Below are positions 1 through 64,000 of a stretch of 64,000 nucleotides of DNA, piece after piece (position 1 is the first letter of the stretch; each line of letters opens with the position of its first letter). The translations under genes and the position numbers were made by a program. Under the pieces are notes generated by a model that was given only the letters and a program-made list of their open reading frames with translations, had not been told where the DNA came from and did no database searches. The stretch comes from Catellatospora sichuanensis (GTDB lineage Bacteria; Actinomycetota; Actinomycetes; Mycobacteriales; Micromonosporaceae), in contig NZ_VIQO01000011.1 of assembly GCF_007483665.1 (NCBI RefSeq), positions 248,001 through 312,000 on the forward strand, written 5' to 3'.

Positions 1-592
1 AGGTGCAGCGTTCGAAGATGGTGCGCCTCAGGTCCGTTGCGCGGAACGCGACGTCGGTGAGCGCGGCGTCTTCGAACCGGACCTCGTACAGGCCGGACGT
101 GCTGAAGTCGGTGCGCACCAGGCGCGTCCTGCGGAAAGTGGAACCCTTCAACTCGGCCGTGGTCATGACCACATCGGTCAGGTCGGCGCCGTCGAAGTTG
201 GTGTCCTTCATGTCGCTGCTTTTGAACTTGCTGCCGGCCAGGTCGGCATTCGAGAAGTCCGAGCCGCGCAGTGCGCTCGCCCCGAACCTTCCCGCCCGTG
301 CCGAGACGCCCGCGAAGTCGCTGCCTTCCAGGGCACTGGCGTCGAAGCGGGTCACCACCTGACGCTCGAGCGTCCGCGACAGGTTCGTCACCTCCTGCAC
401 CGTCTCCTCGATGTCGCCGATGCTGTCCACGGTCATCTCGAACGCGGTCGCCTCGTCCTTGCCTTCGGCGCGCAGCTCACGGAACCGCTCCTGCAGGTCG
501 GCCAGCAGGTCGGCCTTCAGTTCGCTGACACTCCTGGTGCCTTCGTAGGGTGCGAAGACGCCGTCGAGGTACTGGCTGAGCCTGTCGGTCAT
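1..592 (-). CDS. Pentapeptide-repeat protein, 3' end cut by window edge
   Basis: The reading frame starts at the ATG at 592 and stays open to base 1, so the C-terminus is outside the window. The first ~65 residues (MTDRLSQYLDGVFAPYEGTR onward) resemble the short helical prefix found on PadR-associated permeases. From about residue 75 the chain turns into A(D/N)LxxF-type five-residue repeats (for example GSDFSNADLAGSKF and TNFDGADLTDVV), which form a right-handed beta helix in this family. It lies 13 bases downstream of the PadR gene and is very likely co-transcribed, as with PadR-linked target genes elsewhere. Molecular function unknown. Confidence 0.8.
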   Translation of the reverse strand, partial: MTDRLSQYLDGVFAPYEGTRSVSELKADLLADLQERFRELRAEGKDEATAFEMTVDSIGDIEETVQEVTNLSRTLERQVVTRFDASALEGSDFAGVSARAGRFGASALRGSDFSNADLAGSKFKSSDMKDTNFDGADLTDVVMTTAELKGSTFRRTRLVRTDFSTSGLYEVRFEDAALTDVAFRATDLRRTIFERCT

Positions 593-605
593 GGTTGTTC
601 GCCTT

Positions 606-935
606 TCACAGCAGCGTGTCGAGCACGCGTTTGGCGTACTCCCACGTGGTCTTGTTGTGCGTGTATGTCGCACGGCCCTTTTCGGTGATCTTGAAGTATT
701 TGCGGCGGCCGCCCTGGGATTCGTCGCCCCAGTACCACGTGATGTCACCGTCGGCTTCCAGGCGCCGGACGCTGGAGTACATCGTGGCTTCCTTCAGTTC
801 GTACTCGCCCTGCGAACGCTCGGCGATCAGCTTGACGATCTCGTAGCCGTAGCGGTCTGCCTCCGTCAGCAGCCGCAAGATCATCGTGTCGGTGTTGCCT
901 CGCAGCAGGTCGGACGTGACCTTGCTCGTGCTCAT
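606..935 (-). CDS. PadR family transcriptional regulator
   Basis: 109 residues, the usual length of the short PadR-s2 class. The winged-helix pattern is clear: DTMILRLLTEADRYGYEIVK at the N-terminus, the MYSSVRRLEADG recognition region, then the wing GGRRKYFKITEKGR. It should act as a dimeric repressor in the cytoplasm. A GGAGGT ribosome site lies 5 bases before the ATG. It is first in an operon with the pentapeptide-repeat gene, so that gene is the likely regulated partner, with autoregulation of the promoter just upstream. Confidence 0.92.
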   Translation of the reverse strand: MSTSKVTSDLLRGNTDTMILRLLTEADRYGYEIVKLIAERSQGEYELKEATMYSSVRRLEADGDITWYWGDESQGGRRKYFKITEKGRATYTHNKTTWEYAKRVLDTLL

Positions 936-954
936 ACCTCACCTCCTGCATTAC

Positions 955-983
955 ACCGTAGGTCGCACTACTGTGACTGTCAA
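955..983 (-). promoter_or_regulatory. Sigma-70-like promoter of the PadR operon
   Basis: On the minus strand TTGACA (983-978) and TACGGT (960-955) are separated by exactly 17 bases. The expected start near 948 leaves only a short leader containing the GGAGGT ribosome site. An ACTAC...GTAGT inverted repeat (968-990) overlaps the -35 box and could be the PadR operator; that last point is inference. Confidence 0.6.
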
Positions 984-1068
984 GGTAGTTGGGCAGACGT
1001 GGTAAGTTGGTGAGCAGGGTAACGAGGATGAGGTGCCTCGCCGCGACCAGCGCAGAAAGGTCGGCGCC

Positions 1069-1305
1069 ATGAACAGACCATTGGATCCGGACGATGTCGC
1101 GCTGCTGATCGAGCAGGCCGCGGAGACCGGTGACCTTGCCCTCCTGCATCGCCTGGCCGACGAGGGCAGCACCGACGCCCTCGACCAGCTGGTCGAGTCG
1201 GCGACAGAGCAGGAGGATTTCGACGAGCTTCGGCGCTTGGCGGCCGCCGGCAACCAGGATGCTGCAGCCATCCTGGCCGAACTCGGAGGCGAGACCGACG
1301 CTTAG
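1069..1305 (+). CDS. Small acidic helical protein, unknown function
   Basis: 78 residues from the ATG at 1069, chosen because AGAAAGG lies 8 bases before it; an in-frame GTG at 1033 has no such site. The sequence is a run of helices with repeated pattern (AAETGDLALLHRLADEGSTD, then a second copy-like stretch DFDELRRLAAAGNQDAAAIL), reminiscent of short Sel1/ankyrin-like helical repeats. No catalytic motif or membrane segment is visible. It stands alone, divergent from the PadR operon. Confidence 0.6.
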   Translation: MNRPLDPDDVALLIEQAAETGDLALLHRLADEGSTDALDQLVESATEQEDFDELRRLAAAGNQDAAAILAELGGETDA

Positions 1306-1469
1306 GGAACGGACCGACGGCGTCCGCCGGCCGGGAAGACACCCGTCAGGGCGCTTGTCGACGTCGAGGGCGAGGCGAGCGTGGTGGTGCTTGTACCCGC
1401 GCGGCGATCAGCCGCGGCGTGGCCGTCCTACCCGCGGTCCGAGCGGGGATGCAGCAGCGGTCCGTGCCG

Positions 1470-1928
1470 CTACTCGCAGAAGACCTGCACCTTGGCCTCG
1501 GCCGAGTCGATGTCGACGGTGAGCTCGTCCAGGTGCTCGATCAGTTCCTCGAGCTGCTGCGGTTTGAGCTGGGTCAGGTCGATGTCCACCCCCGAACGGT
1601 GCAACTCCGCGTTGGCCCGCGTGAGCGCCTGCGGCGGGACGAGGCTCGTCAGCCGCACCCCCGCCCGCAGCAGCTGGAGCGGGACCCGGATGTTGATGCG
1701 GGCCGACCCGTCGCCGCCGGAAGCCTCGCCCGCCCAGTGGCTGCCGGAGCCCTCGTCCGCGATCACCACCACGCGTAGGTACTTGGGCCGGGGTTTCGTG
1801 CCGGGCCCGGCTGCCCTCGAAGACGGAAACCGGTCTCGGTCGAGGGCGTCGATCAGCCGCTCGGCCTCGTCCGCGGTGATCTTGGAATCCGAAAGCATCT
1901 GCAAAACCTGTCGTCGCTGCTCGTTCAT
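1470..1928 (-). CDS. SHOCT-like domain protein
   Basis: 152 residues. The N-terminus MNEQRRQVLQMLSDSKITAD followed by EAERLIDALD is the short helical SHOCT-like motif also seen at the N-termini of YvlB-type proteins. The rest (RINIRVPLQLLRAGVRLTSL; VDIDLTQLKPQQLEELIEHL) is a small alpha/beta domain without a visible active site. It is third in an operon behind a DUF2089 protein and a small membrane protein, a grouping typical of envelope-stress type loci. Role unproven. Confidence 0.7.
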   Translation of the reverse strand: MNEQRRQVLQMLSDSKITADEAERLIDALDRDRFPSSRAAGPGTKPRPKYLRVVVIADEGSGSHWAGEASGGDGSARINIRVPLQLLRAGVRLTSLVPPQALTRANAELHRSGVDIDLTQLKPQQLEELIEHLDELTVDIDSAEAKVQVFCE

Positions 1929-1947
1929 CGCTGCTCCTCCATCTGAC

Positions 1948-2208
1948 TCATCTGACGTTCACCAGCACGCCCATGCTGCCGTCTTCGATCTCGAACCGGG
2001 TGCCGGGCAGCGCCCACACCAACCGCCCCGCGCCGCGCAGCGCGCCCAGCGCGCTCACCCCGAAGATGAAGCACGCGATCAGCCCACCCAGCACGGCCAG
2101 CAGCAGCAGCGGCGACAGGACCAGCAGCACCGGCAGGACCGGGACGTAGATCCGCCGCCAGCGGCCGTCGCCACGGCGCCAGCCGACCGTCACCAGCTGC
2201 GGGATCAC
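1948..2208 (-). CDS. Small membrane protein of the DUF2089 operon
   Basis: 86 residues from a GTG at 2208 that overlaps the stop of the upstream gene as GTGA, which implies translational coupling and decides the start. A long hydrophobic stretch (VPVLPVLLVLSPLLLLAVLG and onward, about residues 23-50) should give one or two membrane passes, followed by a short C-terminal domain ending EDGSMGVLVNVR. No family assigned. Nineteen bases separate it from the SHOCT-like gene. Confidence 0.65.
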   Translation of the reverse strand: MIPQLVTVGWRRGDGRWRRIYVPVLPVLLVLSPLLLLAVLGGLIACFIFGVSALGALRGAGRLVWALPGTRFEIEDGSMGVLVNVR

Positions 2209-2588
2209 CGGGACCGCTCCAGCTCTGCCAGAGCCTCCTCGACGCCGATCTCCCCGCGCCGCAGGCGGTCGAGGACATCGGCGCTGGGCGGCGCCGGGTC
2301 GGCGTCGACGAAGTCGAGCTGCTCGGCGATCCGGTTCAGCCGGGACTTGATCGTCGGGTAGCTCACCCCGAAGATCCGCTCCATCTCCTTGATCGAACCG
2401 TGCGACCGCACGAACGCGGTCACGAACACCTGGTCGTCGACGCTGAGTTGGGCCAGCTGCGGCGGCTCGAACTGACCCTCGACCACGATTCCGCTGCCGG
2501 CGAGGCGGACCCGCTCGACCACGAACGACTGTCCCCTCGTCAGGTCCGTCAGATCCTGCCAGTCCACCCTCGGCTCCTTGCTCTGCAT
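2205..2588 (-). CDS. DUF2089 family HTH protein
   Basis: 127 residues. The core FEPPQLAQLSVDDQVFVTAF then GSIKEMERIFGVSYPTIKSR is the helix-turn-helix typical of DUF2089, a family thought to regulate transcription. The C-terminus DVLDRLRRGEIGVEEALAEL is a SHOCT-like helix pair, the same kind of motif found at the N-terminus of the third gene of the operon, suggesting physical contact between the two. First gene of a three-gene operon. Confidence 0.82.
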   Translation of the reverse strand: MQSKEPRVDWQDLTDLTRGQSFVVERVRLAGSGIVVEGQFEPPQLAQLSVDDQVFVTAFVRSHGSIKEMERIFGVSYPTIKSRLNRIAEQLDFVDADPAPPSADVLDRLRRGEIGVEEALAELERSR

Positions 2589-2602
2589 CTCGCTCGCGCT
2601 CG

Positions 2603-2663
2603 TAATTAATTTGTACCTTCATTTTTTCAAGTCGTCAACGCTGCGATCTTAATTTTCTTAATT
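2603..2663 (-). promoter_or_regulatory. AT-rich promoter region of the DUF2089 operon
   Basis: About 60 bases that are far richer in A/T than the surroundings, just upstream of the DUF2089 start. On the minus strand a TTGAAA-like box near 2631 is followed by AT-rich -10 candidates (TAATTA). The rest of 2664-2929 holds no convincing gene on either strand. Confidence 0.4.
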
Positions 2664-2929
2664 TTGGCTCCGGCGACCTCGGAGCAGCCGCCGGCGGCTG
2701 CTGCGCCGGCCGACATGACCATCGCCGACCATGCCGCCACCCCCAACCACTGCGGCGACGGCCGATCGAGAAGTCACTGGCTTGACATGTCATTCGGCGG
2801 AAAGATCCCTGGCGTGACACTGCACGGAACGAGCTATCGATCTCGGAGTTGTGCTTGCCCGAACAGGCCGCGGCGTGCTCATTCGCCGCCCGCACAGCGG
2901 CCCGACCTGATCCTGGTAGCGTCACGATC

Positions 2930-3235
2930 ATGTCGGTTCTGGTCGCGTTCTCCGTTTCACCGGTCGGCACCGGGGAGGACGTCGGCGCGCTGGTCGCCGA
3001 GGCCGTTCGGGTGGTGCGCGCCTCAGGCCTGCCCCACCGCACCGACGCGATGTTCACCAGCGTCGAGGGCGAGACCTGGGACGAGGTGATGGCCGTGGTC
3101 AAGGCCGCCACCGAGGCCGTCAAGGCGAAGTCGCCGCGGGTGGGCGTCGTGCTGAAGCTGGACTGGCGCGACGGCGTCAGCGGGGCGCTCGACGCGAAGG
3201 TGGCCAGCGTCGAACGGCACCTCGCCAAGGATTGA
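2930..3235 (+). CDS. UPF0045/MTH1187 family thiamine-binding protein
   Basis: 101 residues beginning [20 protein letters not shown], matching the MTH1187/YkoF-like fold (ferredoxin-like, beta-alpha-beta) in length and in the signature [20 protein letters not shown]. Members bind thiamine or related pyrimidines and form tetramers. The gene stands alone and converges on the next gene with a shared hairpin between them. Confidence 0.85.
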
Positions 3236-3255
3236 CCCGCCCACCACCCGCAGCC

Positions 3256-3279
3256 CGCCCGGTTCCTAGGGACCGGGCG
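3256..3279. terminator. Bidirectional hairpin terminator
   Basis: CGCCCGGT at 3256-3263 pairs perfectly with ACCGGGCG at 3272-3279 across an 8-base loop. It sits between convergent genes and overlaps the stop codon of the leftward one. No T-run follows, as is common in actinomycetes. Confidence 0.55.
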
Positions 3280-4579
3280 TGCCGAGCCGGACGACCCACG
3301 GCGGGTACCGCCCGTCGTTCACCCACCGGACCATGTCGTCGGCCAGCTGCCGCAGCCGACGCGGATCGAATCGGTCGACCGGGACCCCGATCGCCCCGTC
3401 GGCGATCGTGAACACGCGCGACAGGACGCCCGTGCCGCCGTGGCGGACCATCGCCAGCTCCCCGTCCCCGGCGACACCCCACACCGTGCCCCGCGCCCGC
3501 CGGATGACGACCTGGCCGAGGTACGCCGTGACCAGCTCCGCCGTCGCCCGGCGCCACGGTTCGAAGGCCACCCTGCCGGATCGGATGTCGTCACAGGTCC
3601 GATACCCGTAAAACGACGGACCGAGTGCTGGGGTGGTATCGGCGAATGTCGCTTGCAGTCGGTCCGGAGGCTGTCTCAGCCACGCCCAGAGTTCGTCGAG
3701 CGATCGCCGGGATCCGTCCAGGCGAGCGCCGGTCACCTCACGCAGCAGGCTGTTCGCCGCAGTCGTGTGCGCCTGCCACGCGGCCAGCGTCGCCTCCTCG
3801 GCGACCGTCAGGTGCGGGCTGCTCCCCGTGGTCAGCGGCGGCACCCCGAGCCGTTCGACGAGCCGCAGCAGGTGCGGCCGCTGCATCGGCTGGCTGCCTT
3901 CGAAGTCCTCCTGGTACACCTGCCGGGCCTCGGCGAGCCGGCCGCGTGAGACCAGCACGCGGGCGTGCAGCCGCCCCTCGGTGATCCAGTACGGTTGGCG
4001 GCCGCTCTCCTCGATCGACTGCTTGACCTGCCATCGGTCCAGCATCGCGTCCACGGTCGGCAGGATGTCCAATGCGGGGATGACACGATCGGTGACGGCG
4101 CTGGTCAGCGCGGCCTCGTCGTCGAGTCCGCCGGTGTGGAACACGACGGTGAAGTGTTGGGGGTCCGGTAGGCACAGCATGACGTTGGCAGTGAGCGTGA
4201 TCGTGTGGTCGTGCGGGCTGCGGCCGAAGTGGTGGTCCATGGTGATGACGTGGGTGAGCTCGGCGCCCAGCGCCCGGGTCAGTTGCAGTCCGTGCCGCTG
4301 ATAGCCGTACGCGGCGACGAGTTCGTACACCGTCTGGGCCGCCCGGTCGGTGGCAACCATCCACGGACGCCGCTCCTGCATGGCCGCGTTCCACCAGCCT
4401 CGCAGCGCCTCGGACAACCGGGAGGTCGGCACGCCGGGGGCGATGAACTCGATGACCTCCCGTTCGACGTGCTCGACCTCGGTGACGCCGGGCAGCGTCG
4501 TGAGGAACTCGACCGCTTCTCCCACCAGGTCTGCCCGGTCCGAGGCGACGCATTCGTCGAACACCAGCACGTGCGACAT
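3266..4579 (-). CDS. Hypothetical protein, unknown family
   Basis: 437 residues from the ATG at 4579 (MSHVLVFDECVASDRADLVG). An in-frame ATG at 4687 would add 36 residues with a CCAGC and PYC cysteine cluster; neither start has a good ribosome site, so the start is uncertain. No membrane segment or signal peptide. Conserved-looking stretches include THVITMDHHFGRSPHDHTIT and a C-terminal block WVNDGRYPPWVVRLG. Codon use agrees with a real gene. I do not recognise the family. Confidence 0.6.
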   Translation of the reverse strand: MSHVLVFDECVASDRADLVGEAVEFLTTLPGVTEVEHVEREVIEFIAPGVPTSRLSEALRGWWNAAMQERRPWMVATDRAAQTVYELVAAYGYQRHGLQLTRALGAELTHVITMDHHFGRSPHDHTITLTANVMLCLPDPQHFTVVFHTGGLDDEAALTSAVTDRVIPALDILPTVDAMLDRWQVKQSIEESGRQPYWITEGRLHARVLVSRGRLAEARQVYQEDFEGSQPMQRPHLLRLVERLGVPPLTTGSSPHLTVAEEATLAAWQAHTTAANSLLREVTGARLDGSRRSLDELWAWLRQPPDRLQATFADTTPALGPSFYGYRTCDDIRSGRVAFEPWRRATAELVTAYLGQVVIRRARGTVWGVAGDGELAMVRHGGTGVLSRVFTIADGAIGVPVDRFDPRRLRQLADDMVRWVNDGRYPPWVVRLGTPGP

Positions 4580-4827
4580 CGAACTGCCGCGGCCGGCCTC
4601 GCTGACGCTCCACTCGTCGTCCACGGAGGGACAGTACGGGTAATCCAGCGAATCGGCGTCCCGCCACGGGCATCCGGCACAGCACATCAAACGGACGGCT
4701 CGGGATCCCTTTCGCTCGTGACTGCGCGCACAGCCATCCATATTGGATCGCTGTCTGGTGGTCTCTCGATGGTCGGCATCGTGTCCACCGCGCTGGCTGG
4801 CGCCCTGGCCGGTGCGCCGGTCCGGGA

Positions 4828-5073
4828 CTAATCCAGGTAGAGCCCGATCAGCCCGGCCACGCCGACCACGGCACCGAGGACGACGAACACGATGCCGCCG
4901 CGGCGCTCCTCGGTGCGAGAGGGACGGGACGGCTGGGCGGCGCGCCACAGCAGCCAGCTGCCGATCGCGACGAGCGCCAGCCCCAGCAGGGGCACCGTGC
5001 CGGGCGACATCTCCTTCACAGAGGCCTGCAGGGGCAGGTCGGCCACCGACGGGGAGGAGAGGGAGTGCAACAC
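4828..5073 (-). CDS. Small two-pass membrane protein
   Basis: 81 residues from a GTG at 5073. Two hydrophobic helices (VPLLGLALVAIGSWLLWRAA and GGIVFVVLGAVVGVAGLIGL) are separated by a basic loop (RPSRTEERRG), suggesting a hairpin in the membrane with the loop inside. No family assigned. An internal ATG (EMSPGT) is an alternative start. Confidence 0.5.
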   Translation of the reverse strand: MLHSLSSPSVADLPLQASVKEMSPGTVPLLGLALVAIGSWLLWRAAQPSRPSRTEERRGGIVFVVLGAVVGVAGLIGLYLD

Positions 5074-5535
5074 GCGGCAAGGGTAACGGGTCGGCCATAG
5101 GGACGAATCCACCGGCAAGCCACGTCGCCTGCCGACCGCCCGGCACGTGGTGGCGCCGGGCCCAGGTGGCCGCCATCGGGCGTGCGTGAGCATTGCCCGG
5201 GCGGCGCGATTCAGCAGCGTCGCGCCGCCCCGCCATAGCCCGAATGATCGGCGACAACAATCCCCGGCACAGCCGAGAGCGGCCGGCCGAAACGGGTCAC
5301 CCGGTCGAAGGATCGAAAACTGCCACATCACCGGGTTGCAATGAAGTGGGCCCTACGCCTATTTGCATTCGCATGAAAAACCCCGGATTTATCCCGCGGC
5401 CACCGATGCCGGTCCCCTATTCGGCGACGGCCCAACGCCGATCACCATCGACACTTTCGCATGGAGAATGTCGCTTTACCTGCGCGGATGTGGCCGGAGG
5501 ACCCGGCCGCCAGCTCCACTCATGAGAGGAATGGC
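5074..5535. other. Intergenic region without a supported gene
   Basis: About 460 bases between divergent genes. Frames that stay open here have poor codon bias and no ribosome sites. The part from about 5340 is A/T-richer and probably carries the promoter of the secreted protease. Confidence 0.4.
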
Positions 5536-7146
5536 ATGAAGCCGTCTCAACGAAGAGGCAGTAGCGGACCGGTGAGGCGGCGAAGAATAATCGCGTTCCT
5601 CGCGTCACTCGGCCTGATCATGGCAACGCAGTCGGTCTCCGCGCCGACGGCATGGGCGGGGCACACGGTGAAGTTGCGTGTCGTCATCGAGAAGGTCAAA
5701 CAGCAGGGCTGCACCGACAGTACGGACGGCTCGGACTTCTACGCGCGCGTCGTCATCAATGGGCAGAGTTTCGACTTCGGCGAGATCACGGACCAGGACG
5801 AGACATCGCCTACCGATTGGAAGGCCGAGAAGGACGTCCCCGTGGACGACCAGCCGACGGCGACAGTGCAGATCGTGCTGGCGGAATCGGACGGCGGCCT
5901 CAACTTCGGCGACGACCTCTGCGACATCTCAGCCGAGGACGGCACGGATCTCGACCTCACGGTCGCACTCGTCCCGTGTTCGGTGACCGGAGAGGTCACC
6001 ACCCCCTGCGGGCAGACGAAAACGGTCACCGGCAACGACGAAGGCGATGGGGACGCCGAGCTCAGCTTCCGCGTCGAAGTCGATGTGCCCGATGCTCCCG
6101 GGCTGGCCGTGCGCTGCACCCACACACCACTGTGGCCCCAACCCGGCGATGACGTGACGATCAAGGTCGAGGCGTTCGACGCGGCGATCCAGGTCGGCGA
6201 CATGGAACCCGACGCCGCTCGCAACCCGGCCCAGGTCGACCGCAGGAAGATCGCCGACAAACTGGAGATCTGGGTCCAGAACCAGCCCGGGCCGACGCCC
6301 GACGCGCCCGACCTCGTCCTCGACCACAAGACGATGGGCGACATCATCGTGCACGACGTCCCCGCCGGCGACCTCGAGTACGGGTGCGTCGCACGGGAGG
6401 GCACAGACACCCGCTTCACCGGTTGGCGTCGGACCCGGACCGGACCGCCCGCCCAGGACGCGGCGATACCCGTCGTCTTCACCGGCGACCGAGCCCACAG
6501 CATCGACATCGTCTTCATCGCCGACACGGACAACTACGCCGGCTCCAACGATCCGGCGTTCCTCGCCGACGTGGCAGACGTCATCAAGGGTGCCTACTAC
6601 GGCCAGTACTACTTCCTGGACCAGCAGCAGCACATCAACTTCTGGCTCGCCGACCAGCGCGGCGACGCAGACGCCGGCACCGCTCCCGGCGCCATCTGCG
6701 TACTCACGCCGCCCGCGAACTGGGCAACCGACTACGCCGCGTGGGCCAACGCCGGTGCCATCCTGCACACCAACGCGTTCCGCGACTGCGCCGGCAACGG
6801 CCTGTTCTCCTCCGCGCCCACCTCTCTCAGCACGGTGCTGCACGAGACCGGCCATGCGGCTTTCAACCTGGCCGACGAGTACTGCAGGGAGGCCGGCAAC
6901 GTCTGCGACGGAGGCTACTTCGAGAACCGCCCGCACCCCAACCTGTACGACACCGCCGCCGAATGCCAGAACGAGGCGCCGAGCCCCGTGAACTGCCGCA
7001 GCTTCACCGACGCCGACGGAGATACGTGGTCCCTGTCCGACCCCACCCAGAACGACCTCATGAACGTGGATCAGCGACCTCCGCAGGCTGCCGACATCAG
7101 GCGGATGGACTGGACGTTCGCCAACTGCATCGCCGGAATGTGCTGA
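5536..7146 (+). CDS. Secreted M64-like zinc metallopeptidase
   Basis: 536 residues from the ATG at 5536, 5 bases after GAGAGGA. A Sec signal peptide is evident: arginine-rich start, hydrophobic core around IIAFLASLGLIMATQ, cleavage near TAWAG. The first ~300 residues are a beta-rich region with paired cysteines; residues ~320-536 are the catalytic part with HETGHAAFNLADEYC, the HExxHxx...D zinc signature seen in IgA-peptidase M64-like enzymes, and several more cysteines suggesting disulfides. It should degrade extracellular protein, substrate unknown. Forms a two-gene operon with the next gene. Confidence 0.78.
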   Translation: MKPSQRRGSSGPVRRRRIIAFLASLGLIMATQSVSAPTAWAGHTVKLRVVIEKVKQQGCTDSTDGSDFYARVVINGQSFDFGEITDQDETSPTDWKAEKDVPVDDQPTATVQIVLAESDGGLNFGDDLCDISAEDGTDLDLTVALVPCSVTGEVTTPCGQTKTVTGNDEGDGDAELSFRVEVDVPDAPGLAVRCTHTPLWPQPGDDVTIKVEAFDAAIQVGDMEPDAARNPAQVDRRKIADKLEIWVQNQPGPTPDAPDLVLDHKTMGDIIVHDVPAGDLEYGCVAREGTDTRFTGWRRTRTGPPAQDAAIPVVFTGDRAHSIDIVFIADTDNYAGSNDPAFLADVADVIKGAYYGQYYFLDQQQHINFWLADQRGDADAGTAPGAICVLTPPANWATDYAAWANAGAILHTNAFRDCAGNGLFSSAPTSLSTVLHETGHAAFNLADEYCREAGNVCDGGYFENRPHPNLYDTAAECQNEAPSPVNCRSFTDADGDTWSLSDPTQNDLMNVDQRPPQAADIRRMDWTFANCIAGMC

Positions 7147-7156
7147 GGAGGCCGCG

Positions 7157-8458
7157 ATGAGACTGAACAGACGCGCACTCGCGGTGATCGCCGCATCAGC
7201 CGCCGCCCTCGTCGCTGTCACGGTGGCGTCCACCGCCGCCGCGCCCGGCGATCCGGTGGACCCGGCGACGGCACCGCATCCGCAGTACGACTACGACGAC
7301 CCGTCGAAGTCGTTCCTGGTCGAGTTGAACTTCGGCGCGACGTCCGCCACCCTCATCGACGCCTCGGTCGTCGGGCACAGGTCCCGCTCCCGCATCGGTG
7401 ACCCGCCGCTGCTGCAACTGTCGCTCACGGACGAGGACGGGGCGGCCGCAGGCACGCTCCAGGCGTGGGACCCACGCTGGTACCTCGTACAGGCGCCGGC
7501 GGGCGGCGAGGAACTGGAGCTTCGCGACGGGCCGGGTATCCTCACGCTCCCGTTCGACGCCGACGCGGCCTCGATGCTCGTACGCGACCTGCGGGCGGGA
7601 ACCGATCTGGTGACCGTGGACCTGAGTCCCGCGGTACGCGAGTTCTGCCTCGCCCACCCGAGCGACCCCGACTGCGTCGAGGCCGACCTGGCGATCACCT
7701 CGACCACCGTGTCCGGCGACCCCCTCGGCGTCATCGGCAAACCGGTCGCGGTCCAGGTGAAAGCGGCCGTCGCGAACCTCGGCCCGGACGGCCCCGTGGA
7801 CGCGGACGTGACTCAGACCGCGTCCGGGTCGCCGGGTGTGACGGTCACCCCTGCCAACCGGACGTTCGACGCCGACGGGCTCGCCGTGGGCAGCCCGACC
7901 ACGGTGACCGGCGACTACAACGTGGTATGCACGACCGCGGGCGCCCAGACGGTGACGGTGACGACGTCTGTCGTACCGGAGAAGGCCAAGGTCGCCGATC
8001 TCCATCCGGCCAACAACTCCGCGTCCGCGACGTTCTCCATCGACTGTGCCGTACCCGTGACCGTCAACGTGATGCCGGGCAGCCTCACGAACCCGGTGAA
8101 CGTCAACCCCGGCGCGGTGCCGATGGCGGTGCTCACCACAGCCGCAGGCGAGTACGGCAACCCGTTGGCGTTCGACGCCGCGACGATCCAGGCGGCGACC
8201 GTGCGCGTCGGCGTACGCGGCCCGCTGATCGCCACCAGCACGGGAGCACCGGAGACGCACGGCAAAGTGCATCTCGAGGACTCCCTCGAACTCGACGAGC
8301 AGACCAGGGACGGAGACAAGGACGGCGTGCTGCACGTCCGAGCGGACCAGCTCGGCATCCAGCCCGGCACGGTCGAGATCTGCGTCCGGGGTCGGTCCGG
8401 ACCGGGCGCGGGCACGAGCTTCTTCGGATGTGACCACATCACGCTGGTCCCGCGCTGA
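7157..8458 (+). CDS. Secreted CARDB-like beta-sandwich protein
   Basis: 433 residues with a signal peptide (MRLNRRALAVIAASAAALVA, cleavage near STAAA). The middle (ADLAITSTTVSGDPLGVIGK ... NLGPDGPVDADVTQTASGSP, ending with HPANNSASATFSIDC) has the layout of a CARDB/DUF11-type adhesion domain, and the C-terminal ~130 residues form another beta-rich domain with DGDKDG that may bind calcium. It starts 10 bases after the metallopeptidase stop with a GAGGAGG ribosome site, so the two are co-expressed and may work together outside the cell. Confidence 0.65.
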   Translation: MRLNRRALAVIAASAAALVAVTVASTAAAPGDPVDPATAPHPQYDYDDPSKSFLVELNFGATSATLIDASVVGHRSRSRIGDPPLLQLSLTDEDGAAAGTLQAWDPRWYLVQAPAGGEELELRDGPGILTLPFDADAASMLVRDLRAGTDLVTVDLSPAVREFCLAHPSDPDCVEADLAITSTTVSGDPLGVIGKPVAVQVKAAVANLGPDGPVDADVTQTASGSPGVTVTPANRTFDADGLAVGSPTTVTGDYNVVCTTAGAQTVTVTTSVVPEKAKVADLHPANNSASATFSIDCAVPVTVNVMPGSLTNPVNVNPGAVPMAVLTTAAGEYGNPLAFDAATIQAATVRVGVRGPLIATSTGAPETHGKVHLEDSLELDEQTRDGDKDGVLHVRADQLGIQPGTVEICVRGRSGPGAGTSFFGCDHITLVPR

Positions 8459-8508
8459 GGCGTACCGGGCGACACCGACCCCAGCAGGGTCCAGATCTAT
8501 CGAGCGCA

Positions 8509-8541
8509 GCACAGGGGGCGGCTACCGGCCGCCCTCTGTGT
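8509..8541. terminator. Strong bidirectional hairpin terminator
   Basis: A 14-base-pair stem (8509-8522 with 8528-8541, two G-T pairs) closes a 5-base loop TACCG between convergent genes. It is the most stable simple hairpin in this part of the window. Confidence 0.7.
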
Positions 8542-8557
8542 CCCTTATGGAGCGGCG

Positions 8558-8941
8558 TTACCGGTCGCGGACAAGTCTGACGAGCATTTCGGTGTCCTGG
8601 TTGTTGCCCACGAACTCCGAGAACTCGCCGGCCGCGAAGGACCAGCCACCCTCGGCGATGATCGTACGGAGCCTGTCCATGGGCAGCCGGACAGCCGCCG
8701 CGGGCATCTTCCACTCTCCGGCGACGACCTGCTCAGCCCGCGCGGCGAGAGCGTCGAGAGTGTCGAACTCGTCCGGCTCGGCGTCATCGACCTCGAACCA
8801 GTCGCCTTCGGACACCACTCGCAGCAGGACCACCTCGGCCGCCTCCGGTCCGTCGATGTCTTCCTCCATCCAGTCGTGCTCGAAGTAGGAGAAGCGGAGA
8901 AGGATGCTGTCCACGGCCACCCGCGAATCGTACAAACACAT
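8558..8941 (-). CDS. Hypothetical protein
   Basis: 127 residues from the ATG at 8941 (MCLYDSRVAVDSILLRFSYF); a GTG eight codons later is an alternative. The product is acidic with aromatic clusters (FEHDWMEEDIDGPEAAEVVL, EWKMPAAAVRLPMDRLRTII) and no signal or membrane segment. It may be a small immunity- or Imm-type protein by general look, but I do not recognise a family. Confidence 0.5.
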   Translation of the reverse strand: MCLYDSRVAVDSILLRFSYFEHDWMEEDIDGPEAAEVVLLRVVSEGDWFEVDDAEPDEFDTLDALAARAEQVVAGEWKMPAAAVRLPMDRLRTIIAEGGWSFAAGEFSEFVGNNQDTEMLVRLVRDR

Positions 8942-9009
8942 TCGCCCAGGCGTCGGCGCGTCGCGGGTCCGGGCTCGTGGCCGTGGTGAGCGGATGACGA
9001 GGGCTTGGA

Positions 9010-9741
9010 TCAGGCTGGGGCGAGCAGGCAGAACTCGTTGCCTTCCGGGTCGGCGAGCACCGTCCACGAGACATCGCTCTCGCCGAGGTCGACGGCGGTG
9101 GCGCCGAGAGCCCGCAGTCTGGCCGCCTCGGCCTCGCGGTCGTCACCTGGGTATGGGCGGATGTCGAGATGGACGCGGTTCCACACGGTCTTTACGTCGG
9201 GTGTGCGGAGGAACTGCAGATACGGGCCGACGCCCTTGGCGGAGCGCAGCACCGCGCTGTGATCGGTCGCCTTGTGCACGGTCCAGTCCGTGGCCTGGCC
9301 CCAGAAGCGGGCCATGGCTCGGGGATCCGCGCAGTCGACGACGACCGAGGCGATCGGTCCGGTCTCTGCGTAAAGCGAGTCCAGTACGCAGAACTCGTTG
9401 CCCTCCGGGTCGGCCATGACCGTCCAGGGGACGTCGCCCTGGCCTACGTCGGCGAGTGTCGCGCCGAGATCCTTCAGGCGCGCGACCAGTTCCTCCTGGT
9501 GGGCCGCCGAGGTCGTGGCGAGGTCGACATGCACGCGGTTCTTCACCGTCTTGGGTTCCCGGGAGACGACGAGGTCGACGCAGACGGCGACGGGGTCGGG
9601 ATAGACGAAGCCCCTGGGTTCAAGGTTGGTCACGCCGGGTTCCTCGCTGGAGACTTCCCAGCCGAGCACCTCCGCCCAGAAGCCGCCCAGCGCGGAGTCG
9701 TCATGAGCCTTCATGTTGATTTGCACAAGCCGCGTTGCCAT
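9010..9741 (-). CDS. Tandem VOC (glyoxalase-like) protein
   Basis: 243 residues made of two vicinal-oxygen-chelate units. Each ends with nearly the same block, WTVMADPEGNEFCVLD and WTVLADPEGNEFCLLA, showing internal duplication. The two-unit form resembles actinobacterial glyoxalase/bleomycin-resistance-like proteins of unknown substrate. Metal ligands cannot be assigned with certainty (NRVHVDL and NRVHLDI supply one His per unit). Stands alone between unrelated genes. Confidence 0.8.
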   Translation of the reverse strand: MATRLVQINMKAHDDSALGGFWAEVLGWEVSSEEPGVTNLEPRGFVYPDPVAVCVDLVVSREPKTVKNRVHVDLATTSAAHQEELVARLKDLGATLADVGQGDVPWTVMADPEGNEFCVLDSLYAETGPIASVVVDCADPRAMARFWGQATDWTVHKATDHSAVLRSAKGVGPYLQFLRTPDVKTVWNRVHLDIRPYPGDDREAEAARLRALGATAVDLGESDVSWTVLADPEGNEFCLLAPA

Positions 9742-9843
9742 GCCGACGATGTTAGCGCGTTCATGATCGTTGAATGGGGCCCCAGGCCAGAGGGTTCAAC
9801 GAGCACGACGCACCTGTTTCGGCGCCCGCCAGCGGGCACATTG

Positions 9844-10797
9844 TCACGTGATGTCGCGGCGGCGGTTGAGGGCGATGCCGATGGCGCCGGCGATGAGCGA
9901 CCAGCCAGTCATCACCAGCACGCCGACCCACCACGGCGCGGCCTCCGCATACATCTTCTCCGGCGAGACCATGACCTGCGACGCGATGGACGGCATGACG
10001 ACCGCGGACGTCAGCACCCAGTCGCCGTGGATGAGGAAGCTCCGGATGAGGTTGAACACGCCCATCCCGCCCACGAATCCCCCGAGATAAATGATCATCG
10101 CGGTGACCACGGCGCCGATCTGGCTGTTTATCAGCGTGCCGAGCCCGAAGCCGAGCAGCGCCCACAGCAGGTAAGCGACCAGGTTGAAGATGATCGCCCG
10201 CTGGACCGGCCATTCGCCCAGGGAGTTCGTGAGGCCGATGTTGTGGAAGAACAGCAGCCCGGCCGCGAACGACACGGCTCTCGTCACGAGCCAGAACAGG
10301 AACCCGAGTCCGAGTACGGCCAAGAGCTTGCCGAACACCACACGGGTCCGCTGCGGTGTGGTCAGGAACGTGGCTGTCGCCGTCTGGTACTGGAATTCGT
10401 TGGTGATGACGAGGGTGCCCAGCAGCATCACCAGCAGCAGGCCGAAGAACTGGCCGCTGGTGAAGATGTTGCCGGCCGCGTTGACCGCCTGTAGAGGAAG
10501 GTCGTGCAGCTGCGCGAACTCTGCCTTGGCGGCGGCGATCTCCGCCGGGCTCATGCCGCGGCCCGGCCGGAACACGGCCGTGGTGTCTCGCGCACGGGCG
10601 AGGTGCTGGGCCGCCTCGGACATGTTGATGAACAGCGCGAATCCGGTGAATACCAGCGATGCGATGCCGAACAGCCACCACGCGTTGGTGGTCGTTATCT
10701 TCCGGATCTCGCTGCGGACGAGCCGGAGCCCCGGGATGCCGACGTGGGCGATCACCGGGCGCTGCGCGGCCGGGGGCGCCTGGATTGTCGCGGTCAT
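9844..10797 (-). CDS. ABC-2 type transporter permease
   Basis: 317 residues with about six hydrophobic helices, for instance AWWLFGIASLVFTGFALFIN near the N-terminus, FGLLLVMLLGTLVITNEFQY and WVGVLVMTGWSLIAGAIGIA near the C-terminus. The soluble N-terminal part and the NEFQYQTATATF loop are typical of ABC-2 permeases. Its start overlaps the stop of the ATPase gene (ATGA), so the pair forms one exporter of unknown substrate. Confidence 0.82.
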   Translation of the reverse strand: MTATIQAPPAAQRPVIAHVGIPGLRLVRSEIRKITTTNAWWLFGIASLVFTGFALFINMSEAAQHLARARDTTAVFRPGRGMSPAEIAAAKAEFAQLHDLPLQAVNAAGNIFTSGQFFGLLLVMLLGTLVITNEFQYQTATATFLTTPQRTRVVFGKLLAVLGLGFLFWLVTRAVSFAAGLLFFHNIGLTNSLGEWPVQRAIIFNLVAYLLWALLGFGLGTLINSQIGAVVTAMIIYLGGFVGGMGVFNLIRSFLIHGDWVLTSAVVMPSIASQVMVSPEKMYAEAAPWWVGVLVMTGWSLIAGAIGIALNRRRDIT

Positions 10798-11699
10798 CGG
10801 ATGTCTGCCTTTCCGGCCGTCAGCTGGAGGAACACGTTCTCGAGGTCGCGACGCTCGACGGTCAGCTCATGGATCTCTGCGCCCACCCGCATCGCCGCCG
10901 CACCGATCGTGGGCCCGTCCGCGCCCACGATCCGCAGCGCTCCGTCCTCCACGCGCGTGGCCGTGATCGCGGCCCCGAGTTCGGCGATGAGCGCCTCCGG
11001 GCGGGGCGTGCGCACCAGCATCTGGGCGCCGCCAGCCGAGTCGATGACCTCGGCCACTGTCCCCTGCTGGACCAGCTTTCCCGCCGCGATGATCACGACG
11101 TCGTCGGCGAGGAGCTCCATCTCGGACAGCAGGTGGCTCGATACGAGGACCGTGCGGCCCTCGTCGGCGAGCGACTTGAGCAGGTCCCGCATCCACCGGA
11201 TGCCTTCCGGGTCCAGACCGTTGGCGGGCTCGTCCAGGATGAGTACGTCGGGGTCGCCCAGGAGTGCTGCGGCGATGCCGAGGCGCTGGCGCATGCCCAG
11301 CGAGTACCCCTTGAACTTGCGGTCCGCGGCCGATGTCAGCCCGACCGTGGTCAGCACGTCGTCGGCCCGGCTGACGGGGATCCCGGCCGCGTCGCACAGC
11401 ATGCGCAGGTGGTTGCGGCCGGTGCGGCCGCGGTGCGCGCCCGACGCCTCCAGGAGCGCGCCGACCTTGCGGATGGGATCGGTGAGGTCGGCGTAGCGCC
11501 GTCCCCCGATGGTCGTGGTTCCCGCCGTGGGACGGACCAGGTTCAGCACCATGCGCAGCGTGGTCGTCTTCCCCGCGCCGTTCGGCCCCAGGAAGCCGGT
11601 GACCCGGCCCGGGCTGACGGTGAACGACAGGTCGTCGACCGCGCGCACGTTCTTGTACAGCTTGGTCAATCCACTGACAGCGATACCGTCGTCGGCCAT
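10794..11699 (-). CDS. ABC transporter ATP-binding protein
   Basis: 301 residues. Walker [13 protein letters not shown], signature YSLGMRQRL, Walker B VLILDEPANGLDPEG and the switch histidine in VSSHLLSEME are all intact. The C-terminal ~75 residues are the extra domain of the DrrA/CcmA-like exporter subfamily. It energises the ABC-2 permease encoded next. A GGAAGGGGAG ribosome site lies before the ATG, and a large palindrome sits about 20 bases further upstream. Confidence 0.9.
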   Translation of the reverse strand: MADDGIAVSGLTKLYKNVRAVDDLSFTVSPGRVTGFLGPNGAGKTTTLRMVLNLVRPTAGTTTIGGRRYADLTDPIRKVGALLEASGAHRGRTGRNHLRMLCDAAGIPVSRADDVLTTVGLTSAADRKFKGYSLGMRQRLGIAAALLGDPDVLILDEPANGLDPEGIRWMRDLLKSLADEGRTVLVSSHLLSEMELLADDVVIIAAGKLVQQGTVAEVIDSAGGAQMLVRTPRPEALIAELGAAITATRVEDGALRIVGADGPTIGAAAMRVGAEIHELTVERRDLENVFLQLTAGKADIR

Positions 11700-11720
11700 C
11701 GGGCAAGCTCCCCTTCCGTC

Positions 11721-11760
11721 CGATACATAGAAGCGTGATGCATAGTAGTTCTAGGTATCG
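11721..11760. promoter_or_regulatory. 40-bp operator-like palindrome before ABC exporter
   Basis: CGATACATAGAA at 11721-11732 and TTCTAGGTATCG at 11749-11760 are inverted repeats matching at 11 of 12 positions around a 16-base centre. It lies in the promoter region of the ABC operon, so it is a likely repressor binding site. No regulator gene adjoins it. Confidence 0.55.
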
Positions 11761-11881
11761 GCCGCACGCAAGAACCGGGTGGCGCGGTCTGGCGTGGCCA
11801 CGGCGCCGAGCCTGGCGCCGTGTGGGACGACTCCAGCGCCGTCGGCCGGTCCGACAACGTGGTTCGGTGGGTTTTCGCGCC

Positions 11882-12445
11882 TCAGGCCGCGTCGCGTTTC
11901 GGTGCCGGCTGCTTGCGGCGATCGTGGTGGCGTGCCACTCGCGCGCGGTTTCCGCAGGCGTTGCTGCACCACTCACGGTTGGGGCGGTCACGGAGGAACA
12001 GCAGTACGCACCCGGGTGCCGCGCAGGCGGCGATGCGGCCGTCGGAAAGAAGGTCGACTGCGTCGGCGGCCACCTCGGCGAGGGCACCGGTTATGGCCGC
12101 CGTGCCGTGTCGCGTCGTCACTCGTGGCGCCGTTCCGTCGAACGCGAGCTCCCGCCAGTGCGGAGCCGCTCGGACGGCGGAGTTGATGCCGTCGAGGTCG
12201 GCCGGGTCGGGTGTCCGCCCGGTGGATGCGGCACCAGCGACGGCACGGATGGCAGCTCGCAGGCCTCGTGCGGCAGCCAGGTCTGCGAGATCGACGGTGC
12301 TGCGCGACTCGTCGTCGACGGGCACGGCGCACCGGGGTCCGACGCGGGTGAGCCATGCGGCGAGGTCCGCAGGCGTCTGGAGCTCGTCGCAGACCGTGCC
12401 TTGCCGAGCGTGGGCGGTGTTGGCGAGCTCGATCGCAAGGCGCAT
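11882..12445 (-). CDS. CGNR zinc-finger regulator with ABATE domain
   Basis: 187 residues. The N-terminal ~130 residues follow the ABATE (ginkgo) domain pattern, starting with MRLAIELANTAHARQGTVCD. The C-terminus is the treble-clef finger: two cysteines in AAPGCVLLFL and the paired CSNACGNRARVARH, which names the CGNR family. These are taken to be transcription regulators that sense a small ligand. Divergent from the VOC/PNPOx operon, with shared inverted repeats between them, so it likely regulates that operon and itself. Confidence 0.87.
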   Translation of the reverse strand: MRLAIELANTAHARQGTVCDELQTPADLAAWLTRVGPRCAVPVDDESRSTVDLADLAAARGLRAAIRAVAGAASTGRTPDPADLDGINSAVRAAPHWRELAFDGTAPRVTTRHGTAAITGALAEVAADAVDLLSDGRIAACAAPGCVLLFLRDRPNREWCSNACGNRARVARHHDRRKQPAPKRDAA

Positions 12446-12447
12446 GA

Positions 12448-12523
12448 CCTAATGGTATCTCCCCTTGATGGCATTAGATCACCGTGCTAGCTTCTAACGG
12501 GTATAGCCTTAAAAACCATTAGG
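12448..12523. promoter_or_regulatory. Divergent control region with paired CCTAATGGT boxes
   Basis: CCTAATGGT at 12448-12456 and its exact reverse complement ACCATTAGG at 12515-12523 lie next to the two divergent starts. A related GGCATTAGA is in the middle. The boxes abut both ribosome sites, a natural place for CGNR-protein binding. TATAGC at 12502 is a possible -10 for the rightward gene. Confidence 0.5.
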
Positions 12524-12530
12524 GGATGGC

Positions 12531-12980
12531 ATGATCGACCAGGACATCACCACCGGCCACGTCGGGTTGAACGTCACCGACCTGGACCGGTCCGTCGACT
12601 TCTACCGTCAAGCGCTCGGCATCGAGGTCGTCGGCCGCTCGGACGCCGACGGCCGCCGCTACGCCTTACTCGGCCGTGCCGGTGCGCTCATGATCACGCT
12701 CTGGCAGCAGAGCGACGCGCCGTTCGCGGGTGACCGCGCCGGTCTGCACCATCTCTCGTTCCAGGTCGCCGACGTCACGGCCCTGGACGAGGTCGAGCGT
12801 CGGCTGCGCGGGCTCGGTGCCGCCATCCGCGACGACAGCGGTGTGACCGGCGAGATGGCCGCCGGCGGGCAGCTGTTCTGCTACGACCCCGACGGCATCC
12901 GCCTGGAGGTGTACGCCGTCCAGCGTCCAGCCCCGCCGGTGGCCGCCGCCGGCGACGGCCCCGCGTGCGGCTTCTTCTAG
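12531..12980 (+). CDS. VOC family protein (glyoxalase-like)
   Basis: 149 residues, one VOC unit: HVGLNVTDLDRSVDFYRQAL at the N-terminus supplies the first metal His, HHLSFQVADV the second, and YDPDGIRLEVYA the Glu. Probably a dioxygenase/isomerase or a binding protein; substrate unknown. A leucine at residue 46 is coded by the rare TTA. AGGGG lies before the ATG; the gene is followed after 10 bases by the PNPOx-like gene. Confidence 0.85.
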   Translation: MIDQDITTGHVGLNVTDLDRSVDFYRQALGIEVVGRSDADGRRYALLGRAGALMITLWQQSDAPFAGDRAGLHHLSFQVADVTALDEVERRLRGLGAAIRDDSGVTGEMAAGGQLFCYDPDGIRLEVYAVQRPAPPVAAAGDGPACGFF

Positions 12981-12990
12981 GGGGTGCCGC

Positions 12991-13851
12991 ATGAGGACAC
13001 ATCCTGGAGAGGTGTACGTACAGCGCAGGTCCGGCCACACGCGCGAAGGGCTCGGCTCGGCCGGTATGGGCGTGCGCCTGCCGGAGGCCGCACGCCGGTT
13101 CCTCGCCGATCAGCGCATGTTGGTGATCGGCGGACACGACGCCGCAGGATCCATCTGGGCCAGCCCCCTCCACGGGCCGCCGGGGTTCCTGCGTGCCGAA
13201 GGCGAGCGCGAGGTGATCGCCGAAACCGCGCCCGCCGCCGGAGACCCGCTCGAGGGGTCGTTCGCCACCCCGAGCCCGATCGGCGCGCTCGCCATCGAGC
13301 CGGCCACCCGCCGCCGTATGCGCATCAACGGCACCGGTCACGGTCGAGACGGCCGACTGGCCATCGCCGCCGACCAGATCTTCGCGAACTGCCCGAAGCA
13401 CATCACCCCCCGGGAGGTCCACGGGGCGGCCGACCCCGGGCCGCCCGCGCCTGGCAGTGACCGGCTCTCCCGCGAGCAACTGCGCTTCGTGGCCGGTGCC
13501 GACACCTTCTTCATCGCCACCGCCGCCGACGGCCACGGAGTGGACGTCTCCCACCGCGGCGGCGAGCCCGGGTTCGTCACCGGCCGCAGCGCCACGACGC
13601 TGTCCTGGCCGGAATACCGAGGCAACGCCATGTACATGACCCTCGGCAACCTGCACGTGCAGCCGCGTTGCGGCCTGCTGTTCGTCGACTGGACCGGCGC
13701 GCGGCCCGCCCTGCAGCTGACCGGCAGGGCATCCATCGACTGGGACCCGGGCCGGGTTGCCGAGCACCCGGGCGCCGAACGGGTGGTCGACTTCGTCATC
13801 GACAGAGTCGTCGAGACGCCGGGACACGCGCTGGTGTGGCGGTCGCTGTGA
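12991..13851 (+). CDS. Pyridoxamine 5'-phosphate oxidase-like FMN protein
   Basis: 286 residues in a two-part layout. The N-terminal half (RRFLADQRMLVIGGHDAAGS, IWASPLHGPPGF) and the C-terminal half (LRFVAGADTFFIATAADGHG, VDVSHRGGEPGFV) both show the split-barrel FMN-binding pattern of the PNPOx family. The long two-domain form is common in actinobacteria and is not true PdxH. Co-transcribed with the VOC gene under the CGNR regulator. Confidence 0.82.
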   Translation: MRTHPGEVYVQRRSGHTREGLGSAGMGVRLPEAARRFLADQRMLVIGGHDAAGSIWASPLHGPPGFLRAEGEREVIAETAPAAGDPLEGSFATPSPIGALAIEPATRRRMRINGTGHGRDGRLAIAADQIFANCPKHITPREVHGAADPGPPAPGSDRLSREQLRFVAGADTFFIATAADGHGVDVSHRGGEPGFVTGRSATTLSWPEYRGNAMYMTLGNLHVQPRCGLLFVDWTGARPALQLTGRASIDWDPGRVAEHPGAERVVDFVIDRVVETPGHALVWRSL

Positions 13852-13878
13852 ACCGGCACCGACGCGGCCGATCACAAC

Positions 13879-13894
13879 GACCGCCCCAGCGGTC
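13879..13894. terminator. Short hairpin between convergent genes
   Basis: GACCGC (13879-13884) and GCGGTC (13889-13894) flank a CCCA loop, touching the stop codon of the leftward regulator gene. A modest terminator candidate. Confidence 0.4.
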
Positions 13895-14852
13895 AGGTGC
13901 GCGCGGCGCGGCCGAAGGAGCGGCGGTATGCGGCCGGCGTGGTGTTCACCATGGTGCGGAAACGCCGGCGCAGGTTGGTGGCCGTGGACAGGCCGACTCT
14001 GGTGGCGATCGCCTCGACGGCGAGGTCGGTCTCCTCCAGCAGGGCTCGCGCAGCCGTGATGCGCCGTTGCAGTAGCCACTGACCAGGGCTGATGCCCAGC
14101 TGCTCGGTGAATCTGCGGGCGAGGGTGCGCGAGGACAGGTTGGCCCGTGCGGCAAGGTCGCTGACGGTGAGCGGCTCGTGCAGCCTTTCCACGGCCCAGT
14201 CCAGGACGGGGCCCAAGGACTCCGGCGCATGGGCGGCCGGTGGCGCGGCCGCGTACTGCAGCTGCCCGCCCTCGCGATGCGGCGGCATGACCATGTGCCG
14301 GGCAACCTGGGCGGCATGGGCCGCGCCGTGGTCTTGGCGGACCAGATGCAGGCACAGGTCGATGCCGGCGGCGGTGCCCGCGCTGGTCGCGACGTCGCCG
14401 AGGTCGATGTACAGGGTGTCGGCGTCGACCTGTACGCCCGGAAAGAGTGCGGCGAACTCGGCAGCCATCCGCCAGTGAGTGGTCGCCCTGCGCTGATCGA
14501 GCAACCCGGCCTGGGCCAGCAGGAACGCGCCGGAGCAGATGGCGACGATGCGCGCACCGCGCCCGTGGGCGCGCCGCAGCGCGTCGATCACAGCCGGCGG
14601 GGCCGGCTGTTCGCGGCGTTGCCAGCCGGGGATCACCACCGTGTCCGCGGCCGCCAGCGCGCGCAGCCCTCGGGTGACCACCATGTCGTATCCCGCCAGG
14701 GTAGCCACGGCGCCCGGGTGCTCGGCGCACACATCGAACTGGTAACCCGCGGGCAGACCCGGGCGTGCCACGCCGAACACCTCGGCGGCGCACGCGAGCT
14801 CGAATGTGGACTGCGGTGGCAGAACGAGAGCGACGACCCGGTGAAGCAGCAT
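13893..14852 (-). CDS. GlxA family AraC-type regulator
   Basis: 319 residues. The N-terminal ~190 residues form a DJ-1/PfpI-like domain (VALVLPPQSTFELACAAEVF; ICSGAFLLAQAGLL around the nucleophile-elbow position), and the C-terminal ~110 residues carry the two AraC helix-turn-helices (LTVSDLAARANLSSRTLARR, then VEAIATRVGLSTATNLRRRF). This fusion senses a metabolite and activates nearby genes; the divergent cupin gene is the obvious candidate. Confidence 0.92.
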   Translation of the reverse strand: MLLHRVVALVLPPQSTFELACAAEVFGVARPGLPAGYQFDVCAEHPGAVATLAGYDMVVTRGLRALAAADTVVIPGWQRREQPAPPAVIDALRRAHGRGARIVAICSGAFLLAQAGLLDQRRATTHWRMAAEFAALFPGVQVDADTLYIDLGDVATSAGTAAGIDLCLHLVRQDHGAAHAAQVARHMVMPPHREGGQLQYAAAPPAAHAPESLGPVLDWAVERLHEPLTVSDLAARANLSSRTLARRFTEQLGISPGQWLLQRRITAARALLEETDLAVEAIATRVGLSTATNLRRRFRTMVNTTPAAYRRSFGRAART

Positions 14853-14922
14853 GGCAGGAAAGTACCCTACAGCGTCATTCCAGACACTGGGCGGTGATCG
14901 CCGACCCTACGACCATGGCTGC

Positions 14923-15246
14923 ATGACACAGGAATCCGGTGATGTTCAGATCCTGCACGTCGACGAGGTTGAAGCCGTCGAGGTCGTGCCGGGCATAATC
15001 CGGCGGCGCCTGCCGTCGACCGAGCGGGCCCGCGGCTGGATGTACGACTTCGCCCCGGGAACGCAGTGGCCGGAGGTGGACGTGCACGACGGCGAGGAAC
15101 GCTATTACGTGGTGTCGGGCGAGTTCATCGACCGCGGCCACCGCCTCGGGCCGGGCAGCTACGTGGTGTTCGCACCAGGCAGCACGCACCAACCGCGCAC
15201 CGAGACCGGCGGACGAATGATCGGCATCAGCTTGCTCGCCCCGTGA
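14923..15246 (+). CDS. Cupin domain protein
   Basis: 107 residues from the ATG at 14923. A single cupin barrel: the first motif is in VDVHDGEERYYVVSGEFIDR and the second in GSYVVFAPGSTHQPRTETGG, giving His and Glu as likely metal ligands. It resembles ChrR-type anti-sigma C-terminal cupins without the zinc N-terminus. It lies 70 bases from the divergent GlxA-type regulator. Confidence 0.8.
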   Translation: MTQESGDVQILHVDEVEAVEVVPGIIRRRLPSTERARGWMYDFAPGTQWPEVDVHDGEERYYVVSGEFIDRGHRLGPGSYVVFAPGSTHQPRTETGGRMIGISLLAP

Positions 15247-15279
15247 CCGACGCACCCGCAGCCTTCCAGGCGAGACGAA

Positions 15280-15315
15280 GCGGTGAACCGGCACGACGGG
15301 GTACCGGTTCACCGC
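15280..15315. terminator. Perfect 12-bp hairpin between convergent genes
   Basis: GCGGTGAACCGG at 15280-15291 pairs without mismatch with CCGGTTCACCGC at 15304-15315 over a 12-base loop. It serves both the cupin gene and the leftward small gene. Confidence 0.65.
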
Positions 15316-15353
15316 CGCCGCCCTCGCCGTGTTCTTGCGCAAACGACGGTCCC

Positions 15354-15644
15354 TCACTCCGCCCGGCAAGCCACGACCTCCCCGGCTGTGATCTGGGGCG
15401 GGTTCGGAAGCAGCGACGCCAAATTCTCCTTCACCCACTCCGCAGCCCTCCTGTTCGACTCCTCCGCACCGTCTCGGCTCTCAAAAACGCTCGTCGACAC
15501 CATCACGCCGTTTCCGGCATCGACCCAGTAATAGGCGAGGATGCCCGGAACCGCGCTGACAATCGGGACAAACCCATCTTTCACGCGCCGCCCCGCCTCA
15601 AGGGGGTCCGTCACCCCGTCGTAGCGACGTACGGTTGCATACAT
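15354..15644 (-). CDS. Antibiotic-biosynthesis-monooxygenase-like small protein
   Basis: 96 residues from the ATG at 15644, preceded by a strong GGAAGGGAGGGG ribosome site that decides the start. MYATVRRYDGVTDPLEAGRR, then GILAYYWVDAGNGVMVSTSV and FESRDGAEESNRRAAEWVKE is the ferredoxin-like ABM/DUF layout: beta strand, helix, paired strands, helix. No active-site residues can be assigned. Monocistronic. Confidence 0.65.
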   Translation of the reverse strand: MYATVRRYDGVTDPLEAGRRVKDGFVPIVSAVPGILAYYWVDAGNGVMVSTSVFESRDGAEESNRRAAEWVKENLASLLPNPPQITAGEVVACRAE

Positions 15645-15837
15645 TGCCCCTCCCTTCCTGAGTACCAATTCTGGCAAACAGTGATCGCGAATTGTGTTGG
15701 TTAGACCCCTTTTGCAGACCACGTCTCAGTGGAGTTTCTGCAGGTCAGTAGGCAGCCCGTTCGTGTGGCGCGAAGGCTGGGAGTATCGGCTCTGAATTCG
15801 CCGGCCGTTCCGTCAAGCATCATGCGAGCCCAGGCAT

Positions 15838-15863
15838 CCGGGCCGCACGAGTGTGCGGCCCGG
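15838..15863 (-). terminator. Strong terminator of the GH27 gene
   Basis: CCGGGCCGCAC (15838-15848) and GTGCGGCCCGG (15853-15863) form a perfect 11-pair stem with a GAGT loop, directly against the stop codon of the alpha-galactosidase gene. Confidence 0.7.
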
Positions 15864-17708
15864 CTACGCCTGGGTGCGCTGCCAGCGTTGGTTGGTGGCG
15901 GTGCCGCAGGTCCACTGGACTGCCTGAGCGCCGTCGGTGGTGGCGGCGTTGAGCACGTCCAGGCATTTGTTGCTGTGGCGGGCGACGAGCTGGAGGTAGC
16001 CGCCACCAGCGTCCTGGATGCGCCACTGCTGGTTGGTGCCGGTGCCGCAGGTCCACTGCACGACGCGGATGCCGTCGCCGGTGGCGCTCGCGCCGCCGTA
16101 CACATCCAGGCACTTGCCGCTGTTGAGGCTCACGACGTTGTAGTAGCCGCCGCCGGTGTCACGGAACTGCCACCGCTGGTTGGCCTGCCCGTTGGCGGCC
16201 CACTGCACGACGTTCGCGCCGTCGGCCGTGGCGGCGTTGTAGACGTCAAGCAGCTTGCCGCTGTGCCGCGCGGTCAGCGTGTACGTGGGAGTCGGCGGTG
16301 GCGTCGGTGTGGTGGTCTGCGTCGCGAGCCGGTAGAGGCCGCTGCCGTGCGCGGGCAGGGAGCGGGTGAAGGTGCCGCTCGCCGTGCCGAGGTTGGCGCC
16401 GGACCACAGGTCGGTCACGGTGGCCGAACCGACGCCGAGCTCGGCGAGGTTCACCGACACGTTCGCCGTCGCGCCTTCGCGGTTGAACAGGGCCACGTAC
16501 TTGTGGTTGCCGCCGGGCACGTCGGCGGTCCACACCTGCCGGGTGCCCGCGGTGACCTGGCGGTTGTTGGTGCTGTTCTGGTCGACCGCCAGCACCGCGG
16601 TATTGGTCATCAGGGCCAGCTCGGCGGCGCGGTTCTCGACCAGGTTCCCACCCCACATCAGCGGCGCCCGGTTGATCACCCACAGGGTCATGAGGGTGCG
16701 CTGCTCGTCGGCGGTGAGCCCGGAATAACGTGGCGAGCCGACCGGCCCGTACTTCGACAACCGCCCGATCGGGATCATGTCCGGGTCGGGCCAGGCACCC
16801 GTCGCCCGGTACGGCGTCCAGACACGCAGCTGGTCGAACAGTGCGTCGAGCGCCGACCAGTTGTCCCACAGGTCGTTGACGATCCGCCACATGTGCGCGT
16901 TGGCCTGCACGTGTGAGCCGCCGGCCACCGGCGTCGCGCCGGGCGACAGGCTCAGCACCATCGGTCGGCCGCTGCGCTGGATCGCCAGCCGGTAGCCGTC
17001 GACCTCCGCCTGCCGGTACGTCGGCGCCGCGATGTCGTCCACCTTCACGAAGTCGACGCCCCAACCGGCCAGCAGCTGGAACACCGAGTCCAGATAGGCC
17101 TGCGCACACGTGTTGGACATGTTCAGGCCCCACATCAGGTTGAGCCAGGCCGCGGTGGTGCTGTTGTTGATCTGATTGGCGCGGCAGCTGGTCCCGAGGA
17201 TCGGCACGTTGTCGGCCACCGCCTGTCGCGGGATGCCGCGCATGAGATGCACGCCGAACTTCAGCCCCTGCGCATGTACGTAGTCGGCGAGCGGCTTGAA
17301 ACCGTTGCTGCCCGTCGCCGACGGGAACCGCGTGGTGTCCGGCAGCAGCCGGCCGTTGGCGTCCATCCGCAGCCGAGGTTGCAGGTTCGCGTCCTGGTTG
17401 GGGCTGTTGTTGTGCCGACCCGGGAAGTACCACGCCCAGTCGATCACGATGTACTGCCAGCCGTGCTGGCGCAGGTTGTCGCGCATGTAGTCGGCGTTGG
17501 CCCGGACGTCCGCTTCGGTGACGCTCCAGTTGAACGAGTCGTAGCTGTTCCAGCCCATCGGCGGGGTGGACGCCACACCGTTGTCCCACGCGGCGGCAGG
17601 CGCTTGCGGGCTGACCGCGAGCCCGACGGCGAGCAGCAGCGCCACGACGGTCAGCACTGCGCTGACCGCCCGGCGCCCTGCCGCCGGGCGTAGCAGGACA
17701 CGGCTCAT
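15864..17708 (-). CDS. Secreted GH27 alpha-galactosidase with ricin-type lectin tail
   Basis: 614 residues from the ATG at 17708 (GGGAGGG ribosome site 5-6 bases before). Signal peptide ends near APAAAW. The GH27 catalytic part (residues ~42-430) opens with TPPMGWNSYDSFNW; the nucleophile Asp is in GVDFVKVDDIAAPTYRQ and the acid/base Asp in the WPDPDMIPIG region. After a Thr/Pro linker the C-terminal ~135 residues hold three QxW repeats (NQRWQF, NQQWRI, NQRWQR), a CBM13 ricin fold for binding plant polysaccharide. It removes alpha-galactosyl (or beta-arabinopyranosyl) ends outside the cell. A LacI-type operator lies upstream. Confidence 0.92.
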   Translation of the reverse strand: MSRVLLRPAAGRRAVSAVLTVVALLLAVGLAVSPQAPAAAWDNGVASTPPMGWNSYDSFNWSVTEADVRANADYMRDNLRQHGWQYIVIDWAWYFPGRHNNSPNQDANLQPRLRMDANGRLLPDTTRFPSATGSNGFKPLADYVHAQGLKFGVHLMRGIPRQAVADNVPILGTSCRANQINNSTTAAWLNLMWGLNMSNTCAQAYLDSVFQLLAGWGVDFVKVDDIAAPTYRQAEVDGYRLAIQRSGRPMVLSLSPGATPVAGGSHVQANAHMWRIVNDLWDNWSALDALFDQLRVWTPYRATGAWPDPDMIPIGRLSKYGPVGSPRYSGLTADEQRTLMTLWVINRAPLMWGGNLVENRAAELALMTNTAVLAVDQNSTNNRQVTAGTRQVWTADVPGGNHKYVALFNREGATANVSVNLAELGVGSATVTDLWSGANLGTASGTFTRSLPAHGSGLYRLATQTTTPTPPPTPTYTLTARHSGKLLDVYNAATADGANVVQWAANGQANQRWQFRDTGGGYYNVVSLNSGKCLDVYGGASATGDGIRVVQWTCGTGTNQQWRIQDAGGGYLQLVARHSNKCLDVLNAATTDGAQAVQWTCGTATNQRWQRTQA

Positions 17709-17749
17709 CGGACCCTCCCGAAGCGAATACATCCATAGGTTCGCATCAG

Positions 17750-17763
17750 TGTTAGCGGTCACA
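17750..17763 (-). promoter_or_regulatory. LacI-type operator before GH27 gene
   Basis: TGTTAGCGGTCACA differs at two positions from the ideal actinobacterial LacI palindrome TGTTAGCGCTAACA. It lies 42 bases before the start of the alpha-galactosidase gene, where a sugar-responsive repressor would block transcription. A better copy precedes the GH43 gene at 61518. Confidence 0.55.
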
Positions 17764-17884
17764 TTCATGCTGTCAAGTAGCCCGATGGCCCGGCAGGCGG
17801 CGACCGCGGGGCGACGGCCGACCAGCGCGGATCAGCGGCTCTCGGCCCACAGCGCCACCAAGCTGCGCGTCCGCCCGGGATACC

Positions 17885-18340
17885 TCACCTGGTGTTGCGC
17901 GTTTCGAGCACCACAACCGCGGTTTCCCCGGGGCGACGTGCGGCGTACTCGTCCAGGTTCGTGTCGATGGTGCGCCAGCGGTCCCACAGCCGCCGCCTTT
18001 CGTCGCCTACGGCGGCCCGGGCGGTCACGTGACGGACCTCCCCGTTGAGTTCTGCTGTCGCTTGAGGATCGGCGAGCAGGTTGAGCCACCAGGCGGGTTC
18101 GACGGCACCCCAGCCGTTCATTGCCATCGTGACCAGGTTGGGACCGTCTTCGTAGTAGCCGACCATCACGCTGCGCTCGCGACCACTGCGGCGACCGGTG
18201 GTGGTCAGCCGCAAGGTGCCCCAGCCGCCCGGCTTCGGACGGGACAGTCCCATGCGTCCACCGCTGACGCGATAGATGCCTCGGTGAATCCGCCAGGCCG
18301 CGTGGATGACCCACCGGGGCGGGAGCATTGCCCGTGCCAT
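17885..18340 (-). CDS. DDN-like F420-dependent nitroreductase family protein
   Basis: 151 residues with the deazaflavin-binding split-barrel pattern: LRLTTTGRRSGRERSVMVGY, then NLVTMAMNGWGAVEPAWWLN and LLADPQATAEL. Such enzymes reduce substrates with F420H2, or bind quinone at the membrane; the basic N-terminus could touch the membrane. The gene has a near-consensus promoter covered by two palindromes, so it is tightly repressed. Confidence 0.88.
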   Translation of the reverse strand: MARAMLPPRWVIHAAWRIHRGIYRVSGGRMGLSRPKPGGWGTLRLTTTGRRSGRERSVMVGYYEDGPNLVTMAMNGWGAVEPAWWLNLLADPQATAELNGEVRHVTARAAVGDERRRLWDRWRTIDTNLDEYAARRPGETAVVVLETRNTR

Positions 18341-18362
18341 TGCAACTCCTATCGGGTAGCTG

Positions 18363-18428
18363 TGTCAAACATCTTTGACACTCTCGACCGTAGGCCCACG
18401 TCGCCATAATGTCAAGAAAGTTTGACAT
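18363..18428 (-). promoter_or_regulatory. Promoter bracketed by two TetR-type palindromes
   Basis: TGTCAAA-N4-TTTGACA occurs at 18363-18380 (perfect) and as TGTCAAG-N4-TTTGACA at 18410-18427, centres 47 bases apart. On the minus strand TTGACA (18415-18410) and TACGGT (18392-18387) with a 17-base spacer form the promoter of the DDN-like gene, so one palindrome covers the -35 and the other the start point. Confidence 0.65.
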
Positions 18429-18484
18429 GACCGGGAGCGCGCAGGCGAGGCGGCAAGCGGATCGCAGGATCTGCCCGCCGTACG

Positions 18485-19045
18485 ATGTCGGCTGTGCACC
18501 CGAAGAGCTACTACGACCTCCGCTTCTGGGTCTCCCCCGGCGGCGCCAGCAAGGACGTCCACTACCTGCGGGGCACCCTCGACGAGGTCAAAGCCGACCT
18601 GGCGGCCGAACTCGCGGAAGGCATGAACCACTACCTCCTCTGCTGGTACGGCGCGGAACTGGCCCTCGACGTCTACCAGCACGGCAGGCTCGCCCGTACG
18701 ATCGACCTGCACCCGTTCGTGACGATCGACGTCGAGGGCTACCCACCGATCACGTTCACCGGGCCGGGTGAGCCGGTCGGGCACGACTTCAGCTCCGACG
18801 AGGAGCAGAGCGTCGACGACGGCAGCCTGTCCGACCTGTTCTTCATGGGCGAGGTCGAGCAGGTGACCACGGTGACCGTCGACTGGGCCCGGATCGACGT
18901 GCCCGCCCTGCTCGGACAGGCCGCCCAGCCCGGCGACCTGCTGACCATCAGCGACCGGCCGTACGACGACGCGGAGGCGGGCGACGCCGACGCGCCCCAC
19001 GAGGCCGGATACCTGCCGTACGGATACGTCGACTTCGAGGCGTGA
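18485..19045 (+). CDS. Hypothetical acidic protein
   Basis: 186 residues, MSAVHPKSYYDLRFWVSPGG at the start. No signal peptide or membrane helix. Two beta-rich halves can be guessed (DVHYLRGTLDEVKADLAAEL; VEQVTTVTVDWARIDVPALL) and a long acidic middle (SSDEEQSVDDGS). Divergent from the DDN-like gene and close enough to share the palindrome region. Family not recognised. Confidence 0.6.
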   Translation: MSAVHPKSYYDLRFWVSPGGASKDVHYLRGTLDEVKADLAAELAEGMNHYLLCWYGAELALDVYQHGRLARTIDLHPFVTIDVEGYPPITFTGPGEPVGHDFSSDEEQSVDDGSLSDLFFMGEVEQVTTVTVDWARIDVPALLGQAAQPGDLLTISDRPYDDAEAGDADAPHEAGYLPYGYVDFEA

Positions 19046-19138
19046 CCCGGTCCGGGCCTCACCGGCTTGCGGCGGCCACCGGCCTGTCTCCGCTGACAAC
19101 CTCGCGTCAATACATCCGTCTCGCGAGCTATAGGTTAG

Positions 19139-20353
19139 ATGACCTGTTTGCCATACTTTGCAGACATGACGCCTTCACAGGTCCCCGCAGGGCCCACCGG
19201 CCTGGGCACGTCGGCCGCGCATATCAGCCCTCCATACCGCGATGCACCCGAGCGCCGCCGATCGCCCGAGGTGACCAAGACACCTGTCGGCCGGTCACCA
19301 CGCTTCGACATCCCGTATCCGACCCGGATCAGCCCCGACGTCGAGCGTGCTCGACTCGAAGGCCTGCGCTGGGCGCGGGAGATGGGCATAGTCCGCGACG
19401 ACGCCGAGACCGCCGCGCTCGACGCACCGCGCTACGACCGCCTGGCCGCCTACGCCTATCCCGCCAACGTGGGCGCCGACCTGGATCTCGTCGTCGAACT
19501 GATGATGTGGTTCTTCCCGTTCGACGACCTGTTCGACGGACCGCTCGGGCGCGACCCCGCGGCCACCGCGGCACTGATCGACAGCATGGTCACGGCCATG
19601 TACGCGCACCGCGCACCGCACCTCACCGATCCGCCGCTGATCCGGGCGTTTCTCGACCTGTGGCAACGCATCCGGCTGGGCACCACCGAGTCGTGGCGCA
19701 CCCGCCTGCACAGCGACACCGAGGTCTACCTGCGGTCGTATCAGTGGGAGGTCGCCAACCGCGTCCGCGGCCGCACGCCGAACGTCGCCACCTACCTGGA
19801 GATCCGACGCCACAGCATCGGCGTGTGGCCGAGCGTGGAAGCCGGCGAGCGCACCGGGCATTTCGAGATCCCGCACACCGCCTTCCGCAGCGAGCAGATC
19901 CAGGCGATGCGCCGCCTCTGCAGCGACGTCGTCGTGCTGGTCAACGACGCGCTCTCCGCCGGCAAGGACCGCGATCGAAACGATCTGAATCTGGTGCCCC
20001 TGCTGCAGGGGGAGGAAGGGCTCACCGCCGATGAGGCGATGGCTCGCATCGAGCAGATGGTCGATCAGCGCCTGCGCGAGTTCCGGCGGCTCGACGACAG
20101 CCTCGACCGGCTGCATGACGACCTGAACCTCGCCCCGGCGGCCCGCTACGACCTGGAACGCTACGCCGACGGCATGCGAGCCTGGATGCGAGGCAACCTC
20201 GACTGGTCACTGGAGACGGTCCGATACCGGGCACGCCCTGACACGTCCGATCACGGCTGCCGCGTGATTCCCGCAGGCGCGCCGGCCAACCGTCCCCTTC
20301 GCGCGCAACCTCGGCATCCGGTCCACTCACCGGACATCCGGCGTCGACGGTGA
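19139..20353 (+). CDS. Class I terpene synthase (sesquiterpene cyclase type)
   Basis: 404 residues from ATG 19139 (weak AGG before it); ATG 19166 is an alternative. Motifs are in the expected order: aspartate-rich FPFDDLFDG (about residues 126-134), the NSE-type triad VNDALSAGKDRD, and the WSLETVRY end motif with the RY pair. The fold ionises a prenyl diphosphate with three Mg2+ and cyclises it; chain length cannot be read from sequence, though farnesyl substrate is commonest. About 50 low-complexity Arg/Pro-rich residues follow RY. No P450 or prenyltransferase adjoins it, so it seems to act alone. Confidence 0.85.
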   Translation: MTCLPYFADMTPSQVPAGPTGLGTSAAHISPPYRDAPERRRSPEVTKTPVGRSPRFDIPYPTRISPDVERARLEGLRWAREMGIVRDDAETAALDAPRYDRLAAYAYPANVGADLDLVVELMMWFFPFDDLFDGPLGRDPAATAALIDSMVTAMYAHRAPHLTDPPLIRAFLDLWQRIRLGTTESWRTRLHSDTEVYLRSYQWEVANRVRGRTPNVATYLEIRRHSIGVWPSVEAGERTGHFEIPHTAFRSEQIQAMRRLCSDVVVLVNDALSAGKDRDRNDLNLVPLLQGEEGLTADEAMARIEQMVDQRLREFRRLDDSLDRLHDDLNLAPAARYDLERYADGMRAWMRGNLDWSLETVRYRARPDTSDHGCRVIPAGAPANRPLRAQPRHPVHSPDIRRRR

Positions 20354-20469
20354 GCGGTTCAAGTTCCACCTCGTCGGGACATCCGGCTCCATCGCCGCTT
20401 TCTCAACGACACCGGCAGTGCAGCGGGCTGTGAGCGAGCGGCGCGAACGGTCGGGTGGCCGGGCCCGGG

Positions 20470-21111
20470 TCAGCGGTGCGGGCTGTGGTCGAACAGTTCG
20501 CGAAGCCTGGCGCGCCCGGCAGCGGGGTCGGTGAAGTGCAGGCCGACCATGCCGACCAGCTGCGCACCGTGGACGTTGGCCGCGCGGTCGTCGACGAAGA
20601 CGCAGTCCTGGGGGGCCACGTCCAGCAGCTGTGCACTGCGCAGGTAGATGTCCGGCTCGGGCTTGCGGCTGCCGACCTCGTGGGAGAGCACGAACGCGTC
20701 GAAGCAGGCGTGCAGGCGGTCGAAGGGGTAGTCCGAGCCCCAGGCGTTGGAGACCATCGCGGTGCGCACGCCGGCGCGGCGCAGCTCGGCCACCAGGTCC
20801 AGGGTCTGCTCGTCCAGCCGGCCGTCGGCGAACATGGCCTGCAACAGGCCGTCGGGGCGCACCGGAACGCCGTCGATGCCGGTGAGCCGGGCGGCGAGCA
20901 GGCGCTCGAATGCGGCCACGGTGATCTCGCCGCGCTCCATGGCCGGGACGGGGCTGTCGGGGCCGGGGCGGGCGACCCACTCGTCGAGCACGCGCAGCAG
21001 CGAGCCGGGTTCGATGCCGGCCGCCTGGCAGAAGCGGCTCTGGGTGAGGTCCATCCGTTCGGTGAGCACTCCCCCGTAGTCGACCAGCAGCGCGGCCGGT
21101 GTACCCGTCAT
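20470..21111 (-). CDS. HAD family hydrolase
   Basis: 213 residues. HAD motif I is DYGGVLT with Asp nucleophile but Gly in place of the usual second Asp, motif II TAMVSNAWGS, motif III Lys in GSRKPEPDIY, motif IV VFVDDRAAN. The missing second Asp of motif I (DxG rather than DxD) is seen in epoxide-hydrolase-N-terminal/haloacid-type HADs and can mean weaker phosphatase activity. Last gene of the eleven-gene leftward chain, overlapping the CobQ-like gene by ATGA; it may dephosphorylate a pathway intermediate. Confidence 0.85.
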   Translation of the reverse strand: MTGTPAALLVDYGGVLTERMDLTQSRFCQAAGIEPGSLLRVLDEWVARPGPDSPVPAMERGEITVAAFERLLAARLTGIDGVPVRPDGLLQAMFADGRLDEQTLDLVAELRRAGVRTAMVSNAWGSDYPFDRLHACFDAFVLSHEVGSRKPEPDIYLRSAQLLDVAPQDCVFVDDRAANVHGAQLVGMVGLHFTDPAAGRARLRELFDHSPHR

Positions 21112-21929
21112 GAGGACACCTGGTGTGCGCGCAGTAGCCAGGACAGGTCGGCTTCGGCGGCAAAGCTGTCAGCCCACGGGTCGGCGAGGCCGTCGGCGCT
21201 CTGCAGCAGATCGGCGGAGCCCACCGCGGACAGATCGCCGACCTGGGCCAGCAGCGGCAGGCCGGTGCGGGCGCTGATCTGATCGGCCCATCGCCGCGCC
21301 GCGTCCGTGGACATGGGACGGTTCTGCACGAACCCGATGACGCGGCTGCGCAGGTCGCCGGGCAGGCATTCCAGCGTGCCGAGCAGCGCGGCGACGGTGC
21401 CGCCGTTCCAGCAGTACGCCGACAAAACGATGCGCGCTTCTGCCAGGTGCCGGGCGACCAGGATGTTGGCGAGGTCGTCGGCGGCGTCGACCGGGCTGCC
21501 CGCGCCCTCGGCGACCACGGCCGCGCCGGAGCCGGTCAGCTCGTTCAGCGCGGCGGTGACCGCAGCGGCGACGTCGGCGCGCTGCACCCGGGTCAGGTCG
21601 GCGCCGTCGAGGGTGTCGGGGGAAAGCAGGGACACCTCGCCGCAGGGGTCGCCGTGTATGCGCAGCAGGCCGCGGGCCGGGCCGGGGCCGTCGGCCAGCT
21701 GCACCACCACCGGTGACATCGTCGGCCGCCACGTCGTTCGAGCAGCGGAGACGTGGTGTGGGATCGGGCATGGCCCGCCGTGCCGCCACCGGTCGGGCTC
21801 CATGACCGTGACGGCCTTGAACGGCACTGCGGTGGTGCCGTCGCGGGCCAGCAGCCGCAGCAGCGCCAGGCAGACGTGGCTCTTGGACGAGTTCGGCCCG
21901 GTGCCCCAGACCACGATGGGTGTGCTCAT
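21108..21929 (-). CDS. CobQ-like P-loop protein lacking amidotransferase half
   Basis: 273 residues. The N-terminus VVWGTGPNSSKSHVCLALLR aligns with the GTGSxxGKS P-loop of cobyric acid synthase, with Ser for the last Gly. Further CobQ-type blocks follow: VPFKAVTVME, VVAEGAGSPVDAADDLANIL, and AALLGTLECLPGDLRSRVIG followed by FVQNRP. The C-terminal glutamine amidotransferase domain of true CobQ is absent. It probably makes an acyl phosphate from a carboxylate with ATP, here for a pathway intermediate rather than for cobyrinate. Its start overlaps the ATP-grasp gene by one base (TGATG). Confidence 0.75.
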   Translation of the reverse strand: MSTPIVVWGTGPNSSKSHVCLALLRLLARDGTTAVPFKAVTVMEPDRWRHGGPCPIPHHVSAARTTWRPTMSPVVVQLADGPGPARGLLRIHGDPCGEVSLLSPDTLDGADLTRVQRADVAAAVTAALNELTGSGAAVVAEGAGSPVDAADDLANILVARHLAEARIVLSAYCWNGGTVAALLGTLECLPGDLRSRVIGFVQNRPMSTDAARRWADQISARTGLPLLAQVGDLSAVGSADLLQSADGLADPWADSFAAEADLSWLLRAHQVSS

Positions 21930-23101
21930 CACGGGCTCCCCTCGAATCGGGCGTGTACGCCGTCGGCTGCGGCCAGGCCGGTGCGGGCCCCGGGGGCCAC
22001 CAGCCGGTCGGGTAGGTAGTAGTGGGCGGTGCCCGGCAGCATCGCTGCCGCCAGCCAGCGCAGGTGGGTACGGAGGCCGGCGTGCGAGCCGCGGTCGTGG
22101 GTGAGCACGAGCGCGGCGGGGTGTGCCGCGCCGGGGCGGGCCGCAGCCGCCCACAGCAGGCTGAACAGGTCGGCCGCGGTGTCGTCGCGCGCGGCCAGGA
22201 CGACCACCGCGTCGGGGCGCAGGGCCGCGTCGAGTACCGCGGTGCTGCGCGGGCGTCCGCGCAGGTCCACCACGGGGCCGCGGACCTCGGCGGGGGTGTG
22301 GAACGGGGCTGGTCCGCTGGGGCCGGGGGCCAGCACCCGGTGCTGGGTCGGCACGAACCGGCTCTCGGCATCGACCAGGAACTCGATCTCCACCAGATTC
22401 GGCATGGAAGCCGCGGCCAGGTCTGCCGATCCCTTGAAGATCTGTTCGGCCAGGGCCGGGCCGATCAGACCGGTGGCGGCCAGTTCGTGGGGTGATCCGG
22501 CCAGTACCGGTTCCTGTCCTCCGATACCGAACTCCACGGCGGTGCCGCCGGGGTGGACATAGGCGGTGCCTTCCCAGCGCAGCGCGATCCGCTCGGTCAG
22601 CAGCAGGCCGCAGCGCACGGGGCCGGGCTGCCGGCCCCGGCGGCACAGTGCGGCGTACGCCTTGTGCAGACCCTGCCACAGACGCACACCGAGCGCGGGG
22701 TCGTCGGAGAACAGGGTGATGTCCATGCCGGGTGGGCGCGGGCCGGGGCCCGGCCAGACGACGCTGCTGCGAACCAGGGAGTGTGGCAGTGCCGGTAGCG
22801 TGCCCAGCAGCGGTGCGGTGGCCTGCGCGAAGGTCCTCGCCCGCAGTTGGGAGCGGGCCGGGGCGGCCTCGGGTGAAGGCAGTCGCGGGTAGCCGGGCGC
22901 GGCGTCCGCAGTTGCGGTGAGGGCCTCGTCGAGTGCGTCGGCGGGCAGCAGCCAGGTCCGGGGCACGGGGTGCCCCTGCTGCTCACAGCGCCAGGAGAAG
23001 TCGCACAGTTCGGCGCCCTTGACTCCGAACCGGGTCGCGAGGTCGGGCGCGCCGCGCAGCTCCGTGTGGGGGTGGACCCGCGCTGAGGCGGGTGCTCTCA
23101 T
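21929..23101 (-). CDS. PEP-synthase/PPDK-like ATP-grasp protein (copy 1)
   Basis: 390 residues from the ATG at 23101, chosen because it overlaps the upstream stop as ATGA (an ATG two codons earlier is possible). FGVKGAELCDF at the front, LVRSSVVWPGPG, and VEIEFLVDAESRFVPTQHRV correspond to the PEP/pyruvate-binding ATP-grasp domain (G.KGa.L, RSS, and the E-x-Q-R type end). The phosphohistidine and PEP domains of full enzymes are absent. It may use ATP to phosphorylate or ligate a small molecule. Clearly paralogous to the gene at 50735-51925. Confidence 0.7.
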   Translation of the reverse strand: MRAPASARVHPHTELRGAPDLATRFGVKGAELCDFSWRCEQQGHPVPRTWLLPADALDEALTATADAAPGYPRLPSPEAAPARSQLRARTFAQATAPLLGTLPALPHSLVRSSVVWPGPGPRPPGMDITLFSDDPALGVRLWQGLHKAYAALCRRGRQPGPVRCGLLLTERIALRWEGTAYVHPGGTAVEFGIGGQEPVLAGSPHELAATGLIGPALAEQIFKGSADLAAASMPNLVEIEFLVDAESRFVPTQHRVLAPGPSGPAPFHTPAEVRGPVVDLRGRPRSTAVLDAALRPDAVVVLAARDDTAADLFSLLWAAAARPGAAHPAALVLTHDRGSHAGLRTHLRWLAAAMLPGTAHYYLPDRLVAPGARTGLAAADGVHARFEGSP

Positions 23102-24285
23102 CGCCATGCCGCCAGCCGCCGAGCCGCTTCGGCCAGCCGCTCCGGTGGCGCGCCGAGACTGATCCGGACGAACCCGGCGCCGGCCGGGCCGAAGGCGCTG
23201 CCGGGCAGCACGGCGACGCCGCAGCGGTCCCGCAGGTGCCGTGCGACGGCCGCGTCCGGGCTGTCGCCGCCCCCGGCCAGGGTCACGCCGACGGCGGTGA
23301 CGTCGACGAACGCGTATACGCCACCGTCGGGCAGGGTCAGGTCGCCGGGAAAGCCCGGGATGCGGGCGAGGGCGTCGAGGAACTCCTGCCCGCCGGCGGC
23401 GATGGCACGGCTGTGCGCGTCGACGAACGCGCCGTGCTCAGGCGCGGACAGCGCGGCCGCGCCGGCCAGCTGCGCGGGGTGGTTGACCGCGATGGTGGTC
23501 AGCGGGTGGATCCGGGCCGCGGCGTCGATCAGGTCGGGGTCGCCGGCCAGCCAGCCCACCCGCCAGCCGGTGATGCCGAGCCGTTTGGACAGGCTGTTGG
23601 CCATCAGGACGCGCGAGCCGGCGACCGCCGCGGCGGGCACGTGCGGGCGGGCCCGGGCGAAGCAGTCGAGGACCTCGTCGTGGACGAGGGCGGCACCGGC
23701 CGCTTCGAGGACGGCGGCGATGGCCTTGAGCCGGGCGGGGCCGTACATCGCGCCGGTCGGGTTGACCGGCGAGTTGAGCACCAGCAGCGACGTGCGCGGG
23801 CTGATCGCGCGGGCGACGCGGTCGGCGTCGAGCAGCAGCCCGTCCGCAGGGTCGCCGGGCACCCGCACCGGGGTACGCCCGAGCACGGTGATGATCGGCT
23901 CGTACAGGGTGTAGCAGGGGTCGGGCAGCAGCACCTCGTCACCGATACCGGTGGCGGCCAGGACCGCGGTCCAGATCGCACCGGTGGCGCCGTGGGTGAT
24001 CAGGATCTGCCGGTCCGGGTCGAGGCGAAGCCCGTATCCGGCCTCGTAGAACGCCGCCACCGCACCGCGCAACTGGGGGGTGCCGCGGTGCGGGGCGTAC
24101 GTGTCGTGGTGGTGCAGGGTGCCTTCGTCGCCGAGCACGAGTGCGGCCATGGCGTCGCGGAACGCCCGCGGCGGGCCGAACCAGGGTGTGCCGACGGTGA
24201 GGTCGAGCAGCGGCAACCCGCCGCGGTAGTCCGCGAGCGCGGTCACCGCGGGCGGGGCGGCGATGCGGCTCAGCAGTGGGTTCAC
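23098..24285 (-). CDS. PLP-dependent aminotransferase class I/II
   Basis: 395 residues with fold-type I features: ITHGATGAIWTAVLAATGIG, NSPVNPTGAMYGPARLK, VHDEVLDCF, and the PLP lysine in NSLSKRLGITGWRVGW, with the substrate carboxylate Arg in GFVRISLG. It resembles aspartate/alanine-type transaminases. In this chain it would install or remove an amino group on the amino-acid building block. Four bases separate it from the amidohydrolase gene. Confidence 0.9.
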   Translation of the reverse strand: MNPLLSRIAAPPAVTALADYRGGLPLLDLTVGTPWFGPPRAFRDAMAALVLGDEGTLHHHDTYAPHRGTPQLRGAVAAFYEAGYGLRLDPDRQILITHGATGAIWTAVLAATGIGDEVLLPDPCYTLYEPIITVLGRTPVRVPGDPADGLLLDADRVARAISPRTSLLVLNSPVNPTGAMYGPARLKAIAAVLEAAGAALVHDEVLDCFARARPHVPAAAVAGSRVLMANSLSKRLGITGWRVGWLAGDPDLIDAAARIHPLTTIAVNHPAQLAGAAALSAPEHGAFVDAHSRAIAAGGQEFLDALARIPGFPGDLTLPDGGVYAFVDVTAVGVTLAGGGDSPDAAVARHLRDRCGVAVLPGSAFGPAGAGFVRISLGAPPERLAEAARRLAAWR

Positions 24286-24289
24286 CGGC

Positions 24290-25447
24290 TCACTCCGGGG
24301 TCGCGGTCAGCTCGGCGTCGAGGTCGAGTTTGAAGTACTCCACCGGGTTGTCCAGCAGGATGCGGCGGCGCACCGGCTCGGGCACCCCGGCGAACGCCTC
24401 GTCGAGCCATTGCCGCGAGTGCGGGTACGAGGTGACCGAGTGCGGGAAGTCCGAACCCCACATCAGGTTCTCGATGGGCAGCAGGTCACGGCTCTTGATC
24501 GCGATGGGGTCCTTGACGATGCCGAACATCAGGTGGCGGCGGATGTACTCGCTGGGGGTGAGTTTCATCCGGTCGCCGAAGACGTCGCGGAACGTCTCGT
24601 ACGAATCGTCCATGCAGTACAGGACGTGGGGCAGCCAGCCGGCGTTGGCTTCGGCGATGTACAGGCGCAGGTCCGGGACCCGGTCGAACACTCCCGAGGC
24701 GATCATCGAAGTGATCATCGCCAGGGGCGGGGGGACCGTGCCGCGCATCAGCACGGTCGGCGGCTCGTAGCGGCCGGCCGCGGCCGACACCAGCATCGGG
24801 TGGTTGCGGTCGCCGATGGTGACGTGGCAGGTGACCGGCATGCCCAGTTCGAGGGCCAGCTCCCAGAACCGGTCGTCGTCGGGCGAGGCCGTGGTGGCGC
24901 CGTTGGGAAAGTGTGACAGGCATACCGAGGTCAGGCCCAGTCCCTTGGCACGGCGCAGTTCGGCCAGGGCCGCGTCGATGCCGGTCACCGGGATGAGCGC
25001 GGTGCCCAGCAGCCGGTCGGGCGCCACCGCGCAGAAGTCCTCGGCGAGGAAGTCGTTGTAGGCGCGGACCATCGCCTCGTACGCCTCGGGGTCGGAGATG
25101 TTCTCGATGTAGCGGCCGATGAACACCGGCGGGTAGAGCACCTCGGCGTCGATGCCGTCGTGGTCCTGCTCGCGCAGGCGCTGCTCGGGGCCGCCGGTTC
25201 CGGGGGCGGACACGCCGTGCTCGTCCCAGTACGACGAACCCTTGATCTTCATCTTGCGCCCGCCGGCGATGTTGGTGCCGTTGTGGATCAACGGCATGCC
25301 TTCCACCAGCCACCCTTCGCCTCCGCCGGCCAGCGCGATCAGGCGCGGGGCGCGGTCGCGGTGCTCGGCGGGCACGTGGCGGATCCAGCCGTCCGGCGGG
25401 ATCTCCAGGTGTCCGTCGCTGGAGATGATCTGGTATCTGCGTGCCAC
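24290..25447 (-). CDS. Amidohydrolase-2 family metal enzyme
   Basis: 385 residues, TIM-barrel type of the ACMSD/amidohydrolase-2 family. The first metal motif is SSDGHLEIP (D-x-H in place of H-x-H, usual for this subgroup), later TCHVTIGD gives a His and GSDFPHSVTSY the final Asp. Members are decarboxylases or hydratases as often as hydrolases, so a decarboxylation in the pathway is quite possible. Sixteen bases downstream of the B12 radical SAM gene. Confidence 0.85.
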   Translation of the reverse strand: MARRYQIISSDGHLEIPPDGWIRHVPAEHRDRAPRLIALAGGGEGWLVEGMPLIHNGTNIAGGRKMKIKGSSYWDEHGVSAPGTGGPEQRLREQDHDGIDAEVLYPPVFIGRYIENISDPEAYEAMVRAYNDFLAEDFCAVAPDRLLGTALIPVTGIDAALAELRRAKGLGLTSVCLSHFPNGATTASPDDDRFWELALELGMPVTCHVTIGDRNHPMLVSAAAGRYEPPTVLMRGTVPPPLAMITSMIASGVFDRVPDLRLYIAEANAGWLPHVLYCMDDSYETFRDVFGDRMKLTPSEYIRRHLMFGIVKDPIAIKSRDLLPIENLMWGSDFPHSVTSYPHSRQWLDEAFAGVPEPVRRRILLDNPVEYFKLDLDAELTATPE

Positions 25448-25463
25448 GGCGCTCGCTCCTAGC

Positions 25464-27077
25464 TCAGTCGGTGATCAGCGGGTCGGCGGTGTATGTGGCC
25501 GGATCGCCACGGTGGCAGCCCCAGCGGGCCAGCCGGTCCAGCAGCCGGTCCAGCACGGGCAGCCCTTCGGCGGGGTCGGGGTGGTCGCGGGGCAGCATCG
25601 CGATGCGCTCGACGGTCTTCTCCACCCGCAGGTTGTCCGCCCGGGACAGGGCCGGCATGAGCCACCGCTGGTAGGCGTCCTGCCAGATGATCAGCACGGC
25701 GTCGTCGTTGCGGCGGCGGACCTCGTCGAGGGTGCGGTGGTTGAGCGTGTACGCGGTGTCGACGTCCATGCCCACGTGCCGCCAGGAGAAGTCCGGGTTG
25801 GCCGGGTCGCTCACCTCGATGGCGAAGCGCTCCCGGTCCTGCCACAGCGGCATCGTCTCGTCGCTGACTCCGAAAACGCTGAGCGTGAAGTGCCCGGAGA
25901 ACTCGGTGGTGAGGAAGTCGTGGGTGAGCCGGTAGTCCTCGGGCGTCTCGCCCGGGTAGCCCACCATGAACGAGCACCGGTAGCCGATCGGGCTGCCGTT
26001 GAGCAGCTGGAACGCCTTACGGTTGGCGGCGGCGGTGACCTTCTTGTTCATGTTGCGAAGGCTCGACTCGCTCATCGACTCGAACCCGATGGACAGGGTG
26101 CGGCAGTGCGAGGCGGCCAATCGGGCCACGGTCCGCTCGTCGCGGATCGTATTGGCGCGGCTGTAGGCCTCCCAGGCCACTCCTGCGGACGGCAGCAGTT
26201 CGAACAGCCGCCGCAGCCGGGCGGGCGGCACCGTGAACGTGGAGTCCATCGCCTTGACGAAGGTTGCGCCGTTGCGTTCGGCGTAGCGGAGCCAGTCGTC
26301 GCGGATGCGTTCGGCACTGCGGTAGCGCCACTCCGGGCTGGCTGCCGGGAAGGAGCAGAATTTGCAGGCGAAAGGGCATCCGCGCATCGACTCGTACGGC
26401 ACCGACGGGTAGTCGCCTTCGAACGCGGGGGCGGGCAGGGCGTCGAAGTCGGCGTAGGTCACCGGGGTCTGGCGCAGCCGTCCCGAGGCGTCGCGATGCA
26501 CGAGGTTGGGCAGGTCTTCGGGCACCCGGCCCTGCCGCAGCCCGGACAGCAGCGGTGCCAGCACATTCTCGGCGTCGCCACGCACGATGACGTCCACCTC
26601 AGGGTGCTCCTGCATGATCTGCGCCCACTTGAGATTGCTGTACTGCCCGCCGAGCACCACCGGGCAGCCCGGCAGGTACTCGGTGAGCCAGCCCAGCGCC
26701 TTGGCCAGACTCACCCGGTCCCAGATGAACGTGGTCGACAGCAGCACCGCGCCGAAGTCGCCTGGCGGGACCTGCGCGGTGCCGTTCCACACCGCCGCAG
26801 TGTCGAGCACGGCGTGGTCCACACCGGCACGCGCCAGGATCGACTGCAGGGTGAACGTGGTCAGGTGCGGCACGGTCCAGCGGCGCGGGCGCATCAGCGG
26901 GTAGCGTGCCCCGCCGTGAGTGAAGCCGAGCTCGCTCAGCGAGAAGCCGCCGCGCTCGGCGAAGTACGCCCGCTCCACCCCGGGCGCATCGGCGGGACTG
27001 AACAGCGTCCCCCGCACATAACGGTCGTTTTTGTGGGTGGGTCCAAGCCCCGACACCAGCAGCACCCGCGCCGTCAT
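25464..27077 (-). CDS. B12-binding-type radical SAM enzyme
   Basis: 537 residues from ATG 27077 (ATGA overlap with the upstream gene). The first ~190 residues are the Rossmann-like cobalamin-binding module (VLLSTTFIWDRVSLAKALGW, CPVVLGGQYSN, VDVIVRGDAE) but no DxHxxG lower-ligand motif is seen, as in several tailoring members. The radical SAM core begins at MRGCPFACKFC with cysteines 234, 238 and 241 binding the 4Fe-4S cluster. Family reactions include methylation at unreactive carbons and ring rearrangement. Substrate unknown. Confidence 0.9.
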   Translation of the reverse strand: MTARVLLVSGLGPTHKNDRYVRGTLFSPADAPGVERAYFAERGGFSLSELGFTHGGARYPLMRPRRWTVPHLTTFTLQSILARAGVDHAVLDTAAVWNGTAQVPPGDFGAVLLSTTFIWDRVSLAKALGWLTEYLPGCPVVLGGQYSNLKWAQIMQEHPEVDVIVRGDAENVLAPLLSGLRQGRVPEDLPNLVHRDASGRLRQTPVTYADFDALPAPAFEGDYPSVPYESMRGCPFACKFCSFPAASPEWRYRSAERIRDDWLRYAERNGATFVKAMDSTFTVPPARLRRLFELLPSAGVAWEAYSRANTIRDERTVARLAASHCRTLSIGFESMSESSLRNMNKKVTAAANRKAFQLLNGSPIGYRCSFMVGYPGETPEDYRLTHDFLTTEFSGHFTLSVFGVSDETMPLWQDRERFAIEVSDPANPDFSWRHVGMDVDTAYTLNHRTLDEVRRRNDDAVLIIWQDAYQRWLMPALSRADNLRVEKTVERIAMLPRDHPDPAEGLPVLDRLLDRLARWGCHRGDPATYTADPLITD

Positions 27078-27529
27078 GGGTGTTCCCGTCGCAGCGGCGC
27101 CGCGCGGTCGGGGCGGCCGAGCCGTTCGTACTGACCGGCCAGCGCCGACCGGGCCGCCACCGGCACCGGTCCGGCTGCCGTCTGCACATGGACCGGGTCC
27201 TGGCCGGCCAGGAACGGCGCGGACCAGCCGTCGCCCACCCGGATGCGCAGGTCGCCCATCACCTCGACGTACATGTCGCCGACCAGGAAACGCCCGAAGT
27301 GCGAGTGCACCAGGTCGGTGCCGCTGTCGGTGACCGGCGTGAGCTGGAAGCGGGCGAGCCGGCGGCCGATCTCGTAGGCGCCGGGGGCGGTGGACTCCAG
27401 GTCGATGTCGCCAGGTGTCACGTCCAGTCCGTGCAGGGCCGCCGCGGCGGAGCCGCTGAGCACCCACGGCTGGGCCAGGCCGTCGAGTTCGGGCAGCAGC
27501 ACCGCGAGGGTGTGCAGGTAGGTCGTCAT
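27074..27529 (-). CDS. Small nucleotidyltransferase-fold protein
   Basis: 151 residues with the polymerase-beta-like nucleotidyltransferase core: PWVLSGSAAAALHGLDVTPG then DIDLES gives the G-S and D-x-D pair. A third Asp may be that in YVEVMGDLRIRVGDGW. It could adenylylate a small molecule or another protein. Overlaps both neighbours by four bases, so it belongs to the pathway operon. This is the first of two nucleotidyltransferase-fold genes in the locus. Confidence 0.7.
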   Translation of the reverse strand: MTTYLHTLAVLLPELDGLAQPWVLSGSAAAALHGLDVTPGDIDLESTAPGAYEIGRRLARFQLTPVTDSGTDLVHSHFGRFLVGDMYVEVMGDLRIRVGDGWSAPFLAGQDPVHVQTAAGPVPVAARSALAGQYERLGRPDRAAPLRREHP

Positions 27530-28440
27530 GCGGTGGCCGCGGCGGGCCGGGTCGCGGCTCGGGCCTGCCGCCAGCTGTGCCAGCTTTGCGGACCGGCCGC
27601 GCCGCGCACCCGCAGCGGCACGTAGCCGCGGCCGTGGATGCGCTGGTGCATGACCGAGTAGCCGTGCCGTTCCAGGTCGGTGGCCGGCCGTGACCCGGCG
27701 GTGGCCTCGAACCGCATGTCGATGCTCCAGCGCACCAGGTCGCGCCGGTTCTCGGTGCCGGTATGGGCCAGCAGATTGGTGAACACGAGCATGTCGCCGC
27801 GGCGCATCGGCACCATGGTCATCGGCTCGAAGGCCACCCGTGCCGCGGTGCGGCGGTAGATGGCGTCCTGGCGGTTCAGGCTGCTGCGGGTCACGTTGTC
27901 GGTGCCGGGCACGGCGCCGTCGAGCAGGCCCCAGCGGTGGCTGCCGGGCACCAGCACCAGGCAGCCGGAGTCGGCGTCGACGTCGACCAGCGGCAGCCAC
28001 ACCTGGACCATCTGCCACAGCAGGTGTTCGGTGCCCGCGCCGTAGAACTGGGCGTCCTGGTGCCAGGGCAGGCTGTCGAGGTGGCGTGGCAGGTAGGGCC
28101 GCAGGTGCGCGTTGCCCTGATAGGTGATCTCCTCGCCGAGCAGCGGAACCAGCGCGCCGGTCAGTTCCGGGCGCACGATCAGATCGCGGAACTGCTCGCA
28201 GAACAGCACCGGGTCCCATTCGCGGTTGTCCAGCGGGTGCCCGTCGTGAAGCCGGGCCAGCCGCCGCTCGAACGGCTCGTCGGGGTGGGTATGGGCCAGG
28301 CCGTGCCGGTCGGCCAGGCCGGGGGCCAGCGTGTCGACGCGGCGTTCCAGCACACTGATGAACGGCCGCAGGTGGGCGGGGTCGATGACCTGGCGCAGCA
28401 CCGCGTAGCCGTCGCGGCGGAATGCCTCCACATCGATCAC
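27526..28440 (-). CDS. Phytanoyl-CoA dioxygenase (PhyH) family oxygenase
   Basis: 304 residues from a GTG at 28440 overlapping the previous stop as GTGA. VEAFRRDGYAVLRQVIDPAH is the typical PhyH start; SLPWHQDAQFYG holds the iron H-x-D pair and NLLAHTGTENRRDLVRWS the distal His and the 2-oxoglutarate Arg. It should hydroxylate an unactivated carbon, most simply on the amino acid while bound to a carrier protein or on the finished peptide. Confidence 0.9.
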   Translation of the reverse strand: MIDVEAFRRDGYAVLRQVIDPAHLRPFISVLERRVDTLAPGLADRHGLAHTHPDEPFERRLARLHDGHPLDNREWDPVLFCEQFRDLIVRPELTGALVPLLGEEITYQGNAHLRPYLPRHLDSLPWHQDAQFYGAGTEHLLWQMVQVWLPLVDVDADSGCLVLVPGSHRWGLLDGAVPGTDNVTRSSLNRQDAIYRRTAARVAFEPMTMVPMRRGDMLVFTNLLAHTGTENRRDLVRWSIDMRFEATAGSRPATDLERHGYSVMHQRIHGRGYVPLRVRGAAGPQSWHSWRQARAATRPAAATA

Positions 28441-29525
28441 GGCCGGGTTCCGATCCGCGCGGGCAGGCCGGTGCCGATGTCGCCGTGCAGCAGGTCGATG
28501 TCGTCGGTCAGGCAGCGGCGCAGCAGCTCGCGCAGCCACGCCGCGGTCGCGGCCGGCAGGTCCGGGTAGTAGGTGGGATTCAGCAGCACCAGCAGCCGTT
28601 TGGCCAGGAACGGCGACATCAGCGCTGGTTCGGGTTCGACCAGCCCCTGGGTGGCGAACGTCTCGCGCATGGCCTCGAACCCGGCGCGATAGGCGCCGTC
28701 GAAGCGGCCGTGGCGGGCGTGGCCGAACCACAGGTAGTTGACCGCGAACGCGGCGAGGTCGTCGTACGGGTCGCCGACGCCTGGCAGGCGTGCCCCGATC
28801 AGATGCACCTGCCCGGAGGGGGCGAGGAACACGTTCCAGGGATGGAAGTCGTGGTGGACGTAGCGCAGCCGGTCGTGGCGGCCCGCGAGCAGCAGCCGCC
28901 ACCGGGCGCAGGCGTGTTCGACCTCGGCGCGTAGCCCGGGTTCGGCGGCCCACAGCGCGTCGGCGGTGTCGATCAGCCGGTGCACCGGCACGATGAGCGC
29001 GTCGCGGATCGCGCGCCGGTGCAGGGCCGGACCGCCGTCGGGCACCGGCCGGTGCAGCGCGATCATCGCCAGGGCGAGGGTGCGGCCGTCGGCGGCGGCC
29101 TGCCCGGCGCCGAGGGTGTCGAGCACGGCGAGCCGGTCGGCGTAGCGGATGCCGGGCTGGGCCCATTCCAGCACCCAGGGCGGGCCGTCGTCGGCGGTGA
29201 GCGGCTGCATGCCGTCGGCGGTGAAGCGGCCTGCGCCCGCGCACCGCACATGGCCGCTGAACCACGGGTAGCCTTCCAGCCGCCACGCCACCTCGCGTAT
29301 CGCGTCTGCGTCCAGCCCTTCGGCGTAGAGGTCTTCGCGAGGGGTCTTGAGGAATGCCGTGCGGACCTGCCCGTCGCATTCGACCTGCAGTTCGACAGAG
29401 TGGGTCATGCCGTGCGCCTTGCCGTCGCCGGGCTGGGCGAGCACGGCGGTGACCTTCGCGGGCCGGCCGAGCAGGGCACTGACGGCCCTGCTCCAGGCCT
29501 GTAGGTCACTGCCGTACGGGGGCAA
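28437..29525 (-). CDS. Aminoglycoside phosphotransferase-like kinase, second Asp missing
   Basis: 362 residues from a TTG at 29525, supported by AGAAGGA 7 bases before it; no ATG/GTG fits better. YVHHDFHPWNVFL is the kinase catalytic loop with the Brenner HxDxxxxN pattern. In the next motif the family has L-I-D-W; here it reads VHLIGARLPGVGDPYDDLA, so the metal-binding Asp is Gly. It may bind nucleotide without normal transfer or use another residue. The GDPYDDLA that follows is intact. Between the SPASM and PhyH genes, so its substrate is likely a pathway intermediate. Confidence 0.8.
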   Translation of the reverse strand: MPPYGSDLQAWSRAVSALLGRPAKVTAVLAQPGDGKAHGMTHSVELQVECDGQVRTAFLKTPREDLYAEGLDADAIREVAWRLEGYPWFSGHVRCAGAGRFTADGMQPLTADDGPPWVLEWAQPGIRYADRLAVLDTLGAGQAAADGRTLALAMIALHRPVPDGGPALHRRAIRDALIVPVHRLIDTADALWAAEPGLRAEVEHACARWRLLLAGRHDRLRYVHHDFHPWNVFLAPSGQVHLIGARLPGVGDPYDDLAAFAVNYLWFGHARHGRFDGAYRAGFEAMRETFATQGLVEPEPALMSPFLAKRLLVLLNPTYYPDLPAATAAWLRELLRRCLTDDIDLLHGDIGTGLPARIGTRP

Positions 29526-29572
29526 CGGGTTTCCTTCTGCTGCGGTGGGACGGTCGGCGGGCGGGGCCGGGT

Positions 29573-30835
29573 CTAGCGCGGGCGGCCGATCCAGGTGCAC
29601 AGGTAGTCCATGTGTACGAGCCGCTGCTCCGACACGATCTTCGGCCGCTGAGGGTAGGTGAAGTCCGGGTTGATGTCCTTGGGGCAGTACGGGTCCTTGG
29701 CGCGCATCGACCGTTCGTTGTTGGTGTGCATGTGGTGCAGGTAGGACCGGCCGCTGCAGCCGCCGCCGCACTGGCTGAGCAGGCTGCAGCCCGCGCATCC
29801 CTCGATGTGGCCGGGGTTGGCGTTGCGCTGGCGGAACACCTTGAACTGCGCGCTGTTGATGATGTCGATCAGGTCGTGCTGGAGCAGGTCCAGCGGGGAC
29901 TTGTAGTCGTGCAGGTACACGCAGGGGCTGATGTGGATCTGCTTGTCCGGCGTGATGGAGTGGATGCGGAACGAGGTGCGCCCGCAGGGGCAGCGCTTGG
30001 CCTCCTGGTAGTCGGTCACCCCGGCCAGCGGCGGCTCGCCCAGGTCGACCGGGTCGCACAGCTCCAGCAGCCGGGCGAAGCCCTCGTAGTACATGTCGGC
30101 CGGCAGTGCGACCTCCATGTGCTCGGGCTGCACCGGCTTCATCGGGTTGATGCGGATGTTGCCGTCGTAGCGCTTGGCGAGTTCGACCAGGCCCTCGATG
30201 TGCTTGAGGCTGAAGTTCCACTTCATCCCGCACATGATCGCGGTGTGCGGCTTGCCCTCTTTCTGGGCGATCTCCATCGACTCGACGGCCTGGTTGAAGA
30301 TGCGTGCGCCGCGGTTGCGGTTGTGCTCGTCCTCGAACGGGGAGTCGAACGAGATGTCGACGTCGTTGAGCTTCTCCCAGGCGGCACGGTGGTCGCGGTA
30401 CAGCCGCAGCAGCGTCACGCCGCTGGTGGTGAGCCCGACGATGACACCGGCGTCGACCAGCTTCTCGATGATCTGCGGCAGCTTGGTGTTCGCCGGGTTC
30501 GCGCCGTTGGTGAACAGTGGCTCGTTGCCGCCCAGGTTGACGGTCTCCACCCCGACCGCGACCAGCTGGTCGACGATCCGGTCGATCATCCAGTCTTCCA
30601 TGTCGGCGCCTTTGACCCGCGCGTTCATGCTGTAGCAGTGGTTGCACCGGTAGGGGCAGTCGTTGCCCAGCGTCCACCCGATGTTGCGGATCGTCGGAGG
30701 GCACTCGGGCAGGTCCCCGAACTCGTCGACCGGGCCGACGTTGAGCTGGTAGTGCTCGAACTGGTCGAACTCCTCCGGCAGATACCTCTTGGGCGTTCCC
30801 AGTTGCAGCACCGGTCGTGTGGGGACCTCGGTCAC
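29573..30835 (-). CDS. Radical SAM/SPASM enzyme
   Basis: 420 residues from a GTG at 30835 with AAAGGA 7 bases upstream. The 4Fe-4S motif is NDCPYRCNHCYS (Cys 60, 64, 67). The C-terminal third carries the auxiliary-cluster cysteines: KRCPCGRT, SPCVYL, and CAGCSLLSQCGGGCSGR followed by DPYCP. This SPASM layout is typical of enzymes that modify peptides (sactipeptide, quinohemoprotein, mycofactocin types), although some act on small molecules. With a 33-codon gene and a PqqD-like domain encoded divergently, a peptide substrate is plausible. Confidence 0.92.
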   Translation of the reverse strand: MTEVPTRPVLQLGTPKRYLPEEFDQFEHYQLNVGPVDEFGDLPECPPTIRNIGWTLGNDCPYRCNHCYSMNARVKGADMEDWMIDRIVDQLVAVGVETVNLGGNEPLFTNGANPANTKLPQIIEKLVDAGVIVGLTTSGVTLLRLYRDHRAAWEKLNDVDISFDSPFEDEHNRNRGARIFNQAVESMEIAQKEGKPHTAIMCGMKWNFSLKHIEGLVELAKRYDGNIRINPMKPVQPEHMEVALPADMYYEGFARLLELCDPVDLGEPPLAGVTDYQEAKRCPCGRTSFRIHSITPDKQIHISPCVYLHDYKSPLDLLQHDLIDIINSAQFKVFRQRNANPGHIEGCAGCSLLSQCGGGCSGRSYLHHMHTNNERSMRAKDPYCPKDINPDFTYPQRPKIVSEQRLVHMDYLCTWIGRPR

Positions 30836-30849
30836 GGCGGGTCCTTTCG

Positions 30850-32463
30850 TCAGTTCTCGAACAGGGCGGTGGCGGCCTTGCGTACGGCTTCGAGCTGAGC
30901 GGACGTCACTGCCCGGGTGTAGACCGACAGCGACCACAGCGACGAATACCTCTTGGTGATGCCGAGGGCCTCCTCGGCGTAACCGGTCGTGGCGGCCAGC
31001 TCGCCGAGCGGCAGCACAGCCCCGTCGGCCCAGCCGATCAGGACGTCCGGGTCCTTCATCTGCATGTTCAGCGGCAGGCAGGACACCACGATTTCCGAAG
31101 GCGGCACCCCGGGCAGCTCCTTGAGCAGCCGCTCCTCGATCAGATCGCGCTGCGAGGGCTCCTTGGCCGGTCTCAGCAGCTCCACGGCCGGCTCCGACAG
31201 CCGTGAGCGGTCCTCCAGCCGGTAGGCCTCGCGCCACAGCCGGCGTGCCTTCAGCTCGCCCATCACCGGACGGCAGTCCGGCGGCAGGTTGACCTTCAGC
31301 TCATCGGCTTCGAGGTAGTCGAGGAACTGGTCGTCGCCCAGCGCCAGCAGCTCCGGCTCCGGGAACGGCTCCCCCGCGTGATGGGAGTTGATGTTGCGGA
31401 TACCGCGGTCGAGCATGGCGTCGGCGGCGCACTTGCCCGGTGAGTACACGATGCGTTCGAGCACCTCGTAGCGCACACGCAGCAGGTCGACCACGTAGGT
31501 GACGGCGCGGTGGTTGACGCGCCCGTCGCCCACCGCCGACACCCCGAAGCGGAACAGCATGTCCACCGGCCGCCCGGTGGGGTCGGCGACCCCGGCGAGC
31601 AGTGCCGGTTCACGGCCGGCCGGCGGCGTGGCGAACACGCACACCGAGCGGAGCAGCTCGGCGTCGAACTGCCAGGGGGTGCTGGCGCCGAGGGTGTCGC
31701 GCAGCGAGAAGTCCAGCAGGTCCGTACTGACCGTCGCGGTCACCAGGGTCTCGACGAAGGTGTACACCGGCAGCAGCCGGGCCACCTCGGCGTCGGACTG
31801 GGTGGAGTGCCCGCCGGGCTTGCCGCTGAGCAGGTTGACCGAGGTCGCGACGGCCTCGGCGGCGTCGAGGTGCCGGTGCAGAGCGGCCAGGGTCTGGGCC
31901 CGCTCGGCCTCGTCCTCGATCGCGGCCAGCAGCGGCGAGTCGGTGACCTGTTCGGCGATGACCCGCACGTACTTGGCGAAGCGGGCGATGTTGCCGGGCG
32001 GCGGGTAGAAGCCGAGCTGGTAACTCAGCGTGTGTCCGAAGGGCAGCAGATCCGAGTCGTGCACCAGCGCGTACAGCCGGGCCAGCAGGTCGAGGGACAG
32101 GTCCGGGCCGAGCAGCGCCTCCAGGTGCGCCAGGCGCTCGCGGTTGCCGTCGATGTCGTGGTACCCGTCGCCGACGTGCTCGGCGTAGTCGTTGACGCGC
32201 ATCGCGTCGATGAACCGTGCGGTCCAGTACGCGGTGCCCATGCAGTGCGGCAGGCGGCTGTTCTCGTTGGTGGGGATGGTCAGGTAGGCCAGGCCGGTCT
32301 GGCGCAGTCTGGCCATGCGCTGCACCGCACCGGTCTCCAGCACGATGCGCTCGCCGAGAGTGAACTGGTGTCGCAAGCCAGGGAATACGAACGCCGACTC
32401 GGCGGGGCGCAGTAGGCGAGACACCGCGCGGGTTTTGCCGTCTCGGGCAGGCTGATGGTTCAT
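30850..32463 (-). CDS. SAMHD1/dGTPase-like HD phosphohydrolase
   Basis: 537 residues from ATG 32463. The metal ligands of the HD fold are all present: His73 in NSRLPHCMG, His135-Asp136 in YALVHDSDLLPFGHTLSYQL, and the late Asp in VSTDLLDFSLRDTLG, a pattern close to the dNTP triphosphohydrolase branch (which also has the PFGH block). It would cleave a nucleoside or sugar phosphate. First gene of the leftward eleven-gene chain. Such enzymes are rare in NRPS loci. Confidence 0.82.
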   Translation of the reverse strand: MNHQPARDGKTRAVSRLLRPAESAFVFPGLRHQFTLGERIVLETGAVQRMARLRQTGLAYLTIPTNENSRLPHCMGTAYWTARFIDAMRVNDYAEHVGDGYHDIDGNRERLAHLEALLGPDLSLDLLARLYALVHDSDLLPFGHTLSYQLGFYPPPGNIARFAKYVRVIAEQVTDSPLLAAIEDEAERAQTLAALHRHLDAAEAVATSVNLLSGKPGGHSTQSDAEVARLLPVYTFVETLVTATVSTDLLDFSLRDTLGASTPWQFDAELLRSVCVFATPPAGREPALLAGVADPTGRPVDMLFRFGVSAVGDGRVNHRAVTYVVDLLRVRYEVLERIVYSPGKCAADAMLDRGIRNINSHHAGEPFPEPELLALGDDQFLDYLEADELKVNLPPDCRPVMGELKARRLWREAYRLEDRSRLSEPAVELLRPAKEPSQRDLIEERLLKELPGVPPSEIVVSCLPLNMQMKDPDVLIGWADGAVLPLGELAATTGYAEEALGITKRYSSLWSLSVYTRAVTSAQLEAVRKAATALFEN

Positions 32464-32788
32464 CCGGCACCCCCGGCTCTTGAGAATGGACAAACGCCGA
32501 GGAAGCAGGCCCCGAGCGGGATCGAGGAACGCTAACAAGCAATTTTTCTACGATCAAGAGCACTGTACGCAGATTGTATGTCTCTTATACATCGGACATT
32601 CCGAGCGCTACCCAGAGGCCTCGCGGCGGACGGCGACAACGGACCCTGGCCGGAGGGAAGCGTGCGCACATAGGCAGCGAGATATCGACCGTCGACGGCC
32701 CACTGGGCGTCAAGAACATGTACTATGCTGCGGACCGCCGCCCGCCACACCTGCCGGCGGGCACCTTGCATTCCCATTCGGAGGCTTG
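32464..32788. other. Bidirectional control region of the biosynthetic locus
   Basis: Separates the leftward and rightward operons. The part 32527-32605 is A/T-rich for this genome, with a TGTAT...ATACA inverted repeat (32575-32591) as a possible operator. No open frame in 32464-32788 has both a ribosome site and good codon bias; the only supported small gene begins at 32789. Confidence 0.45.
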
Positions 32789-32890
32789 ATGAATCGGTCC
32801 GACAAAGGATTCCAAGGGCCTGATCTCCGTCGGTCCAATTACGTTTGCGATGCGCCCGGACGCACGCCCGCACCCAACGAAGGTCGGTAA
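32789..32890 (+). CDS. 33-residue small gene, candidate peptide precursor
   Basis: ATG at 32789 is preceded by CGGAGG with a 4-base gap, one of the best ribosome sites in the locus. The frame runs 33 codons (begins MNRSDKGFQGPDLRRS, has one Cys, ends TPAPNEGR) and its TAA overlaps the ATG of the carrier protein as TAATG, so the two are translationally coupled. Length, charge and lack of a family fit a RiPP precursor; a SPASM radical SAM enzyme and a PqqD-like domain are encoded close by. It could instead be a leader peptide that only tunes translation of the carrier protein. Confidence 0.5.
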   Translation: MNRSDKGFQGPDLRRSNYVCDAPGRTPAPNEGR

Positions 32891-33114
32891 TGTCTCAACA
32901 CATCGTCAGTGACGAACTACTTGCCAGGTGCGCAGACATTCTCGGTACGGAGGAACTGAGTCTGGACGACGACTTCTTCGGCGTCGGAGGCAACTCATTG
33001 GATGCCGTGGAACTCAGCGGACTGCTGAGCAAGGAGTTCGGCCGCGAGGTCACGGTCGACGACATCCTGCAGAGCGGCTCGTTCGACGAGCTCTTCCGGT
33101 CACTCAGGGCCTGA
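32890..33114 (+). CDS. Free-standing peptidyl carrier protein
   Basis: 74 residues. The 4'-phosphopantetheine site is Ser in DDFFGVGGNSLDAVELSGLL, the usual DxFFxxGGxSL motif. A discrete carrier protein of this type receives an amino acid from a stand-alone adenylation protein, and one is encoded 1.7 kb downstream in the same direction. Building blocks are often modified while held on such a protein. The start is coupled to the preceding 33-codon gene. Confidence 0.9.
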   Translation: MSQHIVSDELLARCADILGTEELSLDDDFFGVGGNSLDAVELSGLLSKEFGREVTVDDILQSGSFDELFRSLRA

Positions 33115-33150
33115 CCTCCTGTCCATGCATGGTTGAAGGAGCTGATCAGC

Positions 33151-34182
33151 ATGACGCCAGCGACACAGGCGAAGGAACTGCCTGACGAGATTCCGCCCGA
33201 CGTCCGCAATGAGATCCACCGATATGTGAAGACACTGCCGGACGACGCCTCCTGCATCGTCACCGGCTCGATCGTCGAGGGCATCGGCAACATCAATTCC
33301 GACATCGACCTCTACATCATCCAGCAGGCCGGCAGCTTCACACCCAAGCCCATCGCCATCGGGATCAGAGAGTCCCGCTACATGGACCTGGAGTTCCTGA
33401 GCGACCAGACGGTGCGGCGGCTGGCCGAGAAGTTCGCCGATCCCGCCGCCGACGTGCTCCAGGATCTCAACGACCGCGACTTCGACCGCTATTACCGGAT
33501 AGCGATCGGCATCCCGCTCGTGGCCGAGGACTGGGTGCACGACATCCTGCCGGAGTTCACCGTCGACCGCTCGCGCGCCCTGTTCTCCCGCAAGGCCATG
33601 GTGCGGGCATACCACCACCTGGCCCGCGGAGCCGTCGCACACGCCATGGGACAGACCCGCGGCGCCCAGGTCCTGCTCCGGGAAGCCGCGCTGTGGCGGG
33701 CCACGAGCGTGCTCGCCGACGCCGGGGAGGGCTATCCCTCCATCAAGTGGGCCGAGGTCAAGGCAGCTCGCCACTTCGGTGCCGGCACTGCGCAGTACAC
33801 CGCCTGTTTGAGCGGCTACCTGGATTCGTCGCCGGACACCACCACCCATCTGTCGCAGGCACGTGAGCGGATCCCGCTGACCGACGACGTGCGCCAGGCG
33901 TTCCCCGACCAGCCCTGGGAACTGGCCGAGAACGTCCAGGTGATCACTGACGGCGACGCGCAGTATCTGGTGCGCGGTGCGCAGTCCGTGGCCCGGGTCT
34001 CCGGTGTCGTGGCGCTCGTCATCAGCGAGCTGGCGGCCGGAGCGCCCTGGACGGACGCCACGGCGAACATCGCTACGAAGCTGCAGGTCTCCCGCGGGGA
34101 GCTGGGCGCCGCCGCGTCCGCCGTGCTCCGCGAGCTGGGACGAGGCGGCTATCTGCACCGCAGCGCAGGAGAGGTGGCATAG
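33151..34182 (+). CDS. Nucleotidyltransferase with PqqD-like C-terminal domain
   Basis: 343 residues from ATG 33151 (GGAG 9 bases before). The N-terminal domain has the polymerase-beta-like signature CIVTGSIVEGIGNINSDIDL. The last ~70 residues (SVARVSGVVALVISELAAGA, ATKLQVSRGELGAAASAVLR, ELGRGGYLHR) follow the winged-helix pattern of PqqD/RiPP recognition elements, which bind leader peptides. That fusion is uncommon. It suggests that nucleotidyl transfer is directed to a peptide or carrier-bound substrate. The PqqD-like call is by pattern only. Confidence 0.6.
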   Translation: MTPATQAKELPDEIPPDVRNEIHRYVKTLPDDASCIVTGSIVEGIGNINSDIDLYIIQQAGSFTPKPIAIGIRESRYMDLEFLSDQTVRRLAEKFADPAADVLQDLNDRDFDRYYRIAIGIPLVAEDWVHDILPEFTVDRSRALFSRKAMVRAYHHLARGAVAHAMGQTRGAQVLLREAALWRATSVLADAGEGYPSIKWAEVKAARHFGAGTAQYTACLSGYLDSSPDTTTHLSQARERIPLTDDVRQAFPDQPWELAENVQVITDGDAQYLVRGAQSVARVSGVVALVISELAAGAPWTDATANIATKLQVSRGELGAAASAVLRELGRGGYLHRSAGEVA

Positions 34183-34184
34183 CC

Positions 34185-34754
34185 GTGTCCGTGGTGGCGA
34201 AACCGCTGAAGACGTGGGTCAAGGAGCACAGCGACCTCAACTACGAGCACCTGGCGACGATGGCGCTGCGGCACGACCTCGACGGCGCCCTCGACGCCGG
34301 CCAGCTCGGCCTGGCATGGTGGGCGCAGCAGCAGATGCTCCTCAACAGCGTCGTGCTCTTCCTGGCTGACGCGGGCATCACGGTGCCCTGGTCGGAGGAC
34401 CGGCTCGACCGGGCGATGCAGGCGATGCAGCTGCTGGAGGGCCTCAACCCCGCGCTCGCCGATCAGGTGTGGCAACGGTGGCTGGCCCCGATCCCGCCGG
34501 TCGACGACCTGGTGCACGAGATCGACCGGACCATGGAATTGATCACGAGCGGCCTCAAGGTCCCGTTCGCCTCGTCGCGGGACGAGACGGTGATCAAATG
34601 GGCCACCAGCACCAAGATCGTCCGGACTGTGGCGCAGCAGCTGGGCATCGCCCAACGCGATGACTGGTACGTCAGCGACCCCACGGTCAGCGAGCCCGAG
34701 CTCGACTGGTACGGCGAGGTGCTCAAGACCCTCGAGAAGAGCCAGCCCAAGTAG
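34185..34754 (+). CDS. Hypothetical protein of the biosynthetic locus
   Basis: 189 residues from a GTG two bases after the stop of the preceding gene, so co-translated with it. All-helical look: NYEHLATMALRHDLDGALDA, LAWWAQQQMLLNSVVLFLAD, RLDRAMQAMQLLEGLNPALA. It may be the helical substrate-binding partner of the nucleotidyltransferase. Tyr/Trp-rich C-terminus (DDWYVSDPTV, ELDWYGEVL). No catalytic motif and no known family recognised. Confidence 0.6.
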   Translation: MSVVAKPLKTWVKEHSDLNYEHLATMALRHDLDGALDAGQLGLAWWAQQQMLLNSVVLFLADAGITVPWSEDRLDRAMQAMQLLEGLNPALADQVWQRWLAPIPPVDDLVHEIDRTMELITSGLKVPFASSRDETVIKWATSTKIVRTVAQQLGIAQRDDWYVSDPTVSEPELDWYGEVLKTLEKSQPK

Positions 34755-34766
34755 GGATCACCGCCG

Positions 34767-34819
34767 CGGTGGCGGTGGGCGGGCCGGCCCGGGGCCGATC
34801 GGCTCGCCCACCGCCGCCG
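34767..34819 (+). terminator. Long stem between hypothetical gene and serine adenylation gene
   Basis: A ~15-pair stem (34767-34781 with 34805-34819, core GGCGGTGGGCG/CGCCCACCGCC) encloses a 23-base G/C-rich loop with its own pairing. It lies 12 bases after the stop of the preceding gene and 46 before the next start. It can act as terminator or partial attenuator. Confidence 0.5.
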
Positions 34820-34865
34820 TCAGGCCGGTCCCGCGCATTCCGCAGCCTGCCAGAGAGTCGAACCG

Positions 34866-37121
34866 ATGAATACAGCGTCGCAGGACGTTGGCGCTGAGCG
34901 CCGCGAGCCCGACGACAGGGCCGATGCCGGCTCGCTGCCGCCCGACTTCCCTCGGGGCGCCCGACCGGGCGGTCGCGACCGGGTGTCGCGCATGCTCGCC
35001 CTGCCGCAGCACAACTGCTCGGACCAGGAGCTGTACACCGTGGCGACGGCGGTGCTGGCCGTGCTCGTCGCCCGGTACACCGGCTACGGCCCGGTGGCCG
35101 TCGGCCGAGCGGACATGGCCGGTGGCGAGGAGCTGGAGCTGCGCAGTTCGGTCGAAGCGACAGACACTTTCCAGAGCCTGACCGCGCGGCTGCGCGATTC
35201 CGGGTCCGATGCCGCCCAGCACACCGCCGACCCGGCCTCGACGCGGATGCAGGACGAGCTCACGCCCGCCCCGCACCGCATCGGGACGGCGATCGTGTGG
35301 GACGGCGAACGCCAACCACCGGCCGCGTCGGCCACCCGGGCGGCACTGCTGTTGCGCATCGCCGCGCCCTCGGCTGACGGCCTGCAGCTGAGCGCCGACT
35401 TCGACAGCTCCCGCTACTCCACCGCGACGGTCCGGCGGGTGCTCGACCAGTTCGCCGTGCTGTGGTCGCACGCGCACAGCGACGCCGCTGCCGAAGTCGC
35501 CGCCGTCGCCCTGACCAGCGCCGAAGATCTGGCCCTGATCGCCGCGTGCAACGACACCTCATGCCCGTACGACGACCGGGCCCGCATCGATGAGATGCTG
35601 GCGCGCACCGCCGCCGCGCACCCGCAGGCGCCCGCGGTCGTGGGCGATGGCTTCTCGCTCACCTACGCCGAGTTCGATCGGCAGGTCAACCGGCTCGCCC
35701 GCACGCTTGCGGGCCGAGGCGCCGGCCGCGATCAGGTCATCGCCGTCATCGCCGAGCGGTCCCCGCAGATGCTGGTCGCCGTCTATGCGATTCTGCGCGC
35801 CGGCGCGGCGTACCTGCCGGTGGACCCCGGCTACCCGCAGGAGCGGATCGAGTACATGCTCGCCGATTCCGGTGCGTGCCTGGTGCTCGCATCGCACGCG
35901 TGCGTGGCCGGCCTGGACCGGCGCCATCAGATCATCGACCTGGACAGTCCCACGTCGTACAGCCCCGACGATTCGCCGTTGCCGGTCGCGGGCTCCAGCA
36001 CGGATCTGGCCTACGTCATCTACACGTCGGGTTCGACCGGCAATCCCAAGGGTGTGATGATCGAGCACCACTCGGTCGTCAACCGGATCAGCTGGATGCA
36101 GAAGGCCTATCCGATCGCGCCCGGCGACCGGATCCTGCAGAAGACCCCGATCTCCTTCGACGTGTCGGTGTGGGAGCTGTTCTGGTGGGCGTTCGAAGGA
36201 GCGACGGTCTGCCTGCTCGAACCGGAAGGCCACAAGGACGCCGCCAGGATGATCCGTTCCGTGCACGACCACGGCGTCACCACGATGCACTTCGTGCCGT
36301 CGATGCTCACGGCGTTCCTGTCGTTCACCGATCAGGTCGACGCCGCGGCCCGGTTGAAGTCTCTGCGGCAGGTCTTCTCCAGCGGCGAAGCACTGGGCTC
36401 CCATCACGTGGACAGGTTCCGACGCCTGCTCGCCGACCCGCACGGCACCGAGCTGATCAACCTGTACGGACCGACCGAGGCCACCGTGGACGTCTCCCAC
36501 TACAGCCTGCTCCACCACCGGGGCGACACCCGGATTCCGATCGGCACACCCATCGACAACACGCGGTTGTACGTGCTGGACGACAGGTCGCGCGTCCAGC
36601 CGGTCGGTATGCCTGGAGAGCTCTGCATAGCCGGCGTCAACCTCGCCCGGGGCTACCTCGACCGGCCCGAGCTGACCCGGGAGAAGTTCGCCGAGAACCC
36701 GTTTCCCGGCGAGGCGAGGATCTACCGGACCGGCGACCTGGCCCGCCTGCTGTCCGACGGCAACATCGAGTACCTCGGACGCATCGATCATCAGGTGAAG
36801 CTGCGGGGGTATCGCATCGAACTCGGCGAGATCGAGCAGCGACTGCGCACGCACCCGGCCGTGGCCGAGGCTGTGGTCACGGTGCGCGAACGACGGGAGC
36901 AGAAGTACCTCTGTGCCTACGTGCGGACGGTGGCGCAGTGCTCCGACGAGGACCTGACCCACCATCTGCGCCGGGGACTGCCCGAGTTCATGATTCCCAC
37001 GCACATCGTCGTGCTGGATTCGTTTCCCCTCACCCCCAGCGGCAAGCTGGATCGACGGGCGCTGCCCGAGCCGCCCCGAAGGCCCCGCCGGGACGCCGCG
37101 CGACAGGCCGGATCTCGATGA
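34866..37121 (+). CDS. Stand-alone NRPS adenylation protein, serine code, with half C domain
   Basis: 751 residues. Residues ~1-220 look like the C-terminal half of a condensation domain (YTVATAVLAVLVARYTGYGP, DELTPAPHRIGTAIVWDG, LQLSADFDSSRYST) with no HHxxxDG, so it is not catalytic. Residues ~235-740 are a full A domain (A3 YTSGSTGNPKG, A5 NLYGPTEATVD, A7 YRTGDLARL, A8 GRIDHQVKLRGYRIELGEIE, A10 SGKLDR). Reading the ten pocket positions gives DVWHFSLVDK, the known serine-type code. It has no carrier domain, so it should load Ser on the free PCP at 32890. Confidence 0.88.
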   Translation: MNTASQDVGAERREPDDRADAGSLPPDFPRGARPGGRDRVSRMLALPQHNCSDQELYTVATAVLAVLVARYTGYGPVAVGRADMAGGEELELRSSVEATDTFQSLTARLRDSGSDAAQHTADPASTRMQDELTPAPHRIGTAIVWDGERQPPAASATRAALLLRIAAPSADGLQLSADFDSSRYSTATVRRVLDQFAVLWSHAHSDAAAEVAAVALTSAEDLALIAACNDTSCPYDDRARIDEMLARTAAAHPQAPAVVGDGFSLTYAEFDRQVNRLARTLAGRGAGRDQVIAVIAERSPQMLVAVYAILRAGAAYLPVDPGYPQERIEYMLADSGACLVLASHACVAGLDRRHQIIDLDSPTSYSPDDSPLPVAGSSTDLAYVIYTSGSTGNPKGVMIEHHSVVNRISWMQKAYPIAPGDRILQKTPISFDVSVWELFWWAFEGATVCLLEPEGHKDAARMIRSVHDHGVTTMHFVPSMLTAFLSFTDQVDAAARLKSLRQVFSSGEALGSHHVDRFRRLLADPHGTELINLYGPTEATVDVSHYSLLHHRGDTRIPIGTPIDNTRLYVLDDRSRVQPVGMPGELCIAGVNLARGYLDRPELTREKFAENPFPGEARIYRTGDLARLLSDGNIEYLGRIDHQVKLRGYRIELGEIEQRLRTHPAVAEAVVTVRERREQKYLCAYVRTVAQCSDEDLTHHLRRGLPEFMIPTHIVVLDSFPLTPSGKLDRRALPEPPRRPRRDAARQAGSR

Positions 37122-37153
37122 TCCGCGGCGATTCCGGCCGGCAAGCGGTCTGC

Positions 37154-37621
37154 CTACCGGTCGGCGGCGCTCGCGACGAGGGCGCTGTTGGCATAGGAGT
37201 CGTCGTGGGTCACTTCACGGGACACCCAGCCGGGGATGTCGATCGCGGTGTCCTCGCTGGGCAGCTCGACTTCCGCGACGACGAGGCCGGCATGTGCGCC
37301 CTCGAACTCGTCGACGATCCAGCTGCCCGGCGGGGTGGACAGCAGGTGGCGACGCTTCTCCAGCAGTGGCCGCAGGCACATCTCGTCGAGCAGGAACTTC
37401 GCGTCGTCGGCAGGTATGGCGTACTCGAACTCCGATCGCGTGTAACCGACCCGCTTGCTCTTGATCGTGACGAACCCGTGCTGCTCGTCGACGAGCCGGA
37501 TCCGCACCACGCGTTCGGCGTCGACGCTGAGGTAGCCCTGCCGGATGGACTGGGACTCGGCGACGGCGTCTCGCCAGGAGTCTCCGGTGACGAGGAACTT
37601 ACGCTCGATTTCGTGGCTCAC
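37154..37621 (-). CDS. CYTH domain triphosphate-binding protein
   Basis: 155 residues. MSHEIERKFLVTGDSW carries the ExExK signature of the CYTH/TTM tunnel fold; charged strands follow (VVRIRLVDEQHGFVTIKSKR, RSEFEYAIP, GLVVAEVELPSEDTAIDIP). The family cleaves or binds inorganic triphosphate, thiamine triphosphate or makes cAMP. It lies opposite to the flanking NRPS genes. With the HD and nucleotidyltransferase genes it adds to the nucleotide/triphosphate theme of the locus, but it may be an unrelated housekeeping gene. Confidence 0.85.
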   Translation of the reverse strand: MSHEIERKFLVTGDSWRDAVAESQSIRQGYLSVDAERVVRIRLVDEQHGFVTIKSKRVGYTRSEFEYAIPADDAKFLLDEMCLRPLLEKRRHLLSTPPGSWIVDEFEGAHAGLVVAEVELPSEDTAIDIPGWVSREVTHDDSYANSALVASAADR

Positions 37622-37719
37622 GAGGCTCCTTCGATCATGGCGACAACGTGGAGCCGCCGACTGTACATGACGTCGCGCCCGATCGATGACAGCCAGGAGC
37701 GACGTGGGGGGGACCTGTC

Positions 37720-40700
37720 GTGGCGATGAGTGACCCGCTGCCGTACGACGAAGTCAGGCCGGCCAAGCTCCCGCCGATGTCCTTCGGCCAGGAACGGATG
37801 TGGTGGCTGCAGCAGCTCGATCCGCACAGCACCGCCTATGGCGTGCTGCTGGCGTTCGAGTTCTCCGCCCCCGTCGACAGGCGAGCCCTGGCGGCCGCGC
37901 TGGCGAAGCTCGTCGATCGGCATCGGATCCTGCGTACCCGATACGTCACCGACGCGGCCGGGCTGCCGACCGTGGACGTGGTGAGCGGCTTCGCGATCCC
38001 GCTGTCGTGGCACGACACGACCGAAGCCCCGCACTGGCTGCCGATCGCTGACGCCGCAGCGTCGGTGCCGTTCGACCTGGCACTAGCTCCACCCATCCGG
38101 GCGATGGCGGTCACCTGCGCCGACGGTCCGGACGTACTGATCCTGTCGATGCATCACATCGTCACGGACGGCTGGTCGCTGGGCCTGTTCGAGCGCGACC
38201 TTCTCGCGCTGTACCGCGCAGAGCTGGGCGAGCCGGACACCGGCCTCGATCCCCTGGTCGCGCAGTACGACGAGTTCGCCGACGCCCAGCGCACACGCTT
38301 GAACGAAGCCGTCCTCGGGGAGTACCTCGATTACTGGACCGGCGAACTCGCCGACTTCGAGGTCCTCGAATTGCCGCTGGACCATTCGCGGCCCACCGTG
38401 CCCGACTTCACGGCAGGTTCGGTCAGCGCGACGATGTCGGCAGAACGGACCGCAGAGCTGCGCGAGCTGGCCAATCGGGAGCGCTGCGCGATCTCCAGCG
38501 CCCTGGCGGCGGCGTTCAGCATCCTGCTCTCCGCCCACTCCGGCCAGCAGGACATCACGATCGGTTCGATCCAGGCCGGGCGTGCCCTGCGTAAGTACAA
38601 GGACCTCATCGGATACTTCGTCAACACGGTGGTGCTGCGTACCCGGCTGGACACGGCCGGCACATTTCGCGAGCTGCTGAAGCACGTCAACGCCAAAGCC
38701 CTCGAGGGATATCGCCGGCAGGACACCCCCTTCGAACGGGTGGTGGCGGCCGTGCAGCCGCAGCGCGACTCCGGGCGCAACGCGATCTTCGATGTGATCT
38801 GCGTCCACAACGGGGATCGCCGCACCGACGCAGGCGGCACCCGGGTCGAGGCCTTCAAGCGTGTCTACCGGACCGAGTCGGTCGTCCGGTTCGACCTGGA
38901 GTTGGACACGATCGTGCTGGACGGCTCGCTGACCATCAAGATCGGTTACCGGAAGGACCTGTTCGCGCAGCGCACCGCCGCTCGGCTACTGCGTCAGTAC
39001 GTGCTGATCCTGGAGCAGGTCGTCGCGAATCCCGATGTCGAGCTGACCGCGATCAACCTGCTGGATCCCGCGGAGCGCGGCCTGGTCGTCGACGCGTGGA
39101 ACCGGACGGATCGCCCGGTCGGCGAGGGCCTGATGGACGGCTGTCTTGCGCTGAGAGCAGCCCGCGATCCGGACGGGATCGCATTGGTGTTCGCCGGCTC
39201 GGCCATGACATACGCCGAGCTGAACTCCCGGGTCAATCGACTGGCGCGAGTGCTGGTCAGCTATGGCGTGGCAGCCGAGGTGGCGGTCGGGCTGGCCCTA
39301 CCCCGCGGCAGCGAGCAGATCGTCGCGCTGCTCGCCGTGCTGAAGGCGGGCGGCGTATGCGTGCCGATAGAACTCGACCATCCCCGCGAGCGCATCGCGC
39401 AGGTGCTGAGCGACTCGCGCCCCGCGGTGCTGGTCACCGTGGGCGCGGTGCGGGAGTCGCTGCCGGACGCGGTGGGTGGGGCCAGGTTCCTCGTTCTGGA
39501 CGAGGCGAGCGACATCGCCCTGATAGCCGCTGCGTCTGCGGCCGATCTGACCGATCGGGACCGGCTCGCGCCGCTGCGTCCGGACAACGCGGCGTACGTG
39601 ATCTACACCTCTGGCTCGACCGGCAGGCCCAAGGGGGTGGTGGTCGCCCTTCGGAGCCTGCGCAACCTGCTGGCCTACCAGGAGGCCGAGCTGTTCGGCC
39701 CGCACGCCGAGAAGCTGGGCCGCGAGCGCTTACGGGTCGGGCTGAGCGCCGCGCTGTCCTTCGACACGTCATGGGAAGGGCCGCTGGCCATGCTCGCCGG
39801 CCACGAGCTGCACCTGATCGAGGAGGACGTACGGCGCGACCCGCATCGGCTGGTGGCCTATGTCGGCACGCACGGGCTGGACTTCCTGGACATCACGCCC
39901 TCCTATGCCGAGCAGCTGGTCGAGGCGGGCCTGCTGGACGGTTCGACCGGGGCACCGTCATTGCTGATGCTCGGCGGTGAGGCTCTCGGCCAGGAGCTGT
40001 GGGACCGGTTGCGGTCGACGCGCGGTGTGGACAGCCGCAACTACTACGGACCGACCGAGTGCACCGTCGATGCCTTGAGCTGGCCGGTGGCCGAAAGCGG
40101 GCGGCCGCTGGTGGGACGGCCGCTGTGGAACACGCGTGCGTACGTGCTCGACGCCGCGCTTCGCCCGGTGCCTCCCGGCATGCCCGGCGAACTCTACCTG
40201 GCGGGTGTTCAGCTGGCTCGGGGTTACCTGGGCCGGCCCGCGCTGACCGCGGAACGGTTCGTGGCCAATCCGTTCGGGCCGGCGGGTGCCCGGATGTACC
40301 GCACCGGTGATCTTGTTCGGTGGACCGATGACGGCGCGATCGCCTACCTGGGACGGGTGGACGAACAAGTCAAGATCCGAGGATTCCGGATCGAGCCCGG
40401 AGAGGTCGAACTGGCCCTTCGCCGGCACCCGGATGTCGCGCACGCTGCGGTCATCGTTCGGGGCGACGCGGCGGCGCAACGGCGGCTGGTCGCGTACGTG
40501 GTCTCGCGATCGGGCCGCGTGGACAGCGCGGCACTACGCCGCTTCCTGGGCGACCTGCTGCCGACGTACATGATTCCGGCGGCCTTCGTGGGACTGGACG
40601 AGCTTCCGCTGACCACGAGCGGGAAGCTGAACCGGCGCGACCTCGCCGATCCGGAGCCCGAGGCCGCGGGCACCGGCCGCAGCCGGCGCTCGCCTCGCGA

Positions 40701-43700
40701 GGAGATCCTGTGCGGGCTGTTCGCCGACCTGCTCGGCAAGGACGTGGTCCGTGCGTTCGACGACTTCTTCGAGCACGGCGGTCACTCGCTGCTGGCCACC
40801 CAGCTACTGAGCCGGGTCCGGGCGAGTTTCGGGGCCGAGTTGTCGGTCCGCGACGTCTTCGAGAATCCGACCCCGGCGGGCCTGGCCGCGATCATGGACC
40901 GCGAGAAGGGGACGTGGACACCGTTGAGCGCCCGGGCCCGTCCCGAGCGCCTGCCGCTTTCACCTGCCCAGCAGCGGCTGTGGTTCATCGCTGAGGCCCA
41001 GGGGCCGAGTTCGACCTACAACATCCCGGTCGCCTACCGGCTGTCCGGGTCCTTGGACCTGCCGGTGCTACGGGCAGCGCTGGCCGACGTCGTCGAGCGG
41101 CATGAAGCCCTGCGTACGATCTTCCCCGTCGCGGACGGCACCGCCTGTCAGCACATTCTCCCGCCAGGTGACGCCCACACGGATCCGGCGGTCGTGGATG
41201 TCGCACCCGGTGAGTGGCCGAGCATCCTTCGCCGGGCCGCCGAGTACAGATTCGACCTGACCGTGGACCTGCCGATCCGGTGCTGGGTCTTCCGGCTCGC
41301 CCGGCAAGAACACGTGCTCGCCATCACCCTGCATCACATCGCCGGCGACGGCTGGTCGATGGGGCCGTTCTGGCGGGACCTGGCAGCGGCGTACCGGGCG
41401 CGCAGCGCTGGTGAGCCGCCCGGCTGGCAGCCCCTGCCGGTGCAGTACGCCGACTACACACTCTGGCAGCAGGAACTGCTCGGCGACGAGGCGGACCCGA
41501 CCAGCCTGGCGGCGCGGCAGCTGGCCCACTGGCGGTCCGCGCTCGACGGATTGGCCGAGGAACTGCCTCTTCCCGCGGATCGGCCCCGACCGGGCACCCC
41601 GAGCGACCGGGGCGACGGTGTGGCGCTGACCCTGCCCCCCGAACTGCAAAGACGCCTGCGGGAGTTGGCGCTGCAGACACGGTCGAGCATGTGCATGGTG
41701 TTGCAGGCCGCGGTCGCGGCACTGCTTCACCACCACGGCGCCGGCACCGACATCGCGTTGGGCGGCGTCGTCGCGGGCCGGCGCGATGAGAAGCTCAATG
41801 ATCTGGTCGGCTTCTTCATCAACACGCAGGTCCTGCGCTACGACCTGTCGGGCGATCCGACGTTCCATGAGCTCGTGGCCAGAGTGCGCGAAGCCGACCT
41901 GACCGCCTACGACTGCCAGGACCTGCCGTTCGAGCGGATCGTGGAGGCGGTCAACCCGGTCCGCTCCCTTGCCCGCCATCCGCTGTTCCAGGTGATGCTG
42001 GTCTACCAGAACGCCGACGAGAGCACCCTGTCGCTTCCGGGCATCGAGGCGAGCCCGGTGTGGTTCGACACCATGACCGCCAAGTTCGACCTGGCGTTCA
42101 GCTTCCTGGAGCCTGCGGGCGACGAAGGCATCCACTGCCTTGTCGAGTTCGCCACCGACCTGTTCGACCGGGCCACCGTCGAGCAGATCTGCGGCCGGCT
42201 GGAGCGCGTCCTGTCCGCCATGGTGGCAGACCCGCACCGGCCGATCGGCCAGGTGAGCCTGCTGACCGGCGAGGAGCGCGACCAGGTACTCGTGACCTGG
42301 AACGGCACGGACCGGCTGCCCCAGGCCTGCAGCGTGCCCGAGCGGTTCGACGCCCAGGTCGCGCGGAACCCCGACGCGATCGCCGTCTCATGCGGTCGGC
42401 GCGCGCTGACCTACCGGCAACTGGACGCGAGCGCGAACCGGATAGCCGCCGCGCTCGTGGCCCACGGCGTCCAGCCGGAGCAGCGGGTCGCGTTGCTGAG
42501 TGAGCGTTCCATCGAGTCGGTGGCGGCGACACTGGCGATCCTGAAGGCCGGTGCGGCCTACGTCCCGCTGCGCCAGGCGGATCCGACCGACCGGATCAAG
42601 CAGGTGATCAGCGAGTCAGGGACCGTGTTCATGCTGGTCGGAGCCGGCATGTCCGCTCGCGCGACAGAGTTCGGCGTCCCCTCTTCCGTGCTGCCCAGCC
42701 GGCTCCTCGACGATGGGCCCGCCGAGGCGCCGCCGGCGGTGCGGATCAGCCCCGACCGGCTCGCCTACGTCATCTACACCTCCGGCTCGACCGGCGTGCC
42801 GAAGGGTGTCGCCGTCACCCATCGCAACATCGTCGAGCTGACCGCGGACCGGCGCTGGGACGGTGGCGCACACGACCGTGTGCTCCTGCACTCGCCGCCC
42901 GCGTTCGACGCCTCGACCTACGAGCTGTGGGTGCCGCTGCTGCGCGGAGGACAGGTGGTGGTGGCGCCGCCGGGTGAGCTGGAGGTGGACGGCCTCGCCG
43001 CCGAACTCGCCCGGCACCGCGTCACCGGCCTGTGGTTGACCTCTGGACTGTTCCAGCTTGTCGCGGACGCGCGGCCGCAGTGCCTGGCCACCGTCCGAGA
43101 GGTGTGGACAGGCGGGGACGTGGTGCCCGCTTCGGCAGTGCGCCGCGTCCTCGAACACTGCCCCGGCACGGCCGTGACCAACGGCTATGGCCCGACGGAG
43201 ACCACGACCTTCGCCACCGGCCACCGTGCCGAGGCGGCCACGGCGCCGACCTCGGGCTTTCCCATCGGTGCCCCGTTGGACAACACGAACGTCTACGTCC
43301 TGGACGGGGCCTTGCGTCCGGTGCCGCCCGGCGTCGTCGGGGAGCTGTACATCGCCGGAACCGGCCTGGCGAGGGGGTATCTCGGTCGCCCGGCGACGAC
43401 GTCCGAGCGGTTCGTGGCCTGCCCGTTCGGCACGCCGGGGTCGAGGATGTACCGAAGCGGTGACCTGGTGCGGTGGAACAAGGGCGGTCTGCTGGAGTAC
43501 CTGGGACGCGCCGACGACCAGGTGAAACTTCGGGGCTTCCGGATCGAGCTCGAAGAGGTCACGGCCTCGATCCTGGCCCACCCCGGCGTGGCTCAGGCAG
43601 TCGCCGTGGTCCGTGAGGATCAACCGGGAGACAAGCGGCTCGTCGGTTACGTGGTCGCGGCTGCGGCCCGGCCCGCGGATCCGCAGGCCGTCCGGCAGTT

Positions 43701-46700
43701 CGTAGCCGATCGCCTCCCGGACTACATGGTGCCCTCGGCCGTGATCGTGCTGGACCGCCTTCCACTCACCGCCAACGGAAAGGTCGATCGGCGCGCGTTG
43801 CCCGCGCCCCGATACGAGACCACGGAGGACCGGGACCGCCCACGCACCGCGCGGGAGGAGATGCTGTGCGGTCTGATCGCGCAGACCGTCGGTCTGGAAC
43901 ATGTCGGTGTGGACGACGACTTCTTCCGGCTGGGCGGCCACTCGCTCGCCGCGATCCGGCTGGCCGGCCGCATCCAGTCGGTGCTCGGCGCGGACGTGAC
44001 CGTCCGCGATGTGTTCGAGAACCCCACGGCCGCACGTCTGGCCGCCGTGCTCGACCGGGCCGGAAACGTACGAATCCCGCTCGTGGCCCGGCTCCGGCCG
44101 GCTGACCTGCCCCTGTCGCAGGCCCAGCAGCGGCTCTGGTTCCTGCACCGGGTCGGTGGCTACCGGTCGGCCTACAACGTGCCGATGGCGCTGCGGCTGC
44201 GTGGCGAGCTCGACCTGTCGGCGCTGCGCGCGGCGTTCCGGGATCTGGTGGCACGGCATGAAACCTTGCGTACGGTCTTTCCCGAGCACGACGGTTTGCC
44301 GAGCCAGCGGATCCTCGACCCGGCGGACGCGACGACGGCGTGGCGGGTGGTGACCGCACCGGAGGGCGATCTCGGCGCGCTTCTGGCGGACGAGGCGGCA
44401 TACGAGTTCGATCTGGGCGCGGAGCCGCCGCTGCGGGTGATGCTGGCACGTGTCGGTCCCACCGAGCACCTGCTGTCGGTGGTGGTGCACCACATCGCCA
44501 TCGACGGTCTGGCGGTGCAGCCGTTCTGGCGAGATCTCGCTGACGCGTACGCGGCCCGGTCCCGGGGGACGGCACCGCAGTGGGCTGCGCTGCCGGTCCA
44601 GTACGCCGACTACACGCTGTGGCAGCGCGAGGTGCTGGGAGACGAGCGGGATCCGCACAGTCTGGCCGCCGCCCAACTGGCGTACTGGCGCGGCGTCCTG
44701 GCCGGCGTGCCGGAGCAGCTGAACCTGCCCTTCGACCGGCCGCGGCCGGCCACCCCCAGCTTGGACGGCGGCGCGGTGCTGGTCGAGTGCGCGCCGAGCA
44801 TTCACCAGCGTCTGAGCGAGCTGGCCCGGTCCCGCGGCGCGACGGTGTTCATGGTCGTCCAGGCCGCGGTCTGCGCACTGCTCACCAGGCTGGGGGCCGG
44901 GACCGACATCCCGCTGGGGACCCTGGTGGCCGGGCGTACCCACGACGCGCTGGACGACCTGGTCGGCTTCTTCGTCAACACGCTGGTGGTGCGTACCGAC
45001 ACCGCCGGGGATCCGACGTTCACCGATCTGCTGGCTCGGGTCCGCGGGGCGACCCTGGCCGCGTTCGCCCACCAGGACCTACCGTTCGATCGAGTGGTCG
45101 AGGAGCTCAGGCCGGCCCGCTCCATGGCCCAGAACCCGCTGTTCTCGGTGATGGTGACCCTCGCTGACGCGCCCGACAGCGAGATGGCCTTCGCCGACAT
45201 CGACGCCGCGGCCGAGACCATCCCGCTCAGGGACGCCAAGTTCGACCTGACTTTCACCTTCTCCGCCCATCGTTTCGCAGACGGCCGACCGGCACGGCTG
45301 GCCTGTCTGATCGACTACCGGACGGATCTGTTCGACCACGCGACCGCCGAACGGGTCGCGGGGATGCTGGCCCGCGTCCTGGAGCAGGTCGCCGAAGATG
45401 CAGAGCTGCGCATCGGCCGGACGGAGATCCTGTCCCCCGCCGAGCGGCACCAGGTCCTGGAAGCGTGGAACGACACCGGTCATCCACGAACGGGCCTGAC
45501 GCTCGCGGACCTGTTCGAGGAACAGGTACGGCGCACGCCCGACGCCCCGGCCGTGGTGTGCGCGGACGACGAGCTCAGCTATGCCGAGTTGAACCGGTGG
45601 GCCAACCGGCTCGCACACCATCTGATCGGCATCGGCGCCGGGCCCGACCGGCTGGTGGCGATCGCGCTCCCGCGGGGCGTGGAGTTCGTGGCGGCCGCAC
45701 TCGCGGTCGCCAAGACGGGCGCGGCCTACCTGCCGATCGATCCGCGGTATCCGGCCGACCGGATCGCCTACATCCGCGACGACGCCCGTCCGCTGTTCAC
45801 CCTGGACCGGCTGCCGCAGGTCGCCGGCCGGCCGGACGCTGATCCGCGGCGCGACGTCAGCCCGGCGGACGCGGCGTATGTCATCTACACCTCGGGGTCG
45901 ACCGGTAAGCCCAAGGGCGTGGTCGTGGTCCAGGAGGCGATCGCGAACCTGCTGGAGTGGCAGCGCCGCAGCGAGCCGCTGGGCGCGGAGCACGTCATGA
46001 TGGCCCGATCCAGCTGGAGTTTCGACTCCTCCGTCTGGGAGATGTGGTACCCCCTCATCTGCGGCGCGAAGCTCTGTGTCGTACCGGACGACCTGCTCGC
46101 CGACCCGGAACTGCTGGGCGCTTATGCCGACCGCAACGGCGCCACTCATGTCGTGTTCGTGCCGTCGCTGCTGACCGAGGCACTGCCGTCGCTGAAGCGG
46201 GGAATGCGGCTCTACTCCGGCGGCGAGGCCCTGCCGGCCACACTCGTGCGGCGGGCCGGCCCGCTGGTCAACCTTTACGGCCCGACAGAGACGACGGTCG
46301 TCGTCACCGTGTGGTCGGGTGCCGGCGACGACATCTCGGGGGTCAGCGCACCGATCGGCCGGCCGGTGGCGAATGTGCGGGCCTATGTACTGGACGAGGC
46401 TCTGCGGCCGGTCCCCATCGGGGTGGTGGGTGAGCTGTACCTCGCCGGGGTCCAGTTGGCCCGCGGCTACCTGGACCGTCGCGGGCTGACCGCGCAGCGA
46501 TTCGTGGCATGCCCGTACGGCCCGCCGGGGGAACGGATGTACCGGACCGGTGACCTGGTCCGCTGGCTGCCCACCGGGGAGCTGGAGTACCTGGAGCGCA
46601 TCGACGACCAGGTGAAGGTCCGCGGGTTTCGGATCGAGCCCGGTGAGGTCGAGTCGGAGATCTCCCGGGACGCGGACGTCGCCCAGGTCGCCGTGTCGGC

Positions 46701-47865
46701 CCGCAAGGATCGTCCCGGGGACCTGTACCTCGCGGCCTATGTCGTGCCTGCGACGCCGTCGTTCGACGTAGGGCGGCTTCGTGACCGGCTGACCCGGGTG
46801 CTGCCGTCGTACATGGTGCCGGCGCACTTCGTGCTCCTGGAGGAGTTGCCCGTCAGCGCCAACGGCAAGCTGGACCGCGCGGCGCTGCCCGCACCGGACC
46901 GGCTCGTGAACGCCGGTGATGCCGGGCCGCGGACACCTCGCGAGGAGATCCTGTGCCAGCTCTTCGCCGAGGCGCTCGGCCTCGACCGGGTGGGTGTGCT
47001 GGACAACTTCTTCGAACTGGGCGGGCATTCGCTGCTGGCGGTCCGGTTGATGAACCGGATCAAGGCGAGTCTCGGCGTCGGCCCGGGTATCCAGGACCTG
47101 TTCCAGGCGCCCACGGTGGCCGCGCTGGCGGCCCGGCTGGACGGTGGCTCTCATGCAGATCCATTCGGCGTCGTACTGCCCATCCGGCAGCGCGGCACCG
47201 CCGCGCCTCTTTTCGTGGTCCACCCGGTGACCGGCCTGAGCTGGTGCTACGCCGGTCTGAGCCGCTACCTGCCCGAGGAGGTCCCGATCCTGGGGCTTCA
47301 GGCGCGCGGTCTCGGCGCCGCCGAGCCGCTGCCGCCGAAGATCGAGGAGATGGTGCACGACTACCTGGAGCAGGTTCGCCGCATTCAGCCGCAGGGCCCA
47401 TACCGCCTGCTGGGGTGGTCGTTCGGAGGCAATGTGGCCCATGCCATGGCCGTCGAGCTGCAGCGGCAGGGACATGAGGTCTCTTCGCTGGTCCTGTTGG
47501 ACAGCTACCTGTACGGGGGCACCGCGACCGAAGTGCCGGAGGCGGATGAGCTGGCAGTGCGGCTACATCTGCAGTACGGGGCCCTCAACAACCTCGACGA
47601 GCGCTACCTGGCGGACATCGCTCTCGTGTCGCGCAACAACATCGGGCTGGCCGACGGGTACGAGCCCGGAACCTTCCGGGGAGACGTCCTGTTCGTGCAG
47701 GCAGACGGCGGCCGTCCCGAGGCCAGGGACCCGGCGGGATGGCGCGATCACGTCGACGGGCACGTGGAGGTCCGCCCTGTGCCGTGGGGTCACTACGAGC
47801 TCATGCAGCCTGAACCGCTGGCACAGATCGCAACCATGATCAACGAATATCTGCAGACGGGATGA
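37720..47865 (+). CDS. Three-module NRPS: C-A-PCP-C-A-PCP-C-A-PCP-TE
   Basis: 3381 residues from a GTG 7 bases after a G-run (an ATG two codons later is possible). Domains: C1 ~15-440 (HHIVTDG ~145), A1 ~465-960, PCP1 Ser in EHGGHSLL ~1016; C2 from ~1077 (HHIAGDG ~1205), A2 from ~1537, PCP2 RLGGHSLA ~2067; C3 from ~2129 (HHIAIDG ~2257), A3 from ~2593, PCP3 ELGGHSLL ~3097; TE from ~3160 with GWSFGG ~3231. Pocket codes read by eye: A1 DTEDMGYVDK (acidic, so probably a basic residue such as Arg, Orn or a cyclised derivative), A2 DAYWWGGTFK (valine-like), A3 DSWVYGLVVK (unassigned). No epimerase. It starts with a C domain, so it needs an acyl or aminoacyl donor, plausibly Ser on the free PCP. Leu 671 uses TTA. 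Confidence 0.95.
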
Positions 47866-48089
47866 CGTACATGCCTAATCCGTTCGAAGACGAAGCCGGG
47901 ACGTATGTGGTTCTCGTCAACGCCGAGGGCCAGTTCTCGCTGTGGCCCGAGCGGATCGAGGTGCCGGCCGGCTGGGAGATTGCCAACGGCCCGGCCGGAC
48001 GCCGGGAAAGCCTGGACTACATCGAGCAGCACTGGACGGACATGCGCCCGAAGAGCCTCGTCGCCCAGCAGCGGGGAAACGCGGCATGA
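47862..48089 (+). CDS. MbtH-like protein
   Basis: 75 residues with the family blocks [33 protein letters not shown] and [12 protein letters not shown]. Such proteins bind adenylation domains and are needed for their folding or activity. Its ATG overlaps the NRPS stop (ATGA), so the partner is that NRPS and perhaps also the stand-alone A protein. An internal ATG at 47871 would also serve as start. Confidence 0.95.
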
Positions 48090-49057
48090 GCACCGGCGAG
48101 AACGTGGCCGAAGCGGTCGAGATCGAGCAGCTCAGCCGCACCTATCAGCGTAAACGCGACGAACAGCCGCGGCTGGCCCTGGACCATGTCGAGCTGAGGA
48201 TCCAGTCCGGTGAGGTGCACGGCCTACTCGGTCCCAACGGCGCCGGCAAGACGACACTGTGCAAGATCCTGTCTACGGTCCTGCTTCCCACTTCCGGCAC
48301 GGTACGGGTGGCCGGGCACGACGTGGTGACCGAGACCGACGCGGTACGTCGTCTGATCGGGATCGCGTTCGGCGGCGAGCGCGGCCTGTACACCCGGCTG
48401 ACCGCCCGGCAGAACCTGATGTACTGGTCGGCGCTGTATCGGCAGTCCAGCCGGGAGGCGAGGACGCGTGTCGGGTCCCTCCTGCACCGGGTGGGGCTCG
48501 CCGACCGGGCCGACGAGCGGGTCGAGACGTTCTCCCGGGGCATGAAGCAGCGCTTGCATCTGGCTCGTGCGCTTGTCGGCGATCCGCGGGTGCTGATCCT
48601 GGATGAGCCCACGGTGGGTATGGATCCGGTCGCGGCCCGCGACTTTCGGGTGTTGGTCGGTGAGCTTCGCACGGAGGGGCGGACCATCCTGATCACCACC
48701 CACGACATGGCCGAGGCCGAGGCGGTCTGCGACCGGGTGTCCTTGATCGACGGCGGACGGCTGGTCGCCACCGAGGACCCGCGCACGATCGGCAGGTGGC
48801 TGTCGGCCTACGAGCGCATCACGGCGGAGGTGGTCGGCTCCGACCTGGCCGACCGGCTCCAGCAGCTGCCGGGCGTGGCGGCGGTCAGGACCGAAGGGCC
48901 AGGGCGGGTGATCGTCGAGACCGACGCCGAGGGCGCCTGCGCCGAAGTGCTCCGGGTCCTGGTCGGTGCCGGCGTGACCAGCATCAGCACCGGCCGGCCC
49001 ACGCTGGAGGACGTGTACCTGAAGGTCGTCGGCGACCGCGGCCTGGTGGTGCGCTGA
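48086..49057 (+). CDS. ABC exporter ATP-binding protein
   Basis: 323 residues starting at the ATG that overlaps the MbtH stop. Walker [17 protein letters not shown], signature [15 protein letters not shown], Walker [15 protein letters not shown] and TTHDMAEAE are intact, and a DrrA-like C-terminal domain follows (residues ~235-323, ending [17 protein letters not shown]). It should drive export of the NRPS product through the two permeases, also giving self-resistance. Confidence 0.92.
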
Positions 49058-49824
49058 TGCGCCTGTTCTGGGCGTCCGCGCGGTTCCAGGCCTTGAAGCT
49101 GCGCCACTCGCTGGATGACCTGATGGTACTGGTCACGCTGCCGCTGTTCACGATCGCGTTCATGGCCATCGTGACCGAGGCGGGCCGGTTCGACCTTGCC
49201 CCGTACGCGGTGGTCGGCACGGGAATCATGGCCATCTGGAGCATCGCCCTGTTCGTGTCGGGCGAGATCATCGACAGTGAGCGGTGGAACGGGACCCTGG
49301 ATGCGACCGTGGCTGCCCCGGCGTCACTGGCCACCATCGTGCTGGGGCGGATCGCGGTGGTGACCCTGATCAGCCTCTTTGGTCTGGCGGAGAGCGCATT
49401 CGCGGCCTGGGCCGTCTTCGGGGTCTGGGTGCAGGTCCACCACGTCGGCGTCTTCCTGCTCACCCTGGCGTGCACGTTCTTCGCGATGGTCGGCACAGCC
49501 ATGATCATGTCAGGGTTCTTCGTACTGGCCAGGTCGGCTGTCCAGTTCCAGAACTCGATGTCCTACCCCTTCTACGTGCTGGGCGGAGTCTTCGTCCCGG
49601 TGGCGGTCCTTCCCGGATGGCTTCAGCCGGTGAGCAAGGTGGTGTTCCTGTCCTGGGCAGCGGATCTGCTACGAGACTGCCTGCAGCCGGCTCCGGTCAC
49701 CCAGGTGCTGCTCCGGCTCGGCATCATCCTGCTGCTCGGCGCCGTCGCCATGGCGATCGGATACGTGTTGATCAGACGGGTACTGCACCGGGTGCGGCAT
49801 CAGGGGACGGTGAGCTTCACGTGA
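49057..49824 (+). CDS. ABC-2 type permease 1 of the exporter
   Basis: 255 residues with six predicted membrane helices (for example LDDLMVLVTLPLFTIAFMAI and LRLGIILLLGAVAMAIGYVL) and the ABC-2 hallmark EIIDSERWNGTLDATVAAP, the cytoplasmic loop that contacts the ATPase. Start overlaps the ATPase stop by one base (TGATG). Pairs with the next permease to form a heterodimer. Confidence 0.88.
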   Translation: MRLFWASARFQALKLRHSLDDLMVLVTLPLFTIAFMAIVTEAGRFDLAPYAVVGTGIMAIWSIALFVSGEIIDSERWNGTLDATVAAPASLATIVLGRIAVVTLISLFGLAESAFAAWAVFGVWVQVHHVGVFLLTLACTFFAMVGTAMIMSGFFVLARSAVQFQNSMSYPFYVLGGVFVPVAVLPGWLQPVSKVVFLSWAADLLRDCLQPAPVTQVLLRLGIILLLGAVAMAIGYVLIRRVLHRVRHQGTVSFT

Positions 49825-50627
49825 GGGCCGCGATAGGGGACAACGCACGCGTCCTGCGGTACGCGTTCATCAGCGCGATGGCCGACCTTCGCGCCATCTA
49901 CACCTGGCGGACCTGGACCTTCGCCTGGCTGCTCCGGATGCTCGCCCAGGTTTCCATGTTCGCCCTGCTGGGCAAGATGCTCGGATCGGCGGCGCGGACA
50001 CAGTACCTGCTCGTCGGTAACGCGGTCCTGGTCATGGCGTTCGCGGTACTGGCCATCTGCGCGTCGACGGCCTGGGAGCGGATGGCCGGCACGCTGCCGC
50101 TGCTCATCGCGAGCCCGACGGCGCCGTTCGTGGTCTTCGCCGGCCGCAGCGTGCAGTGGCTGCTCGACGGGGTGGGATGCAGCCTTGTCTCCCTGTTCCT
50201 GCTGGCTCCCCTGTTCGGCGTGCGCCTGCCGATGCCGGCGGCCCTGCTGGTGGTTCCGCTGGTCGTACTGATCGCGGTGTCCGTCTACTGCTTCGGGCTC
50301 GTCCTGGCCTCGATCGCGCTGCGGGCCATGCGGTTGCGCAGTCTGATCGCCAACACCGGAAGCCTCTCCCTGATGGTGTTGGCCGGGGTTCAGGTCTCGG
50401 TTTCCTTCTGGCCCGCGCCGGTGCAGTACCTGGCGAATGTATTGCCGCTGACGCACGGTCTGCAAGCCGTTCGCGAGGTCCTGGCCGATGGACGCCTGGC
50501 CGACATCGGTCGGCAGGCGGCACTGGAATGCTCGGTCGCCCTGGGCTGGCTGGTCCTTGCCGGTCTGGCCTTCCGGCACCTTGCCGAAAGCGGGCGCCGG
50601 GACGGGTCGATCGAGTTCGGAGGCTGA
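49821..50627 (+). CDS. ABC-2 type permease 2 of the exporter
   Basis: 268 residues from a GTG overlapping the previous stop (GTGA). Six membrane segments, with the loop STAWERMAGTLPLLIASPTA matching the ABC-2 contact loop and PLTHGLQAVREVLADG near the end typical of DrrB-like permeases. Last gene of the NRPS-MbtH-exporter operon. Confidence 0.87.
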   Translation: MRAAIGDNARVLRYAFISAMADLRAIYTWRTWTFAWLLRMLAQVSMFALLGKMLGSAARTQYLLVGNAVLVMAFAVLAICASTAWERMAGTLPLLIASPTAPFVVFAGRSVQWLLDGVGCSLVSLFLLAPLFGVRLPMPAALLVVPLVVLIAVSVYCFGLVLASIALRAMRLRSLIANTGSLSLMVLAGVQVSVSFWPAPVQYLANVLPLTHGLQAVREVLADGRLADIGRQAALECSVALGWLVLAGLAFRHLAESGRRDGSIEFGG

Positions 50628-50734
50628 TGCTTTCCCGGAGCATCGGGTCGAACGCGATGGTTCTTCGCGATGGTGGGCGGGGGCGGCTCGGAGCCGGTTC
50701 AGCTCGCGGCCGGCTGACACCCGCAGCGAGCTGC

Positions 50735-51925
50735 CTACTGCCAGGTGACGCGGGCGGTGGTGCCGTCGGATGCCAGCTCGCAAGCTCTCACCTTGGCCGG
50801 CGCCTCGCCGATGACCAGGAGGGTGCCGGGCAAGGCGTCTCGCAGCAGCCAAGGGATGTGGCTCGGCATGCCGGACCGGCTGCCGGGGCGTGGCACCAAC
50901 ACGAGCGCCGCGGGGCTGGGGCCACCCTTTTCGTGCAGGCGCCAGGCGACGGTGAAGGCGTCGAGCTGCCGGGGTTCGAGCAGTGGGAGCACAGCTGCTT
51001 TCCCTGCGGCGAAGGCGAGCATTTCGTCGACATGTTCGACATCGGAGGTGTCACAGGCCCTCAGGTCCACTGCCGGGCCTTCGTAGGTGCCGGGAGTGTG
51101 GAAGATGCCTGCGTCGCCGGGCAGGGTCCTGCGCTGCAGGACCAGCGGTTCGTCGTCGGTGTCGACGAGGAACTCCAGCTCCACGCACCGGGTCCCGGCA
51201 CCGGTCATCGCCGCCAGCTCCGCCAGTATGGCGCAGAGGCGCTCAGCGCTCCGCCGCGCGAGTGGCCCGGCTTCCCGCAGCGTCGCGCTGTCGGGGAAGC
51301 GGTGCGCCTGACCGCCACCGCCCCACGGCGCGATTTCGACGATAGGTTCGCCTTCCCGCACGTACGCTGTGCCCTGCCAGGCCAGTCTTGGCAGCAGGTC
51401 CATCACGATGAGGCCGGCGTCGCGGGGTTCGTCGGTGGGTAGATCGTGCAGTCGGTGGCACAGCGTCGCGTACGCCTTGTAGAGGGTGCTGGGGAAGGTC
51501 AGCGGTTCAGCCTGCGGCCAGCTCGGGATGAACTGCGTGGAGTCGAGGCCCGGTGGGCGGTCTCCTTTGGGCCCTGGCCAGCGCATGCTGCTGCGCAAGA
51601 CGGTGGCCAGGCCGTTGCGGTCGACGAGTGCCTCAGTGAGCACGTCGTGGAAGCCGCGCAGTCGGTCTGACAGTGTCGAGGGGATGGTCGACGCGCCTGG
51701 CAGTTCGGTCTGTTCGAGCGGTAGACGGTCGACATGTGCTCTGGTGTAGAAGGTGGCCAAAGCGTCCACGCCCAGCACGGAATATGATACGAAGGGTGCG
51801 CCGAGCGCACGCGTGTTTCGTGCCAGTTCCACCATTTCGGCTGCTTTGTCGCCGACGATGCTGCGCAGTTCCCGCGGTGAATCCACGTCAGCGAGTTCCC
51901 GCGCTTGGTAAAGGCCACGAACCAT
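50735..51925 (-). CDS. PEP-synthase/PPDK-like ATP-grasp protein (copy 2)
   Basis: 396 residues from ATG 51925; an upstream in-frame start would add a low-quality tail. Same layout as the gene at 21929-23101: IVGDKAAEMVELARN, VLRSSMRWPGPKGDRPPGLD, KAYATLCHRLHDL, LAWQGTAYVREG, VELEFLVDTDDEPLVLQRRT, GIFHTPGTYEGPAVDLR. Only the ATP-grasp part of PEP synthase is kept. It is divergent from the lanthipeptide-type operon and its role there is unknown; ATP-dependent phosphorylation or ligation is the best guess. Confidence 0.7.
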   Translation of the reverse strand: MVRGLYQARELADVDSPRELRSIVGDKAAEMVELARNTRALGAPFVSYSVLGVDALATFYTRAHVDRLPLEQTELPGASTIPSTLSDRLRGFHDVLTEALVDRNGLATVLRSSMRWPGPKGDRPPGLDSTQFIPSWPQAEPLTFPSTLYKAYATLCHRLHDLPTDEPRDAGLIVMDLLPRLAWQGTAYVREGEPIVEIAPWGGGGQAHRFPDSATLREAGPLARRSAERLCAILAELAAMTGAGTRCVELEFLVDTDDEPLVLQRRTLPGDAGIFHTPGTYEGPAVDLRACDTSDVEHVDEMLAFAAGKAAVLPLLEPRQLDAFTVAWRLHEKGGPSPAALVLVPRPGSRSGMPSHIPWLLRDALPGTLLVIGEAPAKVRACELASDGTTARVTWQ

Positions 51926-52074
51926 GAGCGCCGAGTCTAGCCCCGGCCCTTCAGCAAGGCGTCGGCATCGGCTGCCGCCACAGGTTCCGGCCGAGCAGGA
52001 CACGGACAAGCGGACCCGGCCGTGAATGCCTGCCTGATACTATTTTGGAACGATTCGCGAAGGAAGGAACCGAA

Positions 52075-52500
52075 ATGAGCAACGATGCGTTCAGCCAGCA
52101 TCCGTACGTCGACGGCGTCCGTCCCGACCCGGCTGCGGCGCCATCGGACGTCATGGAACTGGTCGGCTTCGCGGGCAACAGCAGCAGGCCGGGTTATCAG
52201 CGGATCTACCTGACCTTGGCGCTGGACTACTACGCCGAGTTCGCGTCCGGTGATTTGCTGTATACGGCGCAGGTGCCTGCGGACGCATCGCCGTTTCCCG
52301 GCCACGAGGTAGTCGCCGTCACCGTGCGACGCGACGCGACCATCGACTACACCTGGACCAGCCACGGCCAGCATAAAGCGGATTTCGATCTCGACGTCCG
52401 CTTGGAGGCACGGCCCCGGGATGCATATGCGTTCGGGCCCTTCGAACCCCGCCGGACCGAACCTGAAGGTACCTGCCCGAGCCGTCTTTGCCCGCAGTGA
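52075..52500 (+). CDS. Candidate class I lanthipeptide precursor with large leader
   Basis: 141 residues from ATG 52075, 6 bases after GAAGGAAGGAAC. Most of the chain looks like a folded domain (DVMELVGFAGNSSRPGYQRI, YLTLALDYYAEFASGDLLYT, HEVVAVTVRRDATIDYTW). The tail ends EPEGTCPSRLCPQ: one Thr, one Ser and two Cys in nine residues, the only cysteines in the protein. Ser to the last Cys (SRLC) has ideal spacing for a lanthionine ring. The LanC gene starts 16 bases downstream. That this is the LanB/LanC substrate is inference from position and tail; a non-precursor accessory protein remains possible. Confidence 0.55.
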   Translation: MSNDAFSQHPYVDGVRPDPAAAPSDVMELVGFAGNSSRPGYQRIYLTLALDYYAEFASGDLLYTAQVPADASPFPGHEVVAVTVRRDATIDYTWTSHGQHKADFDLDVRLEARPRDAYAFGPFEPRRTEPEGTCPSRLCPQ

Positions 52501-52516
52501 GTCGCACGACTCGCGC

Positions 52517-53845
52517 ATGATCGGCGACTCGGTGGCTTCGACTGCGCAGCGGCAGGCGGGGCCGCACCCGTGGCGAGCAGTCGCCACGTCGAGCCAGCAG
52601 GAGCGAGCGTTGCGACTGGCATTGAGCATCGCGATCACGCTCCGGCAGCCGCCGGCCGCCGCGCCGACGAAGAAGTGGTTGCGCTCCTCGGTTGCCGAAG
52701 GCGATGCCGGGATGGCCCTGATGTGCGGCTATGTCGGCGCCTGCTCGGATGATCCAGCGTGGTGGGCATGGGCCCACCGATATCTGCAGCGCGCCGCGAC
52801 GTTCGCCGCACGCGAAGGCCCGGTACCTTCCGGGCTGTTCGACGGCCTGGCGGGGCTCGGTTTCGTGGCATCGTCGCTCGCCCGAGCAGGCAGCAGATAC
52901 CAGCGTCTGCTTGCGTCGATCGACGACGCGCTGCACCGGTACCTCGACCGGCCGCCGGGCGAGGACGGAGCCAGAGGTCCGCGGCTCGACTTCGATGCCG
53001 AGGGCGGCCTGGCCGGCGTGGGCACGTACCTGCTTCAGCGAGCCGACGAGCCGGGCGGCCTGGCCGGCGCAACCAGGGTGGCGGAGATATTGATCGGCGA
53101 CGCCCTGGACCGTGCCACGCCACCACCGTGGGCAAAGGTCGGCGACGCGGTGCACGGATTCTTCCGCACCCAGTTCCCGTACGGCTTCGTCGATTGCGGG
53201 CTCGCCCACGGGGTGGCCGGTCCGTTGGCGTTCCTGGCCCGATCGCGGGCGCTGGGTGTGCGGGCGGAGCGGCTCGACGAAGCCCTTCGGCATCTGGTCA
53301 CGTGGCTGGCTGCGTGCCGGCGGGACGACGCCTACGGCCCCCGGTGGCCGGTGGGCGTTCCGCTCGACACCACCGGACGCGTCGCCGGCGGCTTCGACGA
53401 CACCGGTAGACCTCCGCCGGACGCCTGGTGTTACGGGACGCCCGGGGTGGCGCGGACGCTCTGGCTGGCCGGCACCGCCATGGACGACGGCGCCACGTGT
53501 GAGTGGGCTGCCGATGCGATGCTGGCCGTCTACCGGCGGTTGGCTGACTGCGAACACGTCATCGCGCCCGGCCTGTGTCACGGCCTGGCCGGCCTGCTGC
53601 AGATCACGATGCGGTTCCACCATGACACCGGCGACGAGCGGTTCGGCCACCACGCTCAGGCGCTACTCGACCGGCTGCTCGTGCTGCACGAACCCGACAG
53701 CGCCTACGGCTATCGCGAGCACGACCATCCGCGCAATCCGGATAATCCCGGCTTTGTCGACGGTGCTGCCGGGGTGGCGATGACCCTGCTCGCCGCCTCG
53801 ACCGACGTGGCGCCGGACTGGGACAGGATGCTCCTCATTGCCTGA
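52517..53845 (+). CDS. LanC-like lanthionine cyclase
   Basis: 442 residues from ATG 52517 (a frame-start further up overlaps the candidate precursor and is not used). Alpha/alpha-barrel GxxG repeats are visible: SGLFDGLAGLGFVASSLARA, GLAHGVAGPLAFLARS, and the zinc ligands Cys305 in DAWCYGTPGVARTLW and Cys354-His355 in LCHGLAGLLQ. It adds cysteine thiols to dehydrated Ser/Thr. Its stop overlaps the LanB start. Confidence 0.9.
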   Translation: MIGDSVASTAQRQAGPHPWRAVATSSQQERALRLALSIAITLRQPPAAAPTKKWLRSSVAEGDAGMALMCGYVGACSDDPAWWAWAHRYLQRAATFAAREGPVPSGLFDGLAGLGFVASSLARAGSRYQRLLASIDDALHRYLDRPPGEDGARGPRLDFDAEGGLAGVGTYLLQRADEPGGLAGATRVAEILIGDALDRATPPPWAKVGDAVHGFFRTQFPYGFVDCGLAHGVAGPLAFLARSRALGVRAERLDEALRHLVTWLAACRRDDAYGPRWPVGVPLDTTGRVAGGFDDTGRPPPDAWCYGTPGVARTLWLAGTAMDDGATCEWAADAMLAVYRRLADCEHVIAPGLCHGLAGLLQITMRFHHDTGDERFGHHAQALLDRLLVLHEPDSAYGYREHDHPRNPDNPGFVDGAAGVAMTLLAASTDVAPDWDRMLLIA

Positions 53846-56800
53846 CGACCCGAGCGAGCAGCTCAGCCCGACGGTGCCCACGTGCTCGAAGCCGGCGGCC
53901 AGGGAACTCTATCGGCCCGCTGAGTGGGGGCTGCTACGCGCTCCGCTCCTGCCCGTCGAGTGCTACACCGCGATGACGCGGTCCCGGATGGCGGGCGGCC
54001 CGACGGTCGGCGATGTGGTGGACGACCCGCGGGTGCGTGCGGCGTTGACCGTCGGCAACCCCGCTGTCATGGACGCGCTGAGCCGGTCCGACCGGCTGGC
54101 GGACGACTCCCGGCTGGCCAGGACGCTCCAGCGCTACCTGGTGCGCATGTCCACTCGAGCCACCCCCTACGGGCTGTTCGCCGGGATCGCGCTGGTGGCG
54201 TGGGCCGATACGACGGACGTCGAGCTCGGGACATCCCGGCCGCGAACCCGAACCCGTCCGGACATGGAATGGCTGCTCGGCCTGGTCTTCGACGTCGAGT
54301 CAGACCCTGCCGTGCGCAGGCACCTGTCGTACGTCGCCAACCCCGAGGTCACCGAACGGGCGGGCCGGCTGTTCGCTCCGGCGAGCACCGTGGGCGGCCC
54401 GCGCCATCGCACCAGGTCGACCGTCTCGGTCCGTGCCACGGATCCGGTACGCGCAGCGATCGCACTGGCCCGCAGACCGATTCGGCACGATGACCTGATC
54501 ACCGGGTTGGTCGCACTGGCGCGTGCGCCGATCGCCCGGGTCGAGGTTCTCGTGGAGCAGTTGTGGCAGCAGCAGCTCCTGTTGACCGACCTGCGCCCAC
54601 CGTTGACCAACCACGATCCCGCGCGGTACGTGGCGGACAAGCTGAGCGGCATTCCACAGGCGGCCGAAGCACACCGTGTCCTGGGCACTCTGCTCACCGC
54701 GATGGAGGATTTCGACACCTGCTCGTTGACGGCCGCCGAAGCGGCCTACCGGTGCTTGCTCGAGATGTCGGGCTGCGCGGACCACGCGTGGGCCACCGCG
54801 CCCCCTCAGGTCGACATGGCACTCCCCCTGGCCGGATCGCACGTCCATCGCGCCGTCGCCGACGATGCCGCGCGCGCCGCCGAGCTGCTCCTTCGACTGG
54901 CCCCCGAGCACTACCGCGGTACCCTGACCGCCGCGTACCGGGCACGATTCGAGCAGCGTTACGGACTCGGCCGGGCGGTGCCACTACTGGCGGTGCTCGA
55001 TCCCAACTCGGGGCTCGGGTCGCCGTATGCCGGGGTCGACACGCCCGCACCGAGCGGATACACGGTCCGTGATCAGCTGCTGGTGGAGCTGGCCGGAAAC
55101 GCCCTGTGCGAGGGCCGCACCTCGATCGAACTCGATGAGTCGACTTTGGAGCGGTTGTCCACCCCCTTCCCGGCGACGCACGCGCCCCTGTCGCTGGACG
55201 TGTCCGCGCTGCTGGTCGCCGAGTCCCCAGCCGACGTGGACGACGGAAACTACCACCTCGTCATCGGCCCGGGCCTCGGCGCCGCAGCCGCAGGCAAGAT
55301 GCTCGGCCGGTTCGCCGACCTCCTGGGTGAGCCCGCCAGAACCGCACTGGAAGAAGTGCATACGCGCGAATCCGAGCTGTCGTCCGAGGTGGTCTTCGCA
55401 GAGCTGGCCTATCTGCCGATGACCGCCAAGAACGCCAACGTCGCCATCCGGCAGCACTCCCGCCACCACGAACTCGTCATCGGCGTGTCGCCGGGTGTGG
55501 CGCCCGCGTGTGTGATCCCCGTCGGCGAACTCGCCGTCGAATCGACGGGTGAGCGGTTCCGGCTGTGGTGGTCTGCGCGCGGTGCCGAGGTGGCGATCGT
55601 CGCGGGCCACATGCTCGACCCTCGGACGGGCCCCGACCTGTGCTGCTTCCTCGCCGATACGGGCACCGACAGGCGCGTCCCGTTCACCGTGTTCGACTGG
55701 GGTGCCGCCGCGATGCTGCCCGCGCTGCCGCGCATCCACGTCGGGCGCATCGTCTTGTGCCCAGCGCGCTACCGAGCCACCCCACTGATCCGCGCCGCAA
55801 GGGCCGCCGAGTCGGTGCCCGCCTTCGCGCAGGCCGTGACGGAATGGCGGACGCGACTGCGGGTCCCCCGATACGTCAACGTCGGATCGTTCGACTACCG
55901 GCTCCTTGTCGACTTGGACAGCACCGTTGAACTCGACGGACTGCGACACCAGCTTCGCCGCCACCGCGAGCCGAACCGGCTCATTGTCGAAGAGGCACTG
56001 CCCAGCCCGGCACACGCGTGGCTGCCGGGGCCCGGGGGCCGATATCTCAGCGAGGTCGTGGTACCGCTGTTCCGGACCGCAAGGGACGATCCGCAGGCCG
56101 ACGTCCCAGCGCGTCCGCTGCCGATGAACTCGTCGTACCGGATCCGACCACCCGGCAGCGACTGGCTCTACTTCAAACTGTACTGCCCACCCGCCTTCGA
56201 AGACGAGGTCATCGTCGAGGCCGGCCACGAAGCCGGGCGCGCCGTTGGGGCCGGTCTTGCCGACCGCTGGTTCTTCGTCCGCTATGCCGACCCCGAACCC
56301 CATGTGCGCCTGCGCCTCCATGGCCGTCCGGAGGACCTGACGAGCACGCTGTTCCGCCAACTCTGTGCATGGGCCACCCAACTCGTCGAGCGAGGGCTGT
56401 GCTCGAGCTTCACCGTCGACACCTACGAACGTGAACTCGAGCGCTACCACGGCCCCGAGGGAATGGCTTTCGCGGAAGCCGTCTTCAACGCGGACAGCAG
56501 CGCCGTCGTCGACGTCCTGGCGCTCCGCCGAGCCCGGCGGCTCGCCATCGACGACGTCGTGCTGGCCGCGCTGACCTGCTATGACCTTCTCGACACGCTG
56601 GACGAAGACGTGCACCACCTCGCGTGGTACAGCAAGGTGATCCCCCGGCGTCCGCCGCCCGATCCTGCACGGGCCGCCCGGGTGCGCGACGTACGCGCCT
56701 TGATCACCGTCGGACCCAGCAGCTACTCAGGGGGAAAGGAACTGTCGGCGATCCTCGCGGACAGGCGGGCCAAGCTCGCCGGCCTGTCTGCGCAGCTCGA

Positions 56801-56942
56801 TCCCGCGTCGCTCAGCGACCACCTCCACCTGCATCACAACCGCCTGCTCGGCAACCATGGCTCCGAACGGGAAACGCTCATCACGCTTGGCAAGGTGCTC
56901 CACGGCCTCTCCGTCGCGCCGCACCGCGACCCCCGCTCCTAG
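53838..56942 (+). CDS. LanB lantibiotic dehydratase, full length
   Basis: 1034 residues from a TTG that overlaps the LanC gene by eight bases. The N-terminal ~720 residues are the tRNA-Glu dependent glutamylation domain, marked by RMSTRATPYGLFAGIALVAW. The C-terminal ~270 residues (DWLYFKLYCPPAFEDEVIVE, WFFVRYADPEPHVRLRLHG) are the elimination (thiopeptide-type) domain. Both halves in one chain means a class I dehydratase, which turns Ser/Thr of a precursor into Dha/Dhb. Length is typical for the family. Confidence 0.93.
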   Translation: MPDDPSEQLSPTVPTCSKPAARELYRPAEWGLLRAPLLPVECYTAMTRSRMAGGPTVGDVVDDPRVRAALTVGNPAVMDALSRSDRLADDSRLARTLQRYLVRMSTRATPYGLFAGIALVAWADTTDVELGTSRPRTRTRPDMEWLLGLVFDVESDPAVRRHLSYVANPEVTERAGRLFAPASTVGGPRHRTRSTVSVRATDPVRAAIALARRPIRHDDLITGLVALARAPIARVEVLVEQLWQQQLLLTDLRPPLTNHDPARYVADKLSGIPQAAEAHRVLGTLLTAMEDFDTCSLTAAEAAYRCLLEMSGCADHAWATAPPQVDMALPLAGSHVHRAVADDAARAAELLLRLAPEHYRGTLTAAYRARFEQRYGLGRAVPLLAVLDPNSGLGSPYAGVDTPAPSGYTVRDQLLVELAGNALCEGRTSIELDESTLERLSTPFPATHAPLSLDVSALLVAESPADVDDGNYHLVIGPGLGAAAAGKMLGRFADLLGEPARTALEEVHTRESELSSEVVFAELAYLPMTAKNANVAIRQHSRHHELVIGVSPGVAPACVIPVGELAVESTGERFRLWWSARGAEVAIVAGHMLDPRTGPDLCCFLADTGTDRRVPFTVFDWGAAAMLPALPRIHVGRIVLCPARYRATPLIRAARAAESVPAFAQAVTEWRTRLRVPRYVNVGSFDYRLLVDLDSTVELDGLRHQLRRHREPNRLIVEEALPSPAHAWLPGPGGRYLSEVVVPLFRTARDDPQADVPARPLPMNSSYRIRPPGSDWLYFKLYCPPAFEDEVIVEAGHEAGRAVGAGLADRWFFVRYADPEPHVRLRLHGRPEDLTSTLFRQLCAWATQLVERGLCSSFTVDTYERELERYHGPEGMAFAEAVFNADSSAVVDVLALRRARRLAIDDVVLAALTCYDLLDTLDEDVHHLAWYSKVIPRRPPPDPARAARVRDVRALITVGPSSYSGGKELSAILADRRAKLAGLSAQLDPASLSDHLHLHHNRLLGNHGSERETLITLGKVLHGLSVAPHRDPRS

Positions 56943-56952
56943 GAGATCGCAC

Positions 56953-57600
56953 GTGCACCCATTGGCGAGCGTGTTCGAGCAGATCTATCGAGATGGGCTG
57001 TGGGCCAACGGCTCTGGCACGGGGTCCGATCCCGCCAACACCGAACGGTATCGAACGTTCGTCCAGCGGTTCATCGTCCAGCACGACATCCAGACCGTCG
57101 TCGACCTCGGATGTGGAGATTGGCGCTCGTCGAGACTGATCGACTGGAGTGGCGTGGCGTATCTCGGCGTCGACGTCGTCGAATCGGTCATCCTGCGGAA
57201 TCGACAGCGCTATCAGGTCGACAACATCCGATTCGCGCGGCTGAACGACGAGGACGAGCTGCCCCACGCTGATCTCCTGATCGTGAAGGACGTGCTGCAG
57301 CATCTCCCGAACAGCGAGGTTCACCGCATGTCGGAGTTGCTCGGACGGTTCCGCCTGGCCCTGGTGACGAACACCGTGACGTCCGAGCTGTATCGACCCG
57401 ATGGTTCGGTGGTGCGCATCGAGGACGTCAACACGGACGTGCCAGCGGGGCTCATGCGTCCCGTCGACGTGCTCGGGCCGCCGTTCAACTGGCCCGGCGA
57501 GGAAGTCCTCCGGTACAGCTGCCCGTGGCCGCGGCTGGGAGCTTGGGAGACGAAGTCGACCGTGCTGATCCGCACTGCGCTCACGGAAGCGAGTGGATGA
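56953..57600 (+). CDS. SAM-dependent methyltransferase
   Basis: 215 residues from a GTG 6 bases after AGGAGA. SAM motif I is TVVDLGCGDWRSS, motif II YLGVDVVESVI, later DLLIVKDVLQHLP. The fold is class I. Positioned 10 bases after LanB, it most likely methylates the peptide (termini or side chain) or its sugar. No closer subfamily recognised. Confidence 0.85.
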   Translation: MHPLASVFEQIYRDGLWANGSGTGSDPANTERYRTFVQRFIVQHDIQTVVDLGCGDWRSSRLIDWSGVAYLGVDVVESVILRNRQRYQVDNIRFARLNDEDELPHADLLIVKDVLQHLPNSEVHRMSELLGRFRLALVTNTVTSELYRPDGSVVRIEDVNTDVPAGLMRPVDVLGPPFNWPGEEVLRYSCPWPRLGAWETKSTVLIRTALTEASG

Positions 57601-57636
57601 TCCCGCTGCGCCGCCGCTGCCACGAGGTCCGCACCG

Positions 57637-59289
57637 TCAGTTCACGAGTTCGAGGAGGCCGTACTTCACGAGCTGGGCTATCTGCGGAAAGCACTGGTGC
57701 CGCGATTGGGGTGCAGCGGCCGACACGCGTGCCATCAGTTCGGAGATCGGAATCCTGCGGTCGGCACCGCACGTCGCCAGGATCTTCGTACAGATCTCCA
57801 GTTCCTCCGACAACTCGGTCACGCGGAGGAACTGCAACCCGCCCGCGGCGAGCTCGGCACCTTCCGCACTGATCTGGACCCGCGTGTCGGAGTTGATCAA
57901 CGACGTCGGGTGGGCACGGAACGTCTCAAGGTAGTCGAATCCGAGATCGTCGCAGGGCGGATCGTCGGCCCGACTCCTCTCCTGGTCCAGAAGTTCGAGC
58001 CAGAGCGCTTCGTACTGGCGGACGATGACCGGCCAGTCATGGTGCTGCACCACCCGACGCCGCGCCTCGGCGCCCATACGCGTCCGGAGTGCAGGGCTGT
58101 CGATCAGCCGTTCCAGATATTGCGTCAGGCTCCGCATGTCGACCGATGTCGCCTGGCCCAGGTGTCGGTACAGCTCCAACGGCTCCCACAGAAATGGCGT
58201 GTGCCGCAGGTGCTCGAAACAGTCCGCCCATTGCGTGGGGACGAGGAACCCGGTGACACCGTGCTGCACCGAGTCGCGGTGGCCGTCCCAATCCGAGGCG
58301 ATCACCGGAAGCCCACACGCCATCGCTTCGATCACCGTCTGGCCGAAGGTTTCCTGCACGCTGTCGGTTGGTGACACGAAGACGTCGGCGGCGTCGTACA
58401 GGCTGCGTTTTATGTCACTCGTCGGATTCGGTATGACCGTCACCATGTCGCCCACGCCCAATTCGCCGGCGAATTTCTCCAGCCTGGGCGTGATCTGGTG
58501 CGGCACGTCGTCACCGGCGAGAACCAGCGTGGCGATCGCGCGCTGCTTCGGCGGGAGCCGCCGAAAGGCGAGGACCAACGGGAAGAGATCGGCCTTGTAG
58601 TGCGCCGAGAACCTGCCGAGGTAGAGGATGACCACCGCACCCTGAGCAAGGCCGAGTCGTGTTCGTGCCGGCGCCTTTTCGCCTGGCCGATACGTGGTGG
58701 CATCCGTGCCCAGCGGAATGACCGGCAATCGGCACCTGATCTTCTCCGGTGGCTGCCGCGCCGAGGCGGCCGACGTCAGCCGCTCCACGGCGGCGCGACC
58801 GGCACGGCTGGTACACACTAAGGCATCCTGGCTGCGTAGCGCCCTCAGAAGCGCGCCGAACGCATACCAGAATCCGGGTCCGCCCGAGATGCTGTGCGTG
58901 ACACCGATGACTGGCCATGGGTCGCCGCCTACGAACGCACGCATGTTCACCAGACCCTGCAGACCCGGGTCCCGGATGCCATCCTCACCAGACGAACCGG
59001 GATGGAAAAACACCATGCGGCCATGACGCGCGACATGGGGATAGTCGGCGACGAGTACCGGTCGGAAACGCTCCCGATTCGGGTATGCCATCAGCCGGTC
59101 CCCGGCCTCGGACAGCTGGCGCCGGGTCGTGCACGGCAGATACACGGTTTCGCACTGCGAATGCTGCAGCACCGCCCGCAGCAGACCCGCCTTGGCGACT
59201 TCGGCTCCCCAGATTCCGGACTCCGCGGGGTGCTCGTCTTTGTACGCCTCAATCGGAAAGGGCAATGAGGCGATGGTCATGGAGTACAT
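57637..59289 (-). CDS. GT4-type glycosyltransferase with C-terminal extension
   Basis: 550 residues. The donor half has the GT-B/GT4 signature: VVILYLGRFSAHYKADLFPL and VFVSPTDSVQETFGQTVIEA followed by MACGLPVIASDW (E-x7-E). The last ~110 residues (from about SLINSDTRVQ) form an extra domain not usual in GT4 enzymes. It converges on the LanB/LanC/methyltransferase operon and may glycosylate its peptide, although a separate role cannot be excluded. Confidence 0.82.
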   Translation of the reverse strand: MYSMTIASLPFPIEAYKDEHPAESGIWGAEVAKAGLLRAVLQHSQCETVYLPCTTRRQLSEAGDRLMAYPNRERFRPVLVADYPHVARHGRMVFFHPGSSGEDGIRDPGLQGLVNMRAFVGGDPWPVIGVTHSISGGPGFWYAFGALLRALRSQDALVCTSRAGRAAVERLTSAASARQPPEKIRCRLPVIPLGTDATTYRPGEKAPARTRLGLAQGAVVILYLGRFSAHYKADLFPLVLAFRRLPPKQRAIATLVLAGDDVPHQITPRLEKFAGELGVGDMVTVIPNPTSDIKRSLYDAADVFVSPTDSVQETFGQTVIEAMACGLPVIASDWDGHRDSVQHGVTGFLVPTQWADCFEHLRHTPFLWEPLELYRHLGQATSVDMRSLTQYLERLIDSPALRTRMGAEARRRVVQHHDWPVIVRQYEALWLELLDQERSRADDPPCDDLGFDYLETFRAHPTSLINSDTRVQISAEGAELAAGGLQFLRVTELSEELEICTKILATCGADRRIPISELMARVSAAAPQSRHQCFPQIAQLVKYGLLELVN

Positions 59290-59534
59290 TGACGCTCCTG
59301 GCTAAGGACGAGTCCCGATCATCGGGAAGATCCGGCCGTTGGTTGCCCCCGTAGCTCGTACGCCGTCCTCGTACGTTGTCGAGCCAGTCCCCCTGGCCCG
59401 GTGCGGAGCGTATGCGGGTGTGGAGGTGCCGGTCGCCTGACACGCCGAAGTAGACAATCCACCAGGCTCGGGCGGTTCAGTGTGCGGTCGGCTACTTGAT
59501 CCGGGTGGTCCAGCTGACGGCACCGCGGTGCGAT

Positions 59535-59595
59535 GTAAGGTGGGCCTTCCGAAATGTCAGGGACCCTTGACTAAATGGAAGGGACACCTTACCTT
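59535..59595 (+). promoter_or_regulatory. Leaderless-type promoter with twin AAGG-N4-CCTT operators
   Basis: TTGACT (59567-59572) and TACCTT (59590-59595) are 17 bases apart, placing the start point at about 59602, the A of the ATG. GTAAGGTGGGCCTTCC (59535-59550) and GGAAGGGACACCTTAC (59577-59592) are inverted copies matching outside the centre, each itself palindromic (AAGG-N4-CCTT), 42 bases apart. The second covers the -10. The HTH regulator in this operon is the obvious binder. Confidence 0.6.
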
Positions 59596-59601
59596 CGGGT
59601 C

Positions 59602-60009
59602 ATGACGGAGCAAGCACAGCAGAACGAAGTCGCACGCGCGGCCCGCCGTGCCGTCCTCGTCGACGGCCTACCGGTGGTCACGCTGGGCTGGGTGGCCCTG
59701 GCGCTGGGCAGTAGTCCGGATCAGAGCGCAACGCAGAAGGCCTGGTGGATTGCCGCTACCGGCGTGTTCGCGCTCGCCATGGCCTGGGTCATGGTGCGGG
59801 CGTTCCGGCGTGCGGACGAATACCTCCGCAAGATTCAGCTGGAGAGCATGGCCATCGCGTTTGCGGTGGTCCTCGTGGCACTACAGGTGGCCGCCGTGCT
59901 CGATTCCGCGGACGTCATCCAGGTCCACCAGCTCACCCAGCTGATCATCATCGGCGGGATGACGATCTGGCATGTGACCGCGGACCTGCGCACCCGCTTC
60001 AACCGGTGA
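59602..60009 (+). CDS. Small membrane protein with HTH partner
   Basis: 135 residues from ATG 59602, which coincides with the predicted transcription start (leaderless); an ATG nine codons earlier lies upstream of that. Four hydrophobic segments: GLPVVTLGWVALALGS, WWIAATGVFALAMAWVMVRA, MAIAFAVVLVALQVAAVLDS, LTQLIIIGGMTIWHVTADLR. Small four-helix proteins followed by short XRE regulators are a common pair; function unknown. Confidence 0.65.
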   Translation: MTEQAQQNEVARAARRAVLVDGLPVVTLGWVALALGSSPDQSATQKAWWIAATGVFALAMAWVMVRAFRRADEYLRKIQLESMAIAFAVVLVALQVAAVLDSADVIQVHQLTQLIIIGGMTIWHVTADLRTRFNR

Positions 60010-60022
60010 AGGCCCCGCGCCG

Positions 60023-60247
60023 ATGAAGAACCGGCTACGCGAGCTGCGGGCAGCCCGCCGATGGAGCCAAGCCGACCTTGCCGATCGGTGCCAGGTCTCC
60101 CGACAGGCCATCAACGCCATCGAGACCGAGCGGTACGACCCCAGCCTGCCCCTGGCGTTCACCATCGCCGACGTCTTCGACCTGACCATCGAGGAGATCT
60201 TCCTGCCCGACCGGGCGGACACGACGAACGACCCGGGCCGACCCTGA
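60023..60247 (+). CDS. Short XRE-type HTH regulator
   Basis: 74 residues, essentially one helix-turn-helix: MKNRLRELRAARRWSQADLA, DRCQVSRQAINAIETERYDP, SLPLAFTIADVFDLTIEEIF. This is the YozG/PopR-like minimal repressor type. It lies 13 bases after the membrane protein gene and probably autoregulates the operon through the AAGG-N4-CCTT boxes upstream. Confidence 0.92.
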   Translation: MKNRLRELRAARRWSQADLADRCQVSRQAINAIETERYDPSLPLAFTIADVFDLTIEEIFLPDRADTTNDPGRP

Positions 60248-60296
60248 GCAGGCGGTGCAACAGATGCCTCTGATCCAACCGGTTGAACCGCAGAAG

Positions 60297-60660
60297 TCAG
60301 CTCGCACCGCAGCGGCAACGGTAAGCCGGGGATCCGCCACGCCTCCGAGACCGGACGGGTGCCGCCGTCCACCGGCGCAGCAGGACGGACGGGCGCCTTG
60401 AGGCCCACCCGCGTGAACGGCTCGGCGAGAACCCGCGTACCGCCGCGATGAACTCGTCGACCTCCGCCGGTAACGACATCTCCACGCCGTCCCCAAATTC
60501 GCTCGTCGGCAGGACGCCGAGCGTAGCCGCCCGCCAGCACCGGTCAGCGCGATACTGTCGGCTCACCCTCGCGGTTTGTCCGCTACCGGCCGCTCGGGTT
60601 CTCCTCAAAATCCCGCTACGCGGCTTATGTGAAGCCGTGCCGCTCTGCCGTCCCGTCACC
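60297..60660 (-). pseudogene. Possible frameshifted remnant gene
   Basis: On the minus strand one frame reads plausibly (AATLGVLPTSEFGDGVEMSL, PAEVDEFIAAV), then coding-like sequence seems to continue in another frame (TRVGLKAPVRPAAP, EAWRIPGLPLPLRCELTSAV). That suggests a small gene broken by an indel near 60430. Bias is weak and family unknown. Otherwise the interval 60248-60805 shows no gene. Confidence 0.25.
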
Positions 60661-60805
60661 GTCGTCCCTCGGGCGGGAGCAGGAGTCCGGGACTCTTGTC
60701 GGTGACGGCCGGTACGGTCCGGATCTACGACGGGACAGGTCGGCCGATGCGTATCGGTCTGGAATCAGGCCGTCATTCTTGGCGACGATATTGAAGGAGA
60801 AGACC

Positions 60806-61150
60806 GTGAGTGACGATGTCACCCAGTACATCAACAAGGCACAGCCGTGGCAGATCGACGTGTGCCAGAAACTGCGTGCGATGGTCGGCCAGACCATTCC
60901 GGATATCGAGGAGCGGCTTCAGTACGGCAAGCCGCACTACCTCAAGAACGGGCACTACGCGGCCGTCATCGCGGTGGCCAAGGACAAGGTCTCGTTCATG
61001 GTATTCAACGCGACGGATGTTCCGGAGGTCAAGGGGTTCCTTCGGGCATTGGGCAACGGTGAGCGCAAAGCCGTCGACATCAAAGAAGGGCAGACCGTCG
61101 ATTACGGCGCACTTGCCGGCATCCTGAAGGAGACCGCGACTGCCCTGTAG
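60806..61150 (+). CDS. DUF1801 (YdhG/YjbR-like) protein
   Basis: 114 residues from a GTG 5 bases after AAGGAGA. QPWQIDVCQKLRAMVGQTIP, DIEERLQYGKPHYLKNGHYA and VSFMVFNATDVPEVKGFL are the conserved blocks of DUF1801, a small iron-chaperone-like or frataxin-like fold with unproven role. Stands alone. Confidence 0.85.
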   Translation: MSDDVTQYINKAQPWQIDVCQKLRAMVGQTIPDIEERLQYGKPHYLKNGHYAAVIAVAKDKVSFMVFNATDVPEVKGFLRALGNGERKAVDIKEGQTVDYGALAGILKETATAL

Positions 61151-61517
61151 CTACCAGGGTAAATACCGAGCAGGGCGCCCGCGGCCTGCCTGACGCCGCG
61201 GCGTCGGCGGGTTCCGGGCCCGCCGAGCAGTCGGGTCCGACGCCACCGGCCCGGACAACTCCGGCTGGGCGCGCAGCAGCCCAGGTCCGTGATCGCCTGC
61301 CACCGAGTATCGCCTGATGGCGGTCGACCTCGGTGATGTCGACGGCGGTGATCCAGCACCGTGCGGTGGGCTTTCCGCACCCGGTGGTCGGTGTTGGACG
61401 GTCGGGTCACGGGCCTCGACCAGGATCTTCGATCGAATGCTTGACAACTGTTTCCGCAGTGTTGACACTTCCAGCAACCCGAAATCGTTTCGTTACTTCG
61501 AAATGTTTGGTTCGCAA
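61151..61517. other. Intergenic region without a supported gene
   Basis: About 370 bases. Open frames here have no ribosome site and poor codon bias. The last ~80 bases are A/T-richer and carry the promoter and operator of the GH43 gene. Confidence 0.4.
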
Positions 61518-61531
61518 TGTTAACGCTAACA
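61518..61531 (+). promoter_or_regulatory. LacI-type operator before GH43 gene
   Basis: TGTTAACGCTAACA is a near-perfect palindrome of the actinobacterial LacI type, ending 13 bases before the ATG, so a bound repressor would block transcription or elongation. A weaker relative precedes the GH27 gene at 17750. Confidence 0.65.
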
Positions 61532-61544
61532 TCGGAGACTGCCG

Positions 61545-62942
61545 ATGCACTTTCGCTCCCTGCTGGCACTTTCTGCCCTGGCTGCGAGCTTCGTCGTGGT
61601 GCTGACCGGTGCGCCGGCGTACGCTGCGACGCTGCCCACCGGGGCACGGTCGCTGGAGTCGGTCAACTACGCCGGCCGCTACGTGCGGCATCTTGACGCC
61701 CTGGGCCGGGTCGACGCGGTCACCTCGGGCAGCACCGCGCAGACCAAGCTCGACGCCACGCTCACCGTGGTGACCGGGCTGGCCTCACCCGCGTGTTACT
61801 CGTTCCAGACCAAGAGCGGGCTGTTCCTCCGCCACCGGGACTGGCGGCTGCGGGTCGACGCCAACACCGGCGACGCGGTCTTCCGCGCGGATGCGACATT
61901 CTGCGCAGTCGACGGCTCGACCGCCGGGTCGATCGCGCTCGCCTCGTACAACTACCCGACCCGGCGGATCCGGCACCGCGACTTCGCGCTGTGGCTCGAC
62001 ACCTACCAGGACACCGCCGCCTTCCGGTCCGACAGCTCGTTCCGGATCACCGCACCGTGGGCCCCGAAGAGCAACACCGGTCCGGTGATCCCGGGGCTGT
62101 TCGCCGATCCCCACATCGCGAACTTCGGCGGCCGCTACTACCTGTACCCGACCACCGACGGATACGCCGGCTGGAGCGGCACCTACTACAAAGCCTTCTC
62201 CTCCACCGACCTGGTGAACTGGACCGACCACGGCGTCATCCTCGACCACGGCCCGGACGTCTCGTGGGCCGACAACTCCGCCTGGGCCCCGGCGGTCGCG
62301 ACGAAGAACGGCCGCTACTACCTGTATTTCAGCGGCGGTTCGGCGACCGGCAACACCGCCAAGCAGCTCGGCGTGGCCGTGGCCGACACGCCGACCGGGC
62401 CGTTCCGTGACGCCCTCGGCCGGCCGCTGGTCACCAGCGGACAGTTCTCCGGCGGTCAGGCGATCGACCCGATGGTCTTCACCGACGACGACGGTAAGTC
62501 CTACCTGTACTGGGGCCAGGGTGTGGCCAGGATGGTCCCGCTGAACGCCGACATGATCAGCTTCGACTCCGCGCAGGTGCGCACCATCACGCCGACCGGC
62601 TACAACGAGGCGCCGTTCGTGTTCAAGCGCAACGGCATGTACTACCTCATGTGGTCGGAGAACGACACGCGCAGCGAGGACTACCGGGTCGCGTACGCCA
62701 CGGGATCCTCGCCCTTCGGGCCGTGGACCAACCGCGGCGTCGTTCTGCAGAAGCGGCTGGAGGCGGGCATCCGCGGCCCCGGCCACCACTCGGTGGTGCA
62801 GGCCCCCGGCACCGACACCTGGCACATCGCCTACCACCGGTTCGCAGTGCCGGCCGGCAACGGCACCAACCGCGAGACCGCGATCGACCGCATGGCGTTC
62901 AACGCCGACGGCACGATCCGCCCCGTCGTTCCCACCCTCTGA
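61545..62942 (+). CDS. Secreted GH43 enzyme with N-terminal AbfB domain
   Basis: 465 residues. Signal peptide MHFRSLLALSALAASFVVVL, cleavage near AYAAT. Residues ~30-165 form an AbfB (CBM42) arabinofuranose-binding beta-trefoil: SVNYAGRYVRHLDALGRVDA, KSGLFLRHRDWRLRVD, NYPTRRIRHRDFALWLD. Residues ~175-465 are a five-bladed GH43 propeller with the general base Asp in GLFADPHIANFGGRYY, a middle Asp in AIDPMVFTDDDGKSYLYW, and Glu in GYNEAPFVFKRNGMYYL. Likely an arabinofuranosidase or xylosidase acting on plant arabinoxylan. Confidence 0.92.
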   Translation: MHFRSLLALSALAASFVVVLTGAPAYAATLPTGARSLESVNYAGRYVRHLDALGRVDAVTSGSTAQTKLDATLTVVTGLASPACYSFQTKSGLFLRHRDWRLRVDANTGDAVFRADATFCAVDGSTAGSIALASYNYPTRRIRHRDFALWLDTYQDTAAFRSDSSFRITAPWAPKSNTGPVIPGLFADPHIANFGGRYYLYPTTDGYAGWSGTYYKAFSSTDLVNWTDHGVILDHGPDVSWADNSAWAPAVATKNGRYYLYFSGGSATGNTAKQLGVAVADTPTGPFRDALGRPLVTSGQFSGGQAIDPMVFTDDDGKSYLYWGQGVARMVPLNADMISFDSAQVRTITPTGYNEAPFVFKRNGMYYLMWSENDTRSEDYRVAYATGSSPFGPWTNRGVVLQKRLEAGIRGPGHHSVVQAPGTDTWHIAYHRFAVPAGNGTNRETAIDRMAFNADGTIRPVVPTL

Positions 62943-62971
62943 CCCCTTCCAGCTGAGGAGACATACATCCA

Positions 62972-64000
62972 TGCCGAGATCCAGAACCAGGCTGAGCACG
63001 CTGTTCGCCCTCGCCTGCCTGATACTCGTGTCCTGGTCGGTGGCGGCACCGAAGCCGGCGGCGGCACTCGACCCCTTCACCGGCTACCTGATGGCGCACT
63101 TCACCGGCGAATCGGCCAACGGCGAGCAGATCTACCTCGCCCACAGCACCGACGGCGTGCACTGGACCGATCTGAACAGTGGAGGACCGGTCCTGCTCTC
63201 CACGGTCGGCACCCGCGGAGTCCGCGACCCCGCGATCGTCCGCTCGCCGGCCGGTGACCGCTACTGGATCATCGCGACCGACCTGCGCATCGCCAGCGGC
63301 ACCTCGTGGAGCGACGCCGCGAACGCGGGCAGCAAGTCACTGGTCGTGTGGGAGTCCACCGACCTGGTGAACTGGTCGGCTCCCCGGCTGCTGAACGTGG
63401 CGGGCGCCATCTCCGGCGCCGGCGACGCCTGGGCACCCGAGGCGATCTACAACGCGGCGACCGGTGACTACGTCGTGTACTGGGCGACGAACGCCACCCT
63501 CAACGGCGTCAAGAAGCACCGTATCTACTACGTGCGCACCAGCGACTTCCGCACCTTCACCGCACCGCAGCTCTACATCGACCGCGGCGCCGGCCAGGGG
63601 ATCATCGACACGCAGATCGTCGAGGTGCCCGGCAGCGTCGGCGGCTACCGCTACTACCGGGCATCGGCCGACGGCCACATCACGGTCGAGGCCAGCAACT
63701 CGGTCCTCGGCACGTGGACGACCATCGGGAACCTGTCTCACCTGGGCATCTCCAACGGGACCGGGGGCGGCAACGTCGTCGAGGGCCCCATGTGGATGCA
63801 GTTCAACGGCCGTAACGAGTGGGCCCTGTGGCTGGACCAGTACGCCACCGGGCGCGGCTACATGCCGATCACCTCGACGAACCTGGGCAGCACGGCGAAC
63901 TTCCAGACCCGGTCCGACTACGCCCTGGGCGCCAGCCGCAAGCGCCACGGCTCCATCCTGAACCTGACCGCCGCCGAGTCGAGCCGGGTGCTGGCCCGAT
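62972..64000 (+). CDS. Secreted GH43-like enzyme, 3' end cut by window edge
   Basis: 343 residues visible, no stop before the window ends. Signal peptide (MPRSRTRLSTLFALACLILV, cleavage near AAALD). The beta-propeller has GTRGVRDPAIVRSPAGDRYW as first Asp motif, GDAWAPEAIYNAATGDYVVY and VVEGPMWMQFNGRNEW, which fits GH43-type or related arabinofuranosidases. It starts 29 bases after the previous stop, so both enzymes are likely expressed together under the LacI-type operator; C-terminal binding domains may lie beyond the edge. Confidence 0.85.

Follow-up and report, generated by a model that had tools for sequence, protein, structure and literature searches.

RREs are known binders of ribosomal peptides, and RRE domains are usually taken as markers of ribosomal-peptide pathways. 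Nucleotidyltransferases (NTases) also occur in lasso-peptide clusters, where they are sometimes fused to the B2 protease, and the pseudomycoidin NTase is reported to attach hexoses to the phosphorylated lasso peptide (passages of PMC8498205); daptide clusters, which use RREs, contain NTases as well (passages of PMC10036551). Among nonribosomal pathways, daptomycin-type lipopeptide starters are handled by a FAAL together with a free acyl carrier protein (PMC9113097). The string 'nucleotidyl' is absent from the main texts of two RRE surveys (PMC7470986 and PMC12710340), and our literature search returned no description of a module joining an NTase-RRE protein and a free carrier in an NRPS locus. 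A preliminary description of the DNA analysed here had called its combination of parts undescribed; within the range of that literature search, this holds for the pairing, in an NRPS locus, of a free carrier with an NTase that bears a lasso-B1-like RRE. Its further reading as a radical SAM RiPP pathway within the NRPS locus is not supported here, neither for the precursor candidate nor for the membership of the SPASM enzyme.

Organization of the locus

The window, as the whole analysed stretch of 64,000 nucleotides is called hereafter, comes from Catellatospora sichuanensis (GCF_007483665.1, contig NZ_VIQO01000011.1, positions 248,001 to 312,000 of the forward strand), and its features are collected in Table 1. 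It holds an NRPS locus with a free-standing carrier protein, that is, a small protein with the attachment serine in GGNSLD, and an A domain lacking a carrier of its own. The A-domain segment contains FDVSVW, HFVPS, FSSGE and LYGPTEATVD; its pocket, read by eye at presumed Stachelhaus positions rather than by a prediction tool, is DVWHFSLVDK, which we take to be a serine code. H189 matched nothing in Pfam and NCBIfam searches. On the divergent strand, the HD-like protein gave a weak PDB match to HD-domain proteins, inside residues 32-113, and the second radical SAM protein gave a B12-binding match below the cut-off. No lasso B2 protease or C cyclase was present among the Pfam matches of the 30 window proteins scanned. 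ABC transporter genes separate the NRPS gene from LanC-like and lantibiotic-dehydratase genes (52421-56942) that lie ~4.5 kb past its end and may be a separate lanthipeptide cluster; a terpene synthase gene (19139-20353) is situated close to the distal end of the tailoring block.

Table 1. Positions of features in the window, counted from its first nucleotide, and of peptide cassettes at other loci.
Feature	Position	Strand	Remarks
GGAGG, candidate ribosome-binding site of the 33-codon frame	32780-32784	+	spacing 4 to ATG
33-codon frame MNRSDKGFQGPDLRRSNYVCDAPGRTPAPNEGR, probably no gene	32789-32890	+	ATG 32789, TAA 32888-32890
Free-standing carrier protein, 74 aa, GGNSLD site	32890-33114	+	PF00550, 52 bits
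NTase with C-terminal RRE domain, 343 aa	33151-34182	+	
RRE domain (NTase residues 254-340)	33910-34170	+	
H189, helical, HEPN-like protein, 189 aa	34185-34754	+	conserved partner
Adenylation (A) domain without carrier domain	34866-37121	+	PF00501; no PP-binding match
Three-module NRPS: 3 condensation, 3 adenylation, 3 carrier stretches, thioesterase	37720-47865	+	
HD-like (phosphohydrolase-type) protein, divergent	30850-32463	-	weak PDB match; 65 % identical copy in L037
Radical SAM/SPASM enzyme, gene 2 of divergent block	29573-30835	-	PF04055 53.5 bits; TIGR04085 27.1 bits
APH-like gene (named by eye), between SPASM gene and remaining block	~28463-29546	-	limits approximate
Further divergent genes, for a PhyH-type dioxygenase, a second radical SAM protein, an amidohydrolase and an aminotransferase	23098-28434	-	
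YxxP cassette	L031:481-2389		
YxxP cassette	L032:8767-10738		
YxxP cassette	L047:5118-6980		
YxxP cassette	L048:2974-6007		
YxxP cassette	L050:956-6723		

The NTase-RRE protein and its conserved neighbours

In a structure model, the C-terminal part of the NTase is predicted to form a β-sheet followed by three helices, matching solved RREs across the domain. The modelled RRE has a lasso-B1-like fold, beyond chance, and this outcome of the fold comparison bears out the PqqD/RRE look that the preliminary description had noticed at this end. Pfam PqqD (PF05402) matched neither the window NTase nor the five carrier-type relatives scanned, the fold being seen from the model. Against NTP_transf_2 the NTase scored weakly, with 18.6 bits where the cut-off is 21, and Pfam left its end unassigned; the GS motif with catalytic acids in its N-terminal part, together with a predicted ANT fold, places it in the ANT/KNTase-like superfamily. 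The GS...D-x-D motif and a third acidic residue (G39, S40, D51, D53 and D79) are invariant in eight sequences. Mean pairwise identity is 31 % in the RRE region versus 42 % in the NTase region, a difference that would suit RREs adapted to different individual partners. A match of the NTase to DUF6001 (PF19464) stayed below the cut-off (20 vs 25 bits), and this family is named in no paper found by the literature search. PDB sequence searches with the NTase and with the SPASM enzyme gave nothing useful; the window NTase had no match in the plasmid collection. A first genome-contig scan and a scan of viral sequences yielded nothing.

Nine loci are of the carrier type, namely that of the window, L012 and L024-L030. 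In each of them, genes for a carrier protein and for a relative of H189 lie at most ~2 kb from the NTase-RRE gene, and four gene orders occur. A FAAL-like ligase adjoins in five of them, none was seen near L028, L029 and L030 within the stretches examined, and in the window the A domain lies near the place taken elsewhere by the FAAL-like ligase. A tree built from 22 NTase domains unites the nine carrier-type proteins in a single clade (100/100), inside which the window sequence stands next to L024 and L025. The RiPP-type sequences are grouped (92/90), four rows with long branches making their inner order unsure, and a third group (99/98) consists of three fusions of NTase, RRE-like and helical parts; the window NTase is not in the clade of the RiPP-type NTases from the YxxP cassettes described below. 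In L007, L019-L021 and L023, proteins were recognized by eye that unite a nucleotidyltransferase, an RRE-like part and an H189-like helical part in one chain, those of L019-L021 with an acyl-AMP-ligase-like part ahead of the nucleotidyltransferase. Also by eye, a poly(A)-polymerase-head-like protein was seen between the carrier and H189 in two loci of the carrier type (L013:8038-8784 and L014:8081-8812), the latter of which (Catellatospora tritici) has a second, separate PqqD and nucleotidyltransferase pair (4043-5308) ~4 kb from the fused NTase-RRE module.

YxxP cassettes, the divergent block and the 33-codon frame

In L031 (Microbacterium), L032 (Blastococcus), L037 (a Streptosporangiaceae bacterium) and, from the plasmid collection, L045-L048 and L050, an NTase more distant from that of the window and a PqqD protein are accompanied by a peptide of 21-23 residues with Y-x-x-P near its N-terminus. 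Such a peptide is present in eight of the ten NTase loci examined, and all eight have a PqqD-like protein or stretch (in L045, at 10838-10987 on the minus strand, E 1.6e-6). L049 (Agrobacterium) gave neither a convincing peptide nor a PqqD, and no YxxP peptide was found near the second NTase and PqqD pair of L014, whose best small frame scored 8.9 bits. The scoring model was background-corrected and built from seven peptides chosen with the help of the motif; only the peptide of L047, where the motif had picked none, was found by the model without being part of it, with GGAGG and upstream of a CPBP gene. When each peptide was left out in turn, it came first in its own locus in six of seven cases, and for the L048 peptide one other frame of 293 scored as high. 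True peptides left out of their own model scored 7.2-21.5 bits (L037 14.5, L045 14.8, L048 7.2); the model is imperfect, the highest background frames reaching 14.0 (L036, without SD), 13.1 and 12.3 bits and so coming near the L037 and L045 peptides. L033-L036, which have short NTase matches only, served as background except for L035, which was unused, and of 11 matches in the plasmid search six (L045-L050) were examined and the other five left out. The distance from peptide to NTase is ~5 kb in L045, L046 and L050 and ~3 kb in L037. The cassettes often include a CPBP protease (read by eye in L031, L032 and L037, annotated in L047 and L048) or an MFS transporter, and asnB also occurs in L046 and L050. 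Among 149 genomes of its genus, the L031 NTase was present only in its source genome. The L037 peptide, MRKYKAPRLRKVSIRSAGNML (13910-13975, minus strand), has an 8-base SD match and is followed by a terminator-like inverted repeat. Possibly, the YxxP, PqqD and NTase cassettes represent an undescribed peptide-nucleotidylation pathway, for which they offer a directly testable candidate in Actinomycetota and on one Bacillota plasmid.

The divergent block of the window recurs in L037, where eight genes, beginning with the HD-like gene and ending with the one past the aminotransferase, stand in the same order with 45-86 % identity (HD-like 65, SPASM 86, APH 65, PhyH 71, radical SAM 79, amidohydrolase 74, aminotransferase 63 and next gene 45 %); L037:14218-20073 is the copy of the HD-like/SPASM block. 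The YxxP peptide of L037 and the HD-like gene diverge from each other, just as the 33-codon frame and the HD-like gene do in the window. Of the 341 and 354 genomes searched in the two families, none but the source genomes of the window and of L037 gave the HD-like gene, and because of this rarity its adjacency to NTase and RRE genes in both the window and L037, a locus chosen for its NTase, is unlikely to have arisen by chance. A minimal form of the radical SAM block is L042:10697-13530 on a Phaeobacter inhibens plasmid, in which a SPASM protein (66 % identical over 409 residues) lies beside an HD-like protein (31 %). No NTase or PqqD was found by tblastn in the 25 kb searched, and thus both genes can work without them; the best frame of the Phaeobacter stretch scored 10.2 bits, without SD and antisense within an annotated gene. 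An inorganic diphosphatase and a GNAT protein are also encoded nearby. Across ~20 kb at each of the eight other carrier loci no HD-like gene was found, and the sole sign of a SPASM relative was a partial match (23 %) in L027; distant PhyH relatives (24-27 %) were seen in three. The divergent SPASM gene of the preliminary description is present, but the HD-like gene lies between it and the carrier, and neither the other carrier loci nor the Phaeobacter plasmid supports its proposed place in the same conserved unit. In our reading, the radical SAM block tailors a small moiety and gives no proof of a RiPP; a looser idea is that its SPASM and HD-like pair might belong to an oxetanocin-like nucleoside pathway.

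The 33-codon frame had been taken for a gene with a GGAGG site, coupled to the carrier as TAATG. Frame, site and overlap are as described, the carrier ATG (32890) sharing one base with the TAA, but the codon usage and shuffles argue against a gene. Its G+C by codon position is 0.67/0.58/0.58, versus 0.69/0.47/0.87 in the NTase gene, 0.68/0.40/0.95 in H189 and 0.65/0.36/0.77 in the carrier, the stretch upstream of the frame having 0.62 G+C. Moreover, an SD-bearing frame of at least 15 codons was present in 383 of 2000 dinucleotide-preserving shuffles of the 426-nt intergenic stretch, so that its presence needs no explanation. Conservation at related carrier loci, by which the frame was to be judged, failed: with carrier starts assigned by eye, none of the eight other loci (L012, L024-L030) has a frame with SD of at least 5 overlapping the carrier start. 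In L012 and L028 there are frames with SD 4 or 5 close to the start, each of them within an upstream H189 or NTase gene, and in L024 a 69-codon frame overlaps the start as TGATG without SD. The 33-codon frame is probably an accidental upstream frame and not a gene. That it is translated, merely as a leader coupling or regulating carrier translation, would agree with the well-spaced GGAGG, the one-base overlap and the weak SD of the carrier itself (AAGG, spacing 3), but is unlikely in view of the absent codon bias and of the eight loci without a counterpart. Very improbable, in our estimate, is the frame as a RiPP precursor that the fused RRE would hold, that the NTase and the SPASM enzyme would modify and that would end up attached to an NRPS product. 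This candidate looked promising at first: the 33-mer contains FQGPDLRR, near the lasso leader motif YxxPxL, and, of the 1553 small frames in the window, it alone combines that motif in a loose form with SD of at least 5 (~0.45 expected as the product of marginals, 77 x 9 / 1553); scored with a simple BLOSUM profile from three peptides it ranked 2 of 1418 (p 0.0076 relative to shuffled versions of itself), and its divergence from the HD-like gene is like that of the L037 peptide. However, it failed the background-corrected model, leave-one-out and codon tests. With the seven-peptide model it scored 2.2 bits, well below the true peptides, and ranked 362 of 1418 small window frames and 19 of 72 SD-bearing ones (best of the whole window, 9.6 bits, without SD), while in 15 other loci 94 of the 328 frames with an SD scored at least as high; its GC3 is 0.58 versus 0.70-0.90 for six measured YxxP peptides, and local alignments to the three peptides gave p 0.07-0.11 singly and 0.024 together. 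The verdict on the 33-mer depends on the scoring, of which the corrected, cross-checked seven-peptide model is the better one. Collectively, neither the 33-mer, background-like beside true YxxP peptides and lacking counterparts, nor any YxxP-type peptide was found to be an encoded RiPP precursor in the window, and no YxxP peptide of 21-23 residues was recognized in its locus.

Two further explanations concern the NTase itself. The NTase and RRE may have been native to short ribosomal peptides, the carrier having replaced the peptide and the radical SAM block having been kept. Such a swap is suggested by the eight-gene block, which abuts a peptide, PqqD and NTase cassette in L037 and a carrier-type module in the window, and by the HD-like gene confined to these two source genomes; we consider it rather unlikely, however, as it concerns two loci, one of them selected through its NTase, as the Phaeobacter plasmid keeps the SPASM and HD-like genes on their own, and as carrier- and RiPP-type NTases are well separated in the tree. 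Alternatively, the NTase and H189 could be an MNT-HEPN pair, that is, a toxin-antitoxin or regulatory switch, parked in the cluster. HEPN proteins have the catalytic motif R...H. Although NTase and HEPN-like folds are adjacent and MntA-HepT entries appear in the fold-match lists, the match of H189 to HEPN is within noise for helical bundles, the carrier adjoins in 9/9 loci, an RRE is attached to the NTase, and in other relatives ligase, NTase and helical part make up a single chain, which makes an MNT-HEPN pair improbable.

A proposed carrier-protein nucleotidylation module and its relation to known systems

On the observed domain folds, conserved gene company and clade separation, the + strand genes at 32890-37121 could well form a carrier-protein nucleotidylation module in the NRPS cluster, a proposal that we make tentatively, with confidence slightly short of the middle. 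The stand-alone A domain, read as serine-specific, would load the free carrier protein in trans, and the ANT/kanamycin-type NTase, helped by H189, would put a nucleotide, probably AMP, on the carrier-bound residue, most plausibly on the seryl hydroxyl. Nucleotidylation would make the hydroxyl a leaving group, which could be eliminated or substituted ahead of transfer of the residue to the NRPS, and the RRE would hold the carrier or another protein segment, with no ribosomal precursor involved. The conserved gene company is read most simply as serine loading, followed by nucleotidylation and then by transfer to the NRPS. We count in its favour the RRE and NTase folds, the invariant catalytic residues, the gene company in 9/9 loci, the single clade, the serine-code reading and the divergent RRE region, and against it the known role of RREs as binders of ribosomal peptides, the peptide kept by RiPP-type relatives, the HEPN match in noise, the presumed nature of the serine code and the FAAL not seen in three of nine loci.

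A doubtful, though conceivable, extension is that one RRE-guided nucleotidylation chemistry operates on two scaffolds, namely on short YxxP ribosomal peptides, alongside PqqD and in many cases a CPBP protease, and on the carrier proteins of NRPSs, where the RRE is part of the NTase chain and a HEPN-like partner is present. If so, the same radical SAM block would feed or act on a carrier in the window and a ribosomal peptide in L037. An RRE on an active-looking NTase that keeps company with carriers in 9/9 loci would extend the marker rule for RREs, and such loci would warn genome miners against RiPP-hybrid calls.

Several described systems share parts with this module. Like the lasso B1 proteins (TbiB1, LarB1) and other PqqD-type RREs, the window protein has an RRE, but one that is fused behind a nucleotidyltransferase, escapes Pfam PF05402 and belongs to a module without a convincing ribosomal precursor. 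The ANT(4') kanamycin/aminoglycoside nucleotidyltransferases resemble the window NTase in the N-terminal fold and catalytic acids, whereas the latter shares ~12 % identity with them, probably acts on a carrier-bound substrate, has an added RRE and is accompanied by a separate helical partner. MntA-HepT likewise pairs a nucleotidyltransferase with a neighbouring HEPN-like helical protein, but the carrier in all nine loci, the RRE and the weak HEPN match set the present module apart. As far as the cited passages describe them, the lasso and daptide NTases have in common with the RiPP-type loci that an NTase works in an RRE-using pathway; they serve in secondary tailoring of a ribosomal peptide, whereas the window NTase is RRE-fused and lies in an NRPS locus. 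Daptomycin-type starters are similar in that a free carrier and an AMP-forming ligase feed an NRPS, to which the window adds the NTase-RRE protein and H189, with the serine-read A domain in place of the FAAL.
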